From contig NZ_CP118607.1 in the NCBI RefSeq assembly GCF_028898945.1, positions 5,566,001-5,630,000 of the forward strand: a stretch of 64,000 nucleotides of DNA, written 5' to 3'. The first letter of the stretch is position 1. Every line of letters starts with the position of its first letter. This DNA is from Pseudomonas sp. PSKL.D1. Lineage in GTDB: Bacteria; Pseudomonadota; Gammaproteobacteria; Pseudomonadales; Pseudomonadaceae. Positions 1 to 64,000 of the stretch are shown here, piece after piece. The notes below the pieces were generated by a model. That model did no database searches. It worked only from the letters and a program-made list of their open reading frames with translations, and was not told the DNA's origin. The position numbers and the translations under genes were made by a program.

Positions 1-920
1 CGCACGCGCTCTTCAGGCTGGTTGTAGGGCGCCACCACCTCGCGCACGAGGTCGGCCAGATCCACTTCTTCAATGGGCTCATCGCGCCCATCACGGATGA
101 AGGCCAGAAACTGGTCGAGGATCGCGTCCATGTCCTCGATATCCCGCACCATGTCATCACTGAGTTCGCTGTCGCTATTCAGCAACGACAGGGACAAACG
201 CAACCGTGTCAGCGGCGTGCGCAGGTCATGGGAAACCCCTGCCAGCATCAGCTCGCGCTCCTGCCCAGCCTTTTCCACGTCCTCGGCCATCTGGTTGAAA
301 GCGCGGTACACCTCGGTCATCTCGCTGGGTGTGTCGCTGATCGGCAAACGCACGCTGCGCCCTTGGCCAAGTTGGCGGGCGGCGAACACCAGGCGCTTGA
401 GCGGCTGGTTGAGTTGGCGCACGAAAATCCAGGCCGATGCGGTGGACAACAGGCCGATGGCCAGGAACCACCCCAGCACGTTCCAGATCTTTTGCCCGCG
501 CAACGGGTGCGGATAGAGCGGCACCTTCAGCCAGCCAGGGCCCAGGCTCGGTGCATTGACCCACAAGGCGGGCGGCGCGTGGATACGCAGCCGGACTTCG
601 GTGTCGTCACCCAATTCGGCCTGCATCTGGCGCTGATAAATTTCACTGTAGGGCCAATGCTGCTCGCCTTCGGGCACGCCCGAGCCGGTCACGCGGATAA
701 GCCCGGCGGCCTCGGCGATTTTTTCGCGGTTGTCTTCATCTGCCGCCCAGTAAGCCCGCAAGGTCAGCGCCACGCCGTGACTGTACTGGCGGTCAACCAG
801 TACATCTTCGTTCATCAGCAGGTAAACCAGCGTCAGCGCCTTGGAAAACAGGACGACGATCAGCACCAACCACAGCGTGCGGGCAAAGAAGCTTTGCGGG
901 AACCAGAGCGGTGTTTTCAT
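1..920 (-). CDS. envZ: EnvZ osmosensor histidine kinase (C-terminus outside window)
   Basis: Inner-membrane sensor kinase that phosphorylates OmpR. The minus-strand frame opens with ATG at 920 and runs off the left edge after about 306 codons, so the ATP-binding domain is missing here. Visible parts are TM1 (about residues 13-36), a periplasmic loop, TM2 (about 145-167), a HAMP region, and the dimerisation/phosphoacceptor H-box AGVSHDLRTPLT with His231. It starts 13 bp after the ompR stop, the usual ompR-envZ operon order. The H-box and the ompR neighbour make the assignment firm. Confidence 0.95.
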   Translation of the reverse strand, partial: MKTPLWFPQSFFARTLWLVLIVVLFSKALTLVYLLMNEDVLVDRQYSHGVALTLRAYWAADEDNREKIAEAAGLIRVTGSGVPEGEQHWPYSEIYQRQMQAELGDDTEVRLRIHAPPALWVNAPSLGPGWLKVPLYPHPLRGQKIWNVLGWFLAIGLLSTASAWIFVRQLNQPLKRLVFAARQLGQGRSVRLPISDTPSEMTEVYRAFNQMAEDVEKAGQERELMLAGVSHDLRTPLTRLRLSLSLLNSDSELSDDMVRDIEDMDAILDQFLAFIRDGRDEPIEEVDLADLVREVVAPYNQPEERV

Positions 921-933
921 TAATGTTTGAACA

Positions 934-1674
934 TCACTTGCCAGCGTTGCCGTCTGGTACGAACACGTAGCCCACGCCCCAAACCGTCTGGATATAGCGT
1001 GGTTTGGACGGGTCCGGCTCGATCATGCGGCGCAGGCGCGAAATCTGCACGTCGATAGAGCGTTCCAGAGCGTCCCACTCGCGACCACGGGCCAGGTTCA
1101 TCAGCTTGTCGCGGGTCAGCGGTTCGCGGGCATGCATCACCAGGGCCTTGAGCACGGCGAACTCGCCGGTGGTCAGCATGTGCACTTCATCGCCACGCTT
1201 GAGCTCACGGGTAGCCAGCGACAACTCGTAATCGCCAAATGTGACCGACTCGTCCTCGCTGCCCGGCGCACCCGGCACGGTTGGCGACTGTCGGCGCAGC
1301 ACGGCCTTCACCCGCGCCATCAGCTCGTCCGGGTTGAACGGCTTGCCCAGGTAATCGTCGGCGCCCAGCTCCAGCCCCTTGATACGGCTGAGCTCATCAC
1401 CCTTGGCGGTCAGCATGATGATCGGGATCTGGTTGCTGGACTGACGCAGACGCTTGCACGCGGTCAGGCCGTCTTCGCCAGGCAGCATCAGGTCGAGCAC
1501 CACCAGGTTGAACACCTCGCGTTGCAGCAGGCGGTCCATCTGTTCGGTATTGGGCACCGCGCGGGCGCGGTAGCCCTTGCTGGTGAAGAAACGTTCCAGC
1601 AGGCTGCTCAGCCCCGGGTCGTCATCGACGATGAGAATCTTTTCACCTTCTGCGGTGTTTGCGGTGCCAGTCAT
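934..1674 (-). CDS. ompR: OmpR-type response regulator
   Basis: DNA-binding response regulator, 246 aa, cytoplasmic partner of EnvZ. Receiver domain about residues 11-125, with acidic cluster DDD near 17-19, phosphoacceptor Asp61 in VVLDLMLPGEDG, Thr89 and Lys111 (YLGKPF). The C-terminal winged helix is about 145-240 and ends in RRMIEPDPSKPRYIQTVWG, typical of OmpR/PhoB. The start ATG has GGAG 7 nt upstream. First gene of ompR-envZ, divergent from tex. Confidence 0.96.
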   Translation of the reverse strand: MTGTANTAEGEKILIVDDDPGLSSLLERFFTSKGYRARAVPNTEQMDRLLQREVFNLVVLDLMLPGEDGLTACKRLRQSSNQIPIIMLTAKGDELSRIKGLELGADDYLGKPFNPDELMARVKAVLRRQSPTVPGAPGSEDESVTFGDYELSLATRELKRGDEVHMLTTGEFAVLKALVMHAREPLTRDKLMNLARGREWDALERSIDVQISRLRRMIEPDPSKPRYIQTVWGVGYVFVPDGNAGK

Positions 1675-1693
1675 GAATAACTCCTCTGATTTC

Positions 1694-1833
1694 GCCGCGC
1701 ATTATGGCGTAGCCATAGCTGCACGTGCCGTGAGCATTGTTAGCAGATTTTTCCCCCGGCGCCACTTCCTTGCCTCGGGCAAGCGGCCTAGGGCCATCAC
1801 CGCAAGCTGTTTTCGATGGGTATAATGCGCGGC
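1694..1833. promoter_or_regulatory. Divergent ompR/tex promoter region with inverted repeat
   Basis: The gap between ompR and tex contains GCCGCGCATTAT at 1694-1705 and its exact reverse complement at 1822-1833. Each copy includes a -10-like ATAAT: tex has TATAAT at 1821-1826, about 33 bp before its start, and ompR has CATAAT on the other strand. I see no convincing -35 box for either. That these are the two promoters is inference from position. Confidence 0.5.
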
Positions 1834-1858
1834 TTTCAATCCTTGTCAGGTGGTTTAC

Positions 1859-4183
1859 ATGGACAGCATCAACAGCCGTATCGCCGAGGAACTGGGCGTT
1901 CGCCCGCAGCAGGTCGAGGCGGCCGTAGGCCTGTTGGACGAAGGCTCGACCGTGCCCTTCATCGCCCGGTACCGCAAGGAAGTGACCGGCAGCCTGGACG
2001 ATACCCAACTGCGCCACCTGGAAGAGCGCCTGCGCTACCTGCGCGAACTCGACGACCGCCGCGCCAGCATCCTGGCCAGCATCGAGGAACAGGGCAAGCT
2101 GACCCCTGAACTGGCCCGCGAAATCAAGCTGGCCGACACCAAGACCCGCCTCGAAGACTTGTACCTGCCGTACAAGCAAAAACGTCGCACCAAGGGCCAG
2201 ATTGCCCTGGAGGCTGGCCTGGGCGAGCTGGCCGATGGCCTGTTCAACGACCCGCAACTGGCGCCGGAAAGCGAAGCTGCGCGCTTCGTTGATGCTGAAA
2301 AAGGCGTGGCCGACGTAAAAGCAGCCCTGGAAGGCGCCAAGTACATCCTCATGGAGCGTTTCGCCGAGGATGCTGCCCTGCTCGATAAGCTGCGCAACTT
2401 CCTCAAGCAGGAATCGGTACTGAGCGCCCGCGTGGTCGCTGGCAAGGAAGAAGAAGGCGCCAAGTTCCGCGACTACTTCGAACATGACGAATTGCTGCGC
2501 AATGCCCCGTCGCACCGGGCTCTGGCCATTTTCCGCGGCCGTAACGAAGGCGTGCTGAGCGCTTCGCTCAAAGTTGGCGAGGAGCTGCCGGGCACCCTGC
2601 ACCCTTGCGAACTGATGATCGGCACCCACGTCGGCGTCGAAAACCGCAACCGCCCTGCCGACAAATGGCTGGGCGAGGTGGTGCGCTGGACCTGGAAGGT
2701 CAAGCTCTACACCCACCTGGAAACCGACCTGTTCGGCGAACTGCGTGACAACGCCGAAGGCGAGGCCATCAACGTGTTCGCCCACAACCTGCACGACCTG
2801 CTGCTGGCCGCCCCGGCCGGCCCGCGCGCCACCCTGGGCTTCGACCCGGGCCTGCGCACCGGTTGCAAAATCGCCGTGGTCGACGCCACCGGCAAGCTGC
2901 TGGACCACACCACGGTCTACCCGCATGCGCCGAAAAACGACTGGGACCGCACCATTTCCATCATGGCGGCCCTGTGCGCCAAGCACTCTGTCGAGCTGAT
3001 CGCCATCGGCAACGGCACTGCCAGCCGCGAAAGCGACAAGCTGGTGGCAGAGCTGGTCAAAAAATACCCGGCACTGAAAATCACCAAAATCATGGTCTCT
3101 GAAGCCGGCGCATCGGTGTACTCGGCATCGGAGCTGGCCGCCCGTGAATTCCCGGACCTGGACGTGTCGATCCGTGGCGCGGTATCCATCGCCCGCCGCC
3201 TGCAAGACCCGCTGGCCGAACTGGTGAAGATCGACCCGAAGTCCATTGGCGTCGGCCAGTACCAGCACGACGTTTCCCAAGTGAAACTGGCCCGTGGCCT
3301 GGACGCAGTGGTCGAGGACTGCGTGAACGCCGTGGGCGTGGACGTCAACACGGCCTCGGTGGCCTTGCTGACTCGCATTTCCGGCCTGAACGCAACCTTG
3401 GCGCAGAACATCGTCGCCCACCGCGACGCCAACGGCCCGTTCGCCACCCGTGCGGCGCTGAAAAAAGTCAGCCGCCTGGGTGAAAAAACCTTCGAGCAAG
3501 CGGCTGGCTTCCTACGCGTGATGAACGGCGACAACCCGCTGGACGCCTCTGCGGTGCACCCCGAAGCTTACCCGCTGGTACAACGCATCGCCGCCGATAC
3601 CAGCCGCGACATCCGCTCGCTGATTGGCGACAGCGGCTTCCTCAAGCGCCTGGACCCGAAGCAGTTCACCGACGAAACCTTCGGCCTGCCGACCGTCACC
3701 GACATCCTTCAGGAGCTGGACAAGCCCGGCCGTGACCCGCGCCCCGAGTTCAAAACCGCCACCTTCCAGGACGGCGTTGAGGACCTCAAGGATCTCGAGC
3801 CCGGCATGATCCTCGAAGGTGTGGTCACCAACGTCACCAACTTCGGTGCGTTCGTCGATATCGGCGTGCACCAGGATGGCTTGGTGCACATCTCGGCCCT
3901 GTCGGAAAAGTTCATCAAAGACCCGCGCGAAGCGGTCAAGGCCGGCGACGTGGTCAAGGTGAAGGTCATGGAAGTGGACATCCCGCGCAAGCGCGTCGGC
4001 CTGTCCATGCGCATGAGCGATACCCCGGGCGAGAAAGTCGAAGGCAACCGCGGTGGCAACCGTGGCAACGGCGGCAACCGTCAGCAACAGGCACCGCGCC
4101 AGCGTGAAACTGCTACCGCCGCCCCGGCCAACAACGCCATGGCCGCGCTGTTCGCCAACGCCAAGCAACTGAAGAAAAAATGA
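1859..4183 (+). CDS. tex: Tex family RNA-binding transcription accessory protein
   Basis: Tex/YhgF-type nucleic-acid-binding protein, 774 aa, the usual family length. Order: N-terminal helical region, YqgF/RNase H-like domain near residue 325 ([19 protein letters not shown]), helix-hairpin-helix segment around 490-560, and a C-terminal S1 domain near 650-720 ([21 protein letters not shown]). It ends in a Gly/Asn/Arg-rich tail and KKK. The ATG at 1859 is chosen because AGGTGG lies 5 nt upstream; an in-frame GTG at 1850 falls inside that Shine-Dalgarno. The stop overlaps the thioesterase start. Confidence 0.94.
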
Positions 4184-4566
4184 TGGACGTGCCGAAGGAG
4201 TTTGTCGAAAGCGCCTTCAGCCAGCTCCTGGGCTGCCGCCTGCAACGCCTGGACACGGGTGTTGCCGAGGTAGCCCTGGCGCTGGAGCCGCACTTGCGCA
4301 ACCGTGGCCAGAAGCTGCACGGCGGGGCGATTTTCAGCCTGGTGGACATCGCCATGGGCCTGGCCTGCTCGGCCAGCCATGGCTTTGACCAGCAAAGCGT
4401 CACCATAGAGTGCAAAATCAACTACATGCGCGCCGTCAGTGACGGTGAAGTGCTGTGCACGGCACGTGTTCTGCACGCCGGGCGCCGCACGCTGGTGGTC
4501 GACGCCGACGTAGTTCAAGGCGACAAGTTGGTGGCGAAAGCGCAAGGAACCTTCGCGGTTCTCTAG
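4180..4566 (+). CDS. PaaI-type hotdog-fold thioesterase
   Basis: Small hotdog protein, 128 aa, of the PaaI/YbgC-like acyl-CoA thioesterase group. The core reads [20 protein letters not shown] around residues 46-65; HGGA followed by the helix with Asp is the family hallmark. A second strand set begins [12 protein letters not shown]. The ATG overlaps the tex TGA (ATGA), so translation is probably coupled. The substrate cannot be read from the sequence. Confidence 0.85.
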
Positions 4567-4591
4567 CTCACCAAGGGGTATCTGCGGTATT

Positions 4592-4619
4592 TTCCGGCGG
4601 TGCGCAGGCACTGCCGGAA
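4592..4619. repeat. Hairpin between thioesterase gene and gshA
   Basis: Inverted repeat TTCCGGCGGTG / CACTGCCGGAA (11-bp arms, one mismatch, 6-nt loop). No U-tract follows, so it is not a standard terminator. It lies in the gshA leader and could be an mRNA structure. Confidence 0.4.
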
Positions 4620-4720
4620 CCGCGTAAACCAGGCGACAACGCCAGTTCCTTTTCTCCTACCCTTGTAGACCGTCAACTCTACCCCCATATTGGGGCGACT
4701 GACGCGTGAAGGAATCCATC

Positions 4721-6298
4721 TTGAGCGACCTCCTCAACCGCCGCCTGAGCCTGCTCGGCGCCAATCTTCCCCTGCTCAAGCAGTGCCTGCACGGTATTGA
4801 GCGCGAATGCCTGCGCGTGACCGATGAAGGCCGCCTGGCACAAACGCCACACCCGGACAGCCTGGGTTCTGCGCTGACCAACGAGCAGATCACCACCGAT
4901 TACTCCGAGTCGCTGCTGGAGTTCATCACCCCGGCCCTGCCCGACCCGGCCAAGGTGCTGGAGAGCCTCGAACAAACCCACCGCTTCGTCTACAGCAAGC
5001 TGGGTAACGAGTACCTGTGGAGCCCTTCGATGCCGTGCACATTGCCGGCCGAAGGAGACATCCCGATTGCCGAATACGGCACCTCCAACATTGGCAAGCT
5101 CAAGCACGTGTACCGCAAAGGCCTGGCCCTGCGCTACGGCCGCACCATGCAGTGCATTGCCGGCATCCACTACAACTTCTCGCTGCCCGAAGCGCTGTGG
5201 CCGTTGCTGCGTGAAGCCGAAGGCAGTACGCAGGATGACCGTGACTTTCAGTCCTCGGCATACATTGCGCTGATCCGCAACTTCCGCCGCTACAGCTGGC
5301 TGCTGATGTACCTGTTCGGCGCCTCGCCTGCACTGGACAAAGGCTTCCTGCGTGGCCGCCCACACCAGCTGGAAGAGCTGGATGCCGAAACCCTGTACCT
5401 GCCGTACGCCACCAGCCTGCGCATGAGCGACCTGGGTTACCAAAGCAACGCACAGGCAGGCCTCACCCCTTGCTACAACAACCTGGCGAGTTACACCGAC
5501 AGCCTGCGCAAAGCGGTGGGTACACCCTACCCGCCTTATGTCGAAGTCGGCACGCACGTGGATGGCGAGTGGGTGCAGCTGAACACCAACATCCTGCAGA
5601 TCGAAAACGAGTACTACTCGAACATCCGCCCCAAGCGCGTCACCTACACCGGCGAGCGGCCGATCCAGGCCCTGACATCGCGCGGCATCCAGTATGTGGA
5701 AGTGCGCTGCCTGGACATCAACCCGTTCCTGCCGGTAGGCATCGACCTCGAGGAAGCCCGCTTCCTGGATGCGTTCCTGCTGTTCTGCGCGCTGGAAGAC
5801 AGCCCGCTGCTGGATAACGGCGAATGCGGCCAGTGCACCAACAACTTCCTGACCGTGGTCAAGGAAGGCCGTCGCCCTGGGCTGGACCTGCATCGCGATG
5901 GCCAACCGGTTGGCCTGCGGGAATGGGCCAGCGAATTGATCGCCCGGATCGGCAAGCTGGCCGAGTTGCTCGACCGCGCCCAAGGGGGTGAGGAACACGC
6001 CAAGGCGCTGGCGGCACAGCAGGCCAAGGTTGACGACGCTTCACTGACGCCATCCGCTCAGGTGCTTGCACGCATGACCGAGCATGACGAGACGTTCGTC
6101 CAGTTCGCCCTGCGCCAAAGCCGCCTGCACGCCGAAACGTTCCGCGAGCAGCCGCTGCCCGTCGAACGCCAGCAGGCCTACGAGACCCTGGCCCGCGACT
6201 CGCTGGCCGAGCAGTCACGCCTTGAACAGCAAGAAGTCGGCGACTTCGACCTGTTCGTGGGTGCGTATCAGGCCAGCATCCTGGCGATCAGCAACTGA
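4721..6298 (+). CDS. gshA: Glutamate-cysteine ligase
   Basis: First enzyme of glutathione synthesis: ATP-dependent joining of L-glutamate gamma-carboxyl to L-cysteine. 525 aa, the usual length of the proteobacterial type. Conserved segments include GIERECLRV near the N-terminus, [15 protein letters not shown], and [26 protein letters not shown]. The TTG at 4721 is preferred because AAGGA sits 7 nt upstream and translation then begins [13 protein letters not shown], like other Pseudomonas GshA; the longer GTG start at 4706 has no Shine-Dalgarno. The stop overlaps the TetR gene start. Confidence 0.93.
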
Positions 6299-6930
6299 TG
6301 AGCCGCAACGCCAGCCCGCGCAAGCCGCGCGCCAGCAGCCAGGCCAGGATCGAAGCGATCCTGGCGGCGGCGCGTGAGCTGCTGGCGGGGCAAGGCGTGG
6401 CGGCGCTTTCGATCTATAGCGTGGCCGAGCGGGCACAGATTCCGCCCTCCTCCGTGTACCACTTCTTCGCCAGTGTGCCTGCGCTGCTGGAGGCGCTTAC
6501 GGCCGACGTACACCGCGCCTTCCGTGAAGCGCTCAGCGCGCCCATCGACAGCAGCGCATTCGCTACCTGGCATGAACTGTCACGGCTGATCGAGCAACGC
6601 ATGCTCGATATCTACAATGAGGACGCCGCTGCCCGGCAGCTTATTTTGGCGCAGCATGGTTTGAGTGAAGTGGTGCAGGCCGACCGTCAGCACGACATGG
6701 AACTGGGCGACCTGATGCATAAGCTGTTCGACCAGCATTTCCGTTTACCGGTGATGCCTGCGGATGTGGATGTGTTTGCGTTGGCCATGGAGTTGAGTGA
6801 CCGGGTGTATGCGCGTTCGGTGCAGCTGCACGAGGCGATCACGCCGCGTATGGCTGAAGAGGGCAAGCGGGTGTTTGAGGCGTACCTGGGGTTGTATTTG
6901 CCGCCGTTTCTGGCTAAGCGTTTGAGCTGA
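6298..6930 (+). CDS. TetR family transcriptional regulator
   Basis: TetR-type repressor, 210 aa. N-terminal helix-turn-helix about residues 15-62, with VAERAQIPPSSVYHFFASVPALLEAL as the recognition region. The C-terminal two thirds is a helical ligand-binding domain with no recognisable signature. Its ATG overlaps the gshA stop (TGATG), which suggests co-transcription with gshA. Ligand and targets are unknown. Confidence 0.87.
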   Translation: MSRNASPRKPRASSQARIEAILAAARELLAGQGVAALSIYSVAERAQIPPSSVYHFFASVPALLEALTADVHRAFREALSAPIDSSAFATWHELSRLIEQRMLDIYNEDAAARQLILAQHGLSEVVQADRQHDMELGDLMHKLFDQHFRLPVMPADVDVFALAMELSDRVYARSVQLHEAITPRMAEEGKRVFEAYLGLYLPPFLAKRLS

Positions 6931-6936
6931 AATTTT

Positions 6937-7056
6937 TGGGGCTGCTTTGCAGCCCATCGCGGATAAATCCGCTCCTACAGAGATCGTGCTGGATTCAAAA
7001 CCTGCGCGGTCCCTGTAGGAGCGGATTTATCCGCGATGGGCCGCAAAGCGGCCCCA
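6937..7056. repeat. Inverted pair of REP elements
   Basis: Two convergent copies: atcgcggataaatccgctcc inside 6951-6980 and its reverse complement inside 7013-7041, about 32 bp apart. They are flanked by hairpin-forming GGGGCTGC..GCAGCCC and GGGCCGC..GCGGCCCC. It lies between the TetR and ssuF genes, which converge here. Confidence 0.85.
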
Positions 7057-7072
7057 ATTTCGAACAGACCCA

Positions 7073-7288
7073 TCACAACTTGGCGATGGACACTTCCGTC
7101 GACTTAACAAACGCAATCACCTCACTCCCCACCTGCAACTCCAGCTCTTTCACCGAGCGGGTGGTGATCACCGAAGTCACGATCCCCGAGGCAGTCTGCA
7201 CGTCGATTTCCGACAGCACCGGACCTTCCAGGATTTCTTTCACAGTGCCTTTGAACTGGTTGCGAACGTTGATGGCTTTGATAGTCAT
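7073..7288 (-). CDS. ssuF: Molybdopterin-binding (Mop/TOBE) protein of ssu operon
   Basis: 71-residue single Mop/TOBE domain: MTIKAINVRNQFKGTV, EGPVLSEIDVQTASGIVTSVIT, then VGSEVIAFVKSTEVSIAKL. Such domains bind molybdate or related oxyanions as oligomers. Last gene of ssuEADCBF, 31 bp after ssuB, with AGGA 8 nt before the ATG. In P. putida S-313 the corresponding ssuF is required for growth on several organosulfur sources, but its mechanism is unclear. Probably cytoplasmic; no signal peptide. Confidence 0.9.
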   Translation of the reverse strand: MTIKAINVRNQFKGTVKEILEGPVLSEIDVQTASGIVTSVITTRSVKELELQVGSEVIAFVKSTEVSIAKL

Positions 7289-7319
7289 GGCTTGATTCCT
7301 TCTCTTTGGCTTCTAGGGT

Positions 7320-8132
7320 TCAGTGCGCCCAACGCAATTGCGTAGGCAAAGGGGCTACAGGTTCCGGCTCGGGCGCGGTGCCCGGGGCCGACAGCACGCG
7401 GTTCAGAACTTCACTTTCCAGCGCAGCCAGGCGGTGCGAACCACGCGCCCGGGGCCTTGCCAGGTCTACCTCAAGATCAAGGCCAACCTCGCCTTCTTCG
7501 ATCAGGATCACCCGATCTGCCACGGCAACGGCTTCGCTGACGTCATGGGTAACCAGCAGCACCGTGAAACCGTGCTGGCGCCACAGGCGCTCGATCAGTT
7601 GCTGCATCTCGATTCGAGTCAGCGCATCCAGCGCACCCAGCGGCTCGTCCAGCAGCAGCAGGCGTGGCTGGTGGATCAGCGCACGGGCCAGGGCCACACG
7701 CTGCTTCTGGCCACCGGACAGGGCCGCCGGCCATTCATTGGCACGATCAGCCAGGCCAACCGCTTCCAACGCATCCAAGGCACGCTGGCGCCAGTCGCCA
7801 CTCAGGCCCAGGCCGACGTTGTCGATCACCTTCTTCCAGGGCAGCAGCCGCGCATCCTGGAACATCAGGCGGGTTTCCTCACGGGCCTCGGCCAGCGGCG
7901 CGGCACCTGCCAGCAATTCGCCCGCCGTAGGCTGGTCGAGCCCGGCCAGTAGGCGCAGCAAGGTGCTCTTGCCGCAGCCACTGCGGCCAACGATGGCGAC
8001 AAACTGGCCTGCCGGAATGTGCAGGTCGATGCCCTTGAGTACTTCACGCTGGCCAAAGGCTTTGCGCAGGCCGTTGGAGGCCAACGGGATGCCACGCAGC
8101 AGGCGTGGCGGCTGTTCTTTGAGCACGGTCAT
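7320..8132 (-). CDS. ssuB: Alkanesulfonate ABC transporter ATPase
   Basis: ATP-binding subunit of the SsuABC importer, 270 aa. Walker [10 protein letters not shown] about residues 49-57, Q-loop [11 protein letters not shown], signature [16 protein letters not shown], Walker [14 protein letters not shown]-loop VLLVTHD. The ATG at 8132 overlaps the ssuC TGA (ATGA) and has GGAGG upstream; the longer frame to 8180 would extend into ssuC. It ends in a Pro-rich tail. Confidence 0.95.
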
Positions 8133-8926
8133 GCGCCCTCCTTCCTGGCCACTTGATACGCCGGGTGCCAGCGCAGCCATACACGCTCAAGGCCGCGGGC
8201 AGCCAGGTCGGCAAGCTTGCCGAGCACTGCGTACATGACGATGGCCAATACCACTACGTCGGTTTGCAGGAATTCCCGTGCGTTCATGGCCAGGTAACCG
8301 ATACCGGCATTGGCCGAGATGGTTTCGGCCACGATCAGGGTCAGCCACATGAAGCCCAGGGCGAAGCGCACGCCAACCAGGATCGATGGCAATGCACCGG
8401 GCAGGATCACCTGGCGGAACAGGCCAAAGCCCGACAGGCCGTAGCTACGCGCCATTTCCACCAACGCCGGGTCGACGTTGCGGATGCCGTGGTAGGTGTT
8501 CAGGTAGATCGGGAACAACGTGCCCAGCGCGACCAGAAAGATCTTTGCCGACTCGTCGATACCGAACCACAGGATCACCAGCGGGATCAGCGCCAGGTGC
8601 GGCACGTTACGGATCATCTGCACCGAACTGTCGAGCAGGCGTTCACCCCAGTTCGACAGGCCGGTGATGAAGCCCAGCACCAGGCCGATGCTGCCGCCGA
8701 TCAGAAAGCCCAGCCCGGCACGCCAGCCACTGATGGCCAGGTGAGTCCAGATTTCACCGCTGCGTACCAGCTCGACGCCAGCGCTGACCACCGCGCTTGG
8801 CGCAGGCAGGATGCGCGTCGACAGCCAGCCGGCGCTGACCGCCAGCTGCCACACTGCCAGTAACAGCACCGGCAGCGCCCACGGCGCCAAGCGCTGGGTC
8901 AGGTTGGAAGGGGTTGCACGACTCAT
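8129..8926 (-). CDS. ssuC: Alkanesulfonate ABC transporter permease
   Basis: Integral membrane subunit of SsuABC, 265 aa, with about six hydrophobic segments and the EAA-type cytoplasmic loop around [29 protein letters not shown]. Start taken as [11 protein letters not shown] (ATG at 8926), with GAGGG 7 nt upstream and 10 bp after the ssuD stop; a longer frame to 8986 would run into ssuD. Downstream ssuB overlaps by 4 nt. Confidence 0.94.
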
Positions 8927-8936
8927 GGTACGGCCC

Positions 8937-10085
8937 TCAACTCTGCGAGACGGACTTGGGCAGGATGTCGTTGGCGACCATCTCACCGAACGGGCTCACA
9001 TAACCGCCGGTTTTGGCCTGCTCCGGGCGCTGCACGTCCAGGTACGGGAACAGCAACTCCGCCACGCGGTAGGACTCTTCCAGGTGCGGGTAGCCCGAGA
9101 AGATGAAGGTGTCGATGCCAAGGTCTGCGTATTCCTTGACCCGCGCCGCAACAGTCGGGCCGTCCCCTACCAGTGCCGTACCGGCACCACCACGCACCAG
9201 GCCAACCCCGGCCCACAAGTTGGGGCTGACTTCCAGCTTGTCGCGGTTGCCGTTGTGCAGTGCAGCCATGCGCTGCTGGCCTACCGAGTCGAAACGCGCC
9301 AGCGAGGCCTGGGCGCGGGCGATGGTTTCGTCATCCAGGTGCGAAATCAGCTTGTCGGCAGCAGCCCACGCTTCTTCGTTGGTTTCCCGCACGATTACAT
9401 GCAGGCGAATGCCGAAGCGCACTTCGCGGCCTTGGGCGGCTGCTTTTTCGCGAACCTGGGCGATCTTTTCGGCTACTGCGCTTGGCGGCTCGCCCCAGGT
9501 CAGGTACAGCTCGACTTGCTCGGCGGCCAGGTCCTGAGCAGCTTCGGACGAACCACCAAAGTACAGCGGCGGGCGCGGCTGCTGGATCGGTGGATAGAGC
9601 AGCTTGGCGCCCTTCACCTGAATGTGCTTGCCATCGTAGTCGACCACTTCGCCTTCCAGCACTTTGCGCCAGATGCGGGTGAACTCGACCGACGCTTCGT
9701 AGCGTTCCTGGTGATTCAGGTGCAAGCCGTCACCGGCCAGCTCGTCCGGGTCGCCGCCGGTGACCAGGTTGAACAGGGCACGGCCATTGGACAGCCGATC
9801 GAGCGTAGCGGCCTGGCGTGCAGCCACGGTCGGCGAAATGATGCCAGGGCGCAGGGCCACCAGAAACTTCAGGTTCTGTGTCACCGGGATCAGCGACGCG
9901 GCCACTAGCCAGGAGTCTTCGCAGGAACGCCCGGTAGGAATCAGCACCCCACCAAAGCCAAGGCGGTCGGCGGCCTGGGCAATCTGTTGCAGGTAGCCAT
10001 GGTCGACCGCGCGGGCGCCATCGGAGGTACCCAGGTACTTGCCGTCACCGTGGGTGGGGAGGAACCAGAAAATGTTAAGGCTCAT
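8937..10085 (-). CDS. ssuD: FMNH2-dependent alkanesulfonate monooxygenase
   Basis: Desulfonates C2 and longer alkanesulfonates to aldehyde plus sulfite using FMNH2 from SsuE and O2. 382 aa, luciferase-like TIM barrel. The N-terminus [19 protein letters not shown] is characteristic, and Cys54 in GRSCEDSW corresponds to the conserved SsuD cysteine. The ATG at 10085 is preferred: GGAG lies upstream, and the longer start at 10124 would overlap ssuA. Contains only three Cys/Met after the initiator. Confidence 0.96.
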
Positions 10086-10120
10086 TGGAGTTGTCTCCTC
10101 AAGGAATACAGGCGAATCAA

Positions 10121-11086
10121 TCAAGGCGCGGTGGCAACCTTGGCCGGGGGTGTCCAGATCACGTCCTTGATGCTCAGCGGCTTGGGGATCAGCTTGAGCG
10201 CCTGGAAGGTGTCGGCGATTTTCTGTTGGGCGGCTACCACCTCAGGGGTGAGCGGCGCGGCACCGTAGCCTTGGCGTTTCACCGAGGTCAGGGTGATGTC
10301 GGCGGGCAGGCCGAGCAGCGGTGCGACCTGGGCGGTCACCTCTTGCGGGTTGGCCTGGGACCACTGGCCCACGGCGCGCACTTCCTCGATCAGGGTGTTG
10401 ATCACGGCTGGGTGCTGGGTGGCGTAGTTACGGGTAGCGAGGTAGAACTGGTGGTTGTCGACCAGGTCTTTGCCGTCACGAAGGGTGCGGGCCTGCAACT
10501 GCTGCTCGGCAGCGGCCTGGTACGGGTCCCAGATCACCCAGGCATCCACGCTGCCTCGCTCGAAGGCGGCACGGGCGTCGGCAGGTGGCAGGTAGACCGG
10601 TTGAATGTCGCTGTACTTGAGGCCGGCGTCTTCCAATGCACGAACCAGCAGGTAATGGACGTTGGAGCCTTTGTTGAGGGCGACTTTCTTGCCTTTGAGT
10701 TCCTTCACCGACTGGATTGGCGAACCCTTCGGCACGAGGATGGCTTCGCTGTGCGGCGCAGGTGGCTCGTAGGCCACGTACAGCAGGTCGGCACCGGCAG
10801 CCTGGGCGAATACAGGCGGCGTTTCACCCGTGACGCCAAAGTCGATGGAGCCAACGTTCAGCCCTTCAAGCAGCTGCGGGCCACCGGGGAACTCGGTCCA
10901 TTGCACCTGCACGCCCTGTTCAGCCAGGCGCTTTTCCAGCGTGCCCTTGGCCTTGAGCAGCACCAGGGTGCCGTATTTCTGATAACCGATACGCAGGCTT
11001 TCGGCCTGGGCTTGGGTGATGGCGCCGAAGGACACAGCCGCCGCAAACAGGGCGACCAGACCACGACGCAAGAAGACTGTGCGCAT
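10121..11086 (-). CDS. ssuA: Alkanesulfonate-binding periplasmic protein
   Basis: Substrate-binding subunit of SsuABC, 321 aa. Signal peptide about residues 1-28 (cleavage after ITQAQA). Family segments include [39 protein letters not shown] and [14 protein letters not shown]. By eye, the whole protein contains no Cys and no Met after the initiator, as expected for a protein made under sulfur starvation. It follows ssuE after an 84-bp gap and precedes ssuD by 35 bp. Confidence 0.95.
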
Positions 11087-11170
11087 GGCGCTCTCCTGTG
11101 CGATTGGGTTCGGGTTGCACCTGCTTGCCTCGTTGACGGGCGAGTAAGGTGGTACAGCGGTAAGGCCGGG

Positions 11171-11764
11171 TCAGATGCTCCAGCGAGCGCTGATCAGGCG
11201 TTCATTCAGCACGCCGGGGGCCACGGGGCGCGGCCTGCGGGCCAGGGCAACGTGGAAGGTTTCCAGCGAGTCTTGCAAGCGTGCTTCCAGCGCCGGGGCC
11301 AGTTGTGCTGGCCGGGTGCCTTCTGCGTAAGCAATCTGGCTGTCATCGGCAAAGATCCCTTGCAGGGTCTCTTGTGCCTTGAGTGCCGACAGCACAGGTT
11401 TGAGTGCGTAATCCACTGCCAGCATGTGGGCGATGCTGCCGCCGGTGGCGATGGGCAAAACGATCTTGTGTTCCAGTGCGCGTTCAGGCAGCAGGTCGAG
11501 CAGGGTTTTCAGGGCGCCGGCGAACGATGCCTTGTACACCGGGGTAGCCACGATGAGGCCGTCGGCCTGTGCAACCAGCTGCTGGAAGTGCTGTACATGC
11601 GGGCTGTCGAAGCGCGCATGAAGCAGGTCTTCTGCCGGGAAATCTCGCACCTGGAAGGTCACCACCTCGACACCGTTGCCCTGCAGCCACTGGCGCGAAC
11701 GCTCCAGCAACACGCCGGAGCGTGAACGGGTACTGGGGCTACCACCGATTGAGACGACCAGCAT
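11171..11764 (-). CDS. ssuE: NAD(P)H-dependent FMN reductase
   Basis: Supplies FMNH2 to SsuD. 197 aa flavodoxin-like fold: phosphate-binding loop [13 protein letters not shown] at residues 5-17, and [21 protein letters not shown] typical of the NADPH-dependent FMN reductase family. First gene of ssuEADCBF; GGAAG precedes the ATG. The region upstream is very AT-rich (about 11800-11860), a plausible site for CysB-type control, though I cannot define a site. Confidence 0.94.
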
Positions 11765-11871
11765 TACGGCGCTTCCTTGTGTTGGGTTGAGGAGACATTA
11801 CCAGTCTGTTCATATATCTAGAAATCATATTTTTTCATTTGTTTATTCCATTCATATCTATGCCTGTCAGG

Positions 11872-11957
11872 GCCTCATCGCGGATAAATCCGCTCCTACA
11901 GGTAACGCGGACTTCAGGTCGGCGCGATCGTGGTAGGAGCGGATTTATCCGCGATGA
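11872..11957. repeat. Inverted pair of REP elements
   Basis: atcgcggataaatccgctcc inside 11872-11900 and its reverse complement inside 11933-11957, about 32 bp apart, between ssuE and the lsfA terminator. Confidence 0.85.
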
Positions 11958-11979
11958 ACCCAACGCCGTTCTACAGGCA

Positions 11980-12004
11980 TAAAAAAGGGCCGTCGAAACG
12001 GCCC
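11980..12004 (-). terminator. Rho-independent terminator of lsfA
   Basis: On the minus strand: stem GGGCCGTTTCGACGGCCC followed directly by TTTTTT, 42 bp after the lsfA stop. Confidence 0.85.
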
Positions 12005-12045
12005 GAATATCCCTGCATGGCTAAGAGCAATACAACGAGGATCCT

Positions 12046-12684
12046 TTAACGATTAGGTTGCGGAGTCAGGCGCAGGTAAGGCTTCACGGCGCGGTACCCT
12101 TTCGGGAAACGCTGCTTGATTTCGTCCTCATCCTTCAGCGAAGGCACGATCACCACTTCGTCACCATCCTGCCAGTTCCCTGGTGTGGCGACCTTGTGGT
12201 TGTCGGTAAGCTGCAGTGAGTCGATCACCCGCAGAATTTCGTTGAAGTTACGCCCGGTACTGGCCGGATAAGTAATGGTCAGGCGCACCTTCTTGTTCGG
12301 GTCGATCACGAACAGTGAGCGCACGGTCAGGGTGTCGCTGGCATTAGGGTGGATCAGGTCGTACAGGTCGGACACCTTACGGTCGGCGTCGGCAATGATC
12401 GGGAAGTTGACCACGGTGTTCTGGGTCTCGTTGATGTCCTCGATCCATTTGTGGTGCGAGTCGACCGGGTCCACCGACAGGGCAATGGCTTTGACGCCAC
12501 GTTGGGCGAAGTCTTCCTTGAGCTTGGCGGTCAGGCCCAGCTCGGTGGTGCAGACCGGAGTGAAATCGGCCGGGTGGGAGAACAGCACACCCCAGCTGCT
12601 GCCCAGCCATTCGTGGAAGCGGATTTTGCCTTCGCTGGAATCCTGTTCGAAATCGGGGGCGATGTCGCCGAGTTTGAGGCTCAT
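12046..12684 (-). CDS. lsfA: 1-Cys peroxiredoxin LsfA
   Basis: Thiol peroxidase of the Prx6 (1-Cys) group, 212 aa. Peroxidatic Cys45 in SHPADFTPVCTTELG is the only cysteine, and there is no Met after the initiator. The long C-terminal arm is typical of Prx6. The ATG at 12684 has GGAG 9 nt upstream; a longer frame to 12726 lacks this. LsfA is a known sulfate-starvation protein of Pseudomonas, and the gene lies between the ssu and tau loci. It has its own terminator, and a palindrome lies upstream. Confidence 0.94.
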   Translation of the reverse strand: MSLKLGDIAPDFEQDSSEGKIRFHEWLGSSWGVLFSHPADFTPVCTTELGLTAKLKEDFAQRGVKAIALSVDPVDSHHKWIEDINETQNTVVNFPIIADADRKVSDLYDLIHPNASDTLTVRSLFVIDPNKKVRLTITYPASTGRNFNEILRVIDSLQLTDNHKVATPGNWQDGDEVVIVPSLKDEDEIKQRFPKGYRAVKPYLRLTPQPNR

Positions 12685-12755
12685 GGGGTGCGGCTCCTGT
12701 GCTGTGTTCTGGCCTTGTGGGTTCAATGTGCCTGCATCCGATGCAAAACAAAAAG

Positions 12756-12773
12756 AATAAATAACGATTTATT
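12756..12773. promoter_or_regulatory. AT-rich palindrome upstream of lsfA
   Basis: Perfect inverted repeat AATAAAT-AACG-ATTTATT in the lsfA leader, 72 bp before the ATG. Possible operator or promoter element; the binding protein is unknown. Confidence 0.45.
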
Positions 12774-12804
12774 TATAACCGCAGAGCATACGAAATTGCG
12801 GGCA

Positions 12805-12832
12805 CAAAAAAGCCTCGCACTAGGCGAGGCTC
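12805..12832 (-). terminator. Rho-independent terminator of the OprD-family porin gene
   Basis: On the minus strand: AGCCTCGC-CTAGT-GCGAGGCT followed by TTTTTT, 16 bp after the porin stop. Confidence 0.88.
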
Positions 12833-12848
12833 TTAGATCAGCTACGGC

Positions 12849-14183
12849 TTACAGGAAGTTGTAAGTGTAGTTGAAGATCAGGCGGGTCTGATCCTGGTCA
12901 GCCAGCGAGCTGGTGCCGGTGCCACGGTATACGCCGTGACGCAGGCTGGCGCCCAGGCCTTTGAAGGTGCCTTCCTGGATGACGTAGTCAACGCGAGCAT
13001 CACGCTCCCACTCGCTGAAGGTACCGCCGCCAGTGGCGTTCTTGCCGTCTTCACCTTTCAGGTAAGCGACCGAAGCCTTCAGGCCTGGTACGCCCAGACG
13101 CGCGAAGTCATACGAGTACTGACCGAAGGTGGTGTTTTCACCGGCCTTGGCGAACTGGTTGATCATGCTGTCGGTGAACAGGTAGAAGCTTGCGCCGCCG
13201 GCACCTTCGAGCGAAGAGGTAGAGCCGTCTTTACGCACGTTGCCCTGGTTCAGCCAGACGAAGCCACCGTCGTCGCTAACCTGCTGATGGCCCAGCATCA
13301 GCGAGTGGCCACCCAAGGTGTAGGTGAACATCGCAGACCAGGTCTTGTTGTCGACCTCGCCCGAATTCTTGGCGTAGCCACCGTTGTTGTTGAAGGTGTA
13401 GCCCGCTTCGCCGTTGCGGCCGTCGCTGCTGCTGTCGAAGTAGCGCAGGTCGGTTTTGAACGACTGGTCGTCAGCAATCTTGAAGACGTGGGTCGCGCCC
13501 AGGAAGTGCTGCTTGTAGAAGTCTTCCAGGTTCGAGTAGTAGTACTGCAGGGTCAGGTCTGGAGTGAGCTTGTAGTCCAGGCCGCCGTAGCGGAACTTGT
13601 TGCTGTCGCGGTAGGCACCGGCGACCGACAGACCAGTACGGTTGCTCGAAGCACGGCCCATGGCGTGGGTCAGCTGACCGGCGTTGATGGTCAGGTTGTC
13701 GATTTCCTTCGACTGGATGGTGCCACCCTCGAAGGTTTGCGGCAGCAGACGGCCATCGTTGGAAACGAGGATCGGCAGGTTCGGTGCCAGGGCGCTACCG
13801 TAGTGAACCTCGGTCTTCGAGAAGCGAGCCTTGGCGTTACCGCCGATGCGGGCCCACTGGCTAGCAGCCGAACCATCGGAGTCGCTAGGGAAGAAGCTGC
13901 TGTTGTCCGGGTGCTTGCCGCGACCGCCATCCAGGTGAATACCCCACAGGGCCTGAACGTCAACGCCGAAACCAACGGTGCCTTGGGTGAAGCCGGACAG
14001 GTAGTCCAGCTTGAAGCCTTGGCCCGATTCGCGGTTGTCTGCGCCGCCATCACGGTTGTCGTTGTTGAAGTACATGGTGCGCGAGCTGAGTGCCAGTTTG
14101 CTGTCTTCGATGAAGCCGGCAGCGCTTGCTTGTTGGGCGAGAACCCCCAGTGCCACGGCCAGGGCCAGGCTGGACTTGTACAT
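12849..14183 (-). CDS. oprE: OprD-family outer-membrane porin (OprE-like)
   Basis: 18-strand OprD-type porin, 444 aa. Signal peptide about 1-21 (ALGVLAQQASA). The mature protein begins AGFIEDSKLALSSRTMYFNND, a standard OprD-family N-terminus, and it ends in NYTYNFL with the C-terminal Phe-type sorting signal region. Monocistronic, with its own terminator. It has at least five internal Met, so it lacks the sulfur-sparing composition of its neighbours, and a role in organosulfur uptake rests on position only. The oprE symbol is from resemblance and could be another OprD paralogue. Confidence 0.87.
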   Translation of the reverse strand: MYKSSLALAVALGVLAQQASAAGFIEDSKLALSSRTMYFNNDNRDGGADNRESGQGFKLDYLSGFTQGTVGFGVDVQALWGIHLDGGRGKHPDNSSFFPSDSDGSAASQWARIGGNAKARFSKTEVHYGSALAPNLPILVSNDGRLLPQTFEGGTIQSKEIDNLTINAGQLTHAMGRASSNRTGLSVAGAYRDSNKFRYGGLDYKLTPDLTLQYYYSNLEDFYKQHFLGATHVFKIADDQSFKTDLRYFDSSSDGRNGEAGYTFNNNGGYAKNSGEVDNKTWSAMFTYTLGGHSLMLGHQQVSDDGGFVWLNQGNVRKDGSTSSLEGAGGASFYLFTDSMINQFAKAGENTTFGQYSYDFARLGVPGLKASVAYLKGEDGKNATGGGTFSEWERDARVDYVIQEGTFKGLGASLRHGVYRGTGTSSLADQDQTRLIFNYTYNFL

Positions 14184-14681
14184 GTTTTGCTCCTCTACGT
14201 TCTAATTCTTGTGTATCTCTGGCGGTGGAGTCTTCTGCCCCGCTCGCCGTGGATGGACGATTTAGTCCCAAAGCGTGACCATTTAGTCAATGGTTTCTAA
14301 ACGTTGCAAGACTATGGTCTAAGGTCGCCCCTGCGCTACAGGATAATGACAATCCTATAAATCCAAAATGACCGTTTTGTGAATTTGTAAGATTTTTACG
14401 GAATATAGTTGGAACGTTTACTACCAAAAGTTGTATCGACCCTGCAAATCAGATCTTTAGGTTATGTGCAAACGTTTGGCAAGCTGGCATCCATTTCCTA
14501 CCCTCACGAAGGGACGAAAGGTTAGCAGCCCCTCCGCTTTCCGCCAGCGCCCTCCCCCACCTGCCCAGCATTAAAGCGTTTGGCTCCTAAGCTAATTCTA
14601 AAAAGTTATTTATTTTTGATTTCTTAGATCATCTAGTCTTCTCGCCATCCATCACATCGCTTGCCTGACGAGAGGTTCACC
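14184..14681. promoter_or_regulatory. 498-bp divergent porin/tauA control region
   Basis: No gene seen. It contains a phased direct repeat near the porin start (14256-14288), a perfect palindrome CAAACGTTTG at 14469-14478, and an AT-rich block at about 14590-14640 just upstream of tauA. It must hold both divergent promoters; I cannot place -10/-35 boxes with confidence. Confidence 0.5.
14256..14288. repeat. Direct repeat GACSATTTAGTC, 21-bp period
   Basis: GACGATTTAGTC at 14256-14267 and GACCATTTAGTC at 14277-14288 (11 of 12 identical), exactly 21 bp apart, that is, two helical turns. The second copy overlaps the inverted repeat ACCATT-TAGTC-AATGGT. They lie 73-105 bp upstream of the porin ATG. 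Likely regulator half-sites by inference. Confidence 0.5.
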
Positions 14682-15653
14682 ATGATCCCGCATGCCCCGC
14701 TGCGCCTGTTCGCCGCCCTGACTCTCGCCAGCGCCAGCTGGTTGGCCCAGGCTGCCGACCTCACGGTCGCCTACCAGACCACCGTCGATCCGGCCAAAGT
14801 GGCCCAGGCCGATGGCGACTATGAAAAAGCCAGCAAGGCCAGCATCGACTGGCGCAAGTTCGATAACGGCGCCGACGTGATTACCGCCGTGGCCAGTGGC
14901 GACGTGCAGATCGGCTACCTGGGTTCGAGCCCACTGGCCGCCGCCGCCACCCGCAAGCTACCCGTGGAAACCTTCCTGATTGCTACGCAGATCGGCGCCG
15001 GCGAAGCGCTGGTTGCCCGCGACAACATCAAGACGCCGCAGGACCTGGTGGGCAAGAAAGTCGCCGTGCCGTTCGTTTCCACCGGCCATTACAGCCTGCT
15101 GGCCGCGCTGAAGAGCTGGAACATCGACCCGTCCAAAGTCCAGATCCTCAACCTGGCGCCGCCCGCGATCATTGCCGCCTGGAAGCGCGGCGACATCGAC
15201 GCCACCTACGTATGGGACCCGGCCCTGGGCGTAGCCAAAGAAAACGGCAAAGTGCTGATCACCTCCGGCCAGCTCGCCGAAAAAGGCGCCCCGACGTTCG
15301 ACGCATGGATCGTGCGCAAAGACTTCGCCGCCAAGCACCCGGACGTGGTGAAGGCCTTCGCCAAGGTCACCCTCGACGCCTACGCCGACTACCGCAAAGA
15401 CCCGAAAGCCTGGCTGGCCAACCCCGACAATGTCAGCAAGCTGGCCAAGCTGTCCGGCGCCAAAGCGGCAGACATCCCCGTGCTGCTGGAAGGCAACGTC
15501 TACCCGCTGGCAGCCGACCAGGCCCGCGAACTCGGCGCACCGACCACCCAGGCCCTCACCGACACGGCCACCTTCCTCAAACAGCAAGGCAAGGTCGAAG
15601 CGGTGCTGCCGGACTACTCGCCTTACGTCAGCGCCCAATACATCCCCAACTAA
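14682..15653 (+). CDS. tauA: Taurine-binding periplasmic protein
   Basis: Substrate-binding subunit of the taurine importer, 323 aa. Signal peptide about 1-24 (ASASWLAQA), mature start ADLTVAYQTTVDPAKVAQ. Segments such as SGDVQIGYLGSSPLAAAATR and GDIDATYVWDPALG fit TauA. Start ATG 14682 chosen for GAGAGG 6 nt upstream; an in-frame TTG at 14661 is unlikely. No Cys, and no Met after the initiator, by eye. First gene of tauABCD. Confidence 0.95.
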   Translation: MIPHAPLRLFAALTLASASWLAQAADLTVAYQTTVDPAKVAQADGDYEKASKASIDWRKFDNGADVITAVASGDVQIGYLGSSPLAAAATRKLPVETFLIATQIGAGEALVARDNIKTPQDLVGKKVAVPFVSTGHYSLLAALKSWNIDPSKVQILNLAPPAIIAAWKRGDIDATYVWDPALGVAKENGKVLITSGQLAEKGAPTFDAWIVRKDFAAKHPDVVKAFAKVTLDAYADYRKDPKAWLANPDNVSKLAKLSGAKAADIPVLLEGNVYPLAADQARELGAPTTQALTDTATFLKQQGKVEAVLPDYSPYVSAQYIPN

Positions 15654-15677
15654 GCCTGCAACTGCACGGAGCCTGCC

Positions 15678-16466
15678 ATGGCCTTGCTTGAACTGGAGCG
15701 CATCAGCGCACAGTACCCCGGCGCCACCGCCCCGGTGCTGGCCGACATCAACCTGAGCCTGGGGCCTCGCCAGTTGCTGGTGGCCTTGGGGCCATCCGGC
15801 AGCGGTAAGACCTCGCTGCTTAACCTGATCGCCGGCTTTGTTGCCCCCAGCAGCGGGCGCATCACCCTGGACGGTGTGCCAGTACAAGGCCCTGGTGCCG
15901 AGCGTGGCGTGGTGTTTCAGGACGACGCCCTGTTGCCTTGGCAGAACGTGCTGGGCAACGTGGCCTTCGGCCTGGAGCTGGCCGGCGTGCCCCGCGCCCA
16001 GCGCGAAGCAAAGGCCCGTGAAATGCTCGCCCTGGTCGACCTCGACGGCTTTGCCGAGCGGCGCATCTGGGAACTGTCCGGCGGCCAGAAACAGCGCGTA
16101 GGCTTGGCCCGTGCACTGGCGGCCAACCCGCGCGTGCTGTTGATGGACGAGCCCTTCGGCGCCCTCGATGCCTTCACACGCGAGCAAATGCAGGAATTGC
16201 TGCTGCAGGTGTGGCAACGCACCGCCAAGCCGGTGTTCCTGATCACCCATGACATTGAAGAAGCGGTGTTCCTCGCCAGCGAACTGGTATTGCTGGCACC
16301 GAACCCTGGCCGGGTGGTCGAGCGCCTGCAACTGGACTTCGGCCAGCGCTATGCCGCTGGCGAGTCAGCCCGCGCGATCAAGTCCGACCCACAATTCATC
16401 GAAACCCGCGAGCATGTACTGGCGCGGGTGTTCTCCCAACGCCAGAGCCAGCAGGAGCCCGCATGA
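15678..16466 (+). CDS. tauB: Taurine ABC transporter ATPase
   Basis: ATPase of TauABC, 262 aa. Walker [10 protein letters not shown] near residue 38, Q-loop [14 protein letters not shown], signature [16 protein letters not shown], Walker [14 protein letters not shown]-loop [12 protein letters not shown]. 24 bp after tauA; its stop overlaps the tauC ATG by 4 nt. Confidence 0.95.
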
Positions 16467-17302
16467 GCAGCCTGGACCTGCCCGTTGCCGCCAAAGGCAA
16501 CACTCAAACCCGGCCTGCCCTGAACGCTCGCCGCCCATTGTCTACCCGCTGGATCAGCACCCTGACACTGACCAGCCTGCTGCTGGCCTGGTGGCTAGTG
16601 ACCGCTGCCGGCTGGGTCGAGCCGCTGTTCCTGCCGTCACCCGGCGACATCCTGGCCAAAGGCTGGAGCCTGCTCACCCAAGGCTACATGGACGCCAGCC
16701 TGTGGCAGCACCTGGGCGCGAGCCTCGGCCGCATCGGCCTGGCGCTTGCCGCTGCCACCCTGACCGCCATCCCGGTAGGCATCGCCATCGGCTACAACCG
16801 CGTGGCGCGCGGCATCCTAGACCCGCTGATCGAGTTCTACCGCCCCATCCCGCCGCTGGCCTACCTGCCACTGATCGTCATCTGGTGCGGTATTGGCGAG
16901 CTGTCCAAGGTACTGCTGATCTACCTGGCAATCTTCGCCCCGATCGCGATTGCCACCGCCACCGGCGTGCGCACCGTCGACCCGGCCAAGCTGCGTGCCG
17001 CGCAGTCGCTGGGAGCGACCAAGGCTCAGCTGATCCGCCATGTGATCCTGCCCAGCGCCCTGCCCGACATCCTTACCGGCATCCGCATCGGCCTGGGCGT
17101 GGGCTGGTCGACGCTGGTCGCCGCCGAATTGATCGCTGCCACGAGCGGCCTGGGCTTCATGGTGCAATCAGCTGCGCAGTTTCTGGTTACCGATGTGGTG
17201 GTACTGGGCATTTTGCTGATCGCCCTGATTGCCTTCGCCCTGGAAATGGGCTTGCGCGCCCTGCAACGCAAGCTGGTGCCCTGGCACGGGCAGAGCCACT
17301 GA
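16463..17302 (+). CDS. tauC: Taurine ABC transporter permease
   Basis: Membrane subunit of TauABC, 279 aa, about six TM segments after a hydrophilic N-terminal tail of some 30 residues. The EAA loop reads [31 protein letters not shown]. Translationally coupled to tauB through ATGA. Confidence 0.95.
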
Positions 17303-17347
17303 TTGCCTACTGACTACGCCGGCAACCCGGCGCCAGGAACGAGATAA

Positions 17348-18184
<837 letters not shown>

Positions 18185-18198
18185 GGCCTCCTGCTCGG

Positions 18199-18257
18199 GC
18201 CTCTTCGCGGGTAAATCGCAGCGGCGAACCGCCGCTTCGATTTACCCGCGAAGAGGC
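18199..18257. repeat. Long near-perfect hairpin between convergent tauD and betT
   Basis: 20-bp arms GCCTCTTCGCGGGTAAATCG / CGATTTACCCGCGAAGAGGC are perfect, and the loop itself pairs (AGCGGCG-AAC-CGCCGCT), giving a stem of about 28 bp with one mismatch. It resembles a REP-type palindrome. It may end transcription from both sides, although there is no T-run. Confidence 0.8.
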
Positions 18258-18269
18258 CGGTGCAGGTTA

Positions 18270-20273
18270 TCACCTGACCAGATGCAGGAACTGCATATGC
18301 CGTTCGTACTGATCCAGGATGTCGTTGATGATCTGCTCCTTGCTGTAGCCCACCAGGTCATAGTTCTGGCTGCCTTCACTCAGGTGCACCTCCGCCCGGT
18401 AATAACGGCGGTTCTTCAACTCCTGCGTGCCCAACCCACCCAATGCGAACGACGGCGTGAAGTACCCACGCATCTGCACTTGGTAAATGAACGGTTGCTC
18501 CTCGCCATGGCCAACCTTCAGGCTCACGTTGTCATGGCTAGGGTCATCCTGGGTCACCAGCACCAGCCCCTTCTGCTCGAACACCTCGCGCACCTCGGCA
18601 ATCGCCGGGCGCACCACATCGTCCATGAAGCGATACACCTCGTCCCGTGACGGGAAGTGAACGGCCTGGCTCAGGCGCTGGCGCCAGCCACCACGGCCAC
18701 GGCGCGACTGGGCAAACGGTGCCAGCGAGTGCATCTGCGCGATCTGCCGCTGGCTTTCAAGGTAGAAAGCCTTGTGCAGGCCCCACATCATGCACAGCAA
18801 GATCAGCGAGAAAGGCAGCGAGGTCAGCACCACCGCCGACTTCAAGGAATCAATGCTGCCCGCGAACAACAGGCTGCTGGTGATGAGCGCTGTCATTGCC
18901 CCCCAGAAGATGCGCAGCCAGTTCGGCCCGTCTTCGTCGGCACCGCCACCCTTGGCAGACAGCGTTGACAGCACTACCGTGCCCGAGTCAGCCGAGGTGA
19001 CGAAGAACACAAAGCTGATGAACACCGTGACCGCGATGACCGTCTTGCTCCACGGGTAGGTTTCCAGCAGCAGGTAAAGGCTCATCGACGGGTCGTCCAG
19101 CGCCGACTGCCCAAGCGCGGTCATGCCGTGGTTGATCACCTGGTCCAGCGCGCTGTTGCCGAAAATCGACATCCACGCCAGGGTGAAGCCAAGCGGAATC
19201 AGCAGCACACCAAACACGAATTCACGAATGGTCCGGCCCCGTGAGATACGGGCAATGAACAGCCCCACGAACGGCGCCCAGGCAATCCACCAGGCCCAGT
19301 AGAACACTGTCCAGCCACCCAGCCAGTCACGTTGCTCACCGTAGGCGTATACGTCGAAACTCTTGCGTGGCAAGGCACCGAGGTAGTCGCCCAGGTTTTG
19401 AATCAAGGTGTTGAACAGGTGCTGAGTCGGCCCGGCGAACAGCACGAACAACAGCAGTGCGCAGGCCAGGAACAGGTTGATGTCACTCATCACCCGCACG
19501 CCTTTCTCAACCCCGGCAACAGCAACAGCTACCGCCGCCCCCATCATCAGGACAATGAGGATGACCTGCACCCACTGGCTGTGGCTGATGCCGAACAGGT
19601 AGTCCAGGCCGGCGTTGAGGTGCAGTACGCCAAAGCCCATGTCCGCACCCAGGCCGAACACCGTGGCAATGATGCCAAAGCCGTCCACCGCATAGCCGAT
19701 CGGGCCGTTGATGCGCTTGCCGATCAGCGGGTACAGCGCCGAACGCAAGGCCAGCGGCAGGTTGTGGCGGTAGGCGAAATAGGCCAGCGCCATACCGACA
19801 AACGCAAACACACCCCAGCCGTGCAGGCCCCAATGCAAGAACAGGATCTGCATCGCCTGGCGCCCGGCCTCTGCCGTGCCTGCCTCGCCCTGCGGGGGCT
19901 GCAGCATGTGGGTCAGCGGTTCGGAAACGCAGAAGAAGAACAGCGTGATGCTGATGCCGGCGGCAAACAGCATGCCCGCCCACGACAGGTAACTGAACTC
20001 GGGTTCGTCGTGGTCGGCACCGAGCTTGATCTTGCCGTAGCCAGACAAGGCGGTGACCACCACGAAGACCAGGTACAGGGTCATGGCCAGCATGTAGTAC
20101 CAGCCGACCGTGTTGGCCGCCCAGTTCTGCGCTGCCAACAGCCACTCGCCCGCCGCTTGCGGCTGCGCAATGACCACCAGGCCAAAAATGAGAATGAAGC
20201 TTGCCGCGAAGTAGAACACCGGCGGGTTCATGCGGATCTTGCCGTTGGCAAGCGATGGGGACGGTGCACTCAT
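18270..20273 (-). CDS. betT: BCCT-family choline/betaine transporter
   Basis: Secondary transporter of the betaine/choline/carnitine family, 667 aa, close to E. coli BetT in length. About 12 TM segments, with the BCCT Trp-rich helix WTVFYWAWWIAWAPFVGLFIARISRGRT, then a cytoplasmic C-terminal domain of about 170 residues. ATG 20273 chosen (GAGGTG upstream); a frame to 20378 is longer but lacks support. Converges with tauD. Substrate is likely choline or a betaine; choline-O-sulfate or a sulfonium compound would suit the neighbourhood but is not shown. Confidence 0.85.
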   Translation of the reverse strand: MSAPSPSLANGKIRMNPPVFYFAASFILIFGLVVIAQPQAAGEWLLAAQNWAANTVGWYYMLAMTLYLVFVVVTALSGYGKIKLGADHDEPEFSYLSWAGMLFAAGISITLFFFCVSEPLTHMLQPPQGEAGTAEAGRQAMQILFLHWGLHGWGVFAFVGMALAYFAYRHNLPLALRSALYPLIGKRINGPIGYAVDGFGIIATVFGLGADMGFGVLHLNAGLDYLFGISHSQWVQVILIVLMMGAAVAVAVAGVEKGVRVMSDINLFLACALLLFVLFAGPTQHLFNTLIQNLGDYLGALPRKSFDVYAYGEQRDWLGGWTVFYWAWWIAWAPFVGLFIARISRGRTIREFVFGVLLIPLGFTLAWMSIFGNSALDQVINHGMTALGQSALDDPSMSLYLLLETYPWSKTVIAVTVFISFVFFVTSADSGTVVLSTLSAKGGGADEDGPNWLRIFWGAMTALITSSLLFAGSIDSLKSAVVLTSLPFSLILLCMMWGLHKAFYLESQRQIAQMHSLAPFAQSRRGRGGWRQRLSQAVHFPSRDEVYRFMDDVVRPAIAEVREVFEQKGLVLVTQDDPSHDNVSLKVGHGEEQPFIYQVQMRGYFTPSFALGGLGTQELKNRRYYRAEVHLSEGSQNYDLVGYSKEQIINDILDQYERHMQFLHLVR

Positions 20274-20434
20274 GAAGCGGGCACCTCGTCGATAGACGTG
20301 AGGTTCGTAATGAACGGGTTCAGCAAAGGAATCCTCCTGTTGAACACCGGCAGCGGACCAGCGTTTTTCGTTGAACAAGCGTTCAAGTTAAACATGGATT
20401 GGATTTCAATGCGAACCGGGGGGCTGGCCGGTCT

Positions 20435-20505
20435 GGCCTCATCGCGGATAAATCCGCCCCTACACGGACTGGTGTTTGTAGGAGCGGATTTATCCGCGAT
20501 AGGCC
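20435..20505. repeat. Inverted pair of REP elements
   Basis: ATCGCGGATAAATCCGCCCC (one substitution from the common core) at 20441-20460 and the reverse-complement copy inside 20478-20504, between betT and the serine acetyltransferase gene. Confidence 0.85.
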
Positions 20506-20511
20506 CAAACC

Positions 20512-21444
20512 TCAGTTCTTATCCTGGCAATCCAACTGTAGATTGGCTTGGGTAATATTGCTCTCGGCCGGCACACTGCGGGTCAGCCACACATTACCGC
20601 CAATGGTCGAACCCTTGCCGATGGTGATCCGCCCCAGAATGGTTGCCCCTGCATAAATCACCACATCGTCCTCGACGATCGGGTGTCGCGCCAGCCCCTT
20701 GTGCAGCGTCCCCGACTCATCACTGGGGAAACGCTTGGCGCCCAGCGTCACGGCCTGGTAAATGCGTACCCGCTCGCCAATGATCGCCGTCTCGCCAATC
20801 ACCACACCAGTGCCATGGTCGATGAAGAAGCTCTGCCCGATCTGCGCGCCTGGGTGAATGTCGATGCCCGTGGCCGAATGCGCCAGCTCCGAACTGATCC
20901 GCGCCAGCAGGGGCAAACCGGCCTGGTACAGGTGGTGGGCCAGGCGGTGGTGAATGATGGCCAGAATACCCGGGTAGCACAGCAGCACCTCATCGACGCT
21001 ACGTGCCGCCGGGTCGCCGTGATAGGCAGCCAGTACGTCGGTATCGAGCAACACCCGCAGGCCCGGCAGGGCGGCGGCAAAGTCCTGAATCAAGCGCAGG
21101 GCATGGGCATCCACACCCGCCAGTTCACCTTTGCTCTGGCGTGCCGCATAACGCAACTCCAGGCGCGCCTGTGCCAGTAACGCGGTCAGCGCGGCATCCA
21201 GCGTGTGGCCGACGTAAAAGTCTTCACTTTCTTCACGCAGGTCTACCGGGCCAAGGCGCATCGGGAACAACGCCCCGCACAGCTGCTCAAGAATGTGCCG
21301 CATGGCCTCGCGCGACGGCAGCTCACGCCCGCCCTGTTCGCCAATGCTGCGGCCATTGCGGCTACGCCACTGCTCGCGTGCGCTACGCAGGCCACTGACG
21401 ATGCCGTGCAATTGCCAATGCCCGGATGATGGTTGTTCGCTCAC
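20512..21444 (-). CDS. epsC: Serine O-acetyltransferase (EpsC type)
   Basis: Makes O-acetyl-L-serine from serine and acetyl-CoA, the carbon acceptor for cysteine synthesis. 310 aa. N-terminal helical domain, then left-handed beta-helix hexapeptide repeats from about residue 195: GIDIHPGAQIGQSFFIDHGTG, VIGETAIIGERVRIYQAVTLGA, AGATILGRITIGKGSTIGGN. Active-site His in the DHGTG motif. Starts at GTG 21444 with GGAG 6 nt upstream. It lies next to the cystine importer, which starts divergently, matching a sulfur-assimilation role. Confidence 0.93.
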   Translation of the reverse strand: MSEQPSSGHWQLHGIVSGLRSAREQWRSRNGRSIGEQGGRELPSREAMRHILEQLCGALFPMRLGPVDLREESEDFYVGHTLDAALTALLAQARLELRYAARQSKGELAGVDAHALRLIQDFAAALPGLRVLLDTDVLAAYHGDPAARSVDEVLLCYPGILAIIHHRLAHHLYQAGLPLLARISSELAHSATGIDIHPGAQIGQSFFIDHGTGVVIGETAIIGERVRIYQAVTLGAKRFPSDESGTLHKGLARHPIVEDDVVIYAGATILGRITIGKGSTIGGNVWLTRSVPAESNITQANLQLDCQDKN

Positions 21445-21698
21445 GGTTTTCTCCTGCTGGGCAGTCAGTCATTTTGAAATCCACTGTACGGCAAATCCGC
21501 CTCTTGGAAAAAACAACGCTTTATTCCATCCTGCGCTAAGTCAGGCATAAGCGGCGATGACGGCCTACCCTCTACCCAGCACAAACCTGACCAAAATCAA
21601 GATTGGGAATAACAAAATAAGTTTTTATTATTTCCAGGCCTATAAGGCCGACCCTATAGTCGCCACCCACCACTTCCACAACAAGCGCGGGGCCTGAC

Positions 21699-22493
21699 AT
21701 GTCGAAATTTGCCAAACCACTTCTGAGTGCCAGCCTGGCCATCCTGCTGGGTGCCGGCCTCTTCAGCCAGGCGTTCGCCGGCGAGCAGTTGAAGACCATC
21801 CAGGAAAAAGGCGTGATCAACGTCGGCCTGGAAGGCACCTACCCACCGTTCAGCTTCCAGGACGAAAACGGCAAGCTGACCGGCTTTGAAGTGGAGCTGT
21901 CCGAGTTGCTGGCCAAGGAACTGGGCGTGAAGGCCAAGGTCCAGCCGACCAAATGGGACGGCATCCTCGCCGCGCTGGAGTCCAAGCGCCTGGACGTGGT
22001 GATCAACCAGGTGACCATTTCCGAAGAGCGCAAAAAGAAGTATGACTTCTCCGAGCCTTACACCATCTCTGGCATTCAGGCGCTGATCCTGAAGAAAAAA
22101 GCCGACGCCCTGAACATCAAGACCGCCCAGGACCTGGCCGGCAAGAAGGTTGGCGTAGGCTTGGGCACCAACTACGAGCAATGGGTGAAGCAAGACGTAC
22201 CGAAAGCTGACGTGCGCACCTATGAAGACGACCCGAGCAAGTTCGCCGACCTGCGCAACGGCCGTATCGACGCCATCCTGATCGACCGCCTGGCCGCCCT
22301 GGAATACGCGCAAAAAGCCAAGGACACGCAACTGGCAGGCGAAGCCTTCTCCCGCCTGGAAAGCGGCGTTGCCCTGCGCAAAGGTGAGCCTGAGCTGCTG
22401 GAGGCCATCAACAAGGCCATCGACAAGCTCAAGGCTGACGGCACGCTGGCCAAGCTGTCCGAAAAATACTTCGGTGCCGATGTCACCAGATGA
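21699..22493 (+). CDS. tcyJ: Cystine-type amino-acid-binding periplasmic protein
   Basis: Family 3 solute-binding protein, 264 aa. Signal peptide about 1-27 (LFSQAFA), core GVINVGLEGTYPPFSFQDENGKLTGFEVEL and DVVINQVTISEERKKKYDFSEPY, as in FliY/TcyJ cystine-binding proteins. No Cys, and no Met after the initiator, which fits expression when sulfur is short. First of three overlapping genes. Specificity for cystine is inferred from similarity and context. Confidence 0.9.
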   Translation: MSKFAKPLLSASLAILLGAGLFSQAFAGEQLKTIQEKGVINVGLEGTYPPFSFQDENGKLTGFEVELSELLAKELGVKAKVQPTKWDGILAALESKRLDVVINQVTISEERKKKYDFSEPYTISGIQALILKKKADALNIKTAQDLAGKKVGVGLGTNYEQWVKQDVPKADVRTYEDDPSKFADLRNGRIDAILIDRLAALEYAQKAKDTQLAGEAFSRLESGVALRKGEPELLEAINKAIDKLKADGTLAKLSEKYFGADVTR

Positions 22494-23158
22494 TCGCTGA
22501 AAGCCTGCAACTCGTTGTCGACTCCGCGCCCTTTCTGCTGAAGGGCGCGGGCTACACGGTGCTGCTGAGTGTCGGCGGCATGTTCTTCGGCCTGGTGCTG
22601 GGCTTTGCCCTGGCGCTGATGCGGCTGTCGAAGATCCTGCCGCTGAACTGGCTGGCACGTATCTACGTCTCGTTCTTCCGGGGCACGCCGCTGCTGGTGC
22701 AGCTGTTCGTGATCTACTTCGGCATGCCGCAGATCGGCATCGAACTCGACCCCATCCCCGCTTCGCTGATCGGCCTGTCACTGAACATGGCGGCCTATAT
22801 CTGCGAAATCCTGCGGGCGGCGATTTCCTCGATCGACAAGGGCCAATGGGAAGCGTGTGCCAGCATCGGCATGACGCGCACCCAGGCCATGCGCCGGGCC
22901 ATTCTGCCGCAGGCATTGCGCACTGCACTGCCGCCGCTGGGCAACAGCTTCATCTCGCTGGTCAAGGACACCGCACTGGCAGCCACCATTCAGGTGCCCG
23001 AGCTGTTCCGCCAGGCGCAGCTGATTACCGCCCGCACCTTTGAAGTCTTCACCATGTACCTGGCCGTTGCGGTGGTCTACTGGATCCTTTGCAGCATTCT
23101 TGCGCACTTCCAGAACCGCATGGAAGCGCGGGTAAACCAGCACGACCAGGAGCATTGA
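22490..23158 (+). CDS. tcyL: Cystine-type ABC transporter permease
   Basis: Polar-amino-acid permease (HisM/TcyL family), 222 aa, about five TM segments. EAA loop QWEACASIGMTRTQAMRRAILPQALRTALPPLGNS. ATG overlaps the binding-protein stop (ATGA); the ATPase gene follows after 1 bp. Confidence 0.91.
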   Translation: MIAESLQLVVDSAPFLLKGAGYTVLLSVGGMFFGLVLGFALALMRLSKILPLNWLARIYVSFFRGTPLLVQLFVIYFGMPQIGIELDPIPASLIGLSLNMAAYICEILRAAISSIDKGQWEACASIGMTRTQAMRRAILPQALRTALPPLGNSFISLVKDTALAATIQVPELFRQAQLITARTFEVFTMYLAVAVVYWILCSILAHFQNRMEARVNQHDQEH

Positions 23159-23159
23159 G

Positions 23160-23921
23160 ATGATCGTAGTAGAAGGCCTGACCAAGCAGTTCAAGGGCCA
23201 GACCGTGCTCAACGGCATCGACCTGGCAGTGCAGCCGGGCGAAGTGGTGGCCATCATCGGCCCCAGCGGCTCTGGCAAAACCACCTTCCTGCGCTGCCTG
23301 AACCTGCTGGAAACGCCTGACGCCGGGCGCATTCAGATCGGCGATATCAGCATTGACGCCAACCGCCCGCTTGGGGGCCAGCAGAGTGCTATCCGCCGCC
23401 TGCGACAGCAGGCCGGGTTCGTGTTTCAGAACTTCAACCTGTTCCCCCATCGCACGGCACTGGAGAACGTCATCGAAGGGCCGGTGATCGTGAAGAAGAC
23501 ACCCCGCGACCAAGCCCTTGCGCTGGGCCGCAAGCTGCTGGCCAAAGTCGGCCTGGCGGGCAAGGAAGACGCCTACCCCCGCCGTCTTTCGGGCGGCCAG
23601 CAGCAGCGGGTGGCAATCGCCCGTGCATTGGCCATGGAACCCGAGGTGATCCTGTTCGACGAGCCCACCTCGGCGCTCGACCCGGAGCTGGTCGGCGAAG
23701 TGTTGGCGACCATCCGCGGCCTGGCCGAGGAAAAGCGCACCATGATCATCGTCACCCACGAGATGAGCTTTGCCCGGGATGTAGCAAACCGGGTGATCTT
23801 CTTCGACAAGGGCGTGATCGTTGAACAGGGCGAGGCCAAGGCGCTGTTTGCCAACCCGCGTGAAGAGCGCACCCGGCAGTTCTTGCGCAAGTTTCTCGGT
23901 ACTGCCGCCAGCCAGGGCTGA
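23160..23921 (+). CDS. tcyN: Cystine-type ABC transporter ATPase
   Basis: ATPase, 253 aa, of the polar-amino-acid family. Walker [10 protein letters not shown] near residues 34-42, Q-loop FVFQNFNLFPHRTALENV, signature RLSGGQQQRVAIARAL, Walker B ILFDEPTSALDPELVGEVL, H-loop VTHEMSFARDV. End of the tcyJLN operon; a REP pair follows within a few bases. Confidence 0.92.
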   Translation: MIVVEGLTKQFKGQTVLNGIDLAVQPGEVVAIIGPSGSGKTTFLRCLNLLETPDAGRIQIGDISIDANRPLGGQQSAIRRLRQQAGFVFQNFNLFPHRTALENVIEGPVIVKKTPRDQALALGRKLLAKVGLAGKEDAYPRRLSGGQQQRVAIARALAMEPEVILFDEPTSALDPELVGEVLATIRGLAEEKRTMIIVTHEMSFARDVANRVIFFDKGVIVEQGEAKALFANPREERTRQFLRKFLGTAASQG

Positions 23922-23924
23922 CGC

Positions 23925-23983
23925 TATCGCGGATAAATCCGCTCCTACAGGTATTCGTGTAGGAGCGGATTTATCCGCGATGA
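23925..23983. repeat. Tight inverted pair of REP elements
   Basis: Perfect 24-25 bp arms (TATCGCGGATAAATCCGCTC.. and its complement) separated by only about 8 bp, immediately after tcyN. It would form a strong mRNA stem-loop. Confidence 0.85.
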
Positions 23984-24145
23984 GGCCGGCACAGCCCCAC
24001 AAATTCTCTCTTCTATATATATTCCAAAAGGTTAGTTCATAAACAATTAATAAGCCTTTAGGGTATATACACCGGACCACCGGACCAGCAAATGCCTGTC
24101 GCCATCAGCTGAAGCGACGCATCCACTTTGTGAGGTTCGGTTCTG

Positions 24146-25387
24146 ATGACCACCCAGCCAAAAATACAATTCCAAAGCGATCTCGACAGTTCTCCCCTGC
24201 TGCTGCCAGCCAAAGTGCTGCGCACCGACGCCGAAGCCTTGCAAGCCGCCCGTGAACTGGCCGATGCCGCTCGCGAGCAAGCCTCGCGCCGTGACCAGCA
24301 ACGCAAGTTGCCTTGGGCCGAGATCGAACAATTCACCCGCAGCGGCCTTGGCAGCATCAGCGTGCCAAAGGCATTCGGTGGCCCTGACGTATCGTTCGAA
24401 ACCGTCGCCGAAGTTTTCCGCCTGATCAGCGCCGCCGACCCGGCGCTAGGGCAGATCCCGCAAAACCAGTTCGGCATGCTGCAACTGCTGCGCCTGACCG
24501 CCACCGAAGCCCAGCAGGCGCTGATCTTCCGCAGCGTGCTCGACGGCTGGCGCATCGGCAACGCCGGGCCAGAGCGCGGCAGCAAAGACACCCTTACCCT
24601 CAAGGCCAGAATCACCCGTGCAGGTGATGGCTATCGCATCAGCGGCGAGAAGTTTTACTCCACCGGTGCCCTGTTCGCGCACTGGGTAGCCGTCAAAGCA
24701 TTGGACGATGAAGGCCGCCAGCGCTTGGCATTCGTGCGCCGCGGCGCGCCTGGGCTGCGCATTGTCGATGACTGGTCCGGCTTCGGCCAGCGCACCACCG
24801 CCAGCGGCACCGTACTGCTCGACCAGGTGCCAGTCGATGCAGAGTTGGTAATCGACAACTGGCGCCAACGCGAGATCCCGAACATTCAAGGCGCTGCCTC
24901 GCAACTGATTCAGGCGGCCATCGACGCCGGTATCGCCGAGGCCGCCATTGAAGACACCATCCGCTTCGTGCGTGAAAAGTCCCGCCCCTGGATCGAGGCA
25001 AAAGTAGAACGCGCCAGCGACGACCCCTACGTTATCGCCGACGTCGGCCGCCTGAAGCTCGAACTGCACGCGGCCGAGGCACTGCTGCGCAAGGCCGCAC
25101 GGGTGCTCGATGAAGTGAACGCTGCCCCCATCGATGCCGCATCGGCTGCTCGGGCATCGATTGCCGTGGCAGAAGCCAAGGTACTGACCACCGAAATCTC
25201 GCTGCAGGCCAGCGAAAAACTGTTCGAGCTGGCTGGCAGCCGCGCCACCCTTGCCGAGTTCAACCTTGACCGCCACTGGCGCAATGCCCGGGTGCATACG
25301 CTGCACGACCCGGTGCGCTGGAAGTACCACGCGGTGGGCGCCTACCACCTGAACGGCACGCTGCCTGCGCGGCATTCCTGGATCTGA
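24146..25387 (+). CDS. SfnB/DszC-like FMNH2-dependent monooxygenase (copy 1)
   Basis: Flavin-dependent monooxygenase with the acyl-CoA dehydrogenase fold, 413 aa, like SfnB and DszC, which oxidise organosulfur compounds. Motifs: SISVPKAFGGPDVS, DWSGFGQRTTASGT, and the C-terminal DRHWRNARVHTLHDPVRWKYHAVG that marks the DszC branch. One internal Met and no Cys. First gene of a run reaching metI. Needs reduced flavin from another protein; none is encoded in this operon. Exact substrate unknown. Confidence 0.86.
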   Translation: MTTQPKIQFQSDLDSSPLLLPAKVLRTDAEALQAARELADAAREQASRRDQQRKLPWAEIEQFTRSGLGSISVPKAFGGPDVSFETVAEVFRLISAADPALGQIPQNQFGMLQLLRLTATEAQQALIFRSVLDGWRIGNAGPERGSKDTLTLKARITRAGDGYRISGEKFYSTGALFAHWVAVKALDDEGRQRLAFVRRGAPGLRIVDDWSGFGQRTTASGTVLLDQVPVDAELVIDNWRQREIPNIQGAASQLIQAAIDAGIAEAAIEDTIRFVREKSRPWIEAKVERASDDPYVIADVGRLKLELHAAEALLRKAARVLDEVNAAPIDAASAARASIAVAEAKVLTTEISLQASEKLFELAGSRATLAEFNLDRHWRNARVHTLHDPVRWKYHAVGAYHLNGTLPARHSWI

Positions 25388-25396
25388 TTTTTGGCC

Positions 25397-25476
25397 TTGG
25401 GGCTGCTGCGCAGCCCTGTGGGAGCGGTCTTGCCGGAGCGCCGGACCGGTCGGAAAGGGGCGCAACGCGCCCCCAA
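25397..25476. repeat. Hairpin-rich repeat between the two SfnB-like genes
   Basis: Contains GGGGCTGC-TGC-GCAGCCC, a REP-like GTGGGAGCGGTCTTGCCGG segment, and a perfect hairpin GGGGCGC-AAC-GCGCCCC. No T-run. It may shape mRNA levels within the operon. Confidence 0.6.
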
Positions 25477-25495
25477 AAAGGCACTGGAGAACACC

Positions 25496-26677
25496 ATGAC
25501 AACAGCAATCATCAAGGACGACACCCAAGCCCTGGCCGTCGTCGAAGAACTCGCCCAGCACCTGCGCCACGACAGCGCCGAACGCGACCGCGAGCGCCGC
25601 CTGCCTCACCCGGAACTGGACCTGTTCACCCGCTCCGGCCTGTGGGCCATCACCGTACCCAAAGCCTTCGGCGGTGCCGGCGTATCCACCGTCACCCTGG
25701 CCAAAGTCATCGCCCGCATCGCACAGGCCGACGGATCCCTCGGCCAAATCCCGCAAAACCACTTCTACGCCCTGGAAGTACTGCGCGTTAACGGCACCCC
25801 CGAACAGCAAAAACGCCTCTACGGTGACGTGCTTGCAGGCCGCCGCTTCGGTAACGCGCTGGCCGAGCTGGGCACCAAAACCGCCCACGACCGCACCACT
25901 CGCCTGACCCGCGACGGCGACGGCTACCGCATCAATGGCCGCAAGTTTTACGCCACCGGCGCGATCTACGCGCAACGTATACCCACCTCGGTGATCGACG
26001 AGCAAGGTGTGCAGCACTTGGCCTACGTGCCGGCCGACAGCCAAGGCCTGCAGGTGATCGATGACTGGAGCGGCTTTGGCCAACGCACCACGGGCAGCGG
26101 CTCGGTGGTGTTCGACAACGTGTTCGTCCGCGCCGAAGACGTAGTGCCCTTCCAGTCCGCCTTCGAGCGCCCCACGCCGGTCGGCCCGTTCGCGCAGATT
26201 CTTCATGCATCCATCGACACCGGCATCGCCCGCGCCGCCTATGAAGACGCCCTGCACTTCGTACGCACCCGCAGCCGCCCTTGGGTCGACTCCGGTGTAG
26301 ACAAAGCCAGCGATGACCCATTGACCCTGAAAAGCTTCGGCCACCTGGCCATCCGCCTGCACGCCGCCGAGGCCTTGCTGGAGCGGGCGGGCGAATTCCT
26401 CGACCAGGCGCAGGCCGTCAGCAACGCCGATACCGTCGCCGCCGCCTCCATTGCCGTGGCTGAAGCACGGGCCATCAGCACTGAAATCTCCCTGGCCGCC
26501 GGCACCACGCTATTCGAGCTTGCCGGCAGCCAGGCCACCCTGGCCGAACACAACCTCGACCGCCACTGGCGCAATGCCCGCGTGCACACCCTGCACGACC
26601 CGGTGCGCTGGAAGTACCACGCCATCGGCAACTACTACCTGAACGACGAAAAACCTCCGCGCCGGGGGACCATCTGA
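25496..26677 (+). CDS. SfnB/DszC-like FMNH2-dependent monooxygenase (copy 2)
   Basis: Paralogue of the preceding enzyme, 393 aa. Shared blocks: AITVPKAFGGAGVS, LGQIPQNHF, DWSGFGQRTTGSGS and DRHWRNARVHTLHDPVRWKYHAIG. No Cys and no Met after the initiator. Start ATG 25496 chosen for GGAG 6 nt upstream; the frame is open to 25391, but that part is repeat DNA. Its TGA overlaps the next ATG. Probably a tandem duplication with different substrate range. Confidence 0.86.
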   Translation: MTTAIIKDDTQALAVVEELAQHLRHDSAERDRERRLPHPELDLFTRSGLWAITVPKAFGGAGVSTVTLAKVIARIAQADGSLGQIPQNHFYALEVLRVNGTPEQQKRLYGDVLAGRRFGNALAELGTKTAHDRTTRLTRDGDGYRINGRKFYATGAIYAQRIPTSVIDEQGVQHLAYVPADSQGLQVIDDWSGFGQRTTGSGSVVFDNVFVRAEDVVPFQSAFERPTPVGPFAQILHASIDTGIARAAYEDALHFVRTRSRPWVDSGVDKASDDPLTLKSFGHLAIRLHAAEALLERAGEFLDQAQAVSNADTVAAASIAVAEARAISTEISLAAGTTLFELAGSQATLAEHNLDRHWRNARVHTLHDPVRWKYHAIGNYYLNDEKPPRRGTI

Positions 26678-28059
26678 TGGCCAGGCAGATCCTGCTCAAT
26701 GCCTTCAACATGAACTGCATCGGGCATATCAACCACGGGCTGTGGACCCACCCGCGGGACACATCGACCCAGTACAAGACCTTGGCCTACTGGACTGACC
26801 TGGCGCGCCTGCTGGAGCGTGGGCTGTTCGACGGGCTGTTCATTGCGGACATCGTCGGCACCTACGACATCTATGGCAAATCCCTCGACGTCACGTTGAA
26901 AGAGTCGATCCAGTTGCCGGTCAACGACCCGCTGCTGCTGGTTTCGGCCATGGCCGCCGTAACCCGCCACCTGGGCTTCGGCCTGACCGCCAACCTCACC
27001 TACGAAGCGCCTTACCTGTTCGCCCGGCGCCTCTCTACCCTCGACCACCTGAGCAACGGCCGTGTGGGCTGGAACATTGTCACCGGCTACCTCGACAGCG
27101 CCGCGCGCGCCATGGGGCTGGAGCAGCAGCCCGAGCATGACCGCCGCTACGACCAGGCCGATGAGTACCTGCAGGTGCTGTACAAATTGCTGGAAGGCAG
27201 CTGGGAAGACGATGCCGTGGTCGAAGACCGCGAGCGCAGGGTTTATGCCGAACCCGCCAAAGTGCACAAGGTGCGGCACCACGGCGAGTTCTATAACGTC
27301 GAAGGCTACCACCTGTGTGAACCCTCGCCGCAACGCACGCCAGTGCTGTTCCAGGCGGGTAGTTCGGCACGAGGCCTGGCGTTCGCCGGTAATCACGCCG
27401 AATGCGTGTTCATCAGCGGCCAGGACAAACCCGCTACCCGCGCCCAGGTCGACAAGGTGCGCGCTGCTGCCAAGGCTGCTGGCCGTGACCCGCAGGCAGT
27501 CAAAGTGTTCATGGGTATTACCGTGATCGTCGCGCCCACCGAGCAAGAAGCGCGGGCCAAACATGCCGAATACCTGCGCCATGCCAGCCCCGAGGCCGGG
27601 GTGGCGCACTTCGCGGCCTCCACTGGCATCGATTTCGCCGCCTTTGAGCTGGACCAACCCATCGGCTTCAGCAAGGGCAACGCGATTCAGTCGGCAACCC
27701 GCCAGTTGCAGGAAAACGCCTGGACCCGCCGTCGCCTGCTGGAACAGCACGCCTTGGGCGGGCGTTACGTGACGCTGGTCGGCAACCCCGAGCAGGTCGC
27801 CGAACAACTGATTGCCTGGCTTGATGACACCGGCCTGGACGGATTCAACCTGACCCGTACCGTCACCCCGGAAAGTTTCGAGGACTTCATCGACCTGGTC
27901 GTCCCGCAACTGCAACAGCGCGGTCGTTACAAAACCGCCTACGCCGAAGGCTCCCTGCGCGAAAAGCTGTTCGCCAGCAGCCACCCGCACCTGCCCGCCG
28001 ACCACCCAGGTTCGGCTTACCGTACCCCCGCCCCGACTGGAGTTTTGCACCATGCTTGA
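26677..28059 (+). CDS. NtaA/SnaA/DszA/SoxA-type FMN-dependent monooxygenase
   Basis: Luciferase-like flavin monooxygenase, 460 aa, of the DszA/NtaA group that attacks sulfones, aminopolyacids and related compounds. Family segments: MARQILLNAFNMNCIGHINHGLW, LEPYLFARR-like region APYLFARRLSTLDHLSNGRVGWNIV (split by the barrel), and VLFQAGSSARG. Overlaps its neighbours at both ends (ATGA, and an 8-bp overlap with metQ). Together with the two DszC-like enzymes it recalls the DszC-DszA order of the 4S desulfurisation pathway, but no DszB is present. Confidence 0.85.
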   Translation: MARQILLNAFNMNCIGHINHGLWTHPRDTSTQYKTLAYWTDLARLLERGLFDGLFIADIVGTYDIYGKSLDVTLKESIQLPVNDPLLLVSAMAAVTRHLGFGLTANLTYEAPYLFARRLSTLDHLSNGRVGWNIVTGYLDSAARAMGLEQQPEHDRRYDQADEYLQVLYKLLEGSWEDDAVVEDRERRVYAEPAKVHKVRHHGEFYNVEGYHLCEPSPQRTPVLFQAGSSARGLAFAGNHAECVFISGQDKPATRAQVDKVRAAAKAAGRDPQAVKVFMGITVIVAPTEQEARAKHAEYLRHASPEAGVAHFAASTGIDFAAFELDQPIGFSKGNAIQSATRQLQENAWTRRRLLEQHALGGRYVTLVGNPEQVAEQLIAWLDDTGLDGFNLTRTVTPESFEDFIDLVVPQLQQRGRYKTAYAEGSLREKLFASSHPHLPADHPGSAYRTPAPTGVLHHA

Positions 28060-28852
28060 GAAACTGTTCCGCCCCGTCGCGGCAATTGCCCTGACCCTCG
28101 GCCTGTCCGCTACCACCCTGGCTGCCGAGCCGCTGAAAATCGGCACCACCGCCGCCTTCGCCATTCCGTTGGAAGCCGCTGTGGAAGAGGCCCATAAGCA
28201 GGGGCTCGAAGTGAAGCTGATCGAATTCAGTGACTGGATTGCCCCCAATGTCAGCCTCAACAGTGGCGACATCGACGTGAACTACTTCCAGCACATCCCG
28301 TTCCTGGAAAACGCCAAGGCCGCCGCCGGCTTCAACCTGGTGCCCTACGCACCCGGCATCATCAACAACGTTGGCCTGTACTCGAAAAAGTACAAAAGCT
28401 TTGCCGAGCTGCCCGAAGGCGCCAGCGTGGCCATCGCCAACGACCCGATCAACAGCGGCCGCGGCCTGCAGCTGCTGGCAAAGGCTGGGTTAATCACGCT
28501 TAAACCGGGGGTGGGCTACAAAGCCACCGAGGACGACATTGTCGCCAACCCGAAAAAATTGAAGATCCTGCAGGTGGAAGCCGTGCAACTGGTGCGCGCC
28601 TACGACGATGCCGACCTGGTGCAGGGCTACCCCGCCTACATCCGCCTGGCCAACAGCTTTGACGCCACTTCGGCATTGCTGTTCGACGGCCTGGAAAACA
28701 AGGAATACGTGATCCAGTTCGTCATCCGCCCACAAAACAAGGATGACCCACGCCTGGCAAAATTCGTCGATATCTACCAGCACTCGCCGGCCGTGCGCGC
28801 GGCGCTGAACAAGGCCCACGGCAGCCTCTACCAGGCCGGCTGGGAAGGCTGA
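28052..28852 (+). CDS. metQ: MetQ/NlpA-family substrate-binding protein (not a lipoprotein)
   Basis: Binding protein of the methionine-type importer family, 266 aa. Core ITAAFA-type segments: [49 protein letters not shown]. Unlike classical MetQ it has no lipobox Cys; the signal peptide ends in LSATTLAA, so it should be a soluble periplasmic protein. No Cys, and no Met after the initiator. The link to monooxygenase genes suggests an oxidised organosulfur ligand rather than methionine itself. Confidence 0.86.
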
Positions 28853-28853
28853 C

Positions 28854-29963
28854 ATGAGCCAGGCCAGCGCGCTCAGGGCGCCTACACCTCAAGCAGTGCC
28901 AGCAACCGGCAGGGAACGGGCGCTGCGCCCGGGCGTCAATGAAGCCCACGTGCGCTTCATTGGCTTGGGCAAGACATATGACGGCCAGGCACAGCCTGCG
29001 CTGCAGGGCATCGACCTGAACATTCGCCGGGGCGAAATCTTCGGCATCATTGGCCGCAGTGGCGCGGGCAAATCGTCGCTGCTGCGCACGATCAACCGCC
29101 TTGAGCAACCCAGCCAGGGCCGGGTACTGATCGATCAGGTGGACATTGCCCCCTACGATGAAGACCGCTTGGTGGCACTGCGGCGGCGCATCGGCATGAT
29201 CTTCCAGCACTTCAACCTGATGTCGGCCAAAACGGTGTGGCAGAACGTTGAGCTGCCGCTGAAAGTGGCTGGGGTCGCCAAGGCCGAGCGCCAACGCAAA
29301 GTTCGCGAACTGCTTGACCTGGTCGGCCTGCAGGAAAAGCATCATGTCTATCCGGCGCAGCTTTCCGGTGGGCAAAAGCAACGTGTCGGCATCGCACGCG
29401 CGTTGGTGCACGACCCCGAGATCCTGCTGTGCGATGAGGCCACTTCCGCGCTCGACCCGGAAACCACCGCGTCAATCCTTGAACTGCTGCGTGACATCAA
29501 CCAGCGCCTGGGCCTGACCGTGGTGCTGATCACCCACGAAATGGCGGTGATCCGCGACATCTGCCACCGGGTGGTGGTGCTGGAGCGCGGCCAGATTGTC
29601 GAGCAGGGCGAAGTGTGGAAGGTATTCGGTTCGCCACGCCACGAGGTAACCCGCACCTTGCTGGCGCCGTTGCAGGCCAAGCTGCCTGCTTCACTCCAGG
29701 CAAGCCTTCGCGCTGACGCCGTTGGCCGCGACAGTGCCGTTGTACTGAAGCTGACCGTGCTGGGAGAACCCGCGTTGTCTGAGCTGTTCCACGACCTTGG
29801 TGGCCGCGTGCGCCTGTTGCAGGGTGGCGTTGAAACCATCGGCAACCATGCGCTCGGGCAACTGATCCTGTCGGTTCAAGGCTCGCCGCACAACACCCAT
29901 CAGTTGCTCGAACGCGCCCGCCACTGGGCCGAAGAGGTAGAGGTACTGGGCCATGTGGTTTGA
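28854..29963 (+). CDS. metN: MetN-type ABC transporter ATPase with C-terminal NIL domain
   Basis: 369 aa. A 30-residue non-conserved N-terminal extension, then the ATPase: Walker [10 protein letters not shown] near residues 66-74, [16 protein letters not shown], signature [16 protein letters not shown], Walker [18 protein letters not shown]-loop LITHEMAV. The last 90 residues form a NIL regulatory domain ([17 protein letters not shown]). Starts 1 bp after metQ and overlaps metI by 11 bp. Confidence 0.9.
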
Positions 29964-30597
29964 TCGCTTGCTGGAAGGGTTGCTCGACACCCTGTTGATG
30001 GTTGGCGTTTCGTCGCTGATCGCCTTGTTGGTCGGCGTGCCGATGGCCGTGTTGCTGGTCACCAGCGACAAGGGCGGCATCTTTGAAGCGCCACTGCTCA
30101 ACCGGGTGCTGGGCGCCTTCGTCAACCTGTTCCGCTCGATCCCGTTCCTGATCCTGATGGTGGCATTGATCCCGTTTACCCGCCTGGTGGTCGGCACCAC
30201 CTATGGCGTGTGGGCTGCGGTTGTGCCGCTGACCATCGCCGCCACCCCGTTCTTCGCACGCATTGCCGAAGTGAGCTTGCGCGAGGTGGACCACGGGCTG
30301 GTCGAAGCGGCCCAGGCCATGGGTTGCCGGCGCTGGCACATTGTCTGGCACGTACTGCTGCCAGAGGCACTGCCGGGAATTGTCGGCGGGTTCACCATTA
30401 CCCTGGTGACGCTGATCAACTCGTCGGCCATGGCTGGGGCAATTGGTGCGGGCGGGCTGGGGGATATTGCCTACCGGTACGGTTACCAGCGGTTTGACAG
30501 CCAGATCATGTTGACCGTGATTGCCATGCTGGTGGCGTTGGTGGCGTTGATTCAGCTGGGAGGGGATCGGTTGGCGAAAGGTTTGAACAAGCGCTGA
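29953..30597 (+). CDS. metI: MetI-type ABC transporter permease
   Basis: Five-TM permease, 214 aa. Characteristic MetI segments: [22 protein letters not shown] and [30 protein letters not shown]. Last gene of the monooxygenase-metQNI operon; a repeat pair follows. Confidence 0.92.
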
Positions 30598-30623
30598 AGC
30601 GCACCTGCAAACCGTACGCGATC

Positions 30624-30710
30624 CCTGTAGGAGCGGCTTTAGCCGCGAAGCAAGCGACGCGGTGCCTGGCACCGGCTTTGCCGGTGTTCGCGGCTAAAGC
30701 CGCTCCTACA
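30624..30710. repeat. Inverted repeat pair, variant REP (GGCTTTAGCCGC type)
   Basis: tgtaggagcggctttagccgcg near 30626-30647 and the reverse complement at about 30688-30710, with a GCACCGGC..GCCGGTGT hairpin between. It lies between convergent metI and the GGDEF-EAL gene. Its core differs from the GGATAAATCC family seen elsewhere in the window. Confidence 0.85.
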
Positions 30711-30723
30711 CGTCTCTGCTAAT

Positions 30724-32625
30724 TCAATACTTTATGTGCAGATCCGTGGCGGGCACTGGCCGCCCAAACCAATACCCCTGCCCCAACTGGCACTGCTGCT
30801 CCAGCAGGAACTGCGCCTGCTCGGCCTGCTCGATCCCCTCGGCATGCACTTGCATGCCCATGCTCCGCGCCAGGGCGATGATCACGCGCACGATGGCGAT
30901 GTCATCATCATCCAGCGGTAGCCCGGCGACGAAGCCTTGGTCGATCTTCAGTTTCTGCACCGGTAGCCGCTTGAGCCGCAGAAGTGACGAATACCCGGTG
31001 CCAAAGTCGTCGATGGCAAGGTTCAGGCCCAGTTCACGCAAGCGGTGCAACTGTTCCAGCGCAACTTCCGGGTCTTCCATGACAGCGCTTTCGGTTACTT
31101 CCAGTTCCAGTAACGCAGGATCAAGGCCCGTCTCGTGCAACACATCGGCCACCTGGCGGTACAGCTCATGCTGACCAAAAAGACGACTGGAAATGTTCAC
31201 CGCCACAAACTCAAGCTCGCGCCCTTCCTTACGCCACTGCACCATCTGCTGACAGGCGTGACGCAGCACCCAGGCATCAATTTCGGCAATCAGCCCGGTA
31301 CGCTCGGCAATCGGGATAAACTCGCCCGGCGGCACCAGGCCACGGGCTGGATGCTGCCAGCGTACCAAGGCCTCAACGCCCACCATGCGCGAAGTCAGCA
31401 GGTCGTGCACTGGCTGGAAGAACACCCGCAGCTCATCCTGGGCCAATGCCCTGCGCAATTCCCCTGCGGTTTCCACCCGGTGCTGGGCATGGGCGGTCAA
31501 CTCTTCGGTGTACATCGCGTAGCAGGCGCGGCCATTGCCTTTGGCCTTGAACAAGGCTGCGTCAGCATTGCGCAATAATTGCTCAGCGCTCAACGCATCA
31601 CTGGGGAACAGGCTGATGCCCACGCTCACGCTGATGAAAAGCCGGTGCCCATCGAATTCAAAGGGCTCGCGCATGCGCTCGATGATGCCCTGCGCCAGCT
31701 TGCCGGCCTGGCCAACTTGCTGGCAGTTCTCGGCCAGCACACCGAACTCGTCGCCCCCAAGCCGCGCCAGGGTCACACCATTGCCAAGCTCGCTGCACAG
31801 GCGCTCGCCCACCAGTTTGAGCAACTGGTCACCAATGGTATGGCCCAGGCCGTCGTTGATACTCTGGAAGTGATCCAGGTCCAGCAGCAACAGGGCACAA
31901 CCGCGCTTATTGGCCTGTGCAGCCGCCAACGCATGCTCCACACGGTCGTTGAACAGCAGGCGATTGGGCAGGCCGGTGAGCGGGTCATGGTGCGCCAGGT
32001 AGGCAAGCTCTTGTTCGGAATGCTTGATCGCGCTGATGTCGCTGAAAACCGCTACGTAATGCGTCAACTCGCCACTGTCGTCACGAATAGCGCAGATGGT
32101 TTGCCACTGCGGGTAGATTTCGCCACTCTTGCGGCGGTTCCAGATCTCCCCGCTCCACTCACCTTTTTCGGCCAGCGTGGCGTAGATCTGCTGGTAAAAC
32201 GGCGCCCCGTGTCGGCCCGACTTGAACTTGCTGGGGCGCTGGCCGAGCACTTCTTCCTGTTGATAACCGGTAATGCGCATGAACGCTCGGTTGACGTGCA
32301 CGATCAGGCCCTGGCGGTCGGTGACCAGCACGCCTTCCAGGGTACTGTCGAACACCGCCGCGGCCATGCGCAGGCGCTCGCGGTCCTCGCTGCGCAGGCG
32401 CGCCCCGATGCCGATGAAATTGAGCAGGCGTGCGCGGGAGAAGAAGATCAGCACGGCACTGAGCAGCACCCACACGACCACATTGATCTGCCGACCAACG
32501 GTCAGTGCCAGTGGGTCATCGGACATGCTGCGCAAAACCAGCTCTGCCAGCACCAGCCAGAGAAACGAGAGCACCACATACAGCGCAGCCATGCGCAATG
32601 CGTCGCGAACAGATACGGACATCAT
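30724..32625 (-). CDS. Membrane PAS-GGDEF-EAL c-di-GMP protein
   Basis: 633 aa. Two N-terminal TM helices (about 12-33 and 46-65), a PAS domain (about 85-205), a GGDEF domain with intact motif LARLGGDEFGVLA, and an EAL domain with VGVEALVRW and DDFGTGYSS. Both catalytic motifs look complete, so it could both make and degrade c-di-GMP; family members of this type are often mainly phosphodiesterases with GTP-stimulated activity. Divergent from desA. Confidence 0.92.
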   Translation of the reverse strand: MMSVSVRDALRMAALYVVLSFLWLVLAELVLRSMSDDPLALTVGRQINVVVWVLLSAVLIFFSRARLLNFIGIGARLRSEDRERLRMAAAVFDSTLEGVLVTDRQGLIVHVNRAFMRITGYQQEEVLGQRPSKFKSGRHGAPFYQQIYATLAEKGEWSGEIWNRRKSGEIYPQWQTICAIRDDSGELTHYVAVFSDISAIKHSEQELAYLAHHDPLTGLPNRLLFNDRVEHALAAAQANKRGCALLLLDLDHFQSINDGLGHTIGDQLLKLVGERLCSELGNGVTLARLGGDEFGVLAENCQQVGQAGKLAQGIIERMREPFEFDGHRLFISVSVGISLFPSDALSAEQLLRNADAALFKAKGNGRACYAMYTEELTAHAQHRVETAGELRRALAQDELRVFFQPVHDLLTSRMVGVEALVRWQHPARGLVPPGEFIPIAERTGLIAEIDAWVLRHACQQMVQWRKEGRELEFVAVNISSRLFGQHELYRQVADVLHETGLDPALLELEVTESAVMEDPEVALEQLHRLRELGLNLAIDDFGTGYSSLLRLKRLPVQKLKIDQGFVAGLPLDDDDIAIVRVIIALARSMGMQVHAEGIEQAEQAQFLLEQQCQLGQGYWFGRPVPATDLHIKY

Positions 32626-32774
32626 GTCTTGGGGGAAAAGCCCATTGAAAAGGATGGGGCATTATAGAGGCTGAAACATGCCGTGACTTCCTATCTGAAT
32701 GGGTGACTGGCTTTATTTCCCTGCACTGGGATAATCAGGCCCTTCCCCCTGTTGCTTCGAGGGCTTCCAAACCT

Positions 32775-33959
32775 ATGTGGTACAACGGTCTGCTCGACTT
32801 GTCGGCCTGGCAGCTGGTTGGCGTTACTTTGCTGATGACCCACGTGACCATCGTCAGCGTTACCATCTACCTGCACCGCTACTCTGCCCACCGCGCGCTG
32901 GAACTCAACGGTGTGCTCAAGCACTTCTTCCGCTTCTGGCTGTGGCTGACCACGGCGCAGAACACCCGTGAGTGGACGGCCGTGCACCGCAAGCACCACG
33001 CCAAGTGCGAAACGCCGGATGACCCGCACAGCCCGGTGCACAAAGGGCTGTCCACGGTGCTGCGCAAAGGGGCGGAACTGTACCGCGAAGAAGCGCAAAA
33101 CCCGGAAACCTTGCGCATCTACGGCAAGAACTGCCCGGAAGACTGGATAGAACGCAACCTCTACTCGCGCTACAAGTTCGGCGGTATCGCGTTGATGGCA
33201 GTTATCGACCTGCTGTTGTTTGGCACCATTGGCATCACGATCTGGGCCGTGCAGATGATGTGGATTCCAGTCTGGGCTGCCGGCGTGGTCAATGGCCTGG
33301 GCCATGCGGTTGGCTATCGCAACTTCGAATGTAAGGACGCTGCGACCAACCTGGTGCCTTGGGGCATCATTATTGGCGGAGAAGAGCTGCACAATAATCA
33401 TCACACCTACCCCAACTCGGCCAAGCTTTCGGTCAAACGCTGGGAGTTCGACATGGGCTGGGCCTGGATCCGCCTGTTCAGCCTGTTACGCCTGGCCAAA
33501 GTGCAGCGTATCGCGCCCATTGCCCACCGCGTTGAAGGCAAGGCCAACCTGGACATGGACACCGCCATGGCCATCCTCAACAACCGCTTCCAGATCATGG
33601 CGCAGTACCGCAAGCTGGTGATCGGCCCACTGGTCAAGCAGGAACTGGCCAGGGTCGATGAATCGGTACGCCATCGCTTCCGTCGGGCCAAACGTCTGCT
33701 GTCGCGTGAAACAAGCCTGCTGGAAGACCGCCACCATGTGCGCATCGAGTCCATGCTGGCGCACAGCCAAGCCCTCAAGACCATCTACGAAAAGCGCTTG
33801 GCGCTTCAACAAATCTGGGCCCGCACCAGCGCCAACGGCCACGACATGCTGGCTGCGATGAAGGACTGGATTCACGAAGCCGAGGCCAGTGGCATCCACG
33901 CATTGCACGACTTTGCCGCGCAGTTGAAAACCTATTCGCTACGCCCGACCGGGGCGTAA
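32775..33959 (+). CDS. desA: Fatty-acid/phospholipid delta-9 desaturase DesA
   Basis: Membrane di-iron acyl desaturase, 394 aa. Three His boxes: H34RYSAH39, H71RKHH75 and H205NNHH209. Four or more TM segments. The N-terminus MWYNGLLDLSAWQLVGVTLLMTHVTI matches P. aeruginosa DesA, which is why ATG 32775 is chosen over GTG 32703; the Shine-Dalgarno is weak for both. Needs electrons from a reductase not seen here. It sits between two c-di-GMP genes. Confidence 0.9.
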   Translation: MWYNGLLDLSAWQLVGVTLLMTHVTIVSVTIYLHRYSAHRALELNGVLKHFFRFWLWLTTAQNTREWTAVHRKHHAKCETPDDPHSPVHKGLSTVLRKGAELYREEAQNPETLRIYGKNCPEDWIERNLYSRYKFGGIALMAVIDLLLFGTIGITIWAVQMMWIPVWAAGVVNGLGHAVGYRNFECKDAATNLVPWGIIIGGEELHNNHHTYPNSAKLSVKRWEFDMGWAWIRLFSLLRLAKVQRIAPIAHRVEGKANLDMDTAMAILNNRFQIMAQYRKLVIGPLVKQELARVDESVRHRFRRAKRLLSRETSLLEDRHHVRIESMLAHSQALKTIYEKRLALQQIWARTSANGHDMLAAMKDWIHEAEASGIHALHDFAAQLKTYSLRPTGA

Positions 33960-34100
33960 GCGCCGTTGATCGGCACGCCCCGCAATGGGGCGTGCCAGCT
34001 GGAACTTAACCCCTGAAACACCACTCAAAGTCGCCACATCGCCCGCGTGGCGGGCTGGTTCTTGGCCGCGCGCTTTCCCGTCGAGAAACGCTCCGTGCAC

Positions 34101-35087
34101 ATGGCCAAGAACATCAATTCATCCCTGCCCGGCAATGCCCCACCCGAAGCTGCCCAAACCTTGCTCGCCTTGCTCCACGCCCAAGGCGAAGTCGCTCGCC
34201 TGAGCGAACGCGAGCAGCTTTACAGCTCCCTGCTGGACAGCGTAAACGCGGTGCTGTGGGCATTTGACTGGGAAGCCCGCAAAGTGCTTTACGTCAGCCC
34301 CGCCTATGAGCGCATTTTCGGTCGCCCGGCCAGCCTGGTGCTGGCCGACTACAACGAGTGGCGCGACAGCATTTACCCGGACGACCTGGACCATGCCGAA
34401 CACAGCCTGGCCCAGGTACTGCTCAAAGGCTCGGTGGAAGACCGCGAGTACCGGATCATCAACGCCAATGGCCAAGTGCGCTGGCTCAGTGACAAGTGCT
34501 ACATCAACCAGCAGCGTGAGGATGACCGGGTGATCATCGTCGGAATTGCCGAGGACATCACCGAGAAGAAGCAATTGGAAGGTGAACTGCAGCGTTTGGC
34601 CACCACCGACGTGCTGACCCAGAGCAGCAACCGCCGACACTTCTTCGAATGTGCCCAACAGGCATTCTCGAACGCCCGCGAGGAAGGCACACCGCTGGCC
34701 TTCCTTCTGCTGGACATTGATGATTTCAAGCAGATCAACGACCGCTATGGCCACCAGGAAGGTGACCAGGTGCTGCAGCGTATCGCCGACAGCGGCAAGG
34801 CCGTACTGCGCAGGGCAGACCTGTTCGGGCGGATTGGTGGTGAAGAGTTTGCAGCGGTCTTCCCTGGTTGCGATGCGTTGGTAGCCGAGCAGATTGCCGA
34901 GCGACTGCAGCGCGAGATTCAGCGGTTGAGCTTCAGCCATGGTGGCGCGGCTTACGGGGTTACGGTGAGCCAGGGCCTTACCGGGTTAACCGATGACGAC
35001 GAATCCCTCGACAGCCTGTTTGCCCGGGCCGACGAGGCCATGTATCGAGCCAAGCGGCAGGGCAAAAACCAGATCGTACGCGGGTAA
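34101..35087 (+). CDS. PAS-GGDEF diguanylate cyclase
   Basis: 328 aa, no TM segment. PAS/PAC domain about residues 45-165 (VNAVLWAFDWEARKVLYVSPAYERIFG ... VIIVGIAEDITEKKQ), then a GGDEF domain with active-site FGRIGGEEFAAVFPG. No RxxD inhibitory site is evident upstream of the motif. ATG 34101 (MAKNINSS) is the likely start but has a poor Shine-Dalgarno; the frame opens at GTG 34047. Confidence 0.88.
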   Translation: MAKNINSSLPGNAPPEAAQTLLALLHAQGEVARLSEREQLYSSLLDSVNAVLWAFDWEARKVLYVSPAYERIFGRPASLVLADYNEWRDSIYPDDLDHAEHSLAQVLLKGSVEDREYRIINANGQVRWLSDKCYINQQREDDRVIIVGIAEDITEKKQLEGELQRLATTDVLTQSSNRRHFFECAQQAFSNAREEGTPLAFLLLDIDDFKQINDRYGHQEGDQVLQRIADSGKAVLRRADLFGRIGGEEFAAVFPGCDALVAEQIAERLQREIQRLSFSHGGAAYGVTVSQGLTGLTDDDESLDSLFARADEAMYRAKRQGKNQIVRG

Positions 35088-35109
35088 GCCCGCCTCACCC
35101 GCATGATCT

Positions 35110-36378
35110 TCAGCTGTTCGACTGATCTCCTTCGACCGTAGCGGCTGCCTCGGCCGGTTTCGTCTCCGGGTTATCCACTTTACGCAGGCGGTTAAGCTCC
35201 GGTAGCCCGACCTTCAGCAAGCGCGCGGTCTTGTTGTTGGCAACCTTCTCGAGCGCGTGATCGGCTGGCAGCCGCGACAGCTGCCCCGCCAGGTTCATCG
35301 CCAGAATCTCCCGCGAATACACCCCGCCGCCCAGCTGATAAATAGCCGCAATGAGTTCACGCAGGCTCAACGGCAAGCGCCAGCGTGTACGTAATGCAGA
35401 ACCAAAGGCTGCGCCGAAATTATCAAGCGCCCCTTTGACCTGGATTTGGTCCAGTTCGCCACCGGCCAATCGCCATTCCTGCAGGCTGCGTAACACGGCG
35501 AGGTCACCCAGGCAGTGCAGCAAGCCAGCGCAGTAGCAGCGCTCTTCTTCAAGGTCGAGCATCCGCGCCAGCGACCGCGCATATTCTGCGGTATGCAGCG
35601 AAAGGTTCCAGAAATGCGCCGCCGGTTGCGCCAGCAACGGGTCGCTCAGGCGGGCGCTGCGCTTGAGCGTCAGGCCCAGAATCAGGTTCATGCTTTGCGT
35701 GCTGCCCAGCTTGTTCAATGCTTGCAGCAATGTCTGCACAGGTGCGTCACGGTGCAAGGCGGCACTGTTGGCTGCGGCAATCAGCACGGCCGTGATCTGC
35801 GGGTCGTTGCGCACCTCCTCTTCAAGTACCTTGAGATTCAGGCCCTGAGGGTTGAGCGCGCGCTTGATTGCCAGCTGCACATCCGCAAACAACGGCCCAC
35901 CGTCGGCGGTGGCACGACGCTGCTCCAGGTAATCGTTGAGCTTGATGCCCGGCTGCAAGGCGGGGACGGGGCAGGCAACTTCCTCACCCGTGGCCATCAA
36001 CAGTACTTCCAGCCGCTTGCGCAGCTTGTCCAGGTTCAGGGGTTTGCTCAGGTACTCGGTGGGGTGAAACTGCAGCGTTTCCCTCACACTGGCCGGGTCA
36101 CTGCGCTCGCTCAGCAAAATGAACGGCAAACCCGGCTTTTCGGCCCTGGCGCGCACTCTGCGCAGCAGCTCCAGGCCATCACCGCCCGGCAGTTCCCGAG
36201 CCGCAATGATGAGGTCTGGCTTGCTGGAAAGCGCACTCAGTGCCTGAGTGCCGTCCGCGCACACCTGCAAACGCGCGTCACAGCGCACGCTAAGCAGCAT
36301 TTCGCGAAGCATGTCGCGCACCCAAGGGTCGCCTTCGGCGATCAATACGCTAGGTGGGGTGGGGTCTGCAGCACTCAT
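35110..36378 (-). CDS. HDOD protein with degenerate receiver domain
   Basis: 422 aa. N-terminal CheY-like receiver (about 10-130), followed by an HDOD domain (about 150-390: DPQITAVLIAAANSAAL, then HTAEYARSLARMLDLEEERCYCAGLLHCLG). The receiver retains GxP and Lys (YLSKPL), but the phosphoacceptor position is Ala60 (PDLIIAARELPGGDG instead of a D before the two residues preceding LPG), so it cannot be phosphorylated in the usual way. ATG 36378 has GGAG 8 nt upstream. Function unknown; HDOD proteins often act in c-di-GMP or stress signalling. Confidence 0.88.
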   Translation of the reverse strand: MSAADPTPPSVLIAEGDPWVRDMLREMLLSVRCDARLQVCADGTQALSALSSKPDLIIAARELPGGDGLELLRRVRARAEKPGLPFILLSERSDPASVRETLQFHPTEYLSKPLNLDKLRKRLEVLLMATGEEVACPVPALQPGIKLNDYLEQRRATADGGPLFADVQLAIKRALNPQGLNLKVLEEEVRNDPQITAVLIAAANSAALHRDAPVQTLLQALNKLGSTQSMNLILGLTLKRSARLSDPLLAQPAAHFWNLSLHTAEYARSLARMLDLEEERCYCAGLLHCLGDLAVLRSLQEWRLAGGELDQIQVKGALDNFGAAFGSALRTRWRLPLSLRELIAAIYQLGGGVYSREILAMNLAGQLSRLPADHALEKVANNKTARLLKVGLPELNRLRKVDNPETKPAEAAATVEGDQSNS

Positions 36379-36471
36379 GGCCAACTCCTGAAAATCCCTG
36401 ACACACAGTCCGTCGCAGCTTCCTGGGCAATTCCTCCAACAACCATAGCGCTACAAGCGTTTCATGGGCAC

Positions 36472-36502
36472 AAAAAAAACCCGCCGAGGCGGGTTTTTTT
36501 TT
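36472..36502. terminator. Bidirectional Rho-independent terminator after gabT
   Basis: AAAAAAAA-CCCGCC-GAG-GCGGG-TTTTTTTTT: a GC stem with A-tract and T-tract on either side, 14 bp beyond the gabT stop. Confidence 0.9.
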
Positions 36503-36515
36503 GAAGCGTGTCACA

Positions 36516-37793
36516 TCAGGCGAGTTCAGCGAAGCACTCTTCGATGATGGCCAGGCCTTTATCCAGCAGTTCGTCTTCGGCGGTCAGCGGCACCAGAATG
36601 CGCAGCACGTTGCCGTAGGTACCGCAGGACAGCAGGATCAGGCCCTTGTCGCGCGCCTTGGCAACCACTTGAGCTACAGCAGCAGCGTTCGGAGTGTGGG
36701 TGCCTTTCTCGAAGACTTCCACAGCGATCATCGAGCCCAGACCACGGACGTCGCCGATGATCGGGTGCTTTTCCTGGATCTGGCGCAGGCCAGCGGTCAG
36801 GTGCTCACCAACAGCCTTGCTGCGGTCCAGCAGTTTCTCTTCCTCGAACACCTGAATGACGGCCAGGGCCGCAGCGCAGGCGATCGGCGAACCGGCGTAG
36901 GTGCCGCCCAGGCCGCCCGGAGCGATGGCGTCCATGATCTCGGCCTTGCCGCACACACCGGCCAGCGGGAAGCCGCCAGCGATGGATTTGGCAAAGGTGG
37001 TCAGGTCAGGCGCAACGCCCATCTGCTCCATGGCGAAGAAGGTACCGGTGCGGCCAGCGCCGGTCTGTACTTCGTCGGCGATCAGCAGGATGCCGTGCTT
37101 GTCGCACAGCTCGCGCAGGCGCTTCATCAGCTCTTTCGGCGCAGGCAGGAAGCCGCCTTCGCCCTGAACTGGCTCCAGAATGATGGCGGCGATGTCGCGC
37201 GGCTCGGCATCGTTCTTGAAGATGCGCTCAACCGAGGCGATGGCGTCGTCAACGCTGATGCCGTGCAGTTCGCTCGGGAACAGGGCGCGGAAGATGCCGC
37301 CTGGCATCAGGCCCATGCCAGCGGAGTACGGCACGACTTTACCGGTCAGGCCCAGAGTCATCATGGTACGGCCGTGGTAGCCGCCGGTGAAGGCGATGAC
37401 GCCAGCGCGGCCAGTGGCGGCACGGGCGATTTTCACGGCGTTTTCCACGGCTTCGGAGCCAGTGGAAACCAGCAGGGTCTTCTTGTCGAAGTCACCAGGG
37501 ACCAGTTTGTTGATCTTCTCGCACAGCTCTACGTAGGGTTCGTAGGCCAGCACCTGGAAGCAGGTGTGGCTGACTTTGGTCAGCTGCTCTTGCACAGCTG
37601 CAACCACTTTCGGGTGCAGGTGGCCGGTGTTCAGTACAGCGATGCCGCCGGCGAAGTCGATCAGTTCGCGGCCTTCAACGTCGATCACAGTCGAGTTCTT
37701 CGCCGATTCGACGAAGATCGGGTGGATCTGGCCAACGCCCCGTGGGACGGCGGCTACACGACGTTGCATCAAGGATTCGTTGGTCTTGCTCAT
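36516..37793 (-). CDS. gabT: 4-aminobutyrate aminotransferase
   Basis: PLP enzyme moving the amino group of GABA to 2-oxoglutarate, giving succinate semialdehyde; 425 aa. PLP-lysine region TTFAKSIAGGFPLAGVCG, cofactor Asp in LIADEVQTGAGRTG, and STGSEAVENAVKIARAATGR for phosphate binding. ATG 37793 (MSKTNESL) has GAGG 5 nt upstream; the frame is open to 37913 over the gabD terminator and was not used. Downstream of gabD, but with a terminator between them. Confidence 0.95.
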   Translation of the reverse strand: MSKTNESLMQRRVAAVPRGVGQIHPIFVESAKNSTVIDVEGRELIDFAGGIAVLNTGHLHPKVVAAVQEQLTKVSHTCFQVLAYEPYVELCEKINKLVPGDFDKKTLLVSTGSEAVENAVKIARAATGRAGVIAFTGGYHGRTMMTLGLTGKVVPYSAGMGLMPGGIFRALFPSELHGISVDDAIASVERIFKNDAEPRDIAAIILEPVQGEGGFLPAPKELMKRLRELCDKHGILLIADEVQTGAGRTGTFFAMEQMGVAPDLTTFAKSIAGGFPLAGVCGKAEIMDAIAPGGLGGTYAGSPIACAAALAVIQVFEEEKLLDRSKAVGEHLTAGLRQIQEKHPIIGDVRGLGSMIAVEVFEKGTHTPNAAAVAQVVAKARDKGLILLSCGTYGNVLRILVPLTAEDELLDKGLAIIEECFAELA

Positions 37794-37911
37794 AATGCCC
37801 TCATTTGCGCCGAGTGGCGGCGCTTTTATTCGGGGGTGGCTGGGTTTGCCCGCGAACAGTATTCGTTGATCGACTGCCGTGAACGCCCTGGCCACCAGGT
37901 ACTGCGATGTC

Positions 37912-37952
37912 AAAAAAGCCAGCGAGACGTCGCTCTCGCGCCCCGCTGGCGA
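37912..37952 (-). terminator. Rho-independent terminator between gabD and gabT
   Basis: On the minus strand: GCCAGCG ... CGCTGGC with an inner stem, followed by TTTTTT. It would uncouple gabT from gabD, at least in part. Confidence 0.78.
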
Positions 37953-37970
37953 GGTAAAACCTTTAGCGCA

Positions 37971-39413
37971 TCAAACGCTGATGCACAGGTATTTGATTTC
38001 GAGGTAGTCCTCGATACCGTACTTGGAACCTTCACGGCCCAGGCCCGAGGCCTTGATACCGCCGAACGGCGCCACTTCGTTGGAGATCAGGCCGGTATTG
38101 ATACCTACCATGCCGTATTCCAGCGCTTCGGCAACACGGAACACGCGGCTCATGTCACGGGCGTAGAAGTACGAAGCCAGGCCGAACTCGGTGTCGTTGG
38201 ACATGGCGATGACTTCGGCTTCGTCCTTGAAGCGGAACAGCGGCGCCAGCGGGCCGAAGGTTTCTTCCTTGGCGACAGCCGCGGTGTTCGGTACGTTGAC
38301 CAGAATGGTCGGCTCGAAGAAGTTGCCTTCGATCAGCTTGCCACCGGACAGCACCTTGGCGCCTTTGCCAACGGCGTCTTCGATGTGTTCCTGAACCTTG
38401 GCGACAGCCTTGCCGTCGATCAGCGGGCCAGTGGTGGTGCCTTCTTCCAGGCCGTTACCGATCTTCAGCTTGGCAACCGCGGCAGCCAGCTTCTCGGCGA
38501 ACGCGTCATAGACGCCGTCCTGCACGTAGATACGGTTGGCGCAGACGCAGGTCTGGCCGTTGTTGCGGTACTTGGAGATGATCGCGCCCTCGACCGCCTT
38601 GTCCAGGTCGGCGTCGTCGAACACGATGAACGGAGCGTTGCCGCCCAGCTCCAGGGAAACCTTTTTGATGTCCTTGGCGCACTCTTCCATCAGCTGGCGA
38701 CCGATTTCGGTGGAGCCAGTGAAGGACAGCTTGCGGACCAGGGAGTTGCCGGTCAGTTCGCCGCCAACTTCGCCGGCGCTGCCGGTAACGACGCTCAGCA
38801 CGCCGGCCGGGATGCCGGCACGGTTTGCCAGCTCGACCAAGGCCAGGGCGGAGTACGGGGTCTGCGAAGCAGGCTTGAGCACCATAGTGCAGCCAGCGGC
38901 CAGGGCCGGGCCGGCTTTACGGGTGATCATGGCAGCCGGGAAGTTCCACGGGGTGATGGCCGCGGTAACACCGATTGGCTGCTTGATGACGATCAGACGC
39001 TTGTCTGGCTGGTGACCGGGGATGGTATCGCCGTAAACGCGCTTGGCTTCTTCAGCGAACCACTCGATGAACGAGGCGGCGTAGGCGATTTCGCCCTTGG
39101 CTTCGGCCAGCGGCTTGCCTTGTTCGGTGGTCATCAGGCGAGCCAGGTCGTCCTGGTTCTCGATCATCAGTTCGAACCAGCGACGCAGCTTGGCCGAACG
39201 CTCTTTGGCGGTCAGTGCACGCCAGGCCGGCAGGGCCTTGTCGGCGGCTTCGATGGCGCGGCGGGTTTCCGCGGTGCCCATCTTCGGCACGGTACCGATG
39301 ACTTCACCGGTGGCCGGGTTGGTCACCTTGATGGTCTGGCCGCTGTCCGCATCCAGCCACTCACCGTTGATGAAGGCTTGTTGGCGGAACAACTGAGCGT
39401 CTTTGAGCTGCAT
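37971..39413 (-). CDS. gabD: NAD(P)-dependent succinate-semialdehyde dehydrogenase
   Basis: Oxidises succinate semialdehyde to succinate after GabT; 480 aa. Aldehyde-dehydrogenase motifs: PWNFPAAMITRKAGPALAAG, FTGSTEIGRQL, catalytic Glu in SLELGGNAPF, catalytic Cys in NNGQTCVCANR, and ETFGPLAPLFRF. Transcribed ahead of gabT; a REP pair lies between it and astA. Confidence 0.95.
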   Translation of the reverse strand: MQLKDAQLFRQQAFINGEWLDADSGQTIKVTNPATGEVIGTVPKMGTAETRRAIEAADKALPAWRALTAKERSAKLRRWFELMIENQDDLARLMTTEQGKPLAEAKGEIAYAASFIEWFAEEAKRVYGDTIPGHQPDKRLIVIKQPIGVTAAITPWNFPAAMITRKAGPALAAGCTMVLKPASQTPYSALALVELANRAGIPAGVLSVVTGSAGEVGGELTGNSLVRKLSFTGSTEIGRQLMEECAKDIKKVSLELGGNAPFIVFDDADLDKAVEGAIISKYRNNGQTCVCANRIYVQDGVYDAFAEKLAAAVAKLKIGNGLEEGTTTGPLIDGKAVAKVQEHIEDAVGKGAKVLSGGKLIEGNFFEPTILVNVPNTAAVAKEETFGPLAPLFRFKDEAEVIAMSNDTEFGLASYFYARDMSRVFRVAEALEYGMVGINTGLISNEVAPFGGIKASGLGREGSKYGIEDYLEIKYLCISV

Positions 39414-39586
39414 GTCGGCTTCCCGAATTGTTGATTATTGAAAAGCGCCCGCGATGGGCTCGGAGCGTTTGAAATCTCAAACGAATGCTAAGCGGCTGCT
39501 GGGGTGTTGGACAATAGGCTGTTCGAAAAAAAGAACGAACGGTTGAACAGCTCGTCAAAAATTCAGGGTTTTAGGTAATTGCAACG

Positions 39587-39656
39587 GGCCTCTCGCGGAT
39601 AAATCCGCTCCTACAGACATTACCCCTGTAGGAGCGGATTTATCCGCGATGAGGCC
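39587..39656. repeat. Inverted pair of REP elements
   Basis: GGCCTCTCGCGGATAAATCC.. at about 39587-39615 and its complement at about 39627-39656, separated by about 12 bp. It marks the border between the gabDT region and the sulfate-ester cluster. Confidence 0.85.
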
Positions 39657-39669
39657 CGAGAAGGTTAAA

Positions 39670-41346
39670 TCAGAACGCCGTGCCCAAATCAATCACCAGC
39701 GCCCTATACCCGACACTCCCCGGCTGCCGGCTGTGCACTTTCAGCTCCACCAGCACCTCCTGGGTACCACGCCGCACCTCATTAAGCACAGTGGTAGTCA
39801 GCTTCTCCGGGGTCAGGAAGTTCACCGAGGCTGAGTAGATGAACTGTGTATCGGTCTCCGGCCGGTAGGCGACCACCGAGGTCACCGGGCTGTACCACTC
39901 GTCGCCCCGCTCCTTGCCGTACTCCCACACCTGCTCGACCGTGCCTTTGGCCTCGTCGATCTTGTATTCCACGGCACGGCTGTAGTTTCCGGTCAGTTTG
40001 GTGGGTGAAAAGTCGCGCCCCCAGCCGTTGTCGAACACGGTCAATGTGCCTTTGCCAGTCAGCCAGGCAGTGTGCTGTGTCCAGGACCAGTCAAAACCTT
40101 CGCCCCCGACAGGGGTAAGCACTTTGTCGTGCAGGCGCTGCGGCCAGCCCTGCGGCGAAGCCAGGATCCACTTCACCTGCTTGTCGCGGCCAATCTTCGC
40201 TACGCCCTGGTGCCGCGCTGAAACGATAATGCTGTCGTCATCTGCATCGTAATCGATGGCATTGACGTGAGCCCAGTTACGCCCGGTGCCAACGCCGGGT
40301 GTGTCACCGAATGGCAGGTTGCCTTCGGCCAGTTCGTTGGCCAAACGGTCGTCCTGCTTCTGCACACCTTCAGGCAACTGGATTGCAGCCTTGCCCAAGG
40401 TTTCCAGCAAGTCCCCGCGGTAGGGGTCGAGAATCTGGTTAAGGTCCCAGAAGTCCAGCACATCACCGGCTTCGTTGACCTCAATAATATGGTCGCGGAT
40501 CGAACGCACGCGCTTGCCGTCGGGGCGGCGGTAGTCACTGGTGCCAACACGCAACAGGTATGTGCCGTTGGATGTTTCGCGGATCTCGTGGGAAAAGTCG
40601 GCAAACTTGTCCGGCAGGCTGCGCTGCCAAATGCGCCGGCCCAGCAGGTCGAACTTGGAATAGGTCTGGCCCTGGCCCCAAATCAGCTTGCCGTCACGGG
40701 TCTGCTGGAAGCCCATGGTGCCACCCAGGCCATCGCGGCGGTTGGAGTCATGGATCTGCTCGATGTCCAGGTACCAACGTACATCGCCGTTGCTGTCGGC
40801 AATCCAGTTGTTACCCACCTGGTCCCACTCCGCCGCACCCCCCAAGCCGTTCCACTTGAAGGCACGGGCACCGGGAATATCGCCCTGCAGGTGGTTGAAC
40901 AGGTACAACCGCTGCTCAAAGCCCGGGGCTACCTTGATCGGCTCCACCTCCGGCAGGGCAGCGGTCTGTTTCGCCACCACTGGCAAACGCACCGCCGGGG
41001 CGTAGATCTGGTAGCGCTCGCGCAAACGCTCGCCATCAAGCTTGTAGGTCACTTCCACTTCGTTGACGTGGTCCGGGTACAGCCCGAATACCGGGATGCC
41101 GCCATAAGTCCACAGCGAGCGGTCAGAAACGTCGTAGCTAATGTCCACCCCACGCTCACCGCGCCCCAGCACCCGCACGTGGGCGGCGCTCAAGGCACGC
41201 CCGCCATCGCGGATGATGGCGGTCAGCGGCGCCAGGCGATACGGGTTTACCACCACATCGCCGAGCAGCGCCTCGCCACGTTCTGGTACTTTCGCTGTCA
41301 GGCAGGCGCCCTCGGGCAATGCTGGGGTTTCGGTTTTGGCATTCAT
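39670..41346 (-). CDS. astA: PAPS-independent arylsulfotransferase (AstA/AssT family), apparently cytoplasmic
   Basis: Transfers sulfate from one aryl ester to another phenol through a sulfo-histidine; 558 aa. N-terminal beta-sandwich plus beta-propeller as in AssT. Conserved catalytic elements: His253 (FSHE), His360 (RNWAHVN), Arg378-His379 (SARHQG) and His425 (TQHTAW, the sulfated His in AssT). No signal peptide, and one Cys only (Cys15), so the disulfide of periplasmic AssT is absent. ATG 41346 has GGAG 8 nt upstream. 17 bp after sftP; one internal Met. Confidence 0.9.
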   Translation of the reverse strand: MNAKTETPALPEGACLTAKVPERGEALLGDVVVNPYRLAPLTAIIRDGGRALSAAHVRVLGRGERGVDISYDVSDRSLWTYGGIPVFGLYPDHVNEVEVTYKLDGERLRERYQIYAPAVRLPVVAKQTAALPEVEPIKVAPGFEQRLYLFNHLQGDIPGARAFKWNGLGGAAEWDQVGNNWIADSNGDVRWYLDIEQIHDSNRRDGLGGTMGFQQTRDGKLIWGQGQTYSKFDLLGRRIWQRSLPDKFADFSHEIRETSNGTYLLRVGTSDYRRPDGKRVRSIRDHIIEVNEAGDVLDFWDLNQILDPYRGDLLETLGKAAIQLPEGVQKQDDRLANELAEGNLPFGDTPGVGTGRNWAHVNAIDYDADDDSIIVSARHQGVAKIGRDKQVKWILASPQGWPQRLHDKVLTPVGGEGFDWSWTQHTAWLTGKGTLTVFDNGWGRDFSPTKLTGNYSRAVEYKIDEAKGTVEQVWEYGKERGDEWYSPVTSVVAYRPETDTQFIYSASVNFLTPEKLTTTVLNEVRRGTQEVLVELKVHSRQPGSVGYRALVIDLGTAF

Positions 41347-41363
41347 GGCATAGCTCCTTTTGC

Positions 41364-43700
41364 TCAGAAGTCGTAACGGGCAGTGGCGCCGACAGTGCGC
41401 GGGGTACCGAGTACGCCGGCATAGCCACCGTTGGCGGAGTTCCACAGGCTGGTGAAGTAGGTTTTGTCGCCGGCGTTTTTCACCCACAGCGACAGGTCGA
41501 CCACGCCGTCGCCCTGGTCCAGGCGCACCCCGGCGGAGAGGTTGACCAGCGCATAGCTGGGGATCTGGCCGTAATCGGAGTCGTCGATGGTGCCCACCGC
41601 CTTGGAGCGGAAGGCGTAGCTGGCGGTGACGTACGGCTCGATGTGCTCGGCCAGTTGCCACTTGTACTGGCCGTTAAGGTTGGCGATGTACTTGGATGCA
41701 CCCACTACCTGGTGGCCCGACAGGTCGCAGGTGGCCGTGGCATTGGCCAGGCTGACTTCAGGCGGGCATGGTGCGTCGTCATACTCGGTGTAGCGCACGT
41801 CATTCCACGAGCCGTTGAAGTTGAGCGTCAGGCCACGGATTGGCAGCGCGGTGGCCTCGAACTCCAGGCCACGCGAACGCACCTGGCCAGCATTGGCCAG
41901 GTACTGCACGCGGTTGATCTGGTCGTAGACGTTGGCCTGGTAACCGTGTACCTCGGCCCAGAACACGTTGGCGTTGAGTTGCAGGCGGTCTTCGAACAGG
42001 GTGCTCTTAAGGCCGACTTCAGCGTTGTTGACCCGCTCGGTGCCCACCAATAGCGAATCGGTGCCCAGACGCGGTGCCGCGCCCACGGTCAGGTTGATGC
42101 CCCCGGACTTCTCGCCGTGGGTCAGGGTCGCATAGCCCAACAGTTGGTCATTGAAGCGATAGCTCAGGCCAAGCAAGCCGGAGGGGCTGAAGCTGTACTG
42201 GTTTAGGTCACCGGAATCGTAGGCACCCGCCCTACCCTGACGCGCGGTCGCAGCCGCACCGCTCACAGCGGCACCGCCCACGGGCGCATCGCGGGTCACC
42301 CAGGCGCTTTTTTCTTCGTAGGTGCCGCGTATGCCCGCCGTGAAGTCCAGGCGGTCGGTGATGTGCCATGTACCTTGAGCGAACAAGGCATAACTGTCGG
42401 TATCGATGTGGCCATTGCCGATGCTGTCGACATTGGCCAACGCGCCGGCCGGGGTGGCGTTCCAGATGTCCGCCTGCGGCCCGTAGTAAGTGAAGGATTT
42501 GTTGTCCAGATCCTGTTTGAAGTAGTACGCACCCAACACGTAGTCGAACGCGCCACCGGTGGGCGACGCCAGGCGGATTTCCTGGGAGTACTGCTTGTCA
42601 CGCACCGACACCCCGGCGCTGTAGAACACCGGCACGTTCAGGCCGTCATCGTTGCGCGGGGTGAAGTCCCACCAGCGGTAGGCGGTGATCGAGGTCAGGG
42701 TGAAGTCATTGGGCAAGGTCCAGTTGGCCTCCACCGAGGTGCCGCCCTGGAACACCGTCACCTGCTGGTCGGCATCGAAGTTGACCTTGCGGTCCTTGCC
42801 CGACACCAGCGTCGCCCCCGCCTGGGCCGCCAGCCTTTCGTACTGGTTCACGCCATTGATGGTCGGCCCGGTGCTGTAGAGGCTGAGAATGCCGTTGTTG
42901 GAATCTTCTTCGTTGTATTCCCCTATCCAGCGCAGGTTGAAGGTTTCGCTCGGCTGGAACAGCAACTGGGTACGAAAACCCTGCCGTTTGCCGCCATTGA
43001 GGTCGTGGCCGTCGTGAATGTTCTTCACATAGCCATCGTCTTCGGTGTGGTAAGCGCTGATGCGCCCGGCCAGGGTGTCGGTGATCGGGCCCGAGAAGCT
43101 GCCCTGGGTTTGCAGGTAACCGTCCTCTCCAATGGACTGCTGGATGCTGCCTTCGCGGTGGAAGGTCGGCTTGCGTGTGGTGATGTTGAGCACGCCGGCC
43201 GTGGTGTTCTTGCCAAACAGAGTGCCCTGCGGCCCGCGCAGCACTTCCAGCTGCTCAACGTCGAGCAAGTCGAACACCGCCATGCCCGGGCGGCCCAGAT
43301 AGACGTTGTCCAGGTAGATACCGACGCTGCCCTCAAGGCCATCGCTGGCCGGGTTGTTGCCCAGGCCGCGAATCGAAATGCTCGACTGGCGAGCATGCAC
43401 ATAGGCGACATTGGTGCTGGGCACCAGCTGTTGCAGATCCTGCACACGGTAGATGCGTTGGGTTTCCAGCGTTTCGCTGCCGAGCACGCTGATCGGCGTA
43501 GGCACATCCTGTGCGGTTTCTTCACGGCGGCGGGCGTTGACTGTGACAGTGCCAAGCTTGGCGTCCTGCTCGACGGCCGGGGTGGTGTTGGCTGGCTCTT
43601 CGGCAAAGCTGGCGCCGGAGGCCCCCAGCAGTAAAGCCGCTGCCAACGGTTGCAAAGTGAACTGCGACGCGCGCGCAGGCCAACGGAAAACTCGGGACAT
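41364..43700 (-). CDS. sftP: TonB-dependent outer-membrane receptor for sulfate esters
   Basis: 778 aa. Signal peptide about 1-32 (ending GASFA), plug domain about 50-165 with QDVPTPISVLGSETLE, IRGLGNNPASDGLEGSVGIY and VLRGPQGTLFGKNTTAG, then a 22-strand barrel ending in ATARYDF. ATG 43700 has GGAG 8 nt upstream. Only one internal Met and two Cys were seen. It precedes astA and is divergent from sftR; the same arrangement is known as sftP/sftR in P. putida S-313, where it serves sulfate-ester use. Ligand not provable here. Confidence 0.87.
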   Translation of the reverse strand: MSRVFRWPARASQFTLQPLAAALLLGASGASFAEEPANTTPAVEQDAKLGTVTVNARRREETAQDVPTPISVLGSETLETQRIYRVQDLQQLVPSTNVAYVHARQSSISIRGLGNNPASDGLEGSVGIYLDNVYLGRPGMAVFDLLDVEQLEVLRGPQGTLFGKNTTAGVLNITTRKPTFHREGSIQQSIGEDGYLQTQGSFSGPITDTLAGRISAYHTEDDGYVKNIHDGHDLNGGKRQGFRTQLLFQPSETFNLRWIGEYNEEDSNNGILSLYSTGPTINGVNQYERLAAQAGATLVSGKDRKVNFDADQQVTVFQGGTSVEANWTLPNDFTLTSITAYRWWDFTPRNDDGLNVPVFYSAGVSVRDKQYSQEIRLASPTGGAFDYVLGAYYFKQDLDNKSFTYYGPQADIWNATPAGALANVDSIGNGHIDTDSYALFAQGTWHITDRLDFTAGIRGTYEEKSAWVTRDAPVGGAAVSGAAATARQGRAGAYDSGDLNQYSFSPSGLLGLSYRFNDQLLGYATLTHGEKSGGINLTVGAAPRLGTDSLLVGTERVNNAEVGLKSTLFEDRLQLNANVFWAEVHGYQANVYDQINRVQYLANAGQVRSRGLEFEATALPIRGLTLNFNGSWNDVRYTEYDDAPCPPEVSLANATATCDLSGHQVVGASKYIANLNGQYKWQLAEHIEPYVTASYAFRSKAVGTIDDSDYGQIPSYALVNLSAGVRLDQGDGVVDLSLWVKNAGDKTYFTSLWNSANGGYAGVLGTPRTVGATARYDF

Positions 43701-43771
43701 GCAGATGCTCCTTGAGGCATGGGCCCTGGCGAGCATTTCCGTTGGCGGAACCGAATCGCGGTCAATCGGGC

Positions 43772-43794
43772 TTATATTCTTTTAAGTGATATAA
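43772..43794. promoter_or_regulatory. Candidate SftR (LysR-type) binding site
   Basis: Perfect interrupted palindrome TTATAT-N11-ATATAA, the T-N11-A form typical of LysR-type regulators, in the 192-bp gap between divergent sftP and sftR, 72 bp upstream of the sftP ATG and 98 bp upstream of sftR. Confidence 0.6.
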
Positions 43795-43892
43795 ATATTT
43801 GCATTTCATATTTTGTGGAATAAGTGACTCCCTTTATAAGGGGGCTAACCCACATCATCAATTGCAATCGACCGAAAGTTTCCATGTAGAAA

Positions 43893-44795
43893 ATGCATAT
43901 CGACCTCCGCCAGCTCCGCCACTTCATTGCCCTTGTCGAGCACCGCAGCTTTGTTGCGGCAGCGTCAGCGGTGAACCTGTCGCAATCGGCCTTCAGCCGC
44001 AGCATCCAGACGCTGGAACACAATGTCGGCTGCCGCCTGGTTGACCGTGCCAGCAAGGAACTGTCCCCTACCCGGCAAGGCTTGCTGGTGCTGGAGCATT
44101 CGCGGCGGCTGGTGCACGGGGCGCATAACCTGGTCAACGAAATCCACCAGTTCAATGGCGCCACCACGGGCGTGGTGCGCTTTGGCTCGGGGCCGGCCCC
44201 CGCCGGTGGCTTGGTGCCACGTGCAGTGGCGCGCTTCGTTGCCGAATACCCGGCAGCGCGTACGTGCTTCCAGGTGGATAACTGGCAGGCGCTAAACCGC
44301 AAGCTGATCGCTGAGGAAATCGAGTTTTTCGTCGCCGACACCCGCCAGTTCGAGTCCGACCCGGACTACCGGGTACACAAGCTGGCCGCGCAACGCTGGC
44401 ACTTCTGTTGCCGTGAGGGGCACCCGCTGACCGAGCGCCCTCAGGTGCATGCGCGGGATGTGTTCGATTACCCGCTGGCTACTACCTTCCGCCCACCGAA
44501 CATTCGCAAGGTGCTGAGCGACCTCAGCGGCCGTCAGGACTTTTTACCGACGGTGGAATGCGAGCACGGGTACGCGTTGCTGAACGTGGTGATGCACTCG
44601 GACACGATTGGTATCGCCTGCAGTGCGAACATGCGGGAGGGGCTGGTGGCGTTGCAGTTGGCAGACCTGGCGCCGGAGCATGAAGAGGCGTTTTATACCC
44701 GTTATGGGGTGGTGAGCCGGGTGGGGTATGGGCTGTCGCCGTTGGCGCAGGGCCTTGTGAGGCAATTGATAGCCTGCGATAGCAGTGCCTTGTAG
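43893..44795 (+). CDS. sftR: LysR-type regulator of sulfate-ester genes
   Basis: 300 aa. N-terminal winged helix-turn-helix (residues 5-62: LRQLRHFIALVEHRSFVAAASAVNLSQSAFSRSIQTLE), then a LysR substrate-binding domain from about 92. Divergent from sftP with a candidate T-N11-A site between them. In P. putida S-313, SftR activates sulfate-ester genes. The stop TAG lies inside a REP-like TGTAGGAGCGG sequence. The start has only a weak Shine-Dalgarno. Confidence 0.88.
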   Translation: MHIDLRQLRHFIALVEHRSFVAAASAVNLSQSAFSRSIQTLEHNVGCRLVDRASKELSPTRQGLLVLEHSRRLVHGAHNLVNEIHQFNGATTGVVRFGSGPAPAGGLVPRAVARFVAEYPAARTCFQVDNWQALNRKLIAEEIEFFVADTRQFESDPDYRVHKLAAQRWHFCCREGHPLTERPQVHARDVFDYPLATTFRPPNIRKVLSDLSGRQDFLPTVECEHGYALLNVVMHSDTIGIACSANMREGLVALQLADLAPEHEEAFYTRYGVVSRVGYGLSPLAQGLVRQLIACDSSAL

Positions 44796-45164
44796 GAGCG
44801 GATTCACCGAAGCGTCGGACTGCCGCGATGCGCCGCGCGAGCGGCGCCCGATTGACTGGCCAGCAGAAAGTGTTAGCCAACCCGCATCGCGGATAAATCC
44901 GCTCCTATGTATGGACTCGCCCACACTGTCTAGCTGCTTTTTGAACATAGGAACCCGGTTGCATCTATGTATCAGGCCTATTCGAGGAAGCTTTTCGCTT
45001 CTGGCCAACATCGTGGTGAGCTCGCAGTTTGCCGTTTACATTGAGGCCATAATGTTGCCGGGCCTGTAGGAGCGGAGGCATTTCTCTGCGACGGTCTTAC
45101 CAAGGGGCAATGTTCACTAGCAGGGGTTGGGGCGCGCAGCGCCCCGGTGGCATTGCTCGGTTGA
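44792..45164. repeat. Degenerate REP pair and non-coding DNA beside the IS
   Basis: Partial REP tgtaggagcggattcaccg at 44792-44810, a full core atcgcggataaatccgctcc at 44886-44905, and a truncated core tgtaggagcgga at 45066-45077. A perfect hairpin GGGGCGC-GCA-GCGCCCC follows at 45129-45145, near the transposase stop. No gene seen in this stretch. Confidence 0.65.
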
Positions 45165-46313
45165 TCAGCTGCTCATGGCAGCCTCCTCATGACCTTTCGG
45201 TTTGCGTTGATAAACCTGATCACTTTGCAGCAGTGACCAAATAATGCGCAGATTTCGATTAGCCAGTCTGATCGCCGCCTCCTTGCGCCCAAGGCGGGAT
45301 AGCCAGCGCAAGAGGCGGCGATCATCTGGCTGATCGGAATCAGGCTTTAGCTGACTCAAGACAGCATGCGCGCCTTGAATCATCAAGCTGCGTATGTAGC
45401 CGTCACCTCGCTTGCTCATTCTGCCCAGCCTGATTTTGTTTCCGCTGCTGTGCTGGTCGGGCACGACACCGAAGAAAGCAGAAAACATCCGGCCACTGGC
45501 GAAGCGTGCAGGTTCTGTCTCTTTCGCCACGATCGCCGTGGCGATGATGGGGCCGACACCACGAATGGTGATCAACCGTTGTGCGACCTTATCCTCTTGG
45601 GCTGTCGCTTCGAGCCGCGCACTTAGCGTCGCAATGCGCTCACTCAGAAAGAGCCAGTCAGCTAGCAGTTCATCGAGCAACTCGCGCAACAAATCAGGCA
45701 GGGGCAAGGAGGCATCCTCAAGAGCTCGCGGTACATGTGTACTGATCGCGGTATCACCTTGGGGCATGGATACACCATGCTCAAGCAGCAAGCCACGCAT
45801 CTGATTACCCAGCGCTGTATGTCGCTTGATGTTGCCGCGCCGGATACGGTGCAGCGCCTGAATAGTCAGTGCTGTGGTGCTCTTGACCGGTATCGAGGCG
45901 ATGCTGCTGTCGCGACCAGCGCGCAAAATGGCATGAGCGTCGTTACGGTCGTTCTTGGCGCCACTGCGGTGCTCGGCCACGCGTTGCGCAGGCAGAATGC
46001 GAACCGGATTACCCTTGGCCTGCAGCAACCTGGCCCAGGCTTGCGCACCCGGACCACACTCCATCAAGACAGTTACCGTCACTGGCACCTTGAGTAGGAA
46101 ATCATGGAAAGCCTGTCGGGATTTGATGCGATCTTCGTAGATCACCCGACCGGTAGCATCCTCGCCTGCTAACTGGAAGACCTGTTTGGCCAGGTCTACG
46201 CAGATGGTTGTGCAAAGCTCCACATCAGTGGAAGACAGGGAATCGTGCTTCGAACTATGCTTTTTCATGGTCTCGCCCTCGCTGCCGTTGGCTTCTTCGA
46301 ACGCCACCGTGGC
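45141..46313 (-). mobile_element. IS110-family insertion sequence (minimum extent)
   Basis: Limits given are the outer edges of a candidate subterminal inverted repeat, GCCCCGGTGGC at 45141-45151 and GCCACCGTGGC at 46303-46313 (10 of 11 match), that brackets the transposase gene. The true ends may lie up to about 80 bp further out on the left and 40 bp on the right. No target duplication was found, as expected for IS110. It separates sftR from atsK. Confidence 0.55.
45165..46268 (-). CDS. IS110-family DEDD transposase
   Basis: 367 aa. N-terminal RuvC-like DEDD domain: Asp25 (ICVDLAKQVF), Glu70 (VLMECGPGAQAW), Asp107 and Asp110 (KNDRNDAHA). The C-terminal Transposase_20 domain has a helix-hairpin-helix start (ITIRGVGPIIATAI) and the catalytic-Ser region FFGVVPDQHSSGNKIRLG. 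The frame is intact, so the element may be active. ATG 46268 has GAGGG upstream; the frame is open to 46343. Such enzymes use an IS-encoded bridge RNA to choose targets. Confidence 0.93.
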   Translation of the reverse strand: MKKHSSKHDSLSSTDVELCTTICVDLAKQVFQLAGEDATGRVIYEDRIKSRQAFHDFLLKVPVTVTVLMECGPGAQAWARLLQAKGNPVRILPAQRVAEHRSGAKNDRNDAHAILRAGRDSSIASIPVKSTTALTIQALHRIRRGNIKRHTALGNQMRGLLLEHGVSMPQGDTAISTHVPRALEDASLPLPDLLRELLDELLADWLFLSERIATLSARLEATAQEDKVAQRLITIRGVGPIIATAIVAKETEPARFASGRMFSAFFGVVPDQHSSGNKIRLGRMSKRGDGYIRSLMIQGAHAVLSQLKPDSDQPDDRRLLRWLSRLGRKEAAIRLANRNLRIIWSLLQSDQVYQRKPKGHEEAAMSS

Positions 46314-46356
46314 ACTGTGATGCCTCGGCGGGGGCGAGTCCATCGATTACAAAGGT

Positions 46357-47262
46357 TTACCCTTTACGGGTCGTGATGCTCAGCTGGCCATCCACACCCA
46401 CTGGCACTTCACCGGCCAATGTCACCCGGCGCACCACACGCGGCTGGGTTCCGTAGTCGTCCACGGCGTAGTGCTGGGTTGCCCGGTTGTCCCAGATAGC
46501 CACATCACCCGCTTGCCAGCGCCAGCGCACGGTGTTTTCAAGCCGGGTCACATGGCCTTGCAGCACGGCGAACAGATGCTGCGAATCGGCCAGTGAATAG
46601 CCCTTGATACGCTTCACGAAATGCCCCAGTTGCAGTGCCCGCTCGCCACTGATCGGGTGTACCCGCACCACAGGATGCTCGGTTTCATACACCGTCGAGG
46701 TGAACACCTTGCGATAACGCTCAAGCTTGGCCGGGTCTACATCCGGCTTGAGGCTGGCATAGTCGTACTCGTTGCTGTGTACCGCCCACAGCTTGTCGGC
46801 CAACTCGCGCAGGGGCTCGGGCAATTCGCGATAGGCTGCGGCGGTGTTGGCCCAGACCGTGTCGCCACCCGAGGCCGGCGCCACCACACTGCGCAGGATC
46901 GAAGCCTTGGGGTAGGCGTCGACAAAGGTCACGTCAGTGTGCCAGGAGTTGGCCCGCTGGCCCTCGGCACCGTCCAGTTGCAGCAGGTAACTGGTGCCAT
47001 CCACCACCGGCACGGTGGGGTGTGCCACCGGTTCGCCCAGCAACTTGGCGAAAGCTTCCTGGCTTTGGTCATCCAGATGCGCTTGATCGCGGAAGAAAAT
47101 CACCTTGTGTTCTACCAGCGCCGCCTGGATGGCGTCGATCGTGGCGCTGTCGAGATCAGCGCCCAGTTTCACTCCACGGATTTCGGCACCGATACGGCCG
47201 GCAACCGGGTGGATGTCGAGTTCAACGGTTTGCGGCGCAGTGGCCAATGCGGCATTGCTCAT
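46357..47262 (-). CDS. atsK: 2-Oxoglutarate-dependent alkylsulfatase
   Basis: Fe(II)/2-oxoglutarate dioxygenase that cleaves alkyl sulfate esters to aldehyde and sulfate; 301 aa. Iron ligands His108-X-Asp110 (NSWHTDVTF) and His264 (TQHYAVDDY), 2-oxoglutarate-binding Arg275/Arg279, the same numbering as characterised P. putida AtsK. No Cys, and no Met after the initiator. ATG 47262 follows AGGA. 32 bp after atsR. The IS lies just beyond its stop and leaves the reading frame intact. Confidence 0.95.
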   Translation of the reverse strand: MSNAALATAPQTVELDIHPVAGRIGAEIRGVKLGADLDSATIDAIQAALVEHKVIFFRDQAHLDDQSQEAFAKLLGEPVAHPTVPVVDGTSYLLQLDGAEGQRANSWHTDVTFVDAYPKASILRSVVAPASGGDTVWANTAAAYRELPEPLRELADKLWAVHSNEYDYASLKPDVDPAKLERYRKVFTSTVYETEHPVVRVHPISGERALQLGHFVKRIKGYSLADSQHLFAVLQGHVTRLENTVRWRWQAGDVAIWDNRATQHYAVDDYGTQPRVVRRVTLAGEVPVGVDGQLSITTRKG

Positions 47263-47294
47263 TGCTGTGGTCCTCACGGTCAAATGATGGTGTT

Positions 47295-48329
47295 TCAACG
47301 GGCGGCCTGAGTGGCCTGTTGCTGTTGCAGTGCGGCATCGAGGAAGCGCGGCTCGACCCACTCGGAAACCTTGAAGCTACGGCGGATCAGGCGCTCTTTA
47401 GCTGCCAGGTCCACCCCTTGTTGCAGAAGGCCGATGAATTCGGCGTCCAGCCGCGGATCGAAGTAGTGCGCAAGGTTTTCGCCCGCCAAGTCACCTTCAA
47501 GGATCAGCTTGGGGTAGTTGGCGGTAGTCGCCACCAGGTTTACGTAAGCCTCGCGGTTGCGGTCATCCTGCAGCCAACGGGCAGCTTGCTGCTGGGCGCT
47601 GACCAGGCGAGCGGTAAGGTCGGGGTGCTGACGGATGAAATCGCCAGTGCCCACCAGTACCGCTTGGGTGCTGCCTGCGCCTTTCAGGTCGCGGGAATTG
47701 ACCGGCAACTCGACAAGGCCGCGCTCGCGCAAAGTCAGCAACGTGGACAGGCCCCAGGTGGCGTCGATCTGCTTGGCGGCAATGGCCGCATTGGCAGCGT
47801 TGAAGTCCAGGTTGATGACTTTCAGGTCGCGCTCGCTCAGGCCCTGGCTGGCCAAGGCACTGGCGAACGAGAGCTGGTTGGCGGTGCCGCGGAACACTGC
47901 AACGCGCTTGCCCTTGAGGTCTTGCAGGGTTTTGATGCCCGAGCCCGGCACAACGCCCAGGTAACTCTTGACCCCACGCACCCCGGCCGACAGCACATGC
48001 GTGTCCAGGCCATTGGCCTTGCCGATGATGGCTGCAAGGTCGCCCAGATAGGCAAAGTCCACCTGGCCGTTGGCCAGTGCTTCGTTGATCACTGGCCCGG
48101 CGCCCTTGAAGAAGCGCCAGTCAATGCGGATGCCGTCCTTGGCAAACTCCTTCTCCAGCAGTTGCTGATCGCGCAGCACGTCCACCACCCCCCCGGCGCT
48201 TGGCTTGCTGCCAGCACTCAAGTCGGGCACGGCGATGCGGATGCTTTGCGGCTCGGCGGCCTGGGCGTGTAACGCAATCAGGCCGAACAGGCTGAAGGCA
48301 GTAATCAAGTGACGCAGCGGGGTTTTCAT
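47295..48329 (-). CDS. atsR: Sulfate-ester-binding periplasmic protein
   Basis: SsuA/TauA-type binding protein, 344 aa. Signal peptide about 1-24 (IALHAQA). Segments IRIAVPDLSAGSKPSAGG, GQVDFAYLGDLAAIIGKANG and KGKRVAVFRGTANQLSFASA. No Cys, and no Met after the initiator. Partner of AtsBC, although transcribed away from them together with atsK. Confidence 0.92.
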   Translation of the reverse strand: MKTPLRHLITAFSLFGLIALHAQAAEPQSIRIAVPDLSAGSKPSAGGVVDVLRDQQLLEKEFAKDGIRIDWRFFKGAGPVINEALANGQVDFAYLGDLAAIIGKANGLDTHVLSAGVRGVKSYLGVVPGSGIKTLQDLKGKRVAVFRGTANQLSFASALASQGLSERDLKVINLDFNAANAAIAAKQIDATWGLSTLLTLRERGLVELPVNSRDLKGAGSTQAVLVGTGDFIRQHPDLTARLVSAQQQAARWLQDDRNREAYVNLVATTANYPKLILEGDLAGENLAHYFDPRLDAEFIGLLQQGVDLAAKERLIRRSFKVSEWVEPRFLDAALQQQQATQAAR

Positions 48330-48626
48330 GGCACGGCTCCTTGGCAGGCTGCCACCGGCGAGGGCCGGCGCTTTGGCCAGAAGCTAGTCAGGGATCGTTA
48401 GAACCTACAAAGATCAAAACTTCATTTTTTAGTAACTGAAAGACATAAATCAGCAGTCATGCGGCTCCGCGAGGGGCTTGCAGGGAACGCATGCAAAATA
48501 TGAGGAAAACGCAACGCGAAGGGGCTTCCGCATGCACGGGGCGCATGCTCTTATCTCTTGAAATACGCATATGTAATTTTTTAATTCCATTTGCGAATAA
48601 CGTGTGATCGTTTCGAGAGATAGCCG
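48330..48626. promoter_or_regulatory. Divergent atsR/atsB control region
   Basis: 297 bp with no gene. AT-rich tracts at about 48400-48450 and 48555-48605, the latter including cgcatatgtaattttttaat, are candidate activator and promoter sites for atsRK and atsBC. I cannot assign exact boxes. Confidence 0.45.
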
Positions 48627-50207
48627 ATGAATGGAGTTCTGAGCAGGAATCGAGCGGGGCCGCTGCGCGGCCCATCCGCGACACAAGGCCGCTCCTACAG
48701 ATTCCACGCCGTCATAGTGCCGCTGGCACTCGTAGCGTTGTGGGTAGTGGCCAGCCGGCAGCACTGGATGAGCGAGCAGATCCTGCCGGCACCGTCGCTG
48801 GTCTGGCAAAGCGCCGTGGACTTCGGCTCCGGGGAAATCTGGGGGCATTTGTGGATAAGCCTGCAGCGCTTGTTCTGGGGATTGCTCGCTGGCATCGCCA
48901 GCGGTTTGCTGCTCGGCACCTGGATGGGTAGCTCGCGCCGGGCACAAACGCTGGTGTTGCCCACGTTCGTGGCGCTTGCGCAGATTCCTACGCTGGCCTG
49001 GATCCCCTTGTTCATGCTGTTGTTCGGTATCGGTGAGCTGCTCAAGCTGGTGGTACTGATCAAGGCGGTAGTGGTACCCGTGACGCTACACACCCTGGTG
49101 GGTGTACGAGATGCCCAGCCCAAACTGCGCGAAGCGGCTGCCGTGCTGCGGCTACCGCCCCACCTGCTGTTCCTGCGCCTGCTGCTGCCAGCGGCCCTGC
49201 CCGCCTTCCTTACCGGCGTGCGCCTGGCGCTGGCCACCGGCTGGACCTCGTTGCTGGCGGTCGAACTACTGGCATCCAGTGAAGGCATTGGCTACCTGAT
49301 GGTCTGGGGGCGGCAGCTGTTCATGCTGGATCTGGTGTTCCTGTGCATCATCCTCATCGGCCTGGTGGGCGCGCTGATGGATCGCAGCTTCTCGGTACTT
49401 GAACGGCGCTTGCTGTTGTGGCCACAACCGGCCACCGGCGAACAACGTTTGAGGGCCACCTCCCAAAGCTGGCAGAGCCTCTTGCTGCCATTGGGGCTGC
49501 TGGTGCTATGGCAGACGATCAGCTTTTTCGGCTGGGTAGACCACAATATTCTTACTTCACCCCTGGGCGTACTGCGCGCCCTGCTCGACGGCGTGGCAGA
49601 CGGCTCTTTGCCGCAAGCTCTGCTGTTGAGCCTGCAACGTACCCTGAGTGGCCTGTTGCTGGGCGGTGGTGCGGGCTTGCTCATAGGGCTGTGGCTGGGC
49701 CTTTCCCGAAACGCTGAACGGGTGTTGGGGCCAAGCCTGTCTGCATTACGCCAGGTGGCTCTGTTCGCCTGGGTGCCACTACTGACGGCATGGTTTGGTC
49801 TGGGGGAAGGCGCCAAACTGGTGTTCGTTGGCATGGCGGCGTTCTTCCCGTTGTTGATCGCCACCCAGCGCGGTATCGCCAGCCTGTCACCACAGCTGGG
49901 CGAGGCCGCGCAGGCATTGCGCCTGAACCTGGCGCAACGCCTGCGCCTGCTGGTGCTACCCGGTGCCGCGCCAGCAATCTTCGCCGGCCTTCGCCTGTCG
50001 CTGATCTATGCCTGGCTGGGCACCATCGGTGCCGAATACTTCATGCCCTCTGACGGCGGCATCGCCAGCCTGATGCTCGGTGCCCAGCAACTGTTCCGCA
50101 TGGATCAGGTCATGGCCGCCATGGTGCTGATCGGCTTGGTCGGCGCCCTGCTCGGCAACCTTGGACAACGCCTCGAATCGCGCGCCACGCGCTGGAGAAC
50201 CGCATGA
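48627..50207 (+). CDS. atsB: Tandem-fused ABC permease for sulfate esters
   Basis: 526 aa containing two SsuC-like permease halves. Half one has the EAA loop KLREAAAVLRLPPHLLFLRLLLPAALPAFLTG (about residues 165-195); half two has LGEAAQALRLNLAQRLRLLVLPGAAPAIFAG (about 425-455). SsuC/TauC are single-domain and dimerise, so one AtsB may form the whole channel. ATG 48627 has GAGAGA 6-7 nt upstream. Codons about 9-25 coincide with a REP sequence. Coupled to atsC through ATGA. Confidence 0.91.
   Translation: MNGVLSRNRAGPLRGPSATQGRSYRFHAVIVPLALVALWVVASRQHWMSEQILPAPSLVWQSAVDFGSGEIWGHLWISLQRLFWGLLAGIASGLLLGTWMGSSRRAQTLVLPTFVALAQIPTLAWIPLFMLLFGIGELLKLVVLIKAVVVPVTLHTLVGVRDAQPKLREAAAVLRLPPHLLFLRLLLPAALPAFLTGVRLALATGWTSLLAVELLASSEGIGYLMVWGRQLFMLDLVFLCIILIGLVGALMDRSFSVLERRLLLWPQPATGEQRLRATSQSWQSLLLPLGLLVLWQTISFFGWVDHNILTSPLGVLRALLDGVADGSLPQALLLSLQRTLSGLLLGGGAGLLIGLWLGLSRNAERVLGPSLSALRQVALFAWVPLLTAWFGLGEGAKLVFVGMAAFFPLLIATQRGIASLSPQLGEAAQALRLNLAQRLRLLVLPGAAPAIFAGLRLSLIYAWLGTIGAEYFMPSDGGIASLMLGAQQLFRMDQVMAAMVLIGLVGALLGNLGQRLESRATRWRTA
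48655..48700. repeat. REP-like element inside the 5' end of atsB
   Basis: Hairpin GGGCCGC-TGC-GCGGCCC followed by ATCCGCGACACAAGGCCGCT and CCTACAG, a typical P. putida REP layout. It is translated as the hydrophilic stretch after residue 9 of AtsB, before the first TM segment. Confidence 0.7.
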
Positions 50208-51067
50208 ACGCCTTCATCACCTCGGCCCTGCAGGCGGCCAATCAACCCGATGCCACCCCTGCGCTGGTCAGTTTCGAGAACGTCGGTAAAACCTTCAGTG
50301 TCGATGGCCAGGCATTCGAAGCCCTTCGGGGTTTTGACCTGTCGATCAATCAGGGTGAGTTCATTGCCATCGTCGGTGCCTCGGGCTGCGGCAAGTCCAC
50401 GCTGCTGCGCCTACTGGTGGGGCTGGACACCGACTACAGCGGCACCATCAAGGTCGATGGCCAACCGGTGACAGGCATCGGCGGCGAACGCGGCATCGTG
50501 TTTCAGGAGCACCGCCTGTTCCCTTGGCTGACTGTTGAACAGAACATCGCGCTTGGGCTGGTGAACGAGCCACTGACACAAGGCGAACGTGCCCGCCGGG
50601 TGCATGAGTATGTGCAGCTGGTCGGCCTGGTGGGTTTCGAATCGGCTTACCCGCATCAGCTTTCGGGCGGCATGGCCCAGCGGGTGGCCATCGCCCGCGG
50701 GCTGGTCGCCAGCCCGCGCATCCTGCTGCTGGACGAACCTTTTGGTGCCCTGGACGCCTTGACCCGCCAGCAATTGCAGGACGAGTTGCTGGCCATTCGC
50801 GAGCGCGCAGGCATAACCACGCTGCTGGTGACTCACGATGCTGAAGAGGCCACCTACCTGGCCGACCGCGTGGTAGTGCTGGAGCCTCGCCCCGGGCGCA
50901 TCAAGAGCGTGGTGGAAATCGACTTGCCTCACCCGCGCAGACGTACGGGCGTGGCGCTACACGGTTTGCGCGAGCGGGTGCTGCAACAGATAACCGGTGA
51001 ACAACCCCACCTGAAACCGCAGGCCTCCAGGGTGGAAGGCCTGCGGCCAGAGCTGATCGCTCTTTAG
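50204..51067 (+). CDS. atsC: ABC transporter ATPase for sulfate esters
   Basis: 287 aa. Walker A GASGCGKST near residue 62, Q-loop IVFQEHRLFPWLTV, signature QLSGGMAQRVAIARGL, Walker [18 protein letters not shown]-loop LLVTHDAEEATY. SsuB/TauB family, coupled to atsB. It ends 3 bp from the stop of the convergent toxin-like gene, with no terminator seen between them. Confidence 0.94.
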   Translation: MNAFITSALQAANQPDATPALVSFENVGKTFSVDGQAFEALRGFDLSINQGEFIAIVGASGCGKSTLLRLLVGLDTDYSGTIKVDGQPVTGIGGERGIVFQEHRLFPWLTVEQNIALGLVNEPLTQGERARRVHEYVQLVGLVGFESAYPHQLSGGMAQRVAIARGLVASPRILLLDEPFGALDALTRQQLQDELLAIRERAGITTLLVTHDAEEATYLADRVVVLEPRPGRIKSVVEIDLPHPRRRTGVALHGLRERVLQQITGEQPHLKPQASRVEGLRPELIAL

Positions 51068-51070
51068 CCT

Positions 51071-53599
51071 TTACGGCCACTGATCAGCCGGGAAAAACCG
51101 CTCGAGCCAAGGCGGGTTGCCCACCAGGTCTGCGTAGGCCGAGCGCTCGAACGGTTGCCCGCTGCGCATCTCGAAGGCGGGTTCATCGGCCCGCCGCGGC
51201 TGCTCACGGAGCCTGAACTTGATGAAGCGGTAGTGCTGCCCCTGAACGTCATGGATGTCATCAATACGGAAAGTGCTACCCGGCGTGAACAGCACTTCCG
51301 CTTCCTGCCAGTTCAATGACAAAGGCGCTACCGGGGCGCCGCTTAGCTGCTCGCTGCCCACCACCTCATAAAGCACGGTGTTCTCATCAAAATGCCCGGC
51401 CACCTCGGCGAGAGGGCGGGCAGCGGCCTCCTTGGGCAACATGAACCGGCGGGGGATGTAAGGGTTTTCGGTGAAGGATGTGATATCGGTGGCGACCAAC
51501 AGGTCGCCTACCCGGATCGCACCCGCCCGATAGCGTGCCCCAAGCCCCACGCGCTCGCCACGCCCACCACGCCAGAGCAATGAAGCCCGGCTGCCCGGCA
51601 ATCGCGCCAGCGAGTCGGCCAAAGTCCCGATAAAGTCATTGAGGGTTTCGTCCGTAAACCCCTGCAGGCGCGAGCGATCACCCCGGAATACATCATTCAC
51701 CCTGGCCATGTGGCTGCTGTACTCCATAGCAAGGTCATTGTGCAGCTCACCTTCCTGGCTGAAGGTGTGGAAGCGCTGCCCCTGCACCTCAACATAATGG
51801 TGACCGAACTCATCCACAGGGGCCATGTGGCCAGCGAATGTCGGTAGCCCCGCGCGCTCCAGCAAGCGCGTCTGACGCTGCAACAGGGCAACTGAAAGCC
51901 GGTCTTCCATGGCCCGGTCGGGTTCCATGTAGGTGTCCCAGAATTGGGTAGTCAGGCCATCGGTATCACCGCCCGGTGCATACAGCCGCCATTGTCCGTC
52001 CAGGCCTCGGCGCACCAGCAAGCTTTCACGGATTTCCAGGTCGTCGAGATCACTCAACACCATCCAGCTGGACCAGCGGCTGTTGAAGTGGACCGGCAGG
52101 TTCATCTCACCCATGGCGATCCAGCTGCGGCCTTGGTCATCAACATGCACGCCCTGCAGAGGCCCTGAAGTGCGCGCAGGCACCACGGTAACCAGGTTGC
52201 TGTCGAGGTCTGCGAGCACTTGCCTGATCCTCCCGGATGAGCGCGCAGGCTCCAGCAGCGTTGCCAGTACCCCGCTGAAGTGGGGTGGTTCCCGGTAACT
52301 CAAGGCCTTGAGACCAAGCCCGACATCCACCAGCGCGAATGCACTGACCAGGGAGTCACCAATGGAAGCAAGAATGGCCTGAGTGCGCTCGGGTGCCGAG
52401 CGAGCTCGCACCGCGCCCTCAATGTCCAACCCCAGCCGTGCCAAGCCGGCACCCAGCATCGCCAGGCCAATCGGCCAGGCCATTAGCGAAAAACCACCAA
52501 ACACCTGGATGAATGCCCCCAGGTATCCGCGCCAGAGCTGCTTGCGCAGGTCGCTATTACTGACCAGATTGTGCAAGGTCAGGCCGAGGTCGGCCTTCAC
52601 CCATAGCATCAGGCTGTCGAACAGATCAGGGAGGATGAGCGCCTGGCCCTCACCAAATGGCCATTCGGGGCTGGAGTACGAGCCACTTTGCTGACGGGCC
52701 TTCTGCAGGGCGGCGGCTCGCCAGTACGGGTCCGATTGCGCGTCCATTCGGTACAGCGTGCTGAGCCAGCTTTGCGCATCCGTATCGCGTAGTCGATTGG
52801 ACAGCCAGCGGATCATTGCACGCCGATCCTCGAATGCCCGCAAGGGCGACGCCATCGACGGCATGTAGACCACTAGCCTGCCAGACGCATGCTGGAAGGT
52901 CACCAAATGGCCCTTACCGAGCTGGAAATGGCGCACGGTCAACGTTGGCTGATGCCCGGAATACGTCAGCGCTGCCAGTGTAAGCGGTGCTCCCGCTTGC
53001 AGGCCCATCCAGGCTCTCAGGTTCTGCCGATCTACTTCAGCCAACAGGCCTCCCTCAACAGCCCGATCAATGTCGGCGAGGAAGCAGGCGCGGGCCAGCG
53101 CCGGAAAATCCAGGCCCTCCGCCCCCCAAAATCGCGCTTCGCGTTGGCTCACTTCAGATGCGAAGTCCAGTTGCCACAGGTAATCCATGACGTCCTTGGG
53201 TAGCAAGGCCACCTCATTGTTGGCACCGTATCGCTCGGCATCGAGCCCCTGATTGTAGAAGCCGCTGTAGACAGGCAGGGTGTCGGGCTCGGCCTGAAAG
53301 CCGCCGCCAAACCGGTGAATCAGCAGGTCGGTAAAACGTAGTGAACGGGTTGGTGGGCCGGCGTGCTGCCAACCGGTAACAGTCGGTGCGTTGGATGCCG
53401 TGGTGAACACGTGCCACCAGACCTTGTCCGGGTCCAAAGGCTTGCCGGTGTGTTCAAGCAGGTAGGCGGCCGCATGCTCGTGAGCCAGTTTATAGGGGTC
53501 GGGCCAAGCGCCCAGGAAGGCACGGGCCTTTTCCATGACGGCACGGGCATCACCCAGCGACGCCAGGCTACGGGCGAAATGATCGAGATCCAGGGGCAC
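51071..53599 (-). CDS. DUF6543-like large protein with C-terminal ADP-ribosyltransferase motifs
   Basis: 842 aa, GTG start with AGAGGA 8 nt upstream. The N-terminal part resembles the dermonecrotic-toxin-like DUF6543 proteins of pseudomonads, including a central hydrophobic stretch (about 358-390) that could enter a membrane. The C-terminal 170 residues carry the three R-S-E ADP-ribosyltransferase elements in order: Arg677 in SLLWRGGRG, T707-Ser708 in ATDITSFTENP, and Glu766-X-Glu768 in WQEAEVLFTPGSTFRI. No signal peptide and no immunity gene or secretion genes nearby. Toxin role is inference; the domain match was made by eye. Confidence 0.7.
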   Translation of the reverse strand: MPLDLDHFARSLASLGDARAVMEKARAFLGAWPDPYKLAHEHAAAYLLEHTGKPLDPDKVWWHVFTTASNAPTVTGWQHAGPPTRSLRFTDLLIHRFGGGFQAEPDTLPVYSGFYNQGLDAERYGANNEVALLPKDVMDYLWQLDFASEVSQREARFWGAEGLDFPALARACFLADIDRAVEGGLLAEVDRQNLRAWMGLQAGAPLTLAALTYSGHQPTLTVRHFQLGKGHLVTFQHASGRLVVYMPSMASPLRAFEDRRAMIRWLSNRLRDTDAQSWLSTLYRMDAQSDPYWRAAALQKARQQSGSYSSPEWPFGEGQALILPDLFDSLMLWVKADLGLTLHNLVSNSDLRKQLWRGYLGAFIQVFGGFSLMAWPIGLAMLGAGLARLGLDIEGAVRARSAPERTQAILASIGDSLVSAFALVDVGLGLKALSYREPPHFSGVLATLLEPARSSGRIRQVLADLDSNLVTVVPARTSGPLQGVHVDDQGRSWIAMGEMNLPVHFNSRWSSWMVLSDLDDLEIRESLLVRRGLDGQWRLYAPGGDTDGLTTQFWDTYMEPDRAMEDRLSVALLQRQTRLLERAGLPTFAGHMAPVDEFGHHYVEVQGQRFHTFSQEGELHNDLAMEYSSHMARVNDVFRGDRSRLQGFTDETLNDFIGTLADSLARLPGSRASLLWRGGRGERVGLGARYRAGAIRVGDLLVATDITSFTENPYIPRRFMLPKEAAARPLAEVAGHFDENTVLYEVVGSEQLSGAPVAPLSLNWQEAEVLFTPGSTFRIDDIHDVQGQHYRFIKFRLREQPRRADEPAFEMRSGQPFERSAYADLVGNPPWLERFFPADQWP

Positions 53600-53683
53600 G
53601 GTGAAGATCCTCTTGGGCAGGGAGAGTCCTCGATTGAGCCGACCTTGGCATGACCGGTGGTGCTACTGCGTTGCCACCCGTCA

Positions 53684-53959
53684 TCAACTCAGCCCGCGCA
53701 GGTAGCCCCACGGGTAGATACCGCGGTCATGGCCATCGCTGAACACCAGCTGCACGCCATAGCCTTGCACGACGATACGCTCGACGCGCACGCCATCCAC
53801 CACCACGCCAATCGCCCCCTTGAGCAGTGCGGCACGGCACTGCGAGCACGGGCAGGCGCCACGCAAGCGGGTATGACTAAGCTGTTGCAGCCCCTCGGGC
53901 CACTGCACCTTCAATTCACCTCGATCACGCTCGTTGTGCAAAGCGACAGGGGCAGTCAT
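53684..53959 (-). CDS. DUF971 (GBBH-like N-terminal) domain protein
   Basis: 91 aa. Contains the domain's Cys-rich loop LRGACPCSQC (Cys36, 38, 41) and ends YPWGYLRGLS, as in PF06155 domains, which occur alone, in gamma-butyrobetaine hydroxylase, and in the plant [4Fe-4S] factor HCF101. The ATG overlaps the stop of the HEAT gene. Last gene of the eight-gene operon. Function unknown; the HCF101 link makes a metal or Fe-S role possible. Confidence 0.83.
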   Translation of the reverse strand: MTAPVALHNERDRGELKVQWPEGLQQLSHTRLRGACPCSQCRAALLKGAIGVVVDGVRVERIVVQGYGVQLVFSDGHDRGIYPWGYLRGLS

Positions 53960-54924
53960 CACTGGGCGCCCTGCAACTGCGCCAAGGCGATTCTCACTGC
54001 CTTGCGTACCTCCGGGTCGCTGTCGGCCTGCGCCTGTTCCAATGCGGGCAGGGCCTGGGCCACGCCCAGTTCGCCCAGCGCCAGCGCAGCCTCCTTGCGA
54101 AGGTTGGCAATGCCATGCCCGAGCAAGTCGGCCAGCGCCTGCAACGCTGCAACATGGCGCAGGCGGCCAAGCGCGCGGGCAGCACGCAGGCGCACCTGCC
54201 AGAAGGGGTCGCCCAAGGCCTTGATCAACGCCGCGCCCGCTGCTTGCTGGCTGATTTTGCCCAGGGTAGTGGCAGCTTCTTCGCGCACCTGCCATGCCGC
54301 ATCATCCAGTGCACCGATCAACGCGGGCAGCACGCTGTCATCACGGGCCAACCCCAAAGCGCCGATGGCGGCGCGGCGCACTTCGGTGTCCGGCTCACTG
54401 GCAGCAAGGCGTGCCAGCACCGGCAAAGCTGGCGCGTGCTTGAGCCAACCCAGTACGCCCACGGCCTCACGACGTACAGAGGCATCCGGGTCTTCCAGTG
54501 CCGCCAGCGCCGGGGCCGCAGCCTCTTCAAGGCGCAGTTCGCGCAAGGCACGCAGGGTGCTTGCGCGTACAAACGCTTCGGCGTGGGCCACCCATGGCAA
54601 GACCAATAGCCCGGTTTCCTGGCTCTTGATCTCGCTCAGACTCTGCGCAGCCGCGGTACGCACCGCCACTGCAGGGTCGGCCAAGGCTGCGCATAGTGCC
54701 TGGATCACTTCTGGATCCTCCCAGGCTTCGAGAAGCCGCGCTGCCTCTTCACGCACCCCTTCAGCAGCGTCGACAAGCAGCGCGTCGGTCAGCCAGGGCA
54801 GGCCCTGCGGCTCTTCCAGGTCGGCCAGTTCGATCAGGGCAATGCGCCGCACTCCGGCATCGGCATCCCCCAAACGGGGCAGTAAATCGATGATGTCGGG
54901 GTGGTCGGTGTTTCGTTCAGTCAT
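53959..54924 (-). CDS. HEAT-repeat (PBS-lyase-like) protein
   Basis: 321 aa made almost wholly of about nine HEAT-like repeats of some 31 residues, for example DPDASVRREAVGVLGWLKHAPALPVLARLAASEPDTEVRRAAIGALG read in two successive units. No catalytic motif. Such repeats are scaffolds for protein-protein contact or, in PBS lyases, for chromophore attachment. Coupled to the genes on both sides by overlapping start and stop codons, so it is an integral operon member. Role unknown. Confidence 0.87.
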   Translation of the reverse strand: MTERNTDHPDIIDLLPRLGDADAGVRRIALIELADLEEPQGLPWLTDALLVDAAEGVREEAARLLEAWEDPEVIQALCAALADPAVAVRTAAAQSLSEIKSQETGLLVLPWVAHAEAFVRASTLRALRELRLEEAAAPALAALEDPDASVRREAVGVLGWLKHAPALPVLARLAASEPDTEVRRAAIGALGLARDDSVLPALIGALDDAAWQVREEAATTLGKISQQAAGAALIKALGDPFWQVRLRAARALGRLRHVAALQALADLLGHGIANLRKEAALALGELGVAQALPALEQAQADSDPEVRKAVRIALAQLQGAQ

Positions 54925-55778
54925 AGCGCAATCCTTAGAGGGGGGTGGTCAGAGTCCGGCAGGCCGAGCGGGGTCAGGCGCGGCAATTCGCGGCCCTCTT
55001 CGTGGCGCAGCAGGGCCAGGCAGTGACGCTTGAGATGGGTGAATGCCGGGCTGGTCAACAGGCTCGCTTGGCGAGGCCGCGCAAAGTCCACTTGCAGCTC
55101 TTCGATGAAGCGGCCCGGGCGCGGGCCCATCACCAATATGCGGTCGGCAAGAAACAGCGCCTCGTCGATGTCATGGGTGACAAACACCACGGTGGTGTGG
55201 ATGCGTGCCCAGATATCCAGCAACATTTCCTGCATCCGCGAGCGGGTTTGCGCATCAAGTGCGCCAAACGGCTCGTCCATGAGCAACAGCCGGGGCCGAT
55301 TGATCAGTACACGGGCAATTTCGGCGCGCTGCTGCATGCCACCAGAAAGCTGGCTCGGCCAGCGGCCAGCGAAGGCGGACAGGCCGACCAGGCGCAGCAT
55401 TTCTGCCGCCTGCTGCTCACGCTCGGCTTTGCCCAGGCCCTGCATCTTCAGCCCGAAGGCGACGTTGTCGAGCACACTGCGCCACGGCAGCAACGTATGG
55501 TGCTGGAACACCATGCCGCGCTGGGGTGACGGGCCAACGATGGCCTCGCCATCCACGCTCAGCTGCCCGGCACTGGGCACCAGATGCCCGGCCAGCGCGC
55601 CAAGCAAAGTGGACTTGCCACAGCCGGACGGGCCAAGGATGCACACGAACTCACCGGGGGCCACGTCGAAGTCCAGGCGTTGCACGGCTTCGAACGCTTC
55701 ATCCCCCGCTCCCAGGTGAATCGAAACGCCGCGCCCTTCGATCCGCCCGGTTGCCGGGGCCTGTTGATAACTGCTCAT
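54921..55778 (-). CDS. ABC transporter ATPase (SsuB/NrtD-like), unassigned substrate
   Basis: 285 aa. Walker A GPSGCGKST near residues 48-56, Q-loop MVFQHHTLLPWRSV, signature QLSGGMQQRAEIARVL (second half deviates slightly from RVAIARAL), Walker [18 protein letters not shown]-loop VFVTHDIDEALF. ATG 55778 overlaps the permease stop; the longer frame to 56063 lies inside the permease gene. Confidence 0.9.
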   Translation of the reverse strand: MSSYQQAPATGRIEGRGVSIHLGAGDEAFEAVQRLDFDVAPGEFVCILGPSGCGKSTLLGALAGHLVPSAGQLSVDGEAIVGPSPQRGMVFQHHTLLPWRSVLDNVAFGLKMQGLGKAEREQQAAEMLRLVGLSAFAGRWPSQLSGGMQQRAEIARVLINRPRLLLMDEPFGALDAQTRSRMQEMLLDIWARIHTTVVFVTHDIDEALFLADRILVMGPRPGRFIEELQVDFARPRQASLLTSPAFTHLKRHCLALLRHEEGRELPRLTPLGLPDSDHPPLRIAL

Positions 55779-56560
55779 CAGGTGGCCCTCCGCACGCGGT
55801 ACCACGGCGTTGCCAGCGCCCCCAGGCGCTTGATCAAGGCGCTGCTGCCCATGCCCATTACACCGATCAACAGCATGCCGACAATGATGTCGGGGTAGTT
55901 CTGCAAGGTGTAGGACTCCCAGGTGTAGTAACCAATACCGAACTGCCCGGAGATCATTTCGGCGGTGACCAGGCAAAACCAGGATGTCCCCATGCCGATG
56001 GCCAACCCCGTGACGATGCTCGGCAGTGCGCCGGGCAACACCACCTCGCGCAGAATTGCCCAACGCCCTGCGCCCAGGCTGCGGGCAGAGGCCACCAGCC
56101 TTGGGTCCACCGCCTCAACGCCATGAACGGTGTTGAGCAGGATCGGGAAAAGCGCGCCAGTGAAGGTAATGAAAACCATCGACAGCTCCGAAGATGGGAA
56201 CATCAGGATCGCCAGCGGAATCCACGCCACAGCCGGGATTGGCCGCAACACTTCCAATGGCGGCAGCAGCGTGTCTTCTGCCCACTTCGAGCGGCCGATC
56301 AGCACGCCCAACGCCACGCCCAACAGCGCCGCGCCGACGTAACCGGCAAATACCCGGCCGAGGCTGCTGCCCAAATGCGCCAGCAAGGTGCTGGAGTTGA
56401 GCAACTGCCAGGCTGCACCCACTACCGCTGACGGCGTGGGCACATAGGTGAAGGTGAACAGGCCGAAGTCGAGTTTCGCGCTGGCTGCCACCTGCCAGAA
56501 CAGCAGGCAGGCAAGCAGCGAGGCAACACGCACGGGCCAGCGCGTGAAATCACGGGTCAT
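55778..56560 (-). CDS. ABC transporter permease (SsuC/NrtB-like), unassigned substrate
   Basis: 260 aa, about six TM segments. EAA loop [34 protein letters not shown] 56560 has GGAGG 8 nt upstream, 16 bp after the binding-protein stop. Confidence 0.9.
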   Translation of the reverse strand: MTRDFTRWPVRVASLLACLLFWQVAASAKLDFGLFTFTYVPTPSAVVGAAWQLLNSSTLLAHLGSSLGRVFAGYVGAALLGVALGVLIGRSKWAEDTLLPPLEVLRPIPAVAWIPLAILMFPSSELSMVFITFTGALFPILLNTVHGVEAVDPRLVASARSLGAGRWAILREVVLPGALPSIVTGLAIGMGTSWFCLVTAEMISGQFGIGYYTWESYTLQNYPDIIVGMLLIGVMGMGSSALIKRLGALATPWYRVRRAT

Positions 56561-56576
56561 GGCGATTGCCTCCAGG

Positions 56577-57983
56577 TCAGCGCTGGGCGACCAGTTTCCG
56601 GTTAGCGCTGACGAAGTCCAACGCCTCTCCACCATGTGCCTTGGCGTATTGTTCGGCCTGGTCCTTCAACAGGAAGGCGGCCAGCTCCCCCTTGGCGTTG
56701 CGCACGAACCATGCCTGGTTGGCCAGCAACTTGATGCCACTGTCGGCGGCCTGGGCGTAGATGGCGCGGATGTCCTTGCCTTCCTGCTCCAGCTGCGCCA
56801 ATGCACCAAGGGCTGCTTCCGGGGTGGTGTAGTGGCGAACCTTGTATTCGCCACGCACCCAGATTTGCGCCAGGCGGCTGAAGTCGGTGATGGGTTTGCC
56901 CGTCAGTGCGTCGGTGGCGGTCAGAGGCTGCGGGGCGTAGTTCTTCAGCGCCTTGTCATAATCCTGCCCAGCTTGCTTGAAGGCTGCACGTATGTACTGG
57001 TCATCGATGAACACGCTGGTATCAAGCCCGCGATCGGTCTTTTTGAGCAACTTGAGGGTATCGATCGACGTCGCAACAGCCTGGCGGTATTCAGGTTTCC
57101 AGGTCAGGTCTCGGGTCTGCAGGCCCAGCGGCCCGTGGAACAGGTAGTTGACCTCGGCTTCGATGCCGGTGACCTTCTCGATCAGCTCGCTGTACTTTTC
57201 AGGCTCGGCCGCTATCAGGCGGTCAGCCTCCAGGCTGGCGCGCAGGTAGGCGGTGACCACTTCCGGGTACTTTTTCGCATAGTTGGCATCGACCAGCGCG
57301 CCGTGGAACGTCGGGGCGTTGGCTTGGGCACCGTCATAAATCTTGCGGGCGAAGCCGCGGTTGGGAAACAGTTCGGCAAACGGCACAAAGTCGGCATGGG
57401 CTTCTATACGATTGCTGCGTAGGGCCGAACCTGCAATTTCCGGTGCCTGGGCAATGATGCGCACGTCTTTTTGCGGGTCCCAGCCTTGGGCTGCAATAGC
57501 GCGCAGCAACATGCCGTGGGCAGTGGAGGCAAACGGCACGGAAATGGTCTTGCCCTTGAGCTCACCCAGCGACTGCACGCTGGAGGCAGCGGGCACCACA
57601 ATGCCATTGCCGCTGCCATGCACGCTGCCCGACAGCACGCTGATGAACAGGCTGCGTTTGCCGGCGTCCAGATGGGCCACGCCGTTGAACGAACCCGGGA
57701 AGTCCGCCATGGCGCCGAAATCCAGCTTGCCGGCGACCATTTCGTTGGTCAGGGGCGCGCCACTGGTGAAGTTCTTCCATTCAATCTGGTACTTGGCGTC
57801 CTTGTACTTGCCATCATGCGGCAGGTACTTGTCCAGCAGGCCCAGTTCACGAATCAGCAGGCCACCGGTGGCGCAGTTGATGGTGGTGTCCTGGGTGCCG
57901 ATGGCAATGCGGATGGTTTCGGCGTTGGCGTGCAGGCCAGCGAGCGCCAGCGCGAGGCCGGCCACGGTTGTTGCAAGGCGCAT
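56577..57983 (-). CDS. ABC transporter substrate-binding protein (SsuA/NrtA-like), unassigned substrate
   Basis: 468 aa, clearly longer than SsuA or TauA (about 320). Signal peptide about 1-22 (LAGLHANA). Segments IRIAIGTQDTTINCATGGLL, GKLDFGAMADFPGSFNG and ELKGKTISVPFASTAHGMLL. It contains one Cys and three internal Met, unlike the sulfur-free binding proteins elsewhere in the window. The extra C-terminal part (from about residue 330) has no recognisable domain. ATG 57983 follows GGGGA. Confidence 0.87.
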   Translation of the reverse strand: MRLATTVAGLALALAGLHANAETIRIAIGTQDTTINCATGGLLIRELGLLDKYLPHDGKYKDAKYQIEWKNFTSGAPLTNEMVAGKLDFGAMADFPGSFNGVAHLDAGKRSLFISVLSGSVHGSGNGIVVPAASSVQSLGELKGKTISVPFASTAHGMLLRAIAAQGWDPQKDVRIIAQAPEIAGSALRSNRIEAHADFVPFAELFPNRGFARKIYDGAQANAPTFHGALVDANYAKKYPEVVTAYLRASLEADRLIAAEPEKYSELIEKVTGIEAEVNYLFHGPLGLQTRDLTWKPEYRQAVATSIDTLKLLKKTDRGLDTSVFIDDQYIRAAFKQAGQDYDKALKNYAPQPLTATDALTGKPITDFSRLAQIWVRGEYKVRHYTTPEAALGALAQLEQEGKDIRAIYAQAADSGIKLLANQAWFVRNAKGELAAFLLKDQAEQYAKAHGGEALDFVSANRKLVAQR

Positions 57984-58103
57984 GGGTGGTTCCCCTCGAA
58001 TCGTTTTGAGTATTGGAATCGTCTCCGCCACCAGGATGGGGTGGTGGGAAACGAGGGGCATTGCAGGCGGGCGTCCGGTGGTTCGCCGGATGGCTTGGGT
58101 GGT

Positions 58104-58349
58104 TCAGCGCAGCAGGTACGGGATGTCGACTTTCACGGCGCCGGTGGGGCAATCCTTTTCGCAGGGCATGCAGTACCAGCATTCGTCAAAGGCCATGTAG
58201 GCCTTCTGCGTGGCCGGGTTGATGGCCAGCAGGTCCATGGGGCATACCTCAACGCATACGGTGCAGCCTTTGTCAGCGATGCATTTGTCTTCGTCGATGG
58301 TGACCGGAGCGCTGCTGCGAAAGAATATTTCCTGGGGTTGGTAGGCCAT
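58104..58349 (-). CDS. 8-Cys (2x[4Fe-4S]) ferredoxin, AprB-like
   Basis: 81 aa. Two cluster motifs: Cys23-X5-Cys29-X2-Cys32-X3-Cys36-Pro and Cys57-X2-Cys60-X2-Cys63-X3-Cys67-Pro. It matches the N-terminal ferredoxin part of adenylylsulfate reductase beta subunit (AprB) in layout but lacks the AprB C-terminal tail. Located 38 bp after the flavoprotein gene, it is the probable electron partner of that protein. Confidence 0.9.
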   Translation of the reverse strand: MAYQPQEIFFRSSAPVTIDEDKCIADKGCTVCVEVCPMDLLAINPATQKAYMAFDECWYCMPCEKDCPTGAVKVDIPYLLR

Positions 58350-58387
58350 TTCACGGTGTCCTTGGGGCCTTTGGCCCTCTGTTCTGT

Positions 58388-60112
58388 TCAGGCAGCGTTG
58401 GCTTTGACGCGCAGCCGGTCATAGGCGGTCTGTTCTTCGGTATCCAGGGCAATCAGATAGGGCTCGACTGCTTTCTTGAAGCTGGTCATTTCGCCGTTTT
58501 CACCCTTTTTCAGGTGGCAATGGCAAAACCAGTCGGCGTCGTTACGCTCGGGGAAGTCCACCCGATGGTGATACAGGCCCCAGCGGCTTTCTTCACGGAA
58601 CAACGAGGCCCGTGCTGCCATCTCGGCGCAATCGCGGATCACCGCCACTTCCATCGCCCGCATCAGTTCATGCGGGTTGTTTGCTTTCATCTGCTCAAGA
58701 TCGCGCTCGATTTCGGCAAAGCGCGCCAGGCCGATTTCCATCTTTTTGGTGACCTTGGGTGGCTGCAGGTAATCGTTGACCATGCGTCGCAGCTTGTACT
58801 CGACCTGAGCGGGCGGCAGGCCGTGTTCGCGCCGCAGCGGTGCAAATACCCGCTCACGCTCACGTTCCACCTGCACCACATCAACCTCGGCATGTTCCCG
58901 ATCCGCCACATAGCGCGCGGCGTTTACACCCGCAAACCAGCCGTAGGTGAATGCACCCAGCATGTAGTTGTGCGGCACGGCGGCCATGTCGCCCGCGGCG
59001 TACAAGCCCTTGACGCTGGTCTCGGCCTTTTCGTTGACCCACACCCCCGAAGCGGAATGCCCGGAGCAGAAGCCAATTTCGGAGATGTGCATCTCGACCA
59101 TGTGCTGGCGGTAATCGGTACCGCGGCCTGCATGGAACTGCCCACGGCTGGGGCGCTCGTTGCTGTGCAGGATCTCTTCGATGTTCTGGATGGTTTCCTC
59201 GGCCAGGTGGTCGAGTTTGAGGAACAACGGGCCATTGCCACCTTCGAGTTCCTGATGGAACTCCCACATCATCTGCCCGCTCCAGTAATCGCACTCGATA
59301 AAGCGCTCACCCTTGCTGTTGGCCGTATAGCCGCCCAGCGGGCCGGTCACGTAAGCACAGGCGGGGCCGTTGTAGTCCTTGATCAACGGGTTGATCTGGA
59401 AGCACTCCAGGTTGGCCAGCTCGGCACCCGCGTGGTAGGCCATGGCATAGCCGTCACCCGCGTTGGTGGGGTTTTCGTAGGTACCCATCAGGTAACCCGA
59501 CGATGGCAAGCCCAGCCGCCCGGCGGCGCCGCAGGCAAGGATCACCGCTTTGGCCCGCACCACACGAAACTCTCCGGTGCGGCAATCAAAGCCCATTACA
59601 CCAGCGGCGGCGCCTTGGTCATCGAGCAGTATGCGGGTGCAGACCATGCGGTTGCTGATCTCGATACGCGCACGCTTGAGCTGGCGGTAAAGCACTTTCT
59701 TGATGTCATGGCCTTCAGGCATGGGCAGCACGTAGGCGCCCATGTGGTGGACTTTCTTCACGGCGTAATCGCCGGTTTCGTCTTTCTCGAACTTCACGCC
59801 CCAGCGGTCGAGCTGTTCGATGGTTTCAAAGCTGTGGGTGGCATACGCATGCACGGCAGCCTGGTTGACGATGCCGTCGTTGGCCACGGTGATTTCCTTG
59901 GTGTACTGCTCAGGCGTTGCGTGGCCGGGGATGATCGCGTTGTTCAGGCCGTCCATGCCCATGCTGATAGCACCGCTGCGCTTGACGTTGGCCTTGTCCA
60001 GCACCAGCACGCGCAGGGCCTTGTCCTGCTCCTTGGCCTTGATCGCCGCCATCGGCCCGGCCGTGCCGCCACCGATGACGATGATGTCGTAGTCCTGGGT
60101 TTCGAAGCTCAT
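58388..60112 (-). CDS. FAD flavoprotein, fumarate reductase / AprA-like
   Basis: 574 aa, cytoplasmic. FAD-binding GGGTAG at residues 14-19, followed by Lys-rich and KRSGAISMGMDG, central NAGDGYAMAYHAGAELANLECFQ, and the second FAD motif GLYAAGDMA. Resembles the alpha subunit of adenylylsulfate reductase and related fumarate-reductase-like enzymes, with a His in GFCSGHSASGVWV near the flavin. Rich in Cys and Met. ATG overlaps the GntR stop. Substrate unknown; with the ferredoxin and importer it may reduce or oxidise the imported compound. Confidence 0.82.
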   Translation of the reverse strand: MSFETQDYDIIVIGGGTAGPMAAIKAKEQDKALRVLVLDKANVKRSGAISMGMDGLNNAIIPGHATPEQYTKEITVANDGIVNQAAVHAYATHSFETIEQLDRWGVKFEKDETGDYAVKKVHHMGAYVLPMPEGHDIKKVLYRQLKRARIEISNRMVCTRILLDDQGAAAGVMGFDCRTGEFRVVRAKAVILACGAAGRLGLPSSGYLMGTYENPTNAGDGYAMAYHAGAELANLECFQINPLIKDYNGPACAYVTGPLGGYTANSKGERFIECDYWSGQMMWEFHQELEGGNGPLFLKLDHLAEETIQNIEEILHSNERPSRGQFHAGRGTDYRQHMVEMHISEIGFCSGHSASGVWVNEKAETSVKGLYAAGDMAAVPHNYMLGAFTYGWFAGVNAARYVADREHAEVDVVQVERERERVFAPLRREHGLPPAQVEYKLRRMVNDYLQPPKVTKKMEIGLARFAEIERDLEQMKANNPHELMRAMEVAVIRDCAEMAARASLFREESRWGLYHHRVDFPERNDADWFCHCHLKKGENGEMTSFKKAVEPYLIALDTEEQTAYDRLRVKANAA

Positions 60113-60858
60113 GCCTTGCCCCCTTTGTGGCGGTCGATGCGCAGGCGGTACTGGAAGGCATCGCCGCGGTAATAGAGGTGTTCGAAGTCCAGCGGCGCGC
60201 CGTCGGCGGTGTGAGTGAGGCGTTCGATACGCATGATCGGCGAGCCCTCCTCCACCTCCAGCGCCTGGGTCAGGTCGCTGTCGGCCAATACCGCATCGAT
60301 GGCCAGGTCGGCGTGGCCAAGCGGGATGCCACAGTCGTTTTCCAGCAGCAGGAAGATGTCGCGGGTCACCAGGTCGGCCTTTTCCAGCTTTTCGCCGACG
60401 GCCTTGGGCAGCCAGGTCAATTCCAGGGACACCGGCTCGCGATTGATCAGGCGCACCCGGCGTATTTCGGTCACCAGGGTACCCTCCTCGACCTGCAACC
60501 GCGCCGCCACCAGGGCGTTGGCCGGTACGTGACGGAAGCTGCGCAGGCGGTTGAGCACTTCGTAGCCCATTTGCGTCATCGACTCACCCAGCCCCTGCAA
60601 GGTGCTGACGTTCTGGAACGCCTTGGGTTTGGCGACGAACGTGCCTTTGCCATGGATCTTGAACACCAGCCCTTCTTTCTGCAGGTCGCCCAGTGCCTGG
60701 CGCACGGTGATGCGGCTCACGTCGAAAGCCTTGCCCAGCTCACTCTCGGAGGGCATGCGGCTGTGGGGTGGGTAGGTGCCATCAAGAATGCGCTCGCGCA
60801 GCAGTTCCTTGAGCTGGGTGTAGAGCGGTACCGGGGACAAGGGGAGCAGTTCGGCCAT
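60109..60858 (-). CDS. GntR/HutC-family regulator
   Basis: 249 aa. N-terminal winged helix (about 10-75: PLYTQLKELLRERILDGTYPP ... SRITVRQALGDLQKEGLV) and a C-terminal UTRA effector domain (about 95-240). First gene of the operon, with its stop overlapping the flavoprotein start. A perfect palindrome just upstream suggests autoregulation. The effector is likely the imported substrate or a product of it. Confidence 0.92.
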   Translation of the reverse strand: MAELLPLSPVPLYTQLKELLRERILDGTYPPHSRMPSESELGKAFDVSRITVRQALGDLQKEGLVFKIHGKGTFVAKPKAFQNVSTLQGLGESMTQMGYEVLNRLRSFRHVPANALVAARLQVEEGTLVTEIRRVRLINREPVSLELTWLPKAVGEKLEKADLVTRDIFLLLENDCGIPLGHADLAIDAVLADSDLTQALEVEEGSPIMRIERLTHTADGAPLDFEHLYYRGDAFQYRLRIDRHKGGKA

Positions 60859-60879
60859 GGGTCTCTTCGCTGATCGGTT

Positions 60880-60895
60880 ACTTGTTATAACAAGT
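60880..60895. promoter_or_regulatory. Perfect palindrome, candidate GntR operator
   Basis: ACTTGTTATAACAAGT is a 16-bp perfect palindrome with the GT..AC core typical of GntR-family sites, 21 bp upstream of the regulator ATG. It contains a possible -10 (TTATAA), so binding could block transcription of the whole operon. Confidence 0.68.
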
Positions 60896-60984
60896 TGTGA
60901 CTAGAGCATAGTGGGCATAACGCGCGTGACGGAAATACTGATATTGCATATGGATAGATGGGTTTGTGGTGATCTGTGCCGACG

Positions 60985-61012
60985 CTATCGCGGATGAATC
61001 CGCTCCTACAGG
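60985..61012. repeat. Single REP element
   Basis: tatcgcggatgaatccgctc followed by ctacagg, one substitution from the common core, without a partner copy nearby. Confidence 0.7.
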
Positions 61013-61105
61013 CTATGTACCAACCCTGAAGGGCCGTGGGGAAAAACGGCCATAGATCAAGGCGATGGACGCCACCGAATCAGATGGGTATCATGCGTGC
61101 GCGTT

Positions 61106-61182
61106 GCACTCGTAGCTCAGCTGGATAGAGTACTGCCCTCCGAAGGCAGGGGTCGTGGGTTCGAATCCCGCCGAGTGCGCCA
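61106..61182 (+). tRNA. tRNA-Arg (anticodon CCG)
   Basis: 77-nt cloverleaf: acceptor GCACTCG / CGAGTGC, D-arm with AGCTCAGCTGGATAGAG, anticodon stem CTGCC / GGCAG with loop CTCCGAA (anticodon CCG at 61140-61142), T-arm GTGGG-TTCGAAT-CCCGC, encoded CCA end. Reads CGG codons. Confidence 0.96.
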
Positions 61183-61189
61183 TTTCTGA

Positions 61190-61218
61190 AAGCCCCGGGT
61201 GAAAACTCGGGGCTTTTG
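61190..61218 (+). terminator. Rho-independent terminator after tRNA-Arg
   Basis: AGCCCCG-GGTGAAAACT-CGGGGCT followed by TTTTG, starting 8 bp after the tRNA. Confidence 0.85.
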
Positions 61219-61316
61219 CATTTGTGCGACATATCGCGTTTCTGGTACTCCCGTACCGCGGTGGGTTGGTGTTAGCGTGGGCACCCCGTTACTGATCGCG
61301 AAGGAATGCACGCTCC

Positions 61317-63044
61317 ATGCAACTCAAGAAGATCACCGCAGCACTGCTGCTCAGCGGCGTAAGCCTGTTCACCCTCCCCGCCCACGCCAACCTTACGCAG
61401 CAGCAGTCCGCCGCCATCATCAAAGCCTATGACGGCACCGACCCAAGCAGTTTCAAGCAATTTATCGGCAAGCTAAAAGACAGCGACCTAGCCAAAATCG
61501 ACAACCTCGGCGCCACACTCAACGCCTACCTCGCAAACAAAGCGCTGTCTGCCGAGCAACAGAACGAAATCAACCGCCTGCTCGGCATTTACACCCGTAT
61601 CAAGTACGCCAAGGCCGCCACCGAGACCTTGCGCGAACTGGTGGCGATCCCTACCTTCAGCGTCGAAGGGGTGCCGCAACATGAGAACCCCGAGTTCCAC
61701 AAGATCGCCGACCAGATCAAGGCGCTGGCCGATAGCTTTGGGCTGACGTTCCGCAACATCGACAACCGCGTTTACGAAATTTCGCTTGGCGCAGGCAAGG
61801 AAGTAATCGGCATCCACGCCCACGCCGATGTGGTGCCAGTCAACCCGGACAACTGGAAACTGGCCGATGGGACGCGCCTGGACCCGTTCAAGGTCACCTT
61901 GGTGGGCGACCGCATGTATGGCCGGGGTACCGAGGACGACAAGAACGGCATCGTCGTAGCCATGTACGCCTTGAAAGTCGCCAAGGACGAGCAACTGCCC
62001 CTGGCCCGACAATTCAAACTGCTGATCGACACCACCGAGGAAACCAGCGGCGACGCCATCCCCTACTACTTCGCCCGCAACCCCACGCCCAATTACAACC
62101 TCGCGCTCGACGGTGGCTACCCAGTGGTGATCGCCGAAAAAGGCTACGGCACTGTAATGGCCAGCTTCAGCAAACGCCCGGCCAGTGGCAAAGGTGCAGA
62201 AATCACCAACCTCACGGGTGGCTTGGCAACCAACCAGATCCCCACTACCTCGGTGGCAACACTGGTAGCCGATAAGCCTGAGCAACTGGCCAGCCAACTG
62301 GAAGAGGCCGGGGCTGACTATGTAAAGCGTAATGGCGGGGACTTCAGCATCCATGCCAAGCCAGATGGCAAAAATGTATTGCTCACCGTGACCGGTGTTT
62401 CCGCTCACTCTTCGGAGCCTGAATCCGGAGTTAACCCGGTGGCGCGCATGCTCGATTTCATCAACGGGCTCGGCGAGCGTGTTCCGCTGAAGCACAACCA
62501 CTTCACCGATGCTGCCCGCTACGCCGCCGACAACTGGGGCCTGGATTACCTGGGCAACAAACTCGGCGTAGGCTTCAAGGACGATTTCATGGGGCCGCTC
62601 ACCGCTTCGCTGACCTATGTCGGCGTGGACGAAAAAGGCTTGAAACTGGCCGTGAACCTGCGCGTACCCAAAGGCAAGCCGGTTGCCACCATCAAGGACG
62701 AGCTGGCCGACAAGCTAGGCAAATGGACCCGCAAAAGCCATACCTCGGTCGCTTTCGAATACAGCCTTGATGAGCCTATGTACCGCAACCCGGAAGGTGA
62801 GTGGGTAAAGGCACTGCTCGCTGTGGCGACTGAAAACCTGGGCATGAAGCATGAGTTTGGTACCTCGGCGGGCGCGACCTCGGTACACGACCTGCCCAAC
62901 GGCGTGCAGTTCGGCCTGGCCATGCCGGACGTGAAGTACACCGGGCACAATGACAACGAGTTCAAGACCGTGGAGCAGTTCATGCTCGATTTGCAGGTGG
63001 TAAGCGAAATGGTCGCGCGGATTGGGCAGATGCCCGAACTTTAA
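61317..63044 (+). CDS. M20-family dipeptidase/metallopeptidase, exported
   Basis: 575 aa, PepV-like M20 peptidase. Signal peptide about 1-24 (LFTLPAHA). Zinc-site motifs: HAHADVVP, YGRGTEDDKNG, the catalytic Glu pair in DTTEETSGD, and the late His in YTGHNDNE. Expected to hydrolyse dipeptides in the periplasm. Start ATG 61317; AAGGA lies about 11 nt upstream, a little far. No operon partner. Confidence 0.88.
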   Translation: MQLKKITAALLLSGVSLFTLPAHANLTQQQSAAIIKAYDGTDPSSFKQFIGKLKDSDLAKIDNLGATLNAYLANKALSAEQQNEINRLLGIYTRIKYAKAATETLRELVAIPTFSVEGVPQHENPEFHKIADQIKALADSFGLTFRNIDNRVYEISLGAGKEVIGIHAHADVVPVNPDNWKLADGTRLDPFKVTLVGDRMYGRGTEDDKNGIVVAMYALKVAKDEQLPLARQFKLLIDTTEETSGDAIPYYFARNPTPNYNLALDGGYPVVIAEKGYGTVMASFSKRPASGKGAEITNLTGGLATNQIPTTSVATLVADKPEQLASQLEEAGADYVKRNGGDFSIHAKPDGKNVLLTVTGVSAHSSEPESGVNPVARMLDFINGLGERVPLKHNHFTDAARYAADNWGLDYLGNKLGVGFKDDFMGPLTASLTYVGVDEKGLKLAVNLRVPKGKPVATIKDELADKLGKWTRKSHTSVAFEYSLDEPMYRNPEGEWVKALLAVATENLGMKHEFGTSAGATSVHDLPNGVQFGLAMPDVKYTGHNDNEFKTVEQFMLDLQVVSEMVARIGQMPEL

Positions 63045-63063
63045 AAGGCTTGCTCGCGGGCGC

Positions 63064-63094
63064 CCCCGCTCCTACCGGATAAACGGGAGCGGGG
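63064..63094. repeat. Hairpin between peptidase and CBS genes
   Basis: CCCCGCTCC / GGAGCGGGG, 9-bp stem with a 13-nt loop, 19 bp after the peptidase stop. No immediate T-run; a weak terminator or a REP remnant. Confidence 0.5.
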
Positions 63095-63206
63095 CTCATG
63101 GCGTTTTTCAATCGTCTCGATGCCGTTTCCTGCATTGCCGTGCAGGCTGGCGTGCCGGATGCTTTATTTACTCCGAGAGTTCGGTTTTCCACCCACAGAG
63201 GCCTGT

Positions 63207-63644
63207 ATGAAGAACGTCGAAGAAATCCTCAAAACCAAAGCCCAGCATCAGACCGTGTACACCATCGGCCCTGACGACTCGGTGCTCGACGCCCTGAAGC
63301 TGCTGGCGGAAAAGAACGTCGGGGCACTGCCCGTAATCGAAAACGATGAGGTGGTAGGGATTGTCAGTGAGCGGGACTATGCACGCAAACTGGTGCTCAA
63401 AGGCCGATCTTCTGCAGCCACTCCCGTTCGGGAAATCATGAGTGCACCGGTGGTTACCGTCGAGCCCAAGCAGAACCTTGAGTACTGCATGAACCTGATG
63501 ACCAACCGCCACCTGCGTCACCTGCCGGTGGTCAGCCATGGCCAGTTGCTAGGCCTGCTGTCGATTGGTGACCTGGTGAAGGAAACCATTGCCGAACAGC
63601 AGAACCTGATCCAGCAGCTGGAGCAATACATCCGGGGTGAATGA
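63207..63644 (+). CDS. Two-CBS-domain protein
   Basis: 145 aa, tandem CBS (Bateman) module: CBS1 about 8-62 (ALPVIENDEVVGIVSERDYARKL), CBS2 about 72-128 (HLPVVSHGQLLGLLSIGDLVK). Such modules bind adenine nucleotides; no catalytic domain is attached. ATG 63207 has AGAGG 5 nt upstream; the frame is open to 63120, but without support. Confidence 0.88.
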   Translation: MKNVEEILKTKAQHQTVYTIGPDDSVLDALKLLAEKNVGALPVIENDEVVGIVSERDYARKLVLKGRSSAATPVREIMSAPVVTVEPKQNLEYCMNLMTNRHLRHLPVVSHGQLLGLLSIGDLVKETIAEQQNLIQQLEQYIRGE

Positions 63645-63652
63645 TCCCCAAC

Positions 63653-64000
63653 TCAGTGATAGGCGCGCTCCAGCTCGTCCAGCTGATGGTCGAAGCTACG
63701 CAGGCGCGCCGACCACGTGTACACCAGCACTTCCAGGTCCCGATTGAGCACAGCCGTGTTGCCATGGCCGTTGCTCGACGGCTCGCACAAGTCCAATTGA
63801 TAGCGCTCACGCGCCATGGCCGTGGCCACGCTTGAAAGGTCGCGGGCATTGGCCAGCCAATGGTGATGATGGTCGTGGACTTCGCGGTCCAGAGCACGGC
63901 ACTGGCGTTTGAGTGCATCCAGGCTCTGCTCCAGCGGCGTGCCCTTGAGCTCGCCCATCACCTCCTCGAAGGTGCGCCCTGAATGCCAGTAGCTGCCCCA
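63653..64000 (-). CDS. Hypothetical protein, continues past window edge
   Basis: The minus-strand frame is open to the right edge (reads SYWHSGRTFEEVMGELKGT), so the gene probably starts beyond 64000. An internal ATG at 63958 has AGGAGG only 2-3 nt upstream, too close for a normal start. Visible part is about 115 residues, helical, with a HDHHHHW cluster and many charged residues. No family recognised. Its stop is 8 bp from that of the convergent CBS gene. Confidence 0.65.
   Translation of the reverse strand, partial: WGSYWHSGRTFEEVMGELKGTPLEQSLDALKRQCRALDREVHDHHHHWLANARDLSSVATAMARERYQLDLCEPSSNGHGNTAVLNRDLEVLVYTWSARLRSFDHQLDELERAYH

Follow-up and report, generated by a model that had tools for sequence, protein, structure and literature searches.

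An eight-gene operon with a probable operator of its own

The window analyzed here is a stretch of 64,000 nucleotides from Pseudomonas sp. PSKL.D1, in which a preliminary description had claimed a set of eight minus-strand genes at positions 53684 to 60858 that act as one unit. All eight were found at the place and on the strand claimed when their boundaries were read from the sequence, and Pfam and NCBIfam profiles confirmed the gene families. For the family-profile and structure searches, the queries carried a few extra N-terminal residues (two for the binding protein, one for the permease and nine for the DUF971 protein). The features are as follows:

60880..60895, no strand: palindrome ACTTGTTATAACAAGT, without a mismatch, 21 bp ahead of the GntR start and probably the GntR operator
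60109..60858, minus strand: GntR family regulator of the HutC/UTRA type (Pfam PF00392 and PF07702)
58388..60112, minus strand: FAD flavoprotein of the PRK08275/NF006131 family, distantly sister to the alpha subunits of APS/PAPS reductases (NF006131, 1137.7 bits; structure match 8a8o; residues; tree)
58104..58349, minus strand: 2x[4Fe-4S] ferredoxin of 81 aa, without the AprB tail (PF12838 and others; aprB profile below cut-off)
56577..57983, minus strand: SsuA/TauA-type (NMT1) periplasmic binding protein that ends in a NosL-like domain at its C-terminus (PF13379/PF09084)
55778..56560, minus strand: ABC importer permease of the SsuC/TauC/NtrB kind (PF00528)
54921..55778, minus strand: ABC importer ATPase of the TauB/SsuB kind (PF00005)
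53959..54924, minus strand: HEAT-repeat homolog of the C-terminal half in fused PRK13800 flavoproteins (PF13646; NF010374 profile)
53684..53959, minus strand: DUF971 (GBBH-like_N) protein that bears the motifs CxCxxC and GHxxGxYxW (PF06155, 67.1 bits)

Four junctions overlap (GntR/flavoprotein and ATPase/HEAT by ATGA, permease/ATPase and HEAT/DUF971 by TGATG) and the binding protein and permease genes lie 16 bp apart, in agreement with the earlier count of five junctions that overlap or nearly so; two longer gaps, of 38 bp between flavoprotein and ferredoxin and of 120 bp between ferredoxin and binding protein, exist besides. Allowing up to 2 mismatches, the palindrome ACTTGTTATAACAAGT occurs once in the window and never in 100 shuffles. 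Its 14-base core has a single site in the whole genome at up to 1 mismatch, and 77 of the 93 relative loci with a GntR gene agree with this core at 12 or more of its 14 positions. The tight spacing, the probable operator and the synteny conserved among relatives thus all speak for one unit. The regulator scored below the cut-off for every one of the 25 NCBIfam families listed; it would control its own operon via the palindrome and be released by a ligand. A scan for promoters and terminators gave matches no more numerous than in shuffles, and the sole Rfam match was a tRNA upstream of the operon. Adjoining two cyanobacterial loci is a LysR regulator that carries a binding-protein-like domain, a further point for an organosulfur role.

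Conservation of the gene set

We gathered 124 loci of relatives and dropped 13 from the counts for short flanks, leaving 111. Neighboring genes were called by tblastn of seed proteins, as longest-ORF calling loses genes in GC-rich loci, and the thresholds for gene presence in these loci and in the controls were set by us. Considering that 80 of the loci are the best 80 of 593 and come mainly from Pseudomonas, Burkholderiales and Acinetobacter, with a few others, the 111 loci are an uneven sample; the actinobacterial and cyanobacterial relatives are known from plasmid records and protein matches. Within this sample, flavoprotein, ferredoxin and HEAT genes occur together on one strand in all 111 loci, whereas each of the eight genes stayed below its threshold throughout the 40 control stretches, which were drawn from ten operon-carrying genomes. 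The grouping of these genes is therefore more than chance, and the claim of conserved synteny withstood the comparison. The synteny, found in many bacteria of soil and water, spans Pseudomonadota as well as cyanobacterial and actinobacterial plasmid loci. Of the neighbor clusters, 70 were listed, and 13 representatives were scanned against the family library, plus members of three more.

A flavoprotein related to APS reductase with a different pocket

The flavoprotein is a member of NF006131 (PRK08275), with 1137.7 bits against a curated cut-off of 587. This family is sharply delimited in a profile search of 200 genomes, where 13 members scored at least 1058 bits and the next protein 218. The closest solved structure is 8a8o (E 4.6e-66), of Methanothermococcus thermolithotrophicus; with this PAPS reductase and with AprAB, the operon has in common a near full-length match to the alpha subunit and a small iron-sulfur partner. 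Indeed, N57 and H352 of the flavoprotein occupy the positions of AprA N74 and H398. At other positions the two differ: R265, W234 and Y95 of AprA are replaced by Leu, Tyr and Glu, and residues 120-132 form an inserted segment. Counting along the 1jnr alignment, we take R265 and W234 to be substrate residues of APS reductase; they correspond to L243 and Y212 in 12/12 rows of the PRK08275 family, while R and W are kept in 9/9 AprA-type rows, of which one is an annotated AprA and the others were placed by motif and tree. APS reductase sulfur chemistry is therefore not simply transferable to this enzyme. Together with a score of 193.8 bits against the AprA family TIGR02061, under its cut-off of 641.75, and a separate clade in the tree, these replacements uphold the earlier view of a protein that is AprA-like without being AprA.

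In the tree, the PRK08275 family is sister to the AprA clade yet outside it (joining branch 93/70, not starred); L175 was excluded from the tree and from the residue counts. As the flavoprotein falls inside none of the characterised clades, the tree check proposed earlier left the claim standing. The tree also bears on the names in the source databases, which call many family members fumarate reductase/succinate dehydrogenase flavoprotein. An ordinary enzyme of that type, to which the Pfam matches PF00890/PF02910 would also point, is hardly credible, since the tree places the family with the AprA clade and since the HPT motif, presumably the substrate motif of those flavoproteins, reads NPL in 12/12 family rows, against HPT in all 13 comparators that their motifs assign to succinate dehydrogenase, fumarate reductase or aspartate oxidase. 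The surrounding pocket stretch, QINPL(I/M)KDYNG, is invariant in 12/12 family rows, which suggests that the flavoprotein has a substrate of its own. The AlphaFold prediction for the flavoprotein, with a mean pLDDT of 52.6 and a pTM of 0.53, was too poor for a fold search.

Ferredoxin, HEAT and DUF971 partners

The ferredoxin falls outside AprB, with 35 bits against TIGR02060 (cut-off 135.65); at 81 aa it matched only positions 3-64 of the 132 in the aprB profile, bearing out the earlier remark that the AprB tail is missing. We therefore rejected an identity with AprAB: neither the TIGR02061 nor the TIGR02060 cut-off is reached, the substrate residues differ and the clade is separate. The operon also differs from AprAB and PAPS reductase in its importer, HEAT and DUF971 partners. 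Another flavoprotein beside a small ferredoxin, likewise in an assimilatory setting, occurs on an Ilyobacter plasmid in the order cysC, AprA-like gene, ferredoxin, cysD; that protein differs in sitting among sulfate activation genes, in keeping R265/W234 and in being only 27% identical.

The HEAT protein matched NF010374 (PRK13800) at profile positions 613-896 with 80 bits. In actinobacterial relatives (locus L106 and further protein relatives), flavoprotein and HEAT repeats are fused, while the operon has them as separate genes and its flavoprotein scores 873.9 bits against NF010374, below the cut-off of 1196. Because both form one chain there, the HEAT protein would support the flavoprotein in structure or assembly. 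In Tsukamurella, importer and ferredoxin genes of the operon's kinds lie beside the fused gene.

The DUF971 protein is a member of PF06155 (67.1 bits, gathering score 22.8) with a solved relative, 3luu, and its gene is found in 88/111 loci. Among its operon relatives, CxCxxC is present in 91/97 and the GH motif in 89/97. In cyanobacterial loci its place is taken by an Mrp/NBP35 iron-sulfur carrier, which lacks a DUF971 domain in the two proteins examined. We suggest that the DUF971 protein probably helps to load or keep iron-sulfur clusters, with the carrier in its place in cyanobacteria.

The importer and its substrate

The importer belongs to a superfamily shared with TauABCD and SsuABC, and tauABCD lies in the same window. 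The operon's proteins nevertheless stay below the tau/ssu cut-offs: the binding protein scores 105.4 bits against SsuA (cut-off 163.5) and 78.1 bits against TauA (304.25), the ATPase 255.8 bits against TauB (357), and the permease is below cut-off in all 24 NCBIfam families matched. The importer further differs in the NosL-like domain on its binding protein and in being joined to the flavoprotein-ferredoxin pair. The solved structures best matching the binding protein are TauA 6ssy and SsuA 2x26. A binding protein of this kind reaches its threshold in 87/111 loci and falls short in 24/111, where the flavoprotein-ferredoxin-HEAT core is kept, so the core can exist without this importer within the stretch searched, which counts against the scavenging route proposed below.

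The NosL-like domain raises the question of metal or redox stress, in which this domain and the zinc-finger-like DUF971 domain would handle copper or zinc while flavoprotein and ferredoxin together serve to protect or repair iron-sulfur enzymes. The CxCxxC motif of DUF971 and the presence of FdxA near 14/111 cores would suit such a role. We assume that PP_0206 of P. putida is the counterpart of the operon ferredoxin. An excerpt of a P. putida zinc study reports a 7.5-8.5 fold rise of ferredoxin PP_0206 (PMC6066579), a point in favor of this alternative; if PP_0206 is the operon ferredoxin, the induction suits a metal or an oxidative role equally. The NosL match itself is under the gathering score of 24 in the window (PF05573, 17.1 bits), as in Acinetobacter (19.6) and Sinorhizobium (16.9); Pseudanabaena has 24.1, the profile search reported none in the Tsukamurella binding protein, and the paired Cys is found in part of the binding-protein family only. 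Considering also that no metal-resistance family appeared among the 13 scanned representatives of the 70 listed neighbor clusters, we regard metal or redox stress as quite improbable.

Sulfur genes in the window and near related operons

Sulfur genes abound in the window. The tauABCD genes (14661-18184), a pair of SfnB genes (24146-26677) and an NtaA/DmoA (LLM) monooxygenase (26677-28059) score over their NCBIfam cut-offs, TauA exceeding one of its two; an arylsulfotransferase, a TauD-like dioxygenase, an NMT1 binding protein and an SsuC-like double permease with an ATPase are also present. This neighborhood backs the organosulfur direction suggested earlier, and the reported absence of sat and dsr genes held among the scanned subset of window genes.

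Near related cores we found sulfite exporters (TauE/SafE or YeiH) in 8/111 loci, one of them directly upstream of GntR in Aquabacterium, Fpr-like reductases in 10/111, and a family 2A encapsulin shell, a cysteine desulfurase cargo and CysE in 6/111 each, with one representative of each of these three named by the library scan. Any of nine sulfur-seed kinds occurs in 26/111 loci against 1/40 controls, a count biased upward since eight kinds were chosen after viewing the loci and the ninth (TauD) was taken from the window. The other 85/111 have none within the stretch searched, which leaves room for an importer of some other NMT1-type substrate (a pyrimidine precursor, a nitrate-like anion or another), with the sulfur neighborhood incidental. 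NMT1 binding proteins serve several different substrates, the regulator is of the HutC type, and thiamine genes (thiC, thiO, thiS and thiazole synthase) lie near one locus. We nonetheless consider a non-sulfonate substrate rather unlikely, given the density of sulfur genes in the window, the recurrence of sulfite exporters, CysE and cysteine desulfurase across separate lineages, and TauA and SsuA as the closest solved binding proteins.

Among the listed matches of literature searches on the operon's gene set, there were no expression or mutant data. In excerpts of three actinobacterial sulfur studies (PMC8557817, PMC7661421, PMC11852219), whose strains are not necessarily operon carriers, neither the term 'fumarate reductase' nor 'flavoprotein' in the same sense appears.

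A possible route for organosulfur scavenging

From gene content and homology, we give about even credence to organosulfur scavenging, in which a sulfonate-like compound is imported and undergoes ferredoxin-driven FAD chemistry, probably yielding sulfite. The ABC importer would take up a small sulfonate-like anion, as its SsuA/TauA kinship suggests. The ferredoxin may be reduced by NADPH via a ferredoxin-NADP reductase, such as some relatives encode close to the core, and would in turn reduce the cytoplasmic FAD enzyme, which may attack the sulfur group in the reductive direction to give sulfite. Sulfite is the product of APS/PAPS reductases. It would here feed cysteine synthesis, or be exported when in excess.

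To our knowledge, the known aerobic routes for removing sulfur from sulfonates mostly use oxygen. The operon might, as a more tentative and on balance doubtful extension, encode a desulfonating enzyme of a new class, assimilatory and independent of oxygen, in aerobic bacteria. This FAD enzyme, driven by ferredoxin and of the stock that also gave APS/PAPS reductase but with its substrate pocket rebuilt, would be held by the HEAT protein and release sulfite reductively from an organosulfur compound, be it a stable sulfonate or a related one, in proteobacteria, cyanobacteria and actinobacteria. If the scavenging reading holds, this operon of three phyla, built around an enzyme family to which no reaction has been assigned, would contribute a further step to the sulfur cycle of soil and freshwater, and the database name 'fumarate reductase/succinate dehydrogenase flavoprotein' would have to be corrected for many members. 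The Pseudomonas relatives make this reading easy to test.

Among the known systems close to the operon is asfRABC of Pseudomonas putida S-313. An excerpted review describes it as serving arylsulfonate use, with a reductase, a ferredoxin, a binding protein and an ABC importer, and gives the asf reductase and ferredoxin a role in electron supply (PMC4267179). The asfRABC regulator is a LysR protein, in contrast to the GntR of the operon. By analogy, the flavoprotein and ferredoxin could supply electrons to a separate monooxygenase of the SsuD/DmoA/SfnG kind for oxygenolytic desulfonation. The LLM monooxygenase in the window, and those near 6/111 cores, would serve this; with the seeds used, the other 105/111 cores have none nearby, and the invariant pocket suggests a substrate bound by the flavoprotein itself. 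Moreover, asfRAB has been placed on CHR2 of Cupriavidus metallidurans CH34 (PMC2864759), where the best flavoprotein match reaches 57.6 bits at 30% identity and no close relative exists on the replicon. We therefore judge electron supply to a monooxygenase unlikely. An identity of the flavoprotein with AsfA, suspected at first and encouraged by the source name of a Rhodococcus fused relative, 'Putative reductase (alkanesulfonate metabolism)', a name that also suits organosulfur scavenging, is disfavored by the lack of a close relative on CHR2, an indirect comparison that depends on the placement of asfRAB in CH34. At the interpolated asf place on CHR2, a flavoprotein and an iron-sulfur protein, by eye kin of TcuA/TcuB, accompany a LysR gene and a transposase-like frame; the pair may or may not be Rmet_4334/5.

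Structure of the operon and its gene families

The preliminary description had placed eight genes on the minus strand of the window, and all eight were confirmed there:

53684-60858, minus strand: operon encoding a GntR regulator, FAD flavoprotein, ferredoxin, importer binding protein, permease and ATPase, HEAT-repeat protein and DUF971 protein

The gene families proposed for them were borne out by NCBIfam and Pfam. Overlaps occur at four junctions (ATGA at two, TGATG at two), 16 bp separate the binding protein gene from the permease gene, and longer gaps lie 5' (38 bp) and 3' (120 bp) of the ferredoxin gene. The ferredoxin PP_0206 is presumably the Pseudomonas putida counterpart of this one. 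A study on zinc reports PP_0206 as raised 7.5-8.5 fold (PMC6066579). The flavoprotein scores 1137.7 bits against profile PRK08275 (cut-off 587), and its second-ranked profile is PRK13800, which represents the same flavoprotein fused with a HEAT domain. The HEAT protein of the window, encoded by a separate gene, matches the HEAT half of PRK13800 (profile positions 613-896, 80 bits), and in the actinobacterial relatives examined, flavoprotein and HEAT part form a single fused chain.

Distribution and conserved synteny

The operon is real and widespread, and it carries a distinct enzyme family. In its own genome, the flavoprotein scores 1336 bits against itself, with the next matches at 94 and 44 bits; in a sample of 200 genomes across the phylum, 13 have members over the cut-off, all scoring at least 1058 bits, against 218 for the next protein. 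The flavoprotein occurs in 5/274 genomes of its own class (own genome counted in), 10/150 of the order sample, 10/149 of the family sample and 4/289 of the class of another genome, G143, rates from which we consider it widespread yet patchy. Matches at E-values up to 1e-30 were also found in 55 plasmid records; a few of these are partial, and one is annotated as APS reductase.

For the synteny check, we gathered 124 loci, a set skewed toward Pseudomonas and Burkholderiales, of which 111 had enough flank for counting. The expected conservation of the flavoprotein with the HEAT and DUF971 genes was found: all 111 loci have the core of flavoprotein, ferredoxin and HEAT genes on the same strand, with DUF971 in 88, GntR in 89 and the importer binding protein in 87, while in 40 control stretches, drawn from ten operon-carrying genomes, every one of these genes stayed below its threshold. 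In the remaining 24 loci (e.g., the Pseudomonas loci L020, L023 and L025), a binding protein of this kind was below threshold in the stretch examined, so an importer need not adjoin the core. Gene order differs between loci: in many gamma- and betaproteobacteria the importer lies between ferredoxin and HEAT, and the alphaproteobacterial DUF971 gene, where present, precedes the flavoprotein gene or is divergently oriented to it. An Mrp/NBP35 gene stands 3' of HEAT in three cyanobacterial loci; both of the Mrp/NBP35 proteins scanned, from two of these loci, lack a DUF971 domain. The CxCxxC motif is kept in 91 of 97 DUF971 relatives.

On Nostoc plasmid pNe_5 (L104:10713-13894), genes for HAD hydrolases, a methyltransferase, a GNAT protein and a VOC protein separate flavoprotein from ferredoxin. 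On Acidithiobacillus caldus plasmid pTcM1 (L005:10102-14035), FdxA and a FAD-dependent oxidoreductase of 1153 aa come after the core; the oxidoreductase has only a partial Pyr_redox_2 match and a relative in locus L149.

The flavoprotein lies beside, not within, the AprA clade

The best solved relative of the flavoprotein is the PAPS reductase alpha subunit of Methanothermococcus thermolithotrophicus (8a8o; E = 4.6e-66 with the single sequence, 5.5e-78 with a seven-sequence profile), followed by APS reductase. A tree of 35 proteins resolves the flavoprotein family as one clade (support 87/98) next to the AprA clade (100/99) and outside it, in agreement with the earlier view of an AprA-like yet distinct enzyme; the branch uniting the two has support of 93/70, and the tree tool warns of long branches. 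The comparators were profile matches from the phylum sample, two proteins of the own genome, one TcuA-like protein and the annotated AprA of L183, an Ilyobacter polytropus plasmid locus in which cysC, the AprA-like flavoprotein gene, a ferredoxin gene and cysD are consecutive, resembling an assimilatory APS reductase locus.

In the alignment, R265 and W234 are kept in 9/9 proteins of AprA type, and HPT in 13/13 of succinate dehydrogenase, fumarate reductase and aspartate oxidase types, all comparators except L183 being classed by motif and place in the tree rather than by a library. The flavoprotein family has its own pocket residues (L243, Y212, E73 and QINPL in 12/12), and therefore fits neither AprA nor the dicarboxylate enzymes. 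It keeps N57 and H352 at the positions of AprA N74 and H398, H352 being common also to the dicarboxylate types. The AprA residue numbers and roles are assumed, with a count along the alignment with 1jnr as the sole check. The predicted structure of the flavoprotein (mean pLDDT 52.6) was too poor for further reading.

Sulfur genes in the window and near relatives

Organosulfur genes are dense in the window, and its tau and sfn genes were identified by scanning the window genes, independently of the neighbor searches below.

Organosulfur genes of the window
14661-18184: tauABCD
24146-26677: two SfnB genes
26677-28059: NtaA/DmoA monooxygenase
39670-41661, minus strand: arylsulfotransferase (PF05935, 419 bits)
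46357-47361: TauD-like dioxygenase
47295-48329: NMT1 binding protein
48627-51067: SsuC-like double permease and ATPase

Near the core of the 111 loci, we found TauD in 10, an Fpr-like ferredoxin-NADP reductase in 10, TauE/SafE or YeiH exporters in 8, LLM monooxygenases in 6, and family 2A encapsulin, cysteine desulfurase cargo and CysE in 6 each. The same seeds gave one YeiH in the 40 control stretches; since most were picked after the loci had been viewed, and the TauD seed is a window gene, this contrast is suggestive rather than a fair test. In L066, L067, L073, L090, L092 and L094 (Burkholderiales and Acinetobacter), encapsulin shell, desulfurase cargo and CysE lie no more than about 10 kb from the operon; an encapsulin survey reports association with cysteine desulfurase and serine O-acetyltransferase (PMC8346489).

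TauA and SsuA are the nearest solved structures to the importer binding protein, which falls under the NCBIfam cut-offs of both. Its C-terminal domain resembles NosL, reaching the cut-off in Pseudanabaena and staying below it in the window, with paired cysteines in part of the family only.

A sulfur role is supported by context. In our best reading, the operon would scavenge sulfur from an imported sulfonate-like compound by ferredoxin-driven flavin chemistry, probably yielding sulfite; here we infer substrate, direction and product.

A putative GntR operator

A perfect palindrome precedes the GntR start codon by 21 bp:

60880-60895: ACTTGTTATAACAAGT, 16 bases, putative GntR operator

Shuffling the window 100 times gave no match with up to two mismatches, and the genome of 5.88 Mb holds no other site within one mismatch of the 14-base core of the palindrome. 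Of 93 GntR-bearing loci, 77 have a site with at least 12 of the 14 bases no more than 160 bp upstream; the other 16 include several Caballeronia loci and the actinobacterial locus. From this uniqueness and recurrence, the regulator most likely controls only this operon.

In two cyanobacterial plasmid loci (L102:6652-8652 and L103:6403-8439), LysR regulators adjoining the core carry a C-terminal NMT1/SsuA-like binding-protein domain (above the Pfam cut-off in L103, below it in L102), which suggests that regulator and importer recognize the same ligand there.

Comparison with described systems

In the literature searched, with most subscription journals outside coverage and articles available in part, we found no published account of this gene set and no described function for the flavoprotein family; by the terms searched, the available parts of three actinobacterial sulfur studies (PMC8557817, PMC7661421, PMC11852219) held nothing on it. 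Among described systems, asf of P. putida S-313, for aromatic sulfonates, comes nearest; it likewise combines a reductase-ferredoxin pair with a binding protein and importer (PMC4267179). That the flavoprotein is AsfA, the asf reductase, was considered and rejected: asfRAB of Cupriavidus metallidurans CH34 sits on the second replicon (PMC2864759), and this replicon holds no close relative of the flavoprotein studied here (best match 57.6 bits, 30% identity), so CH34 AsfA very likely belongs to another family.

Other features of the window

The arylsulfotransferase gene adjoins one for a TonB-dependent receptor (39670-43736, minus strand), and the two possibly serve uptake and use of aryl sulfates. 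An IS110-family transposase (45165-46343, minus strand) lies within the organosulfur region, adjoining the TauD-like gene, and the SsuC-like permease (48627-50207, plus strand) has two matched permease units in a single chain. Between this sulfonate-type importer and the operon stands an 842-aa protein (51071-53599, minus strand) matching ToxA_N, the dermonecrotic toxin N-terminal domain, at 146.9 bits.
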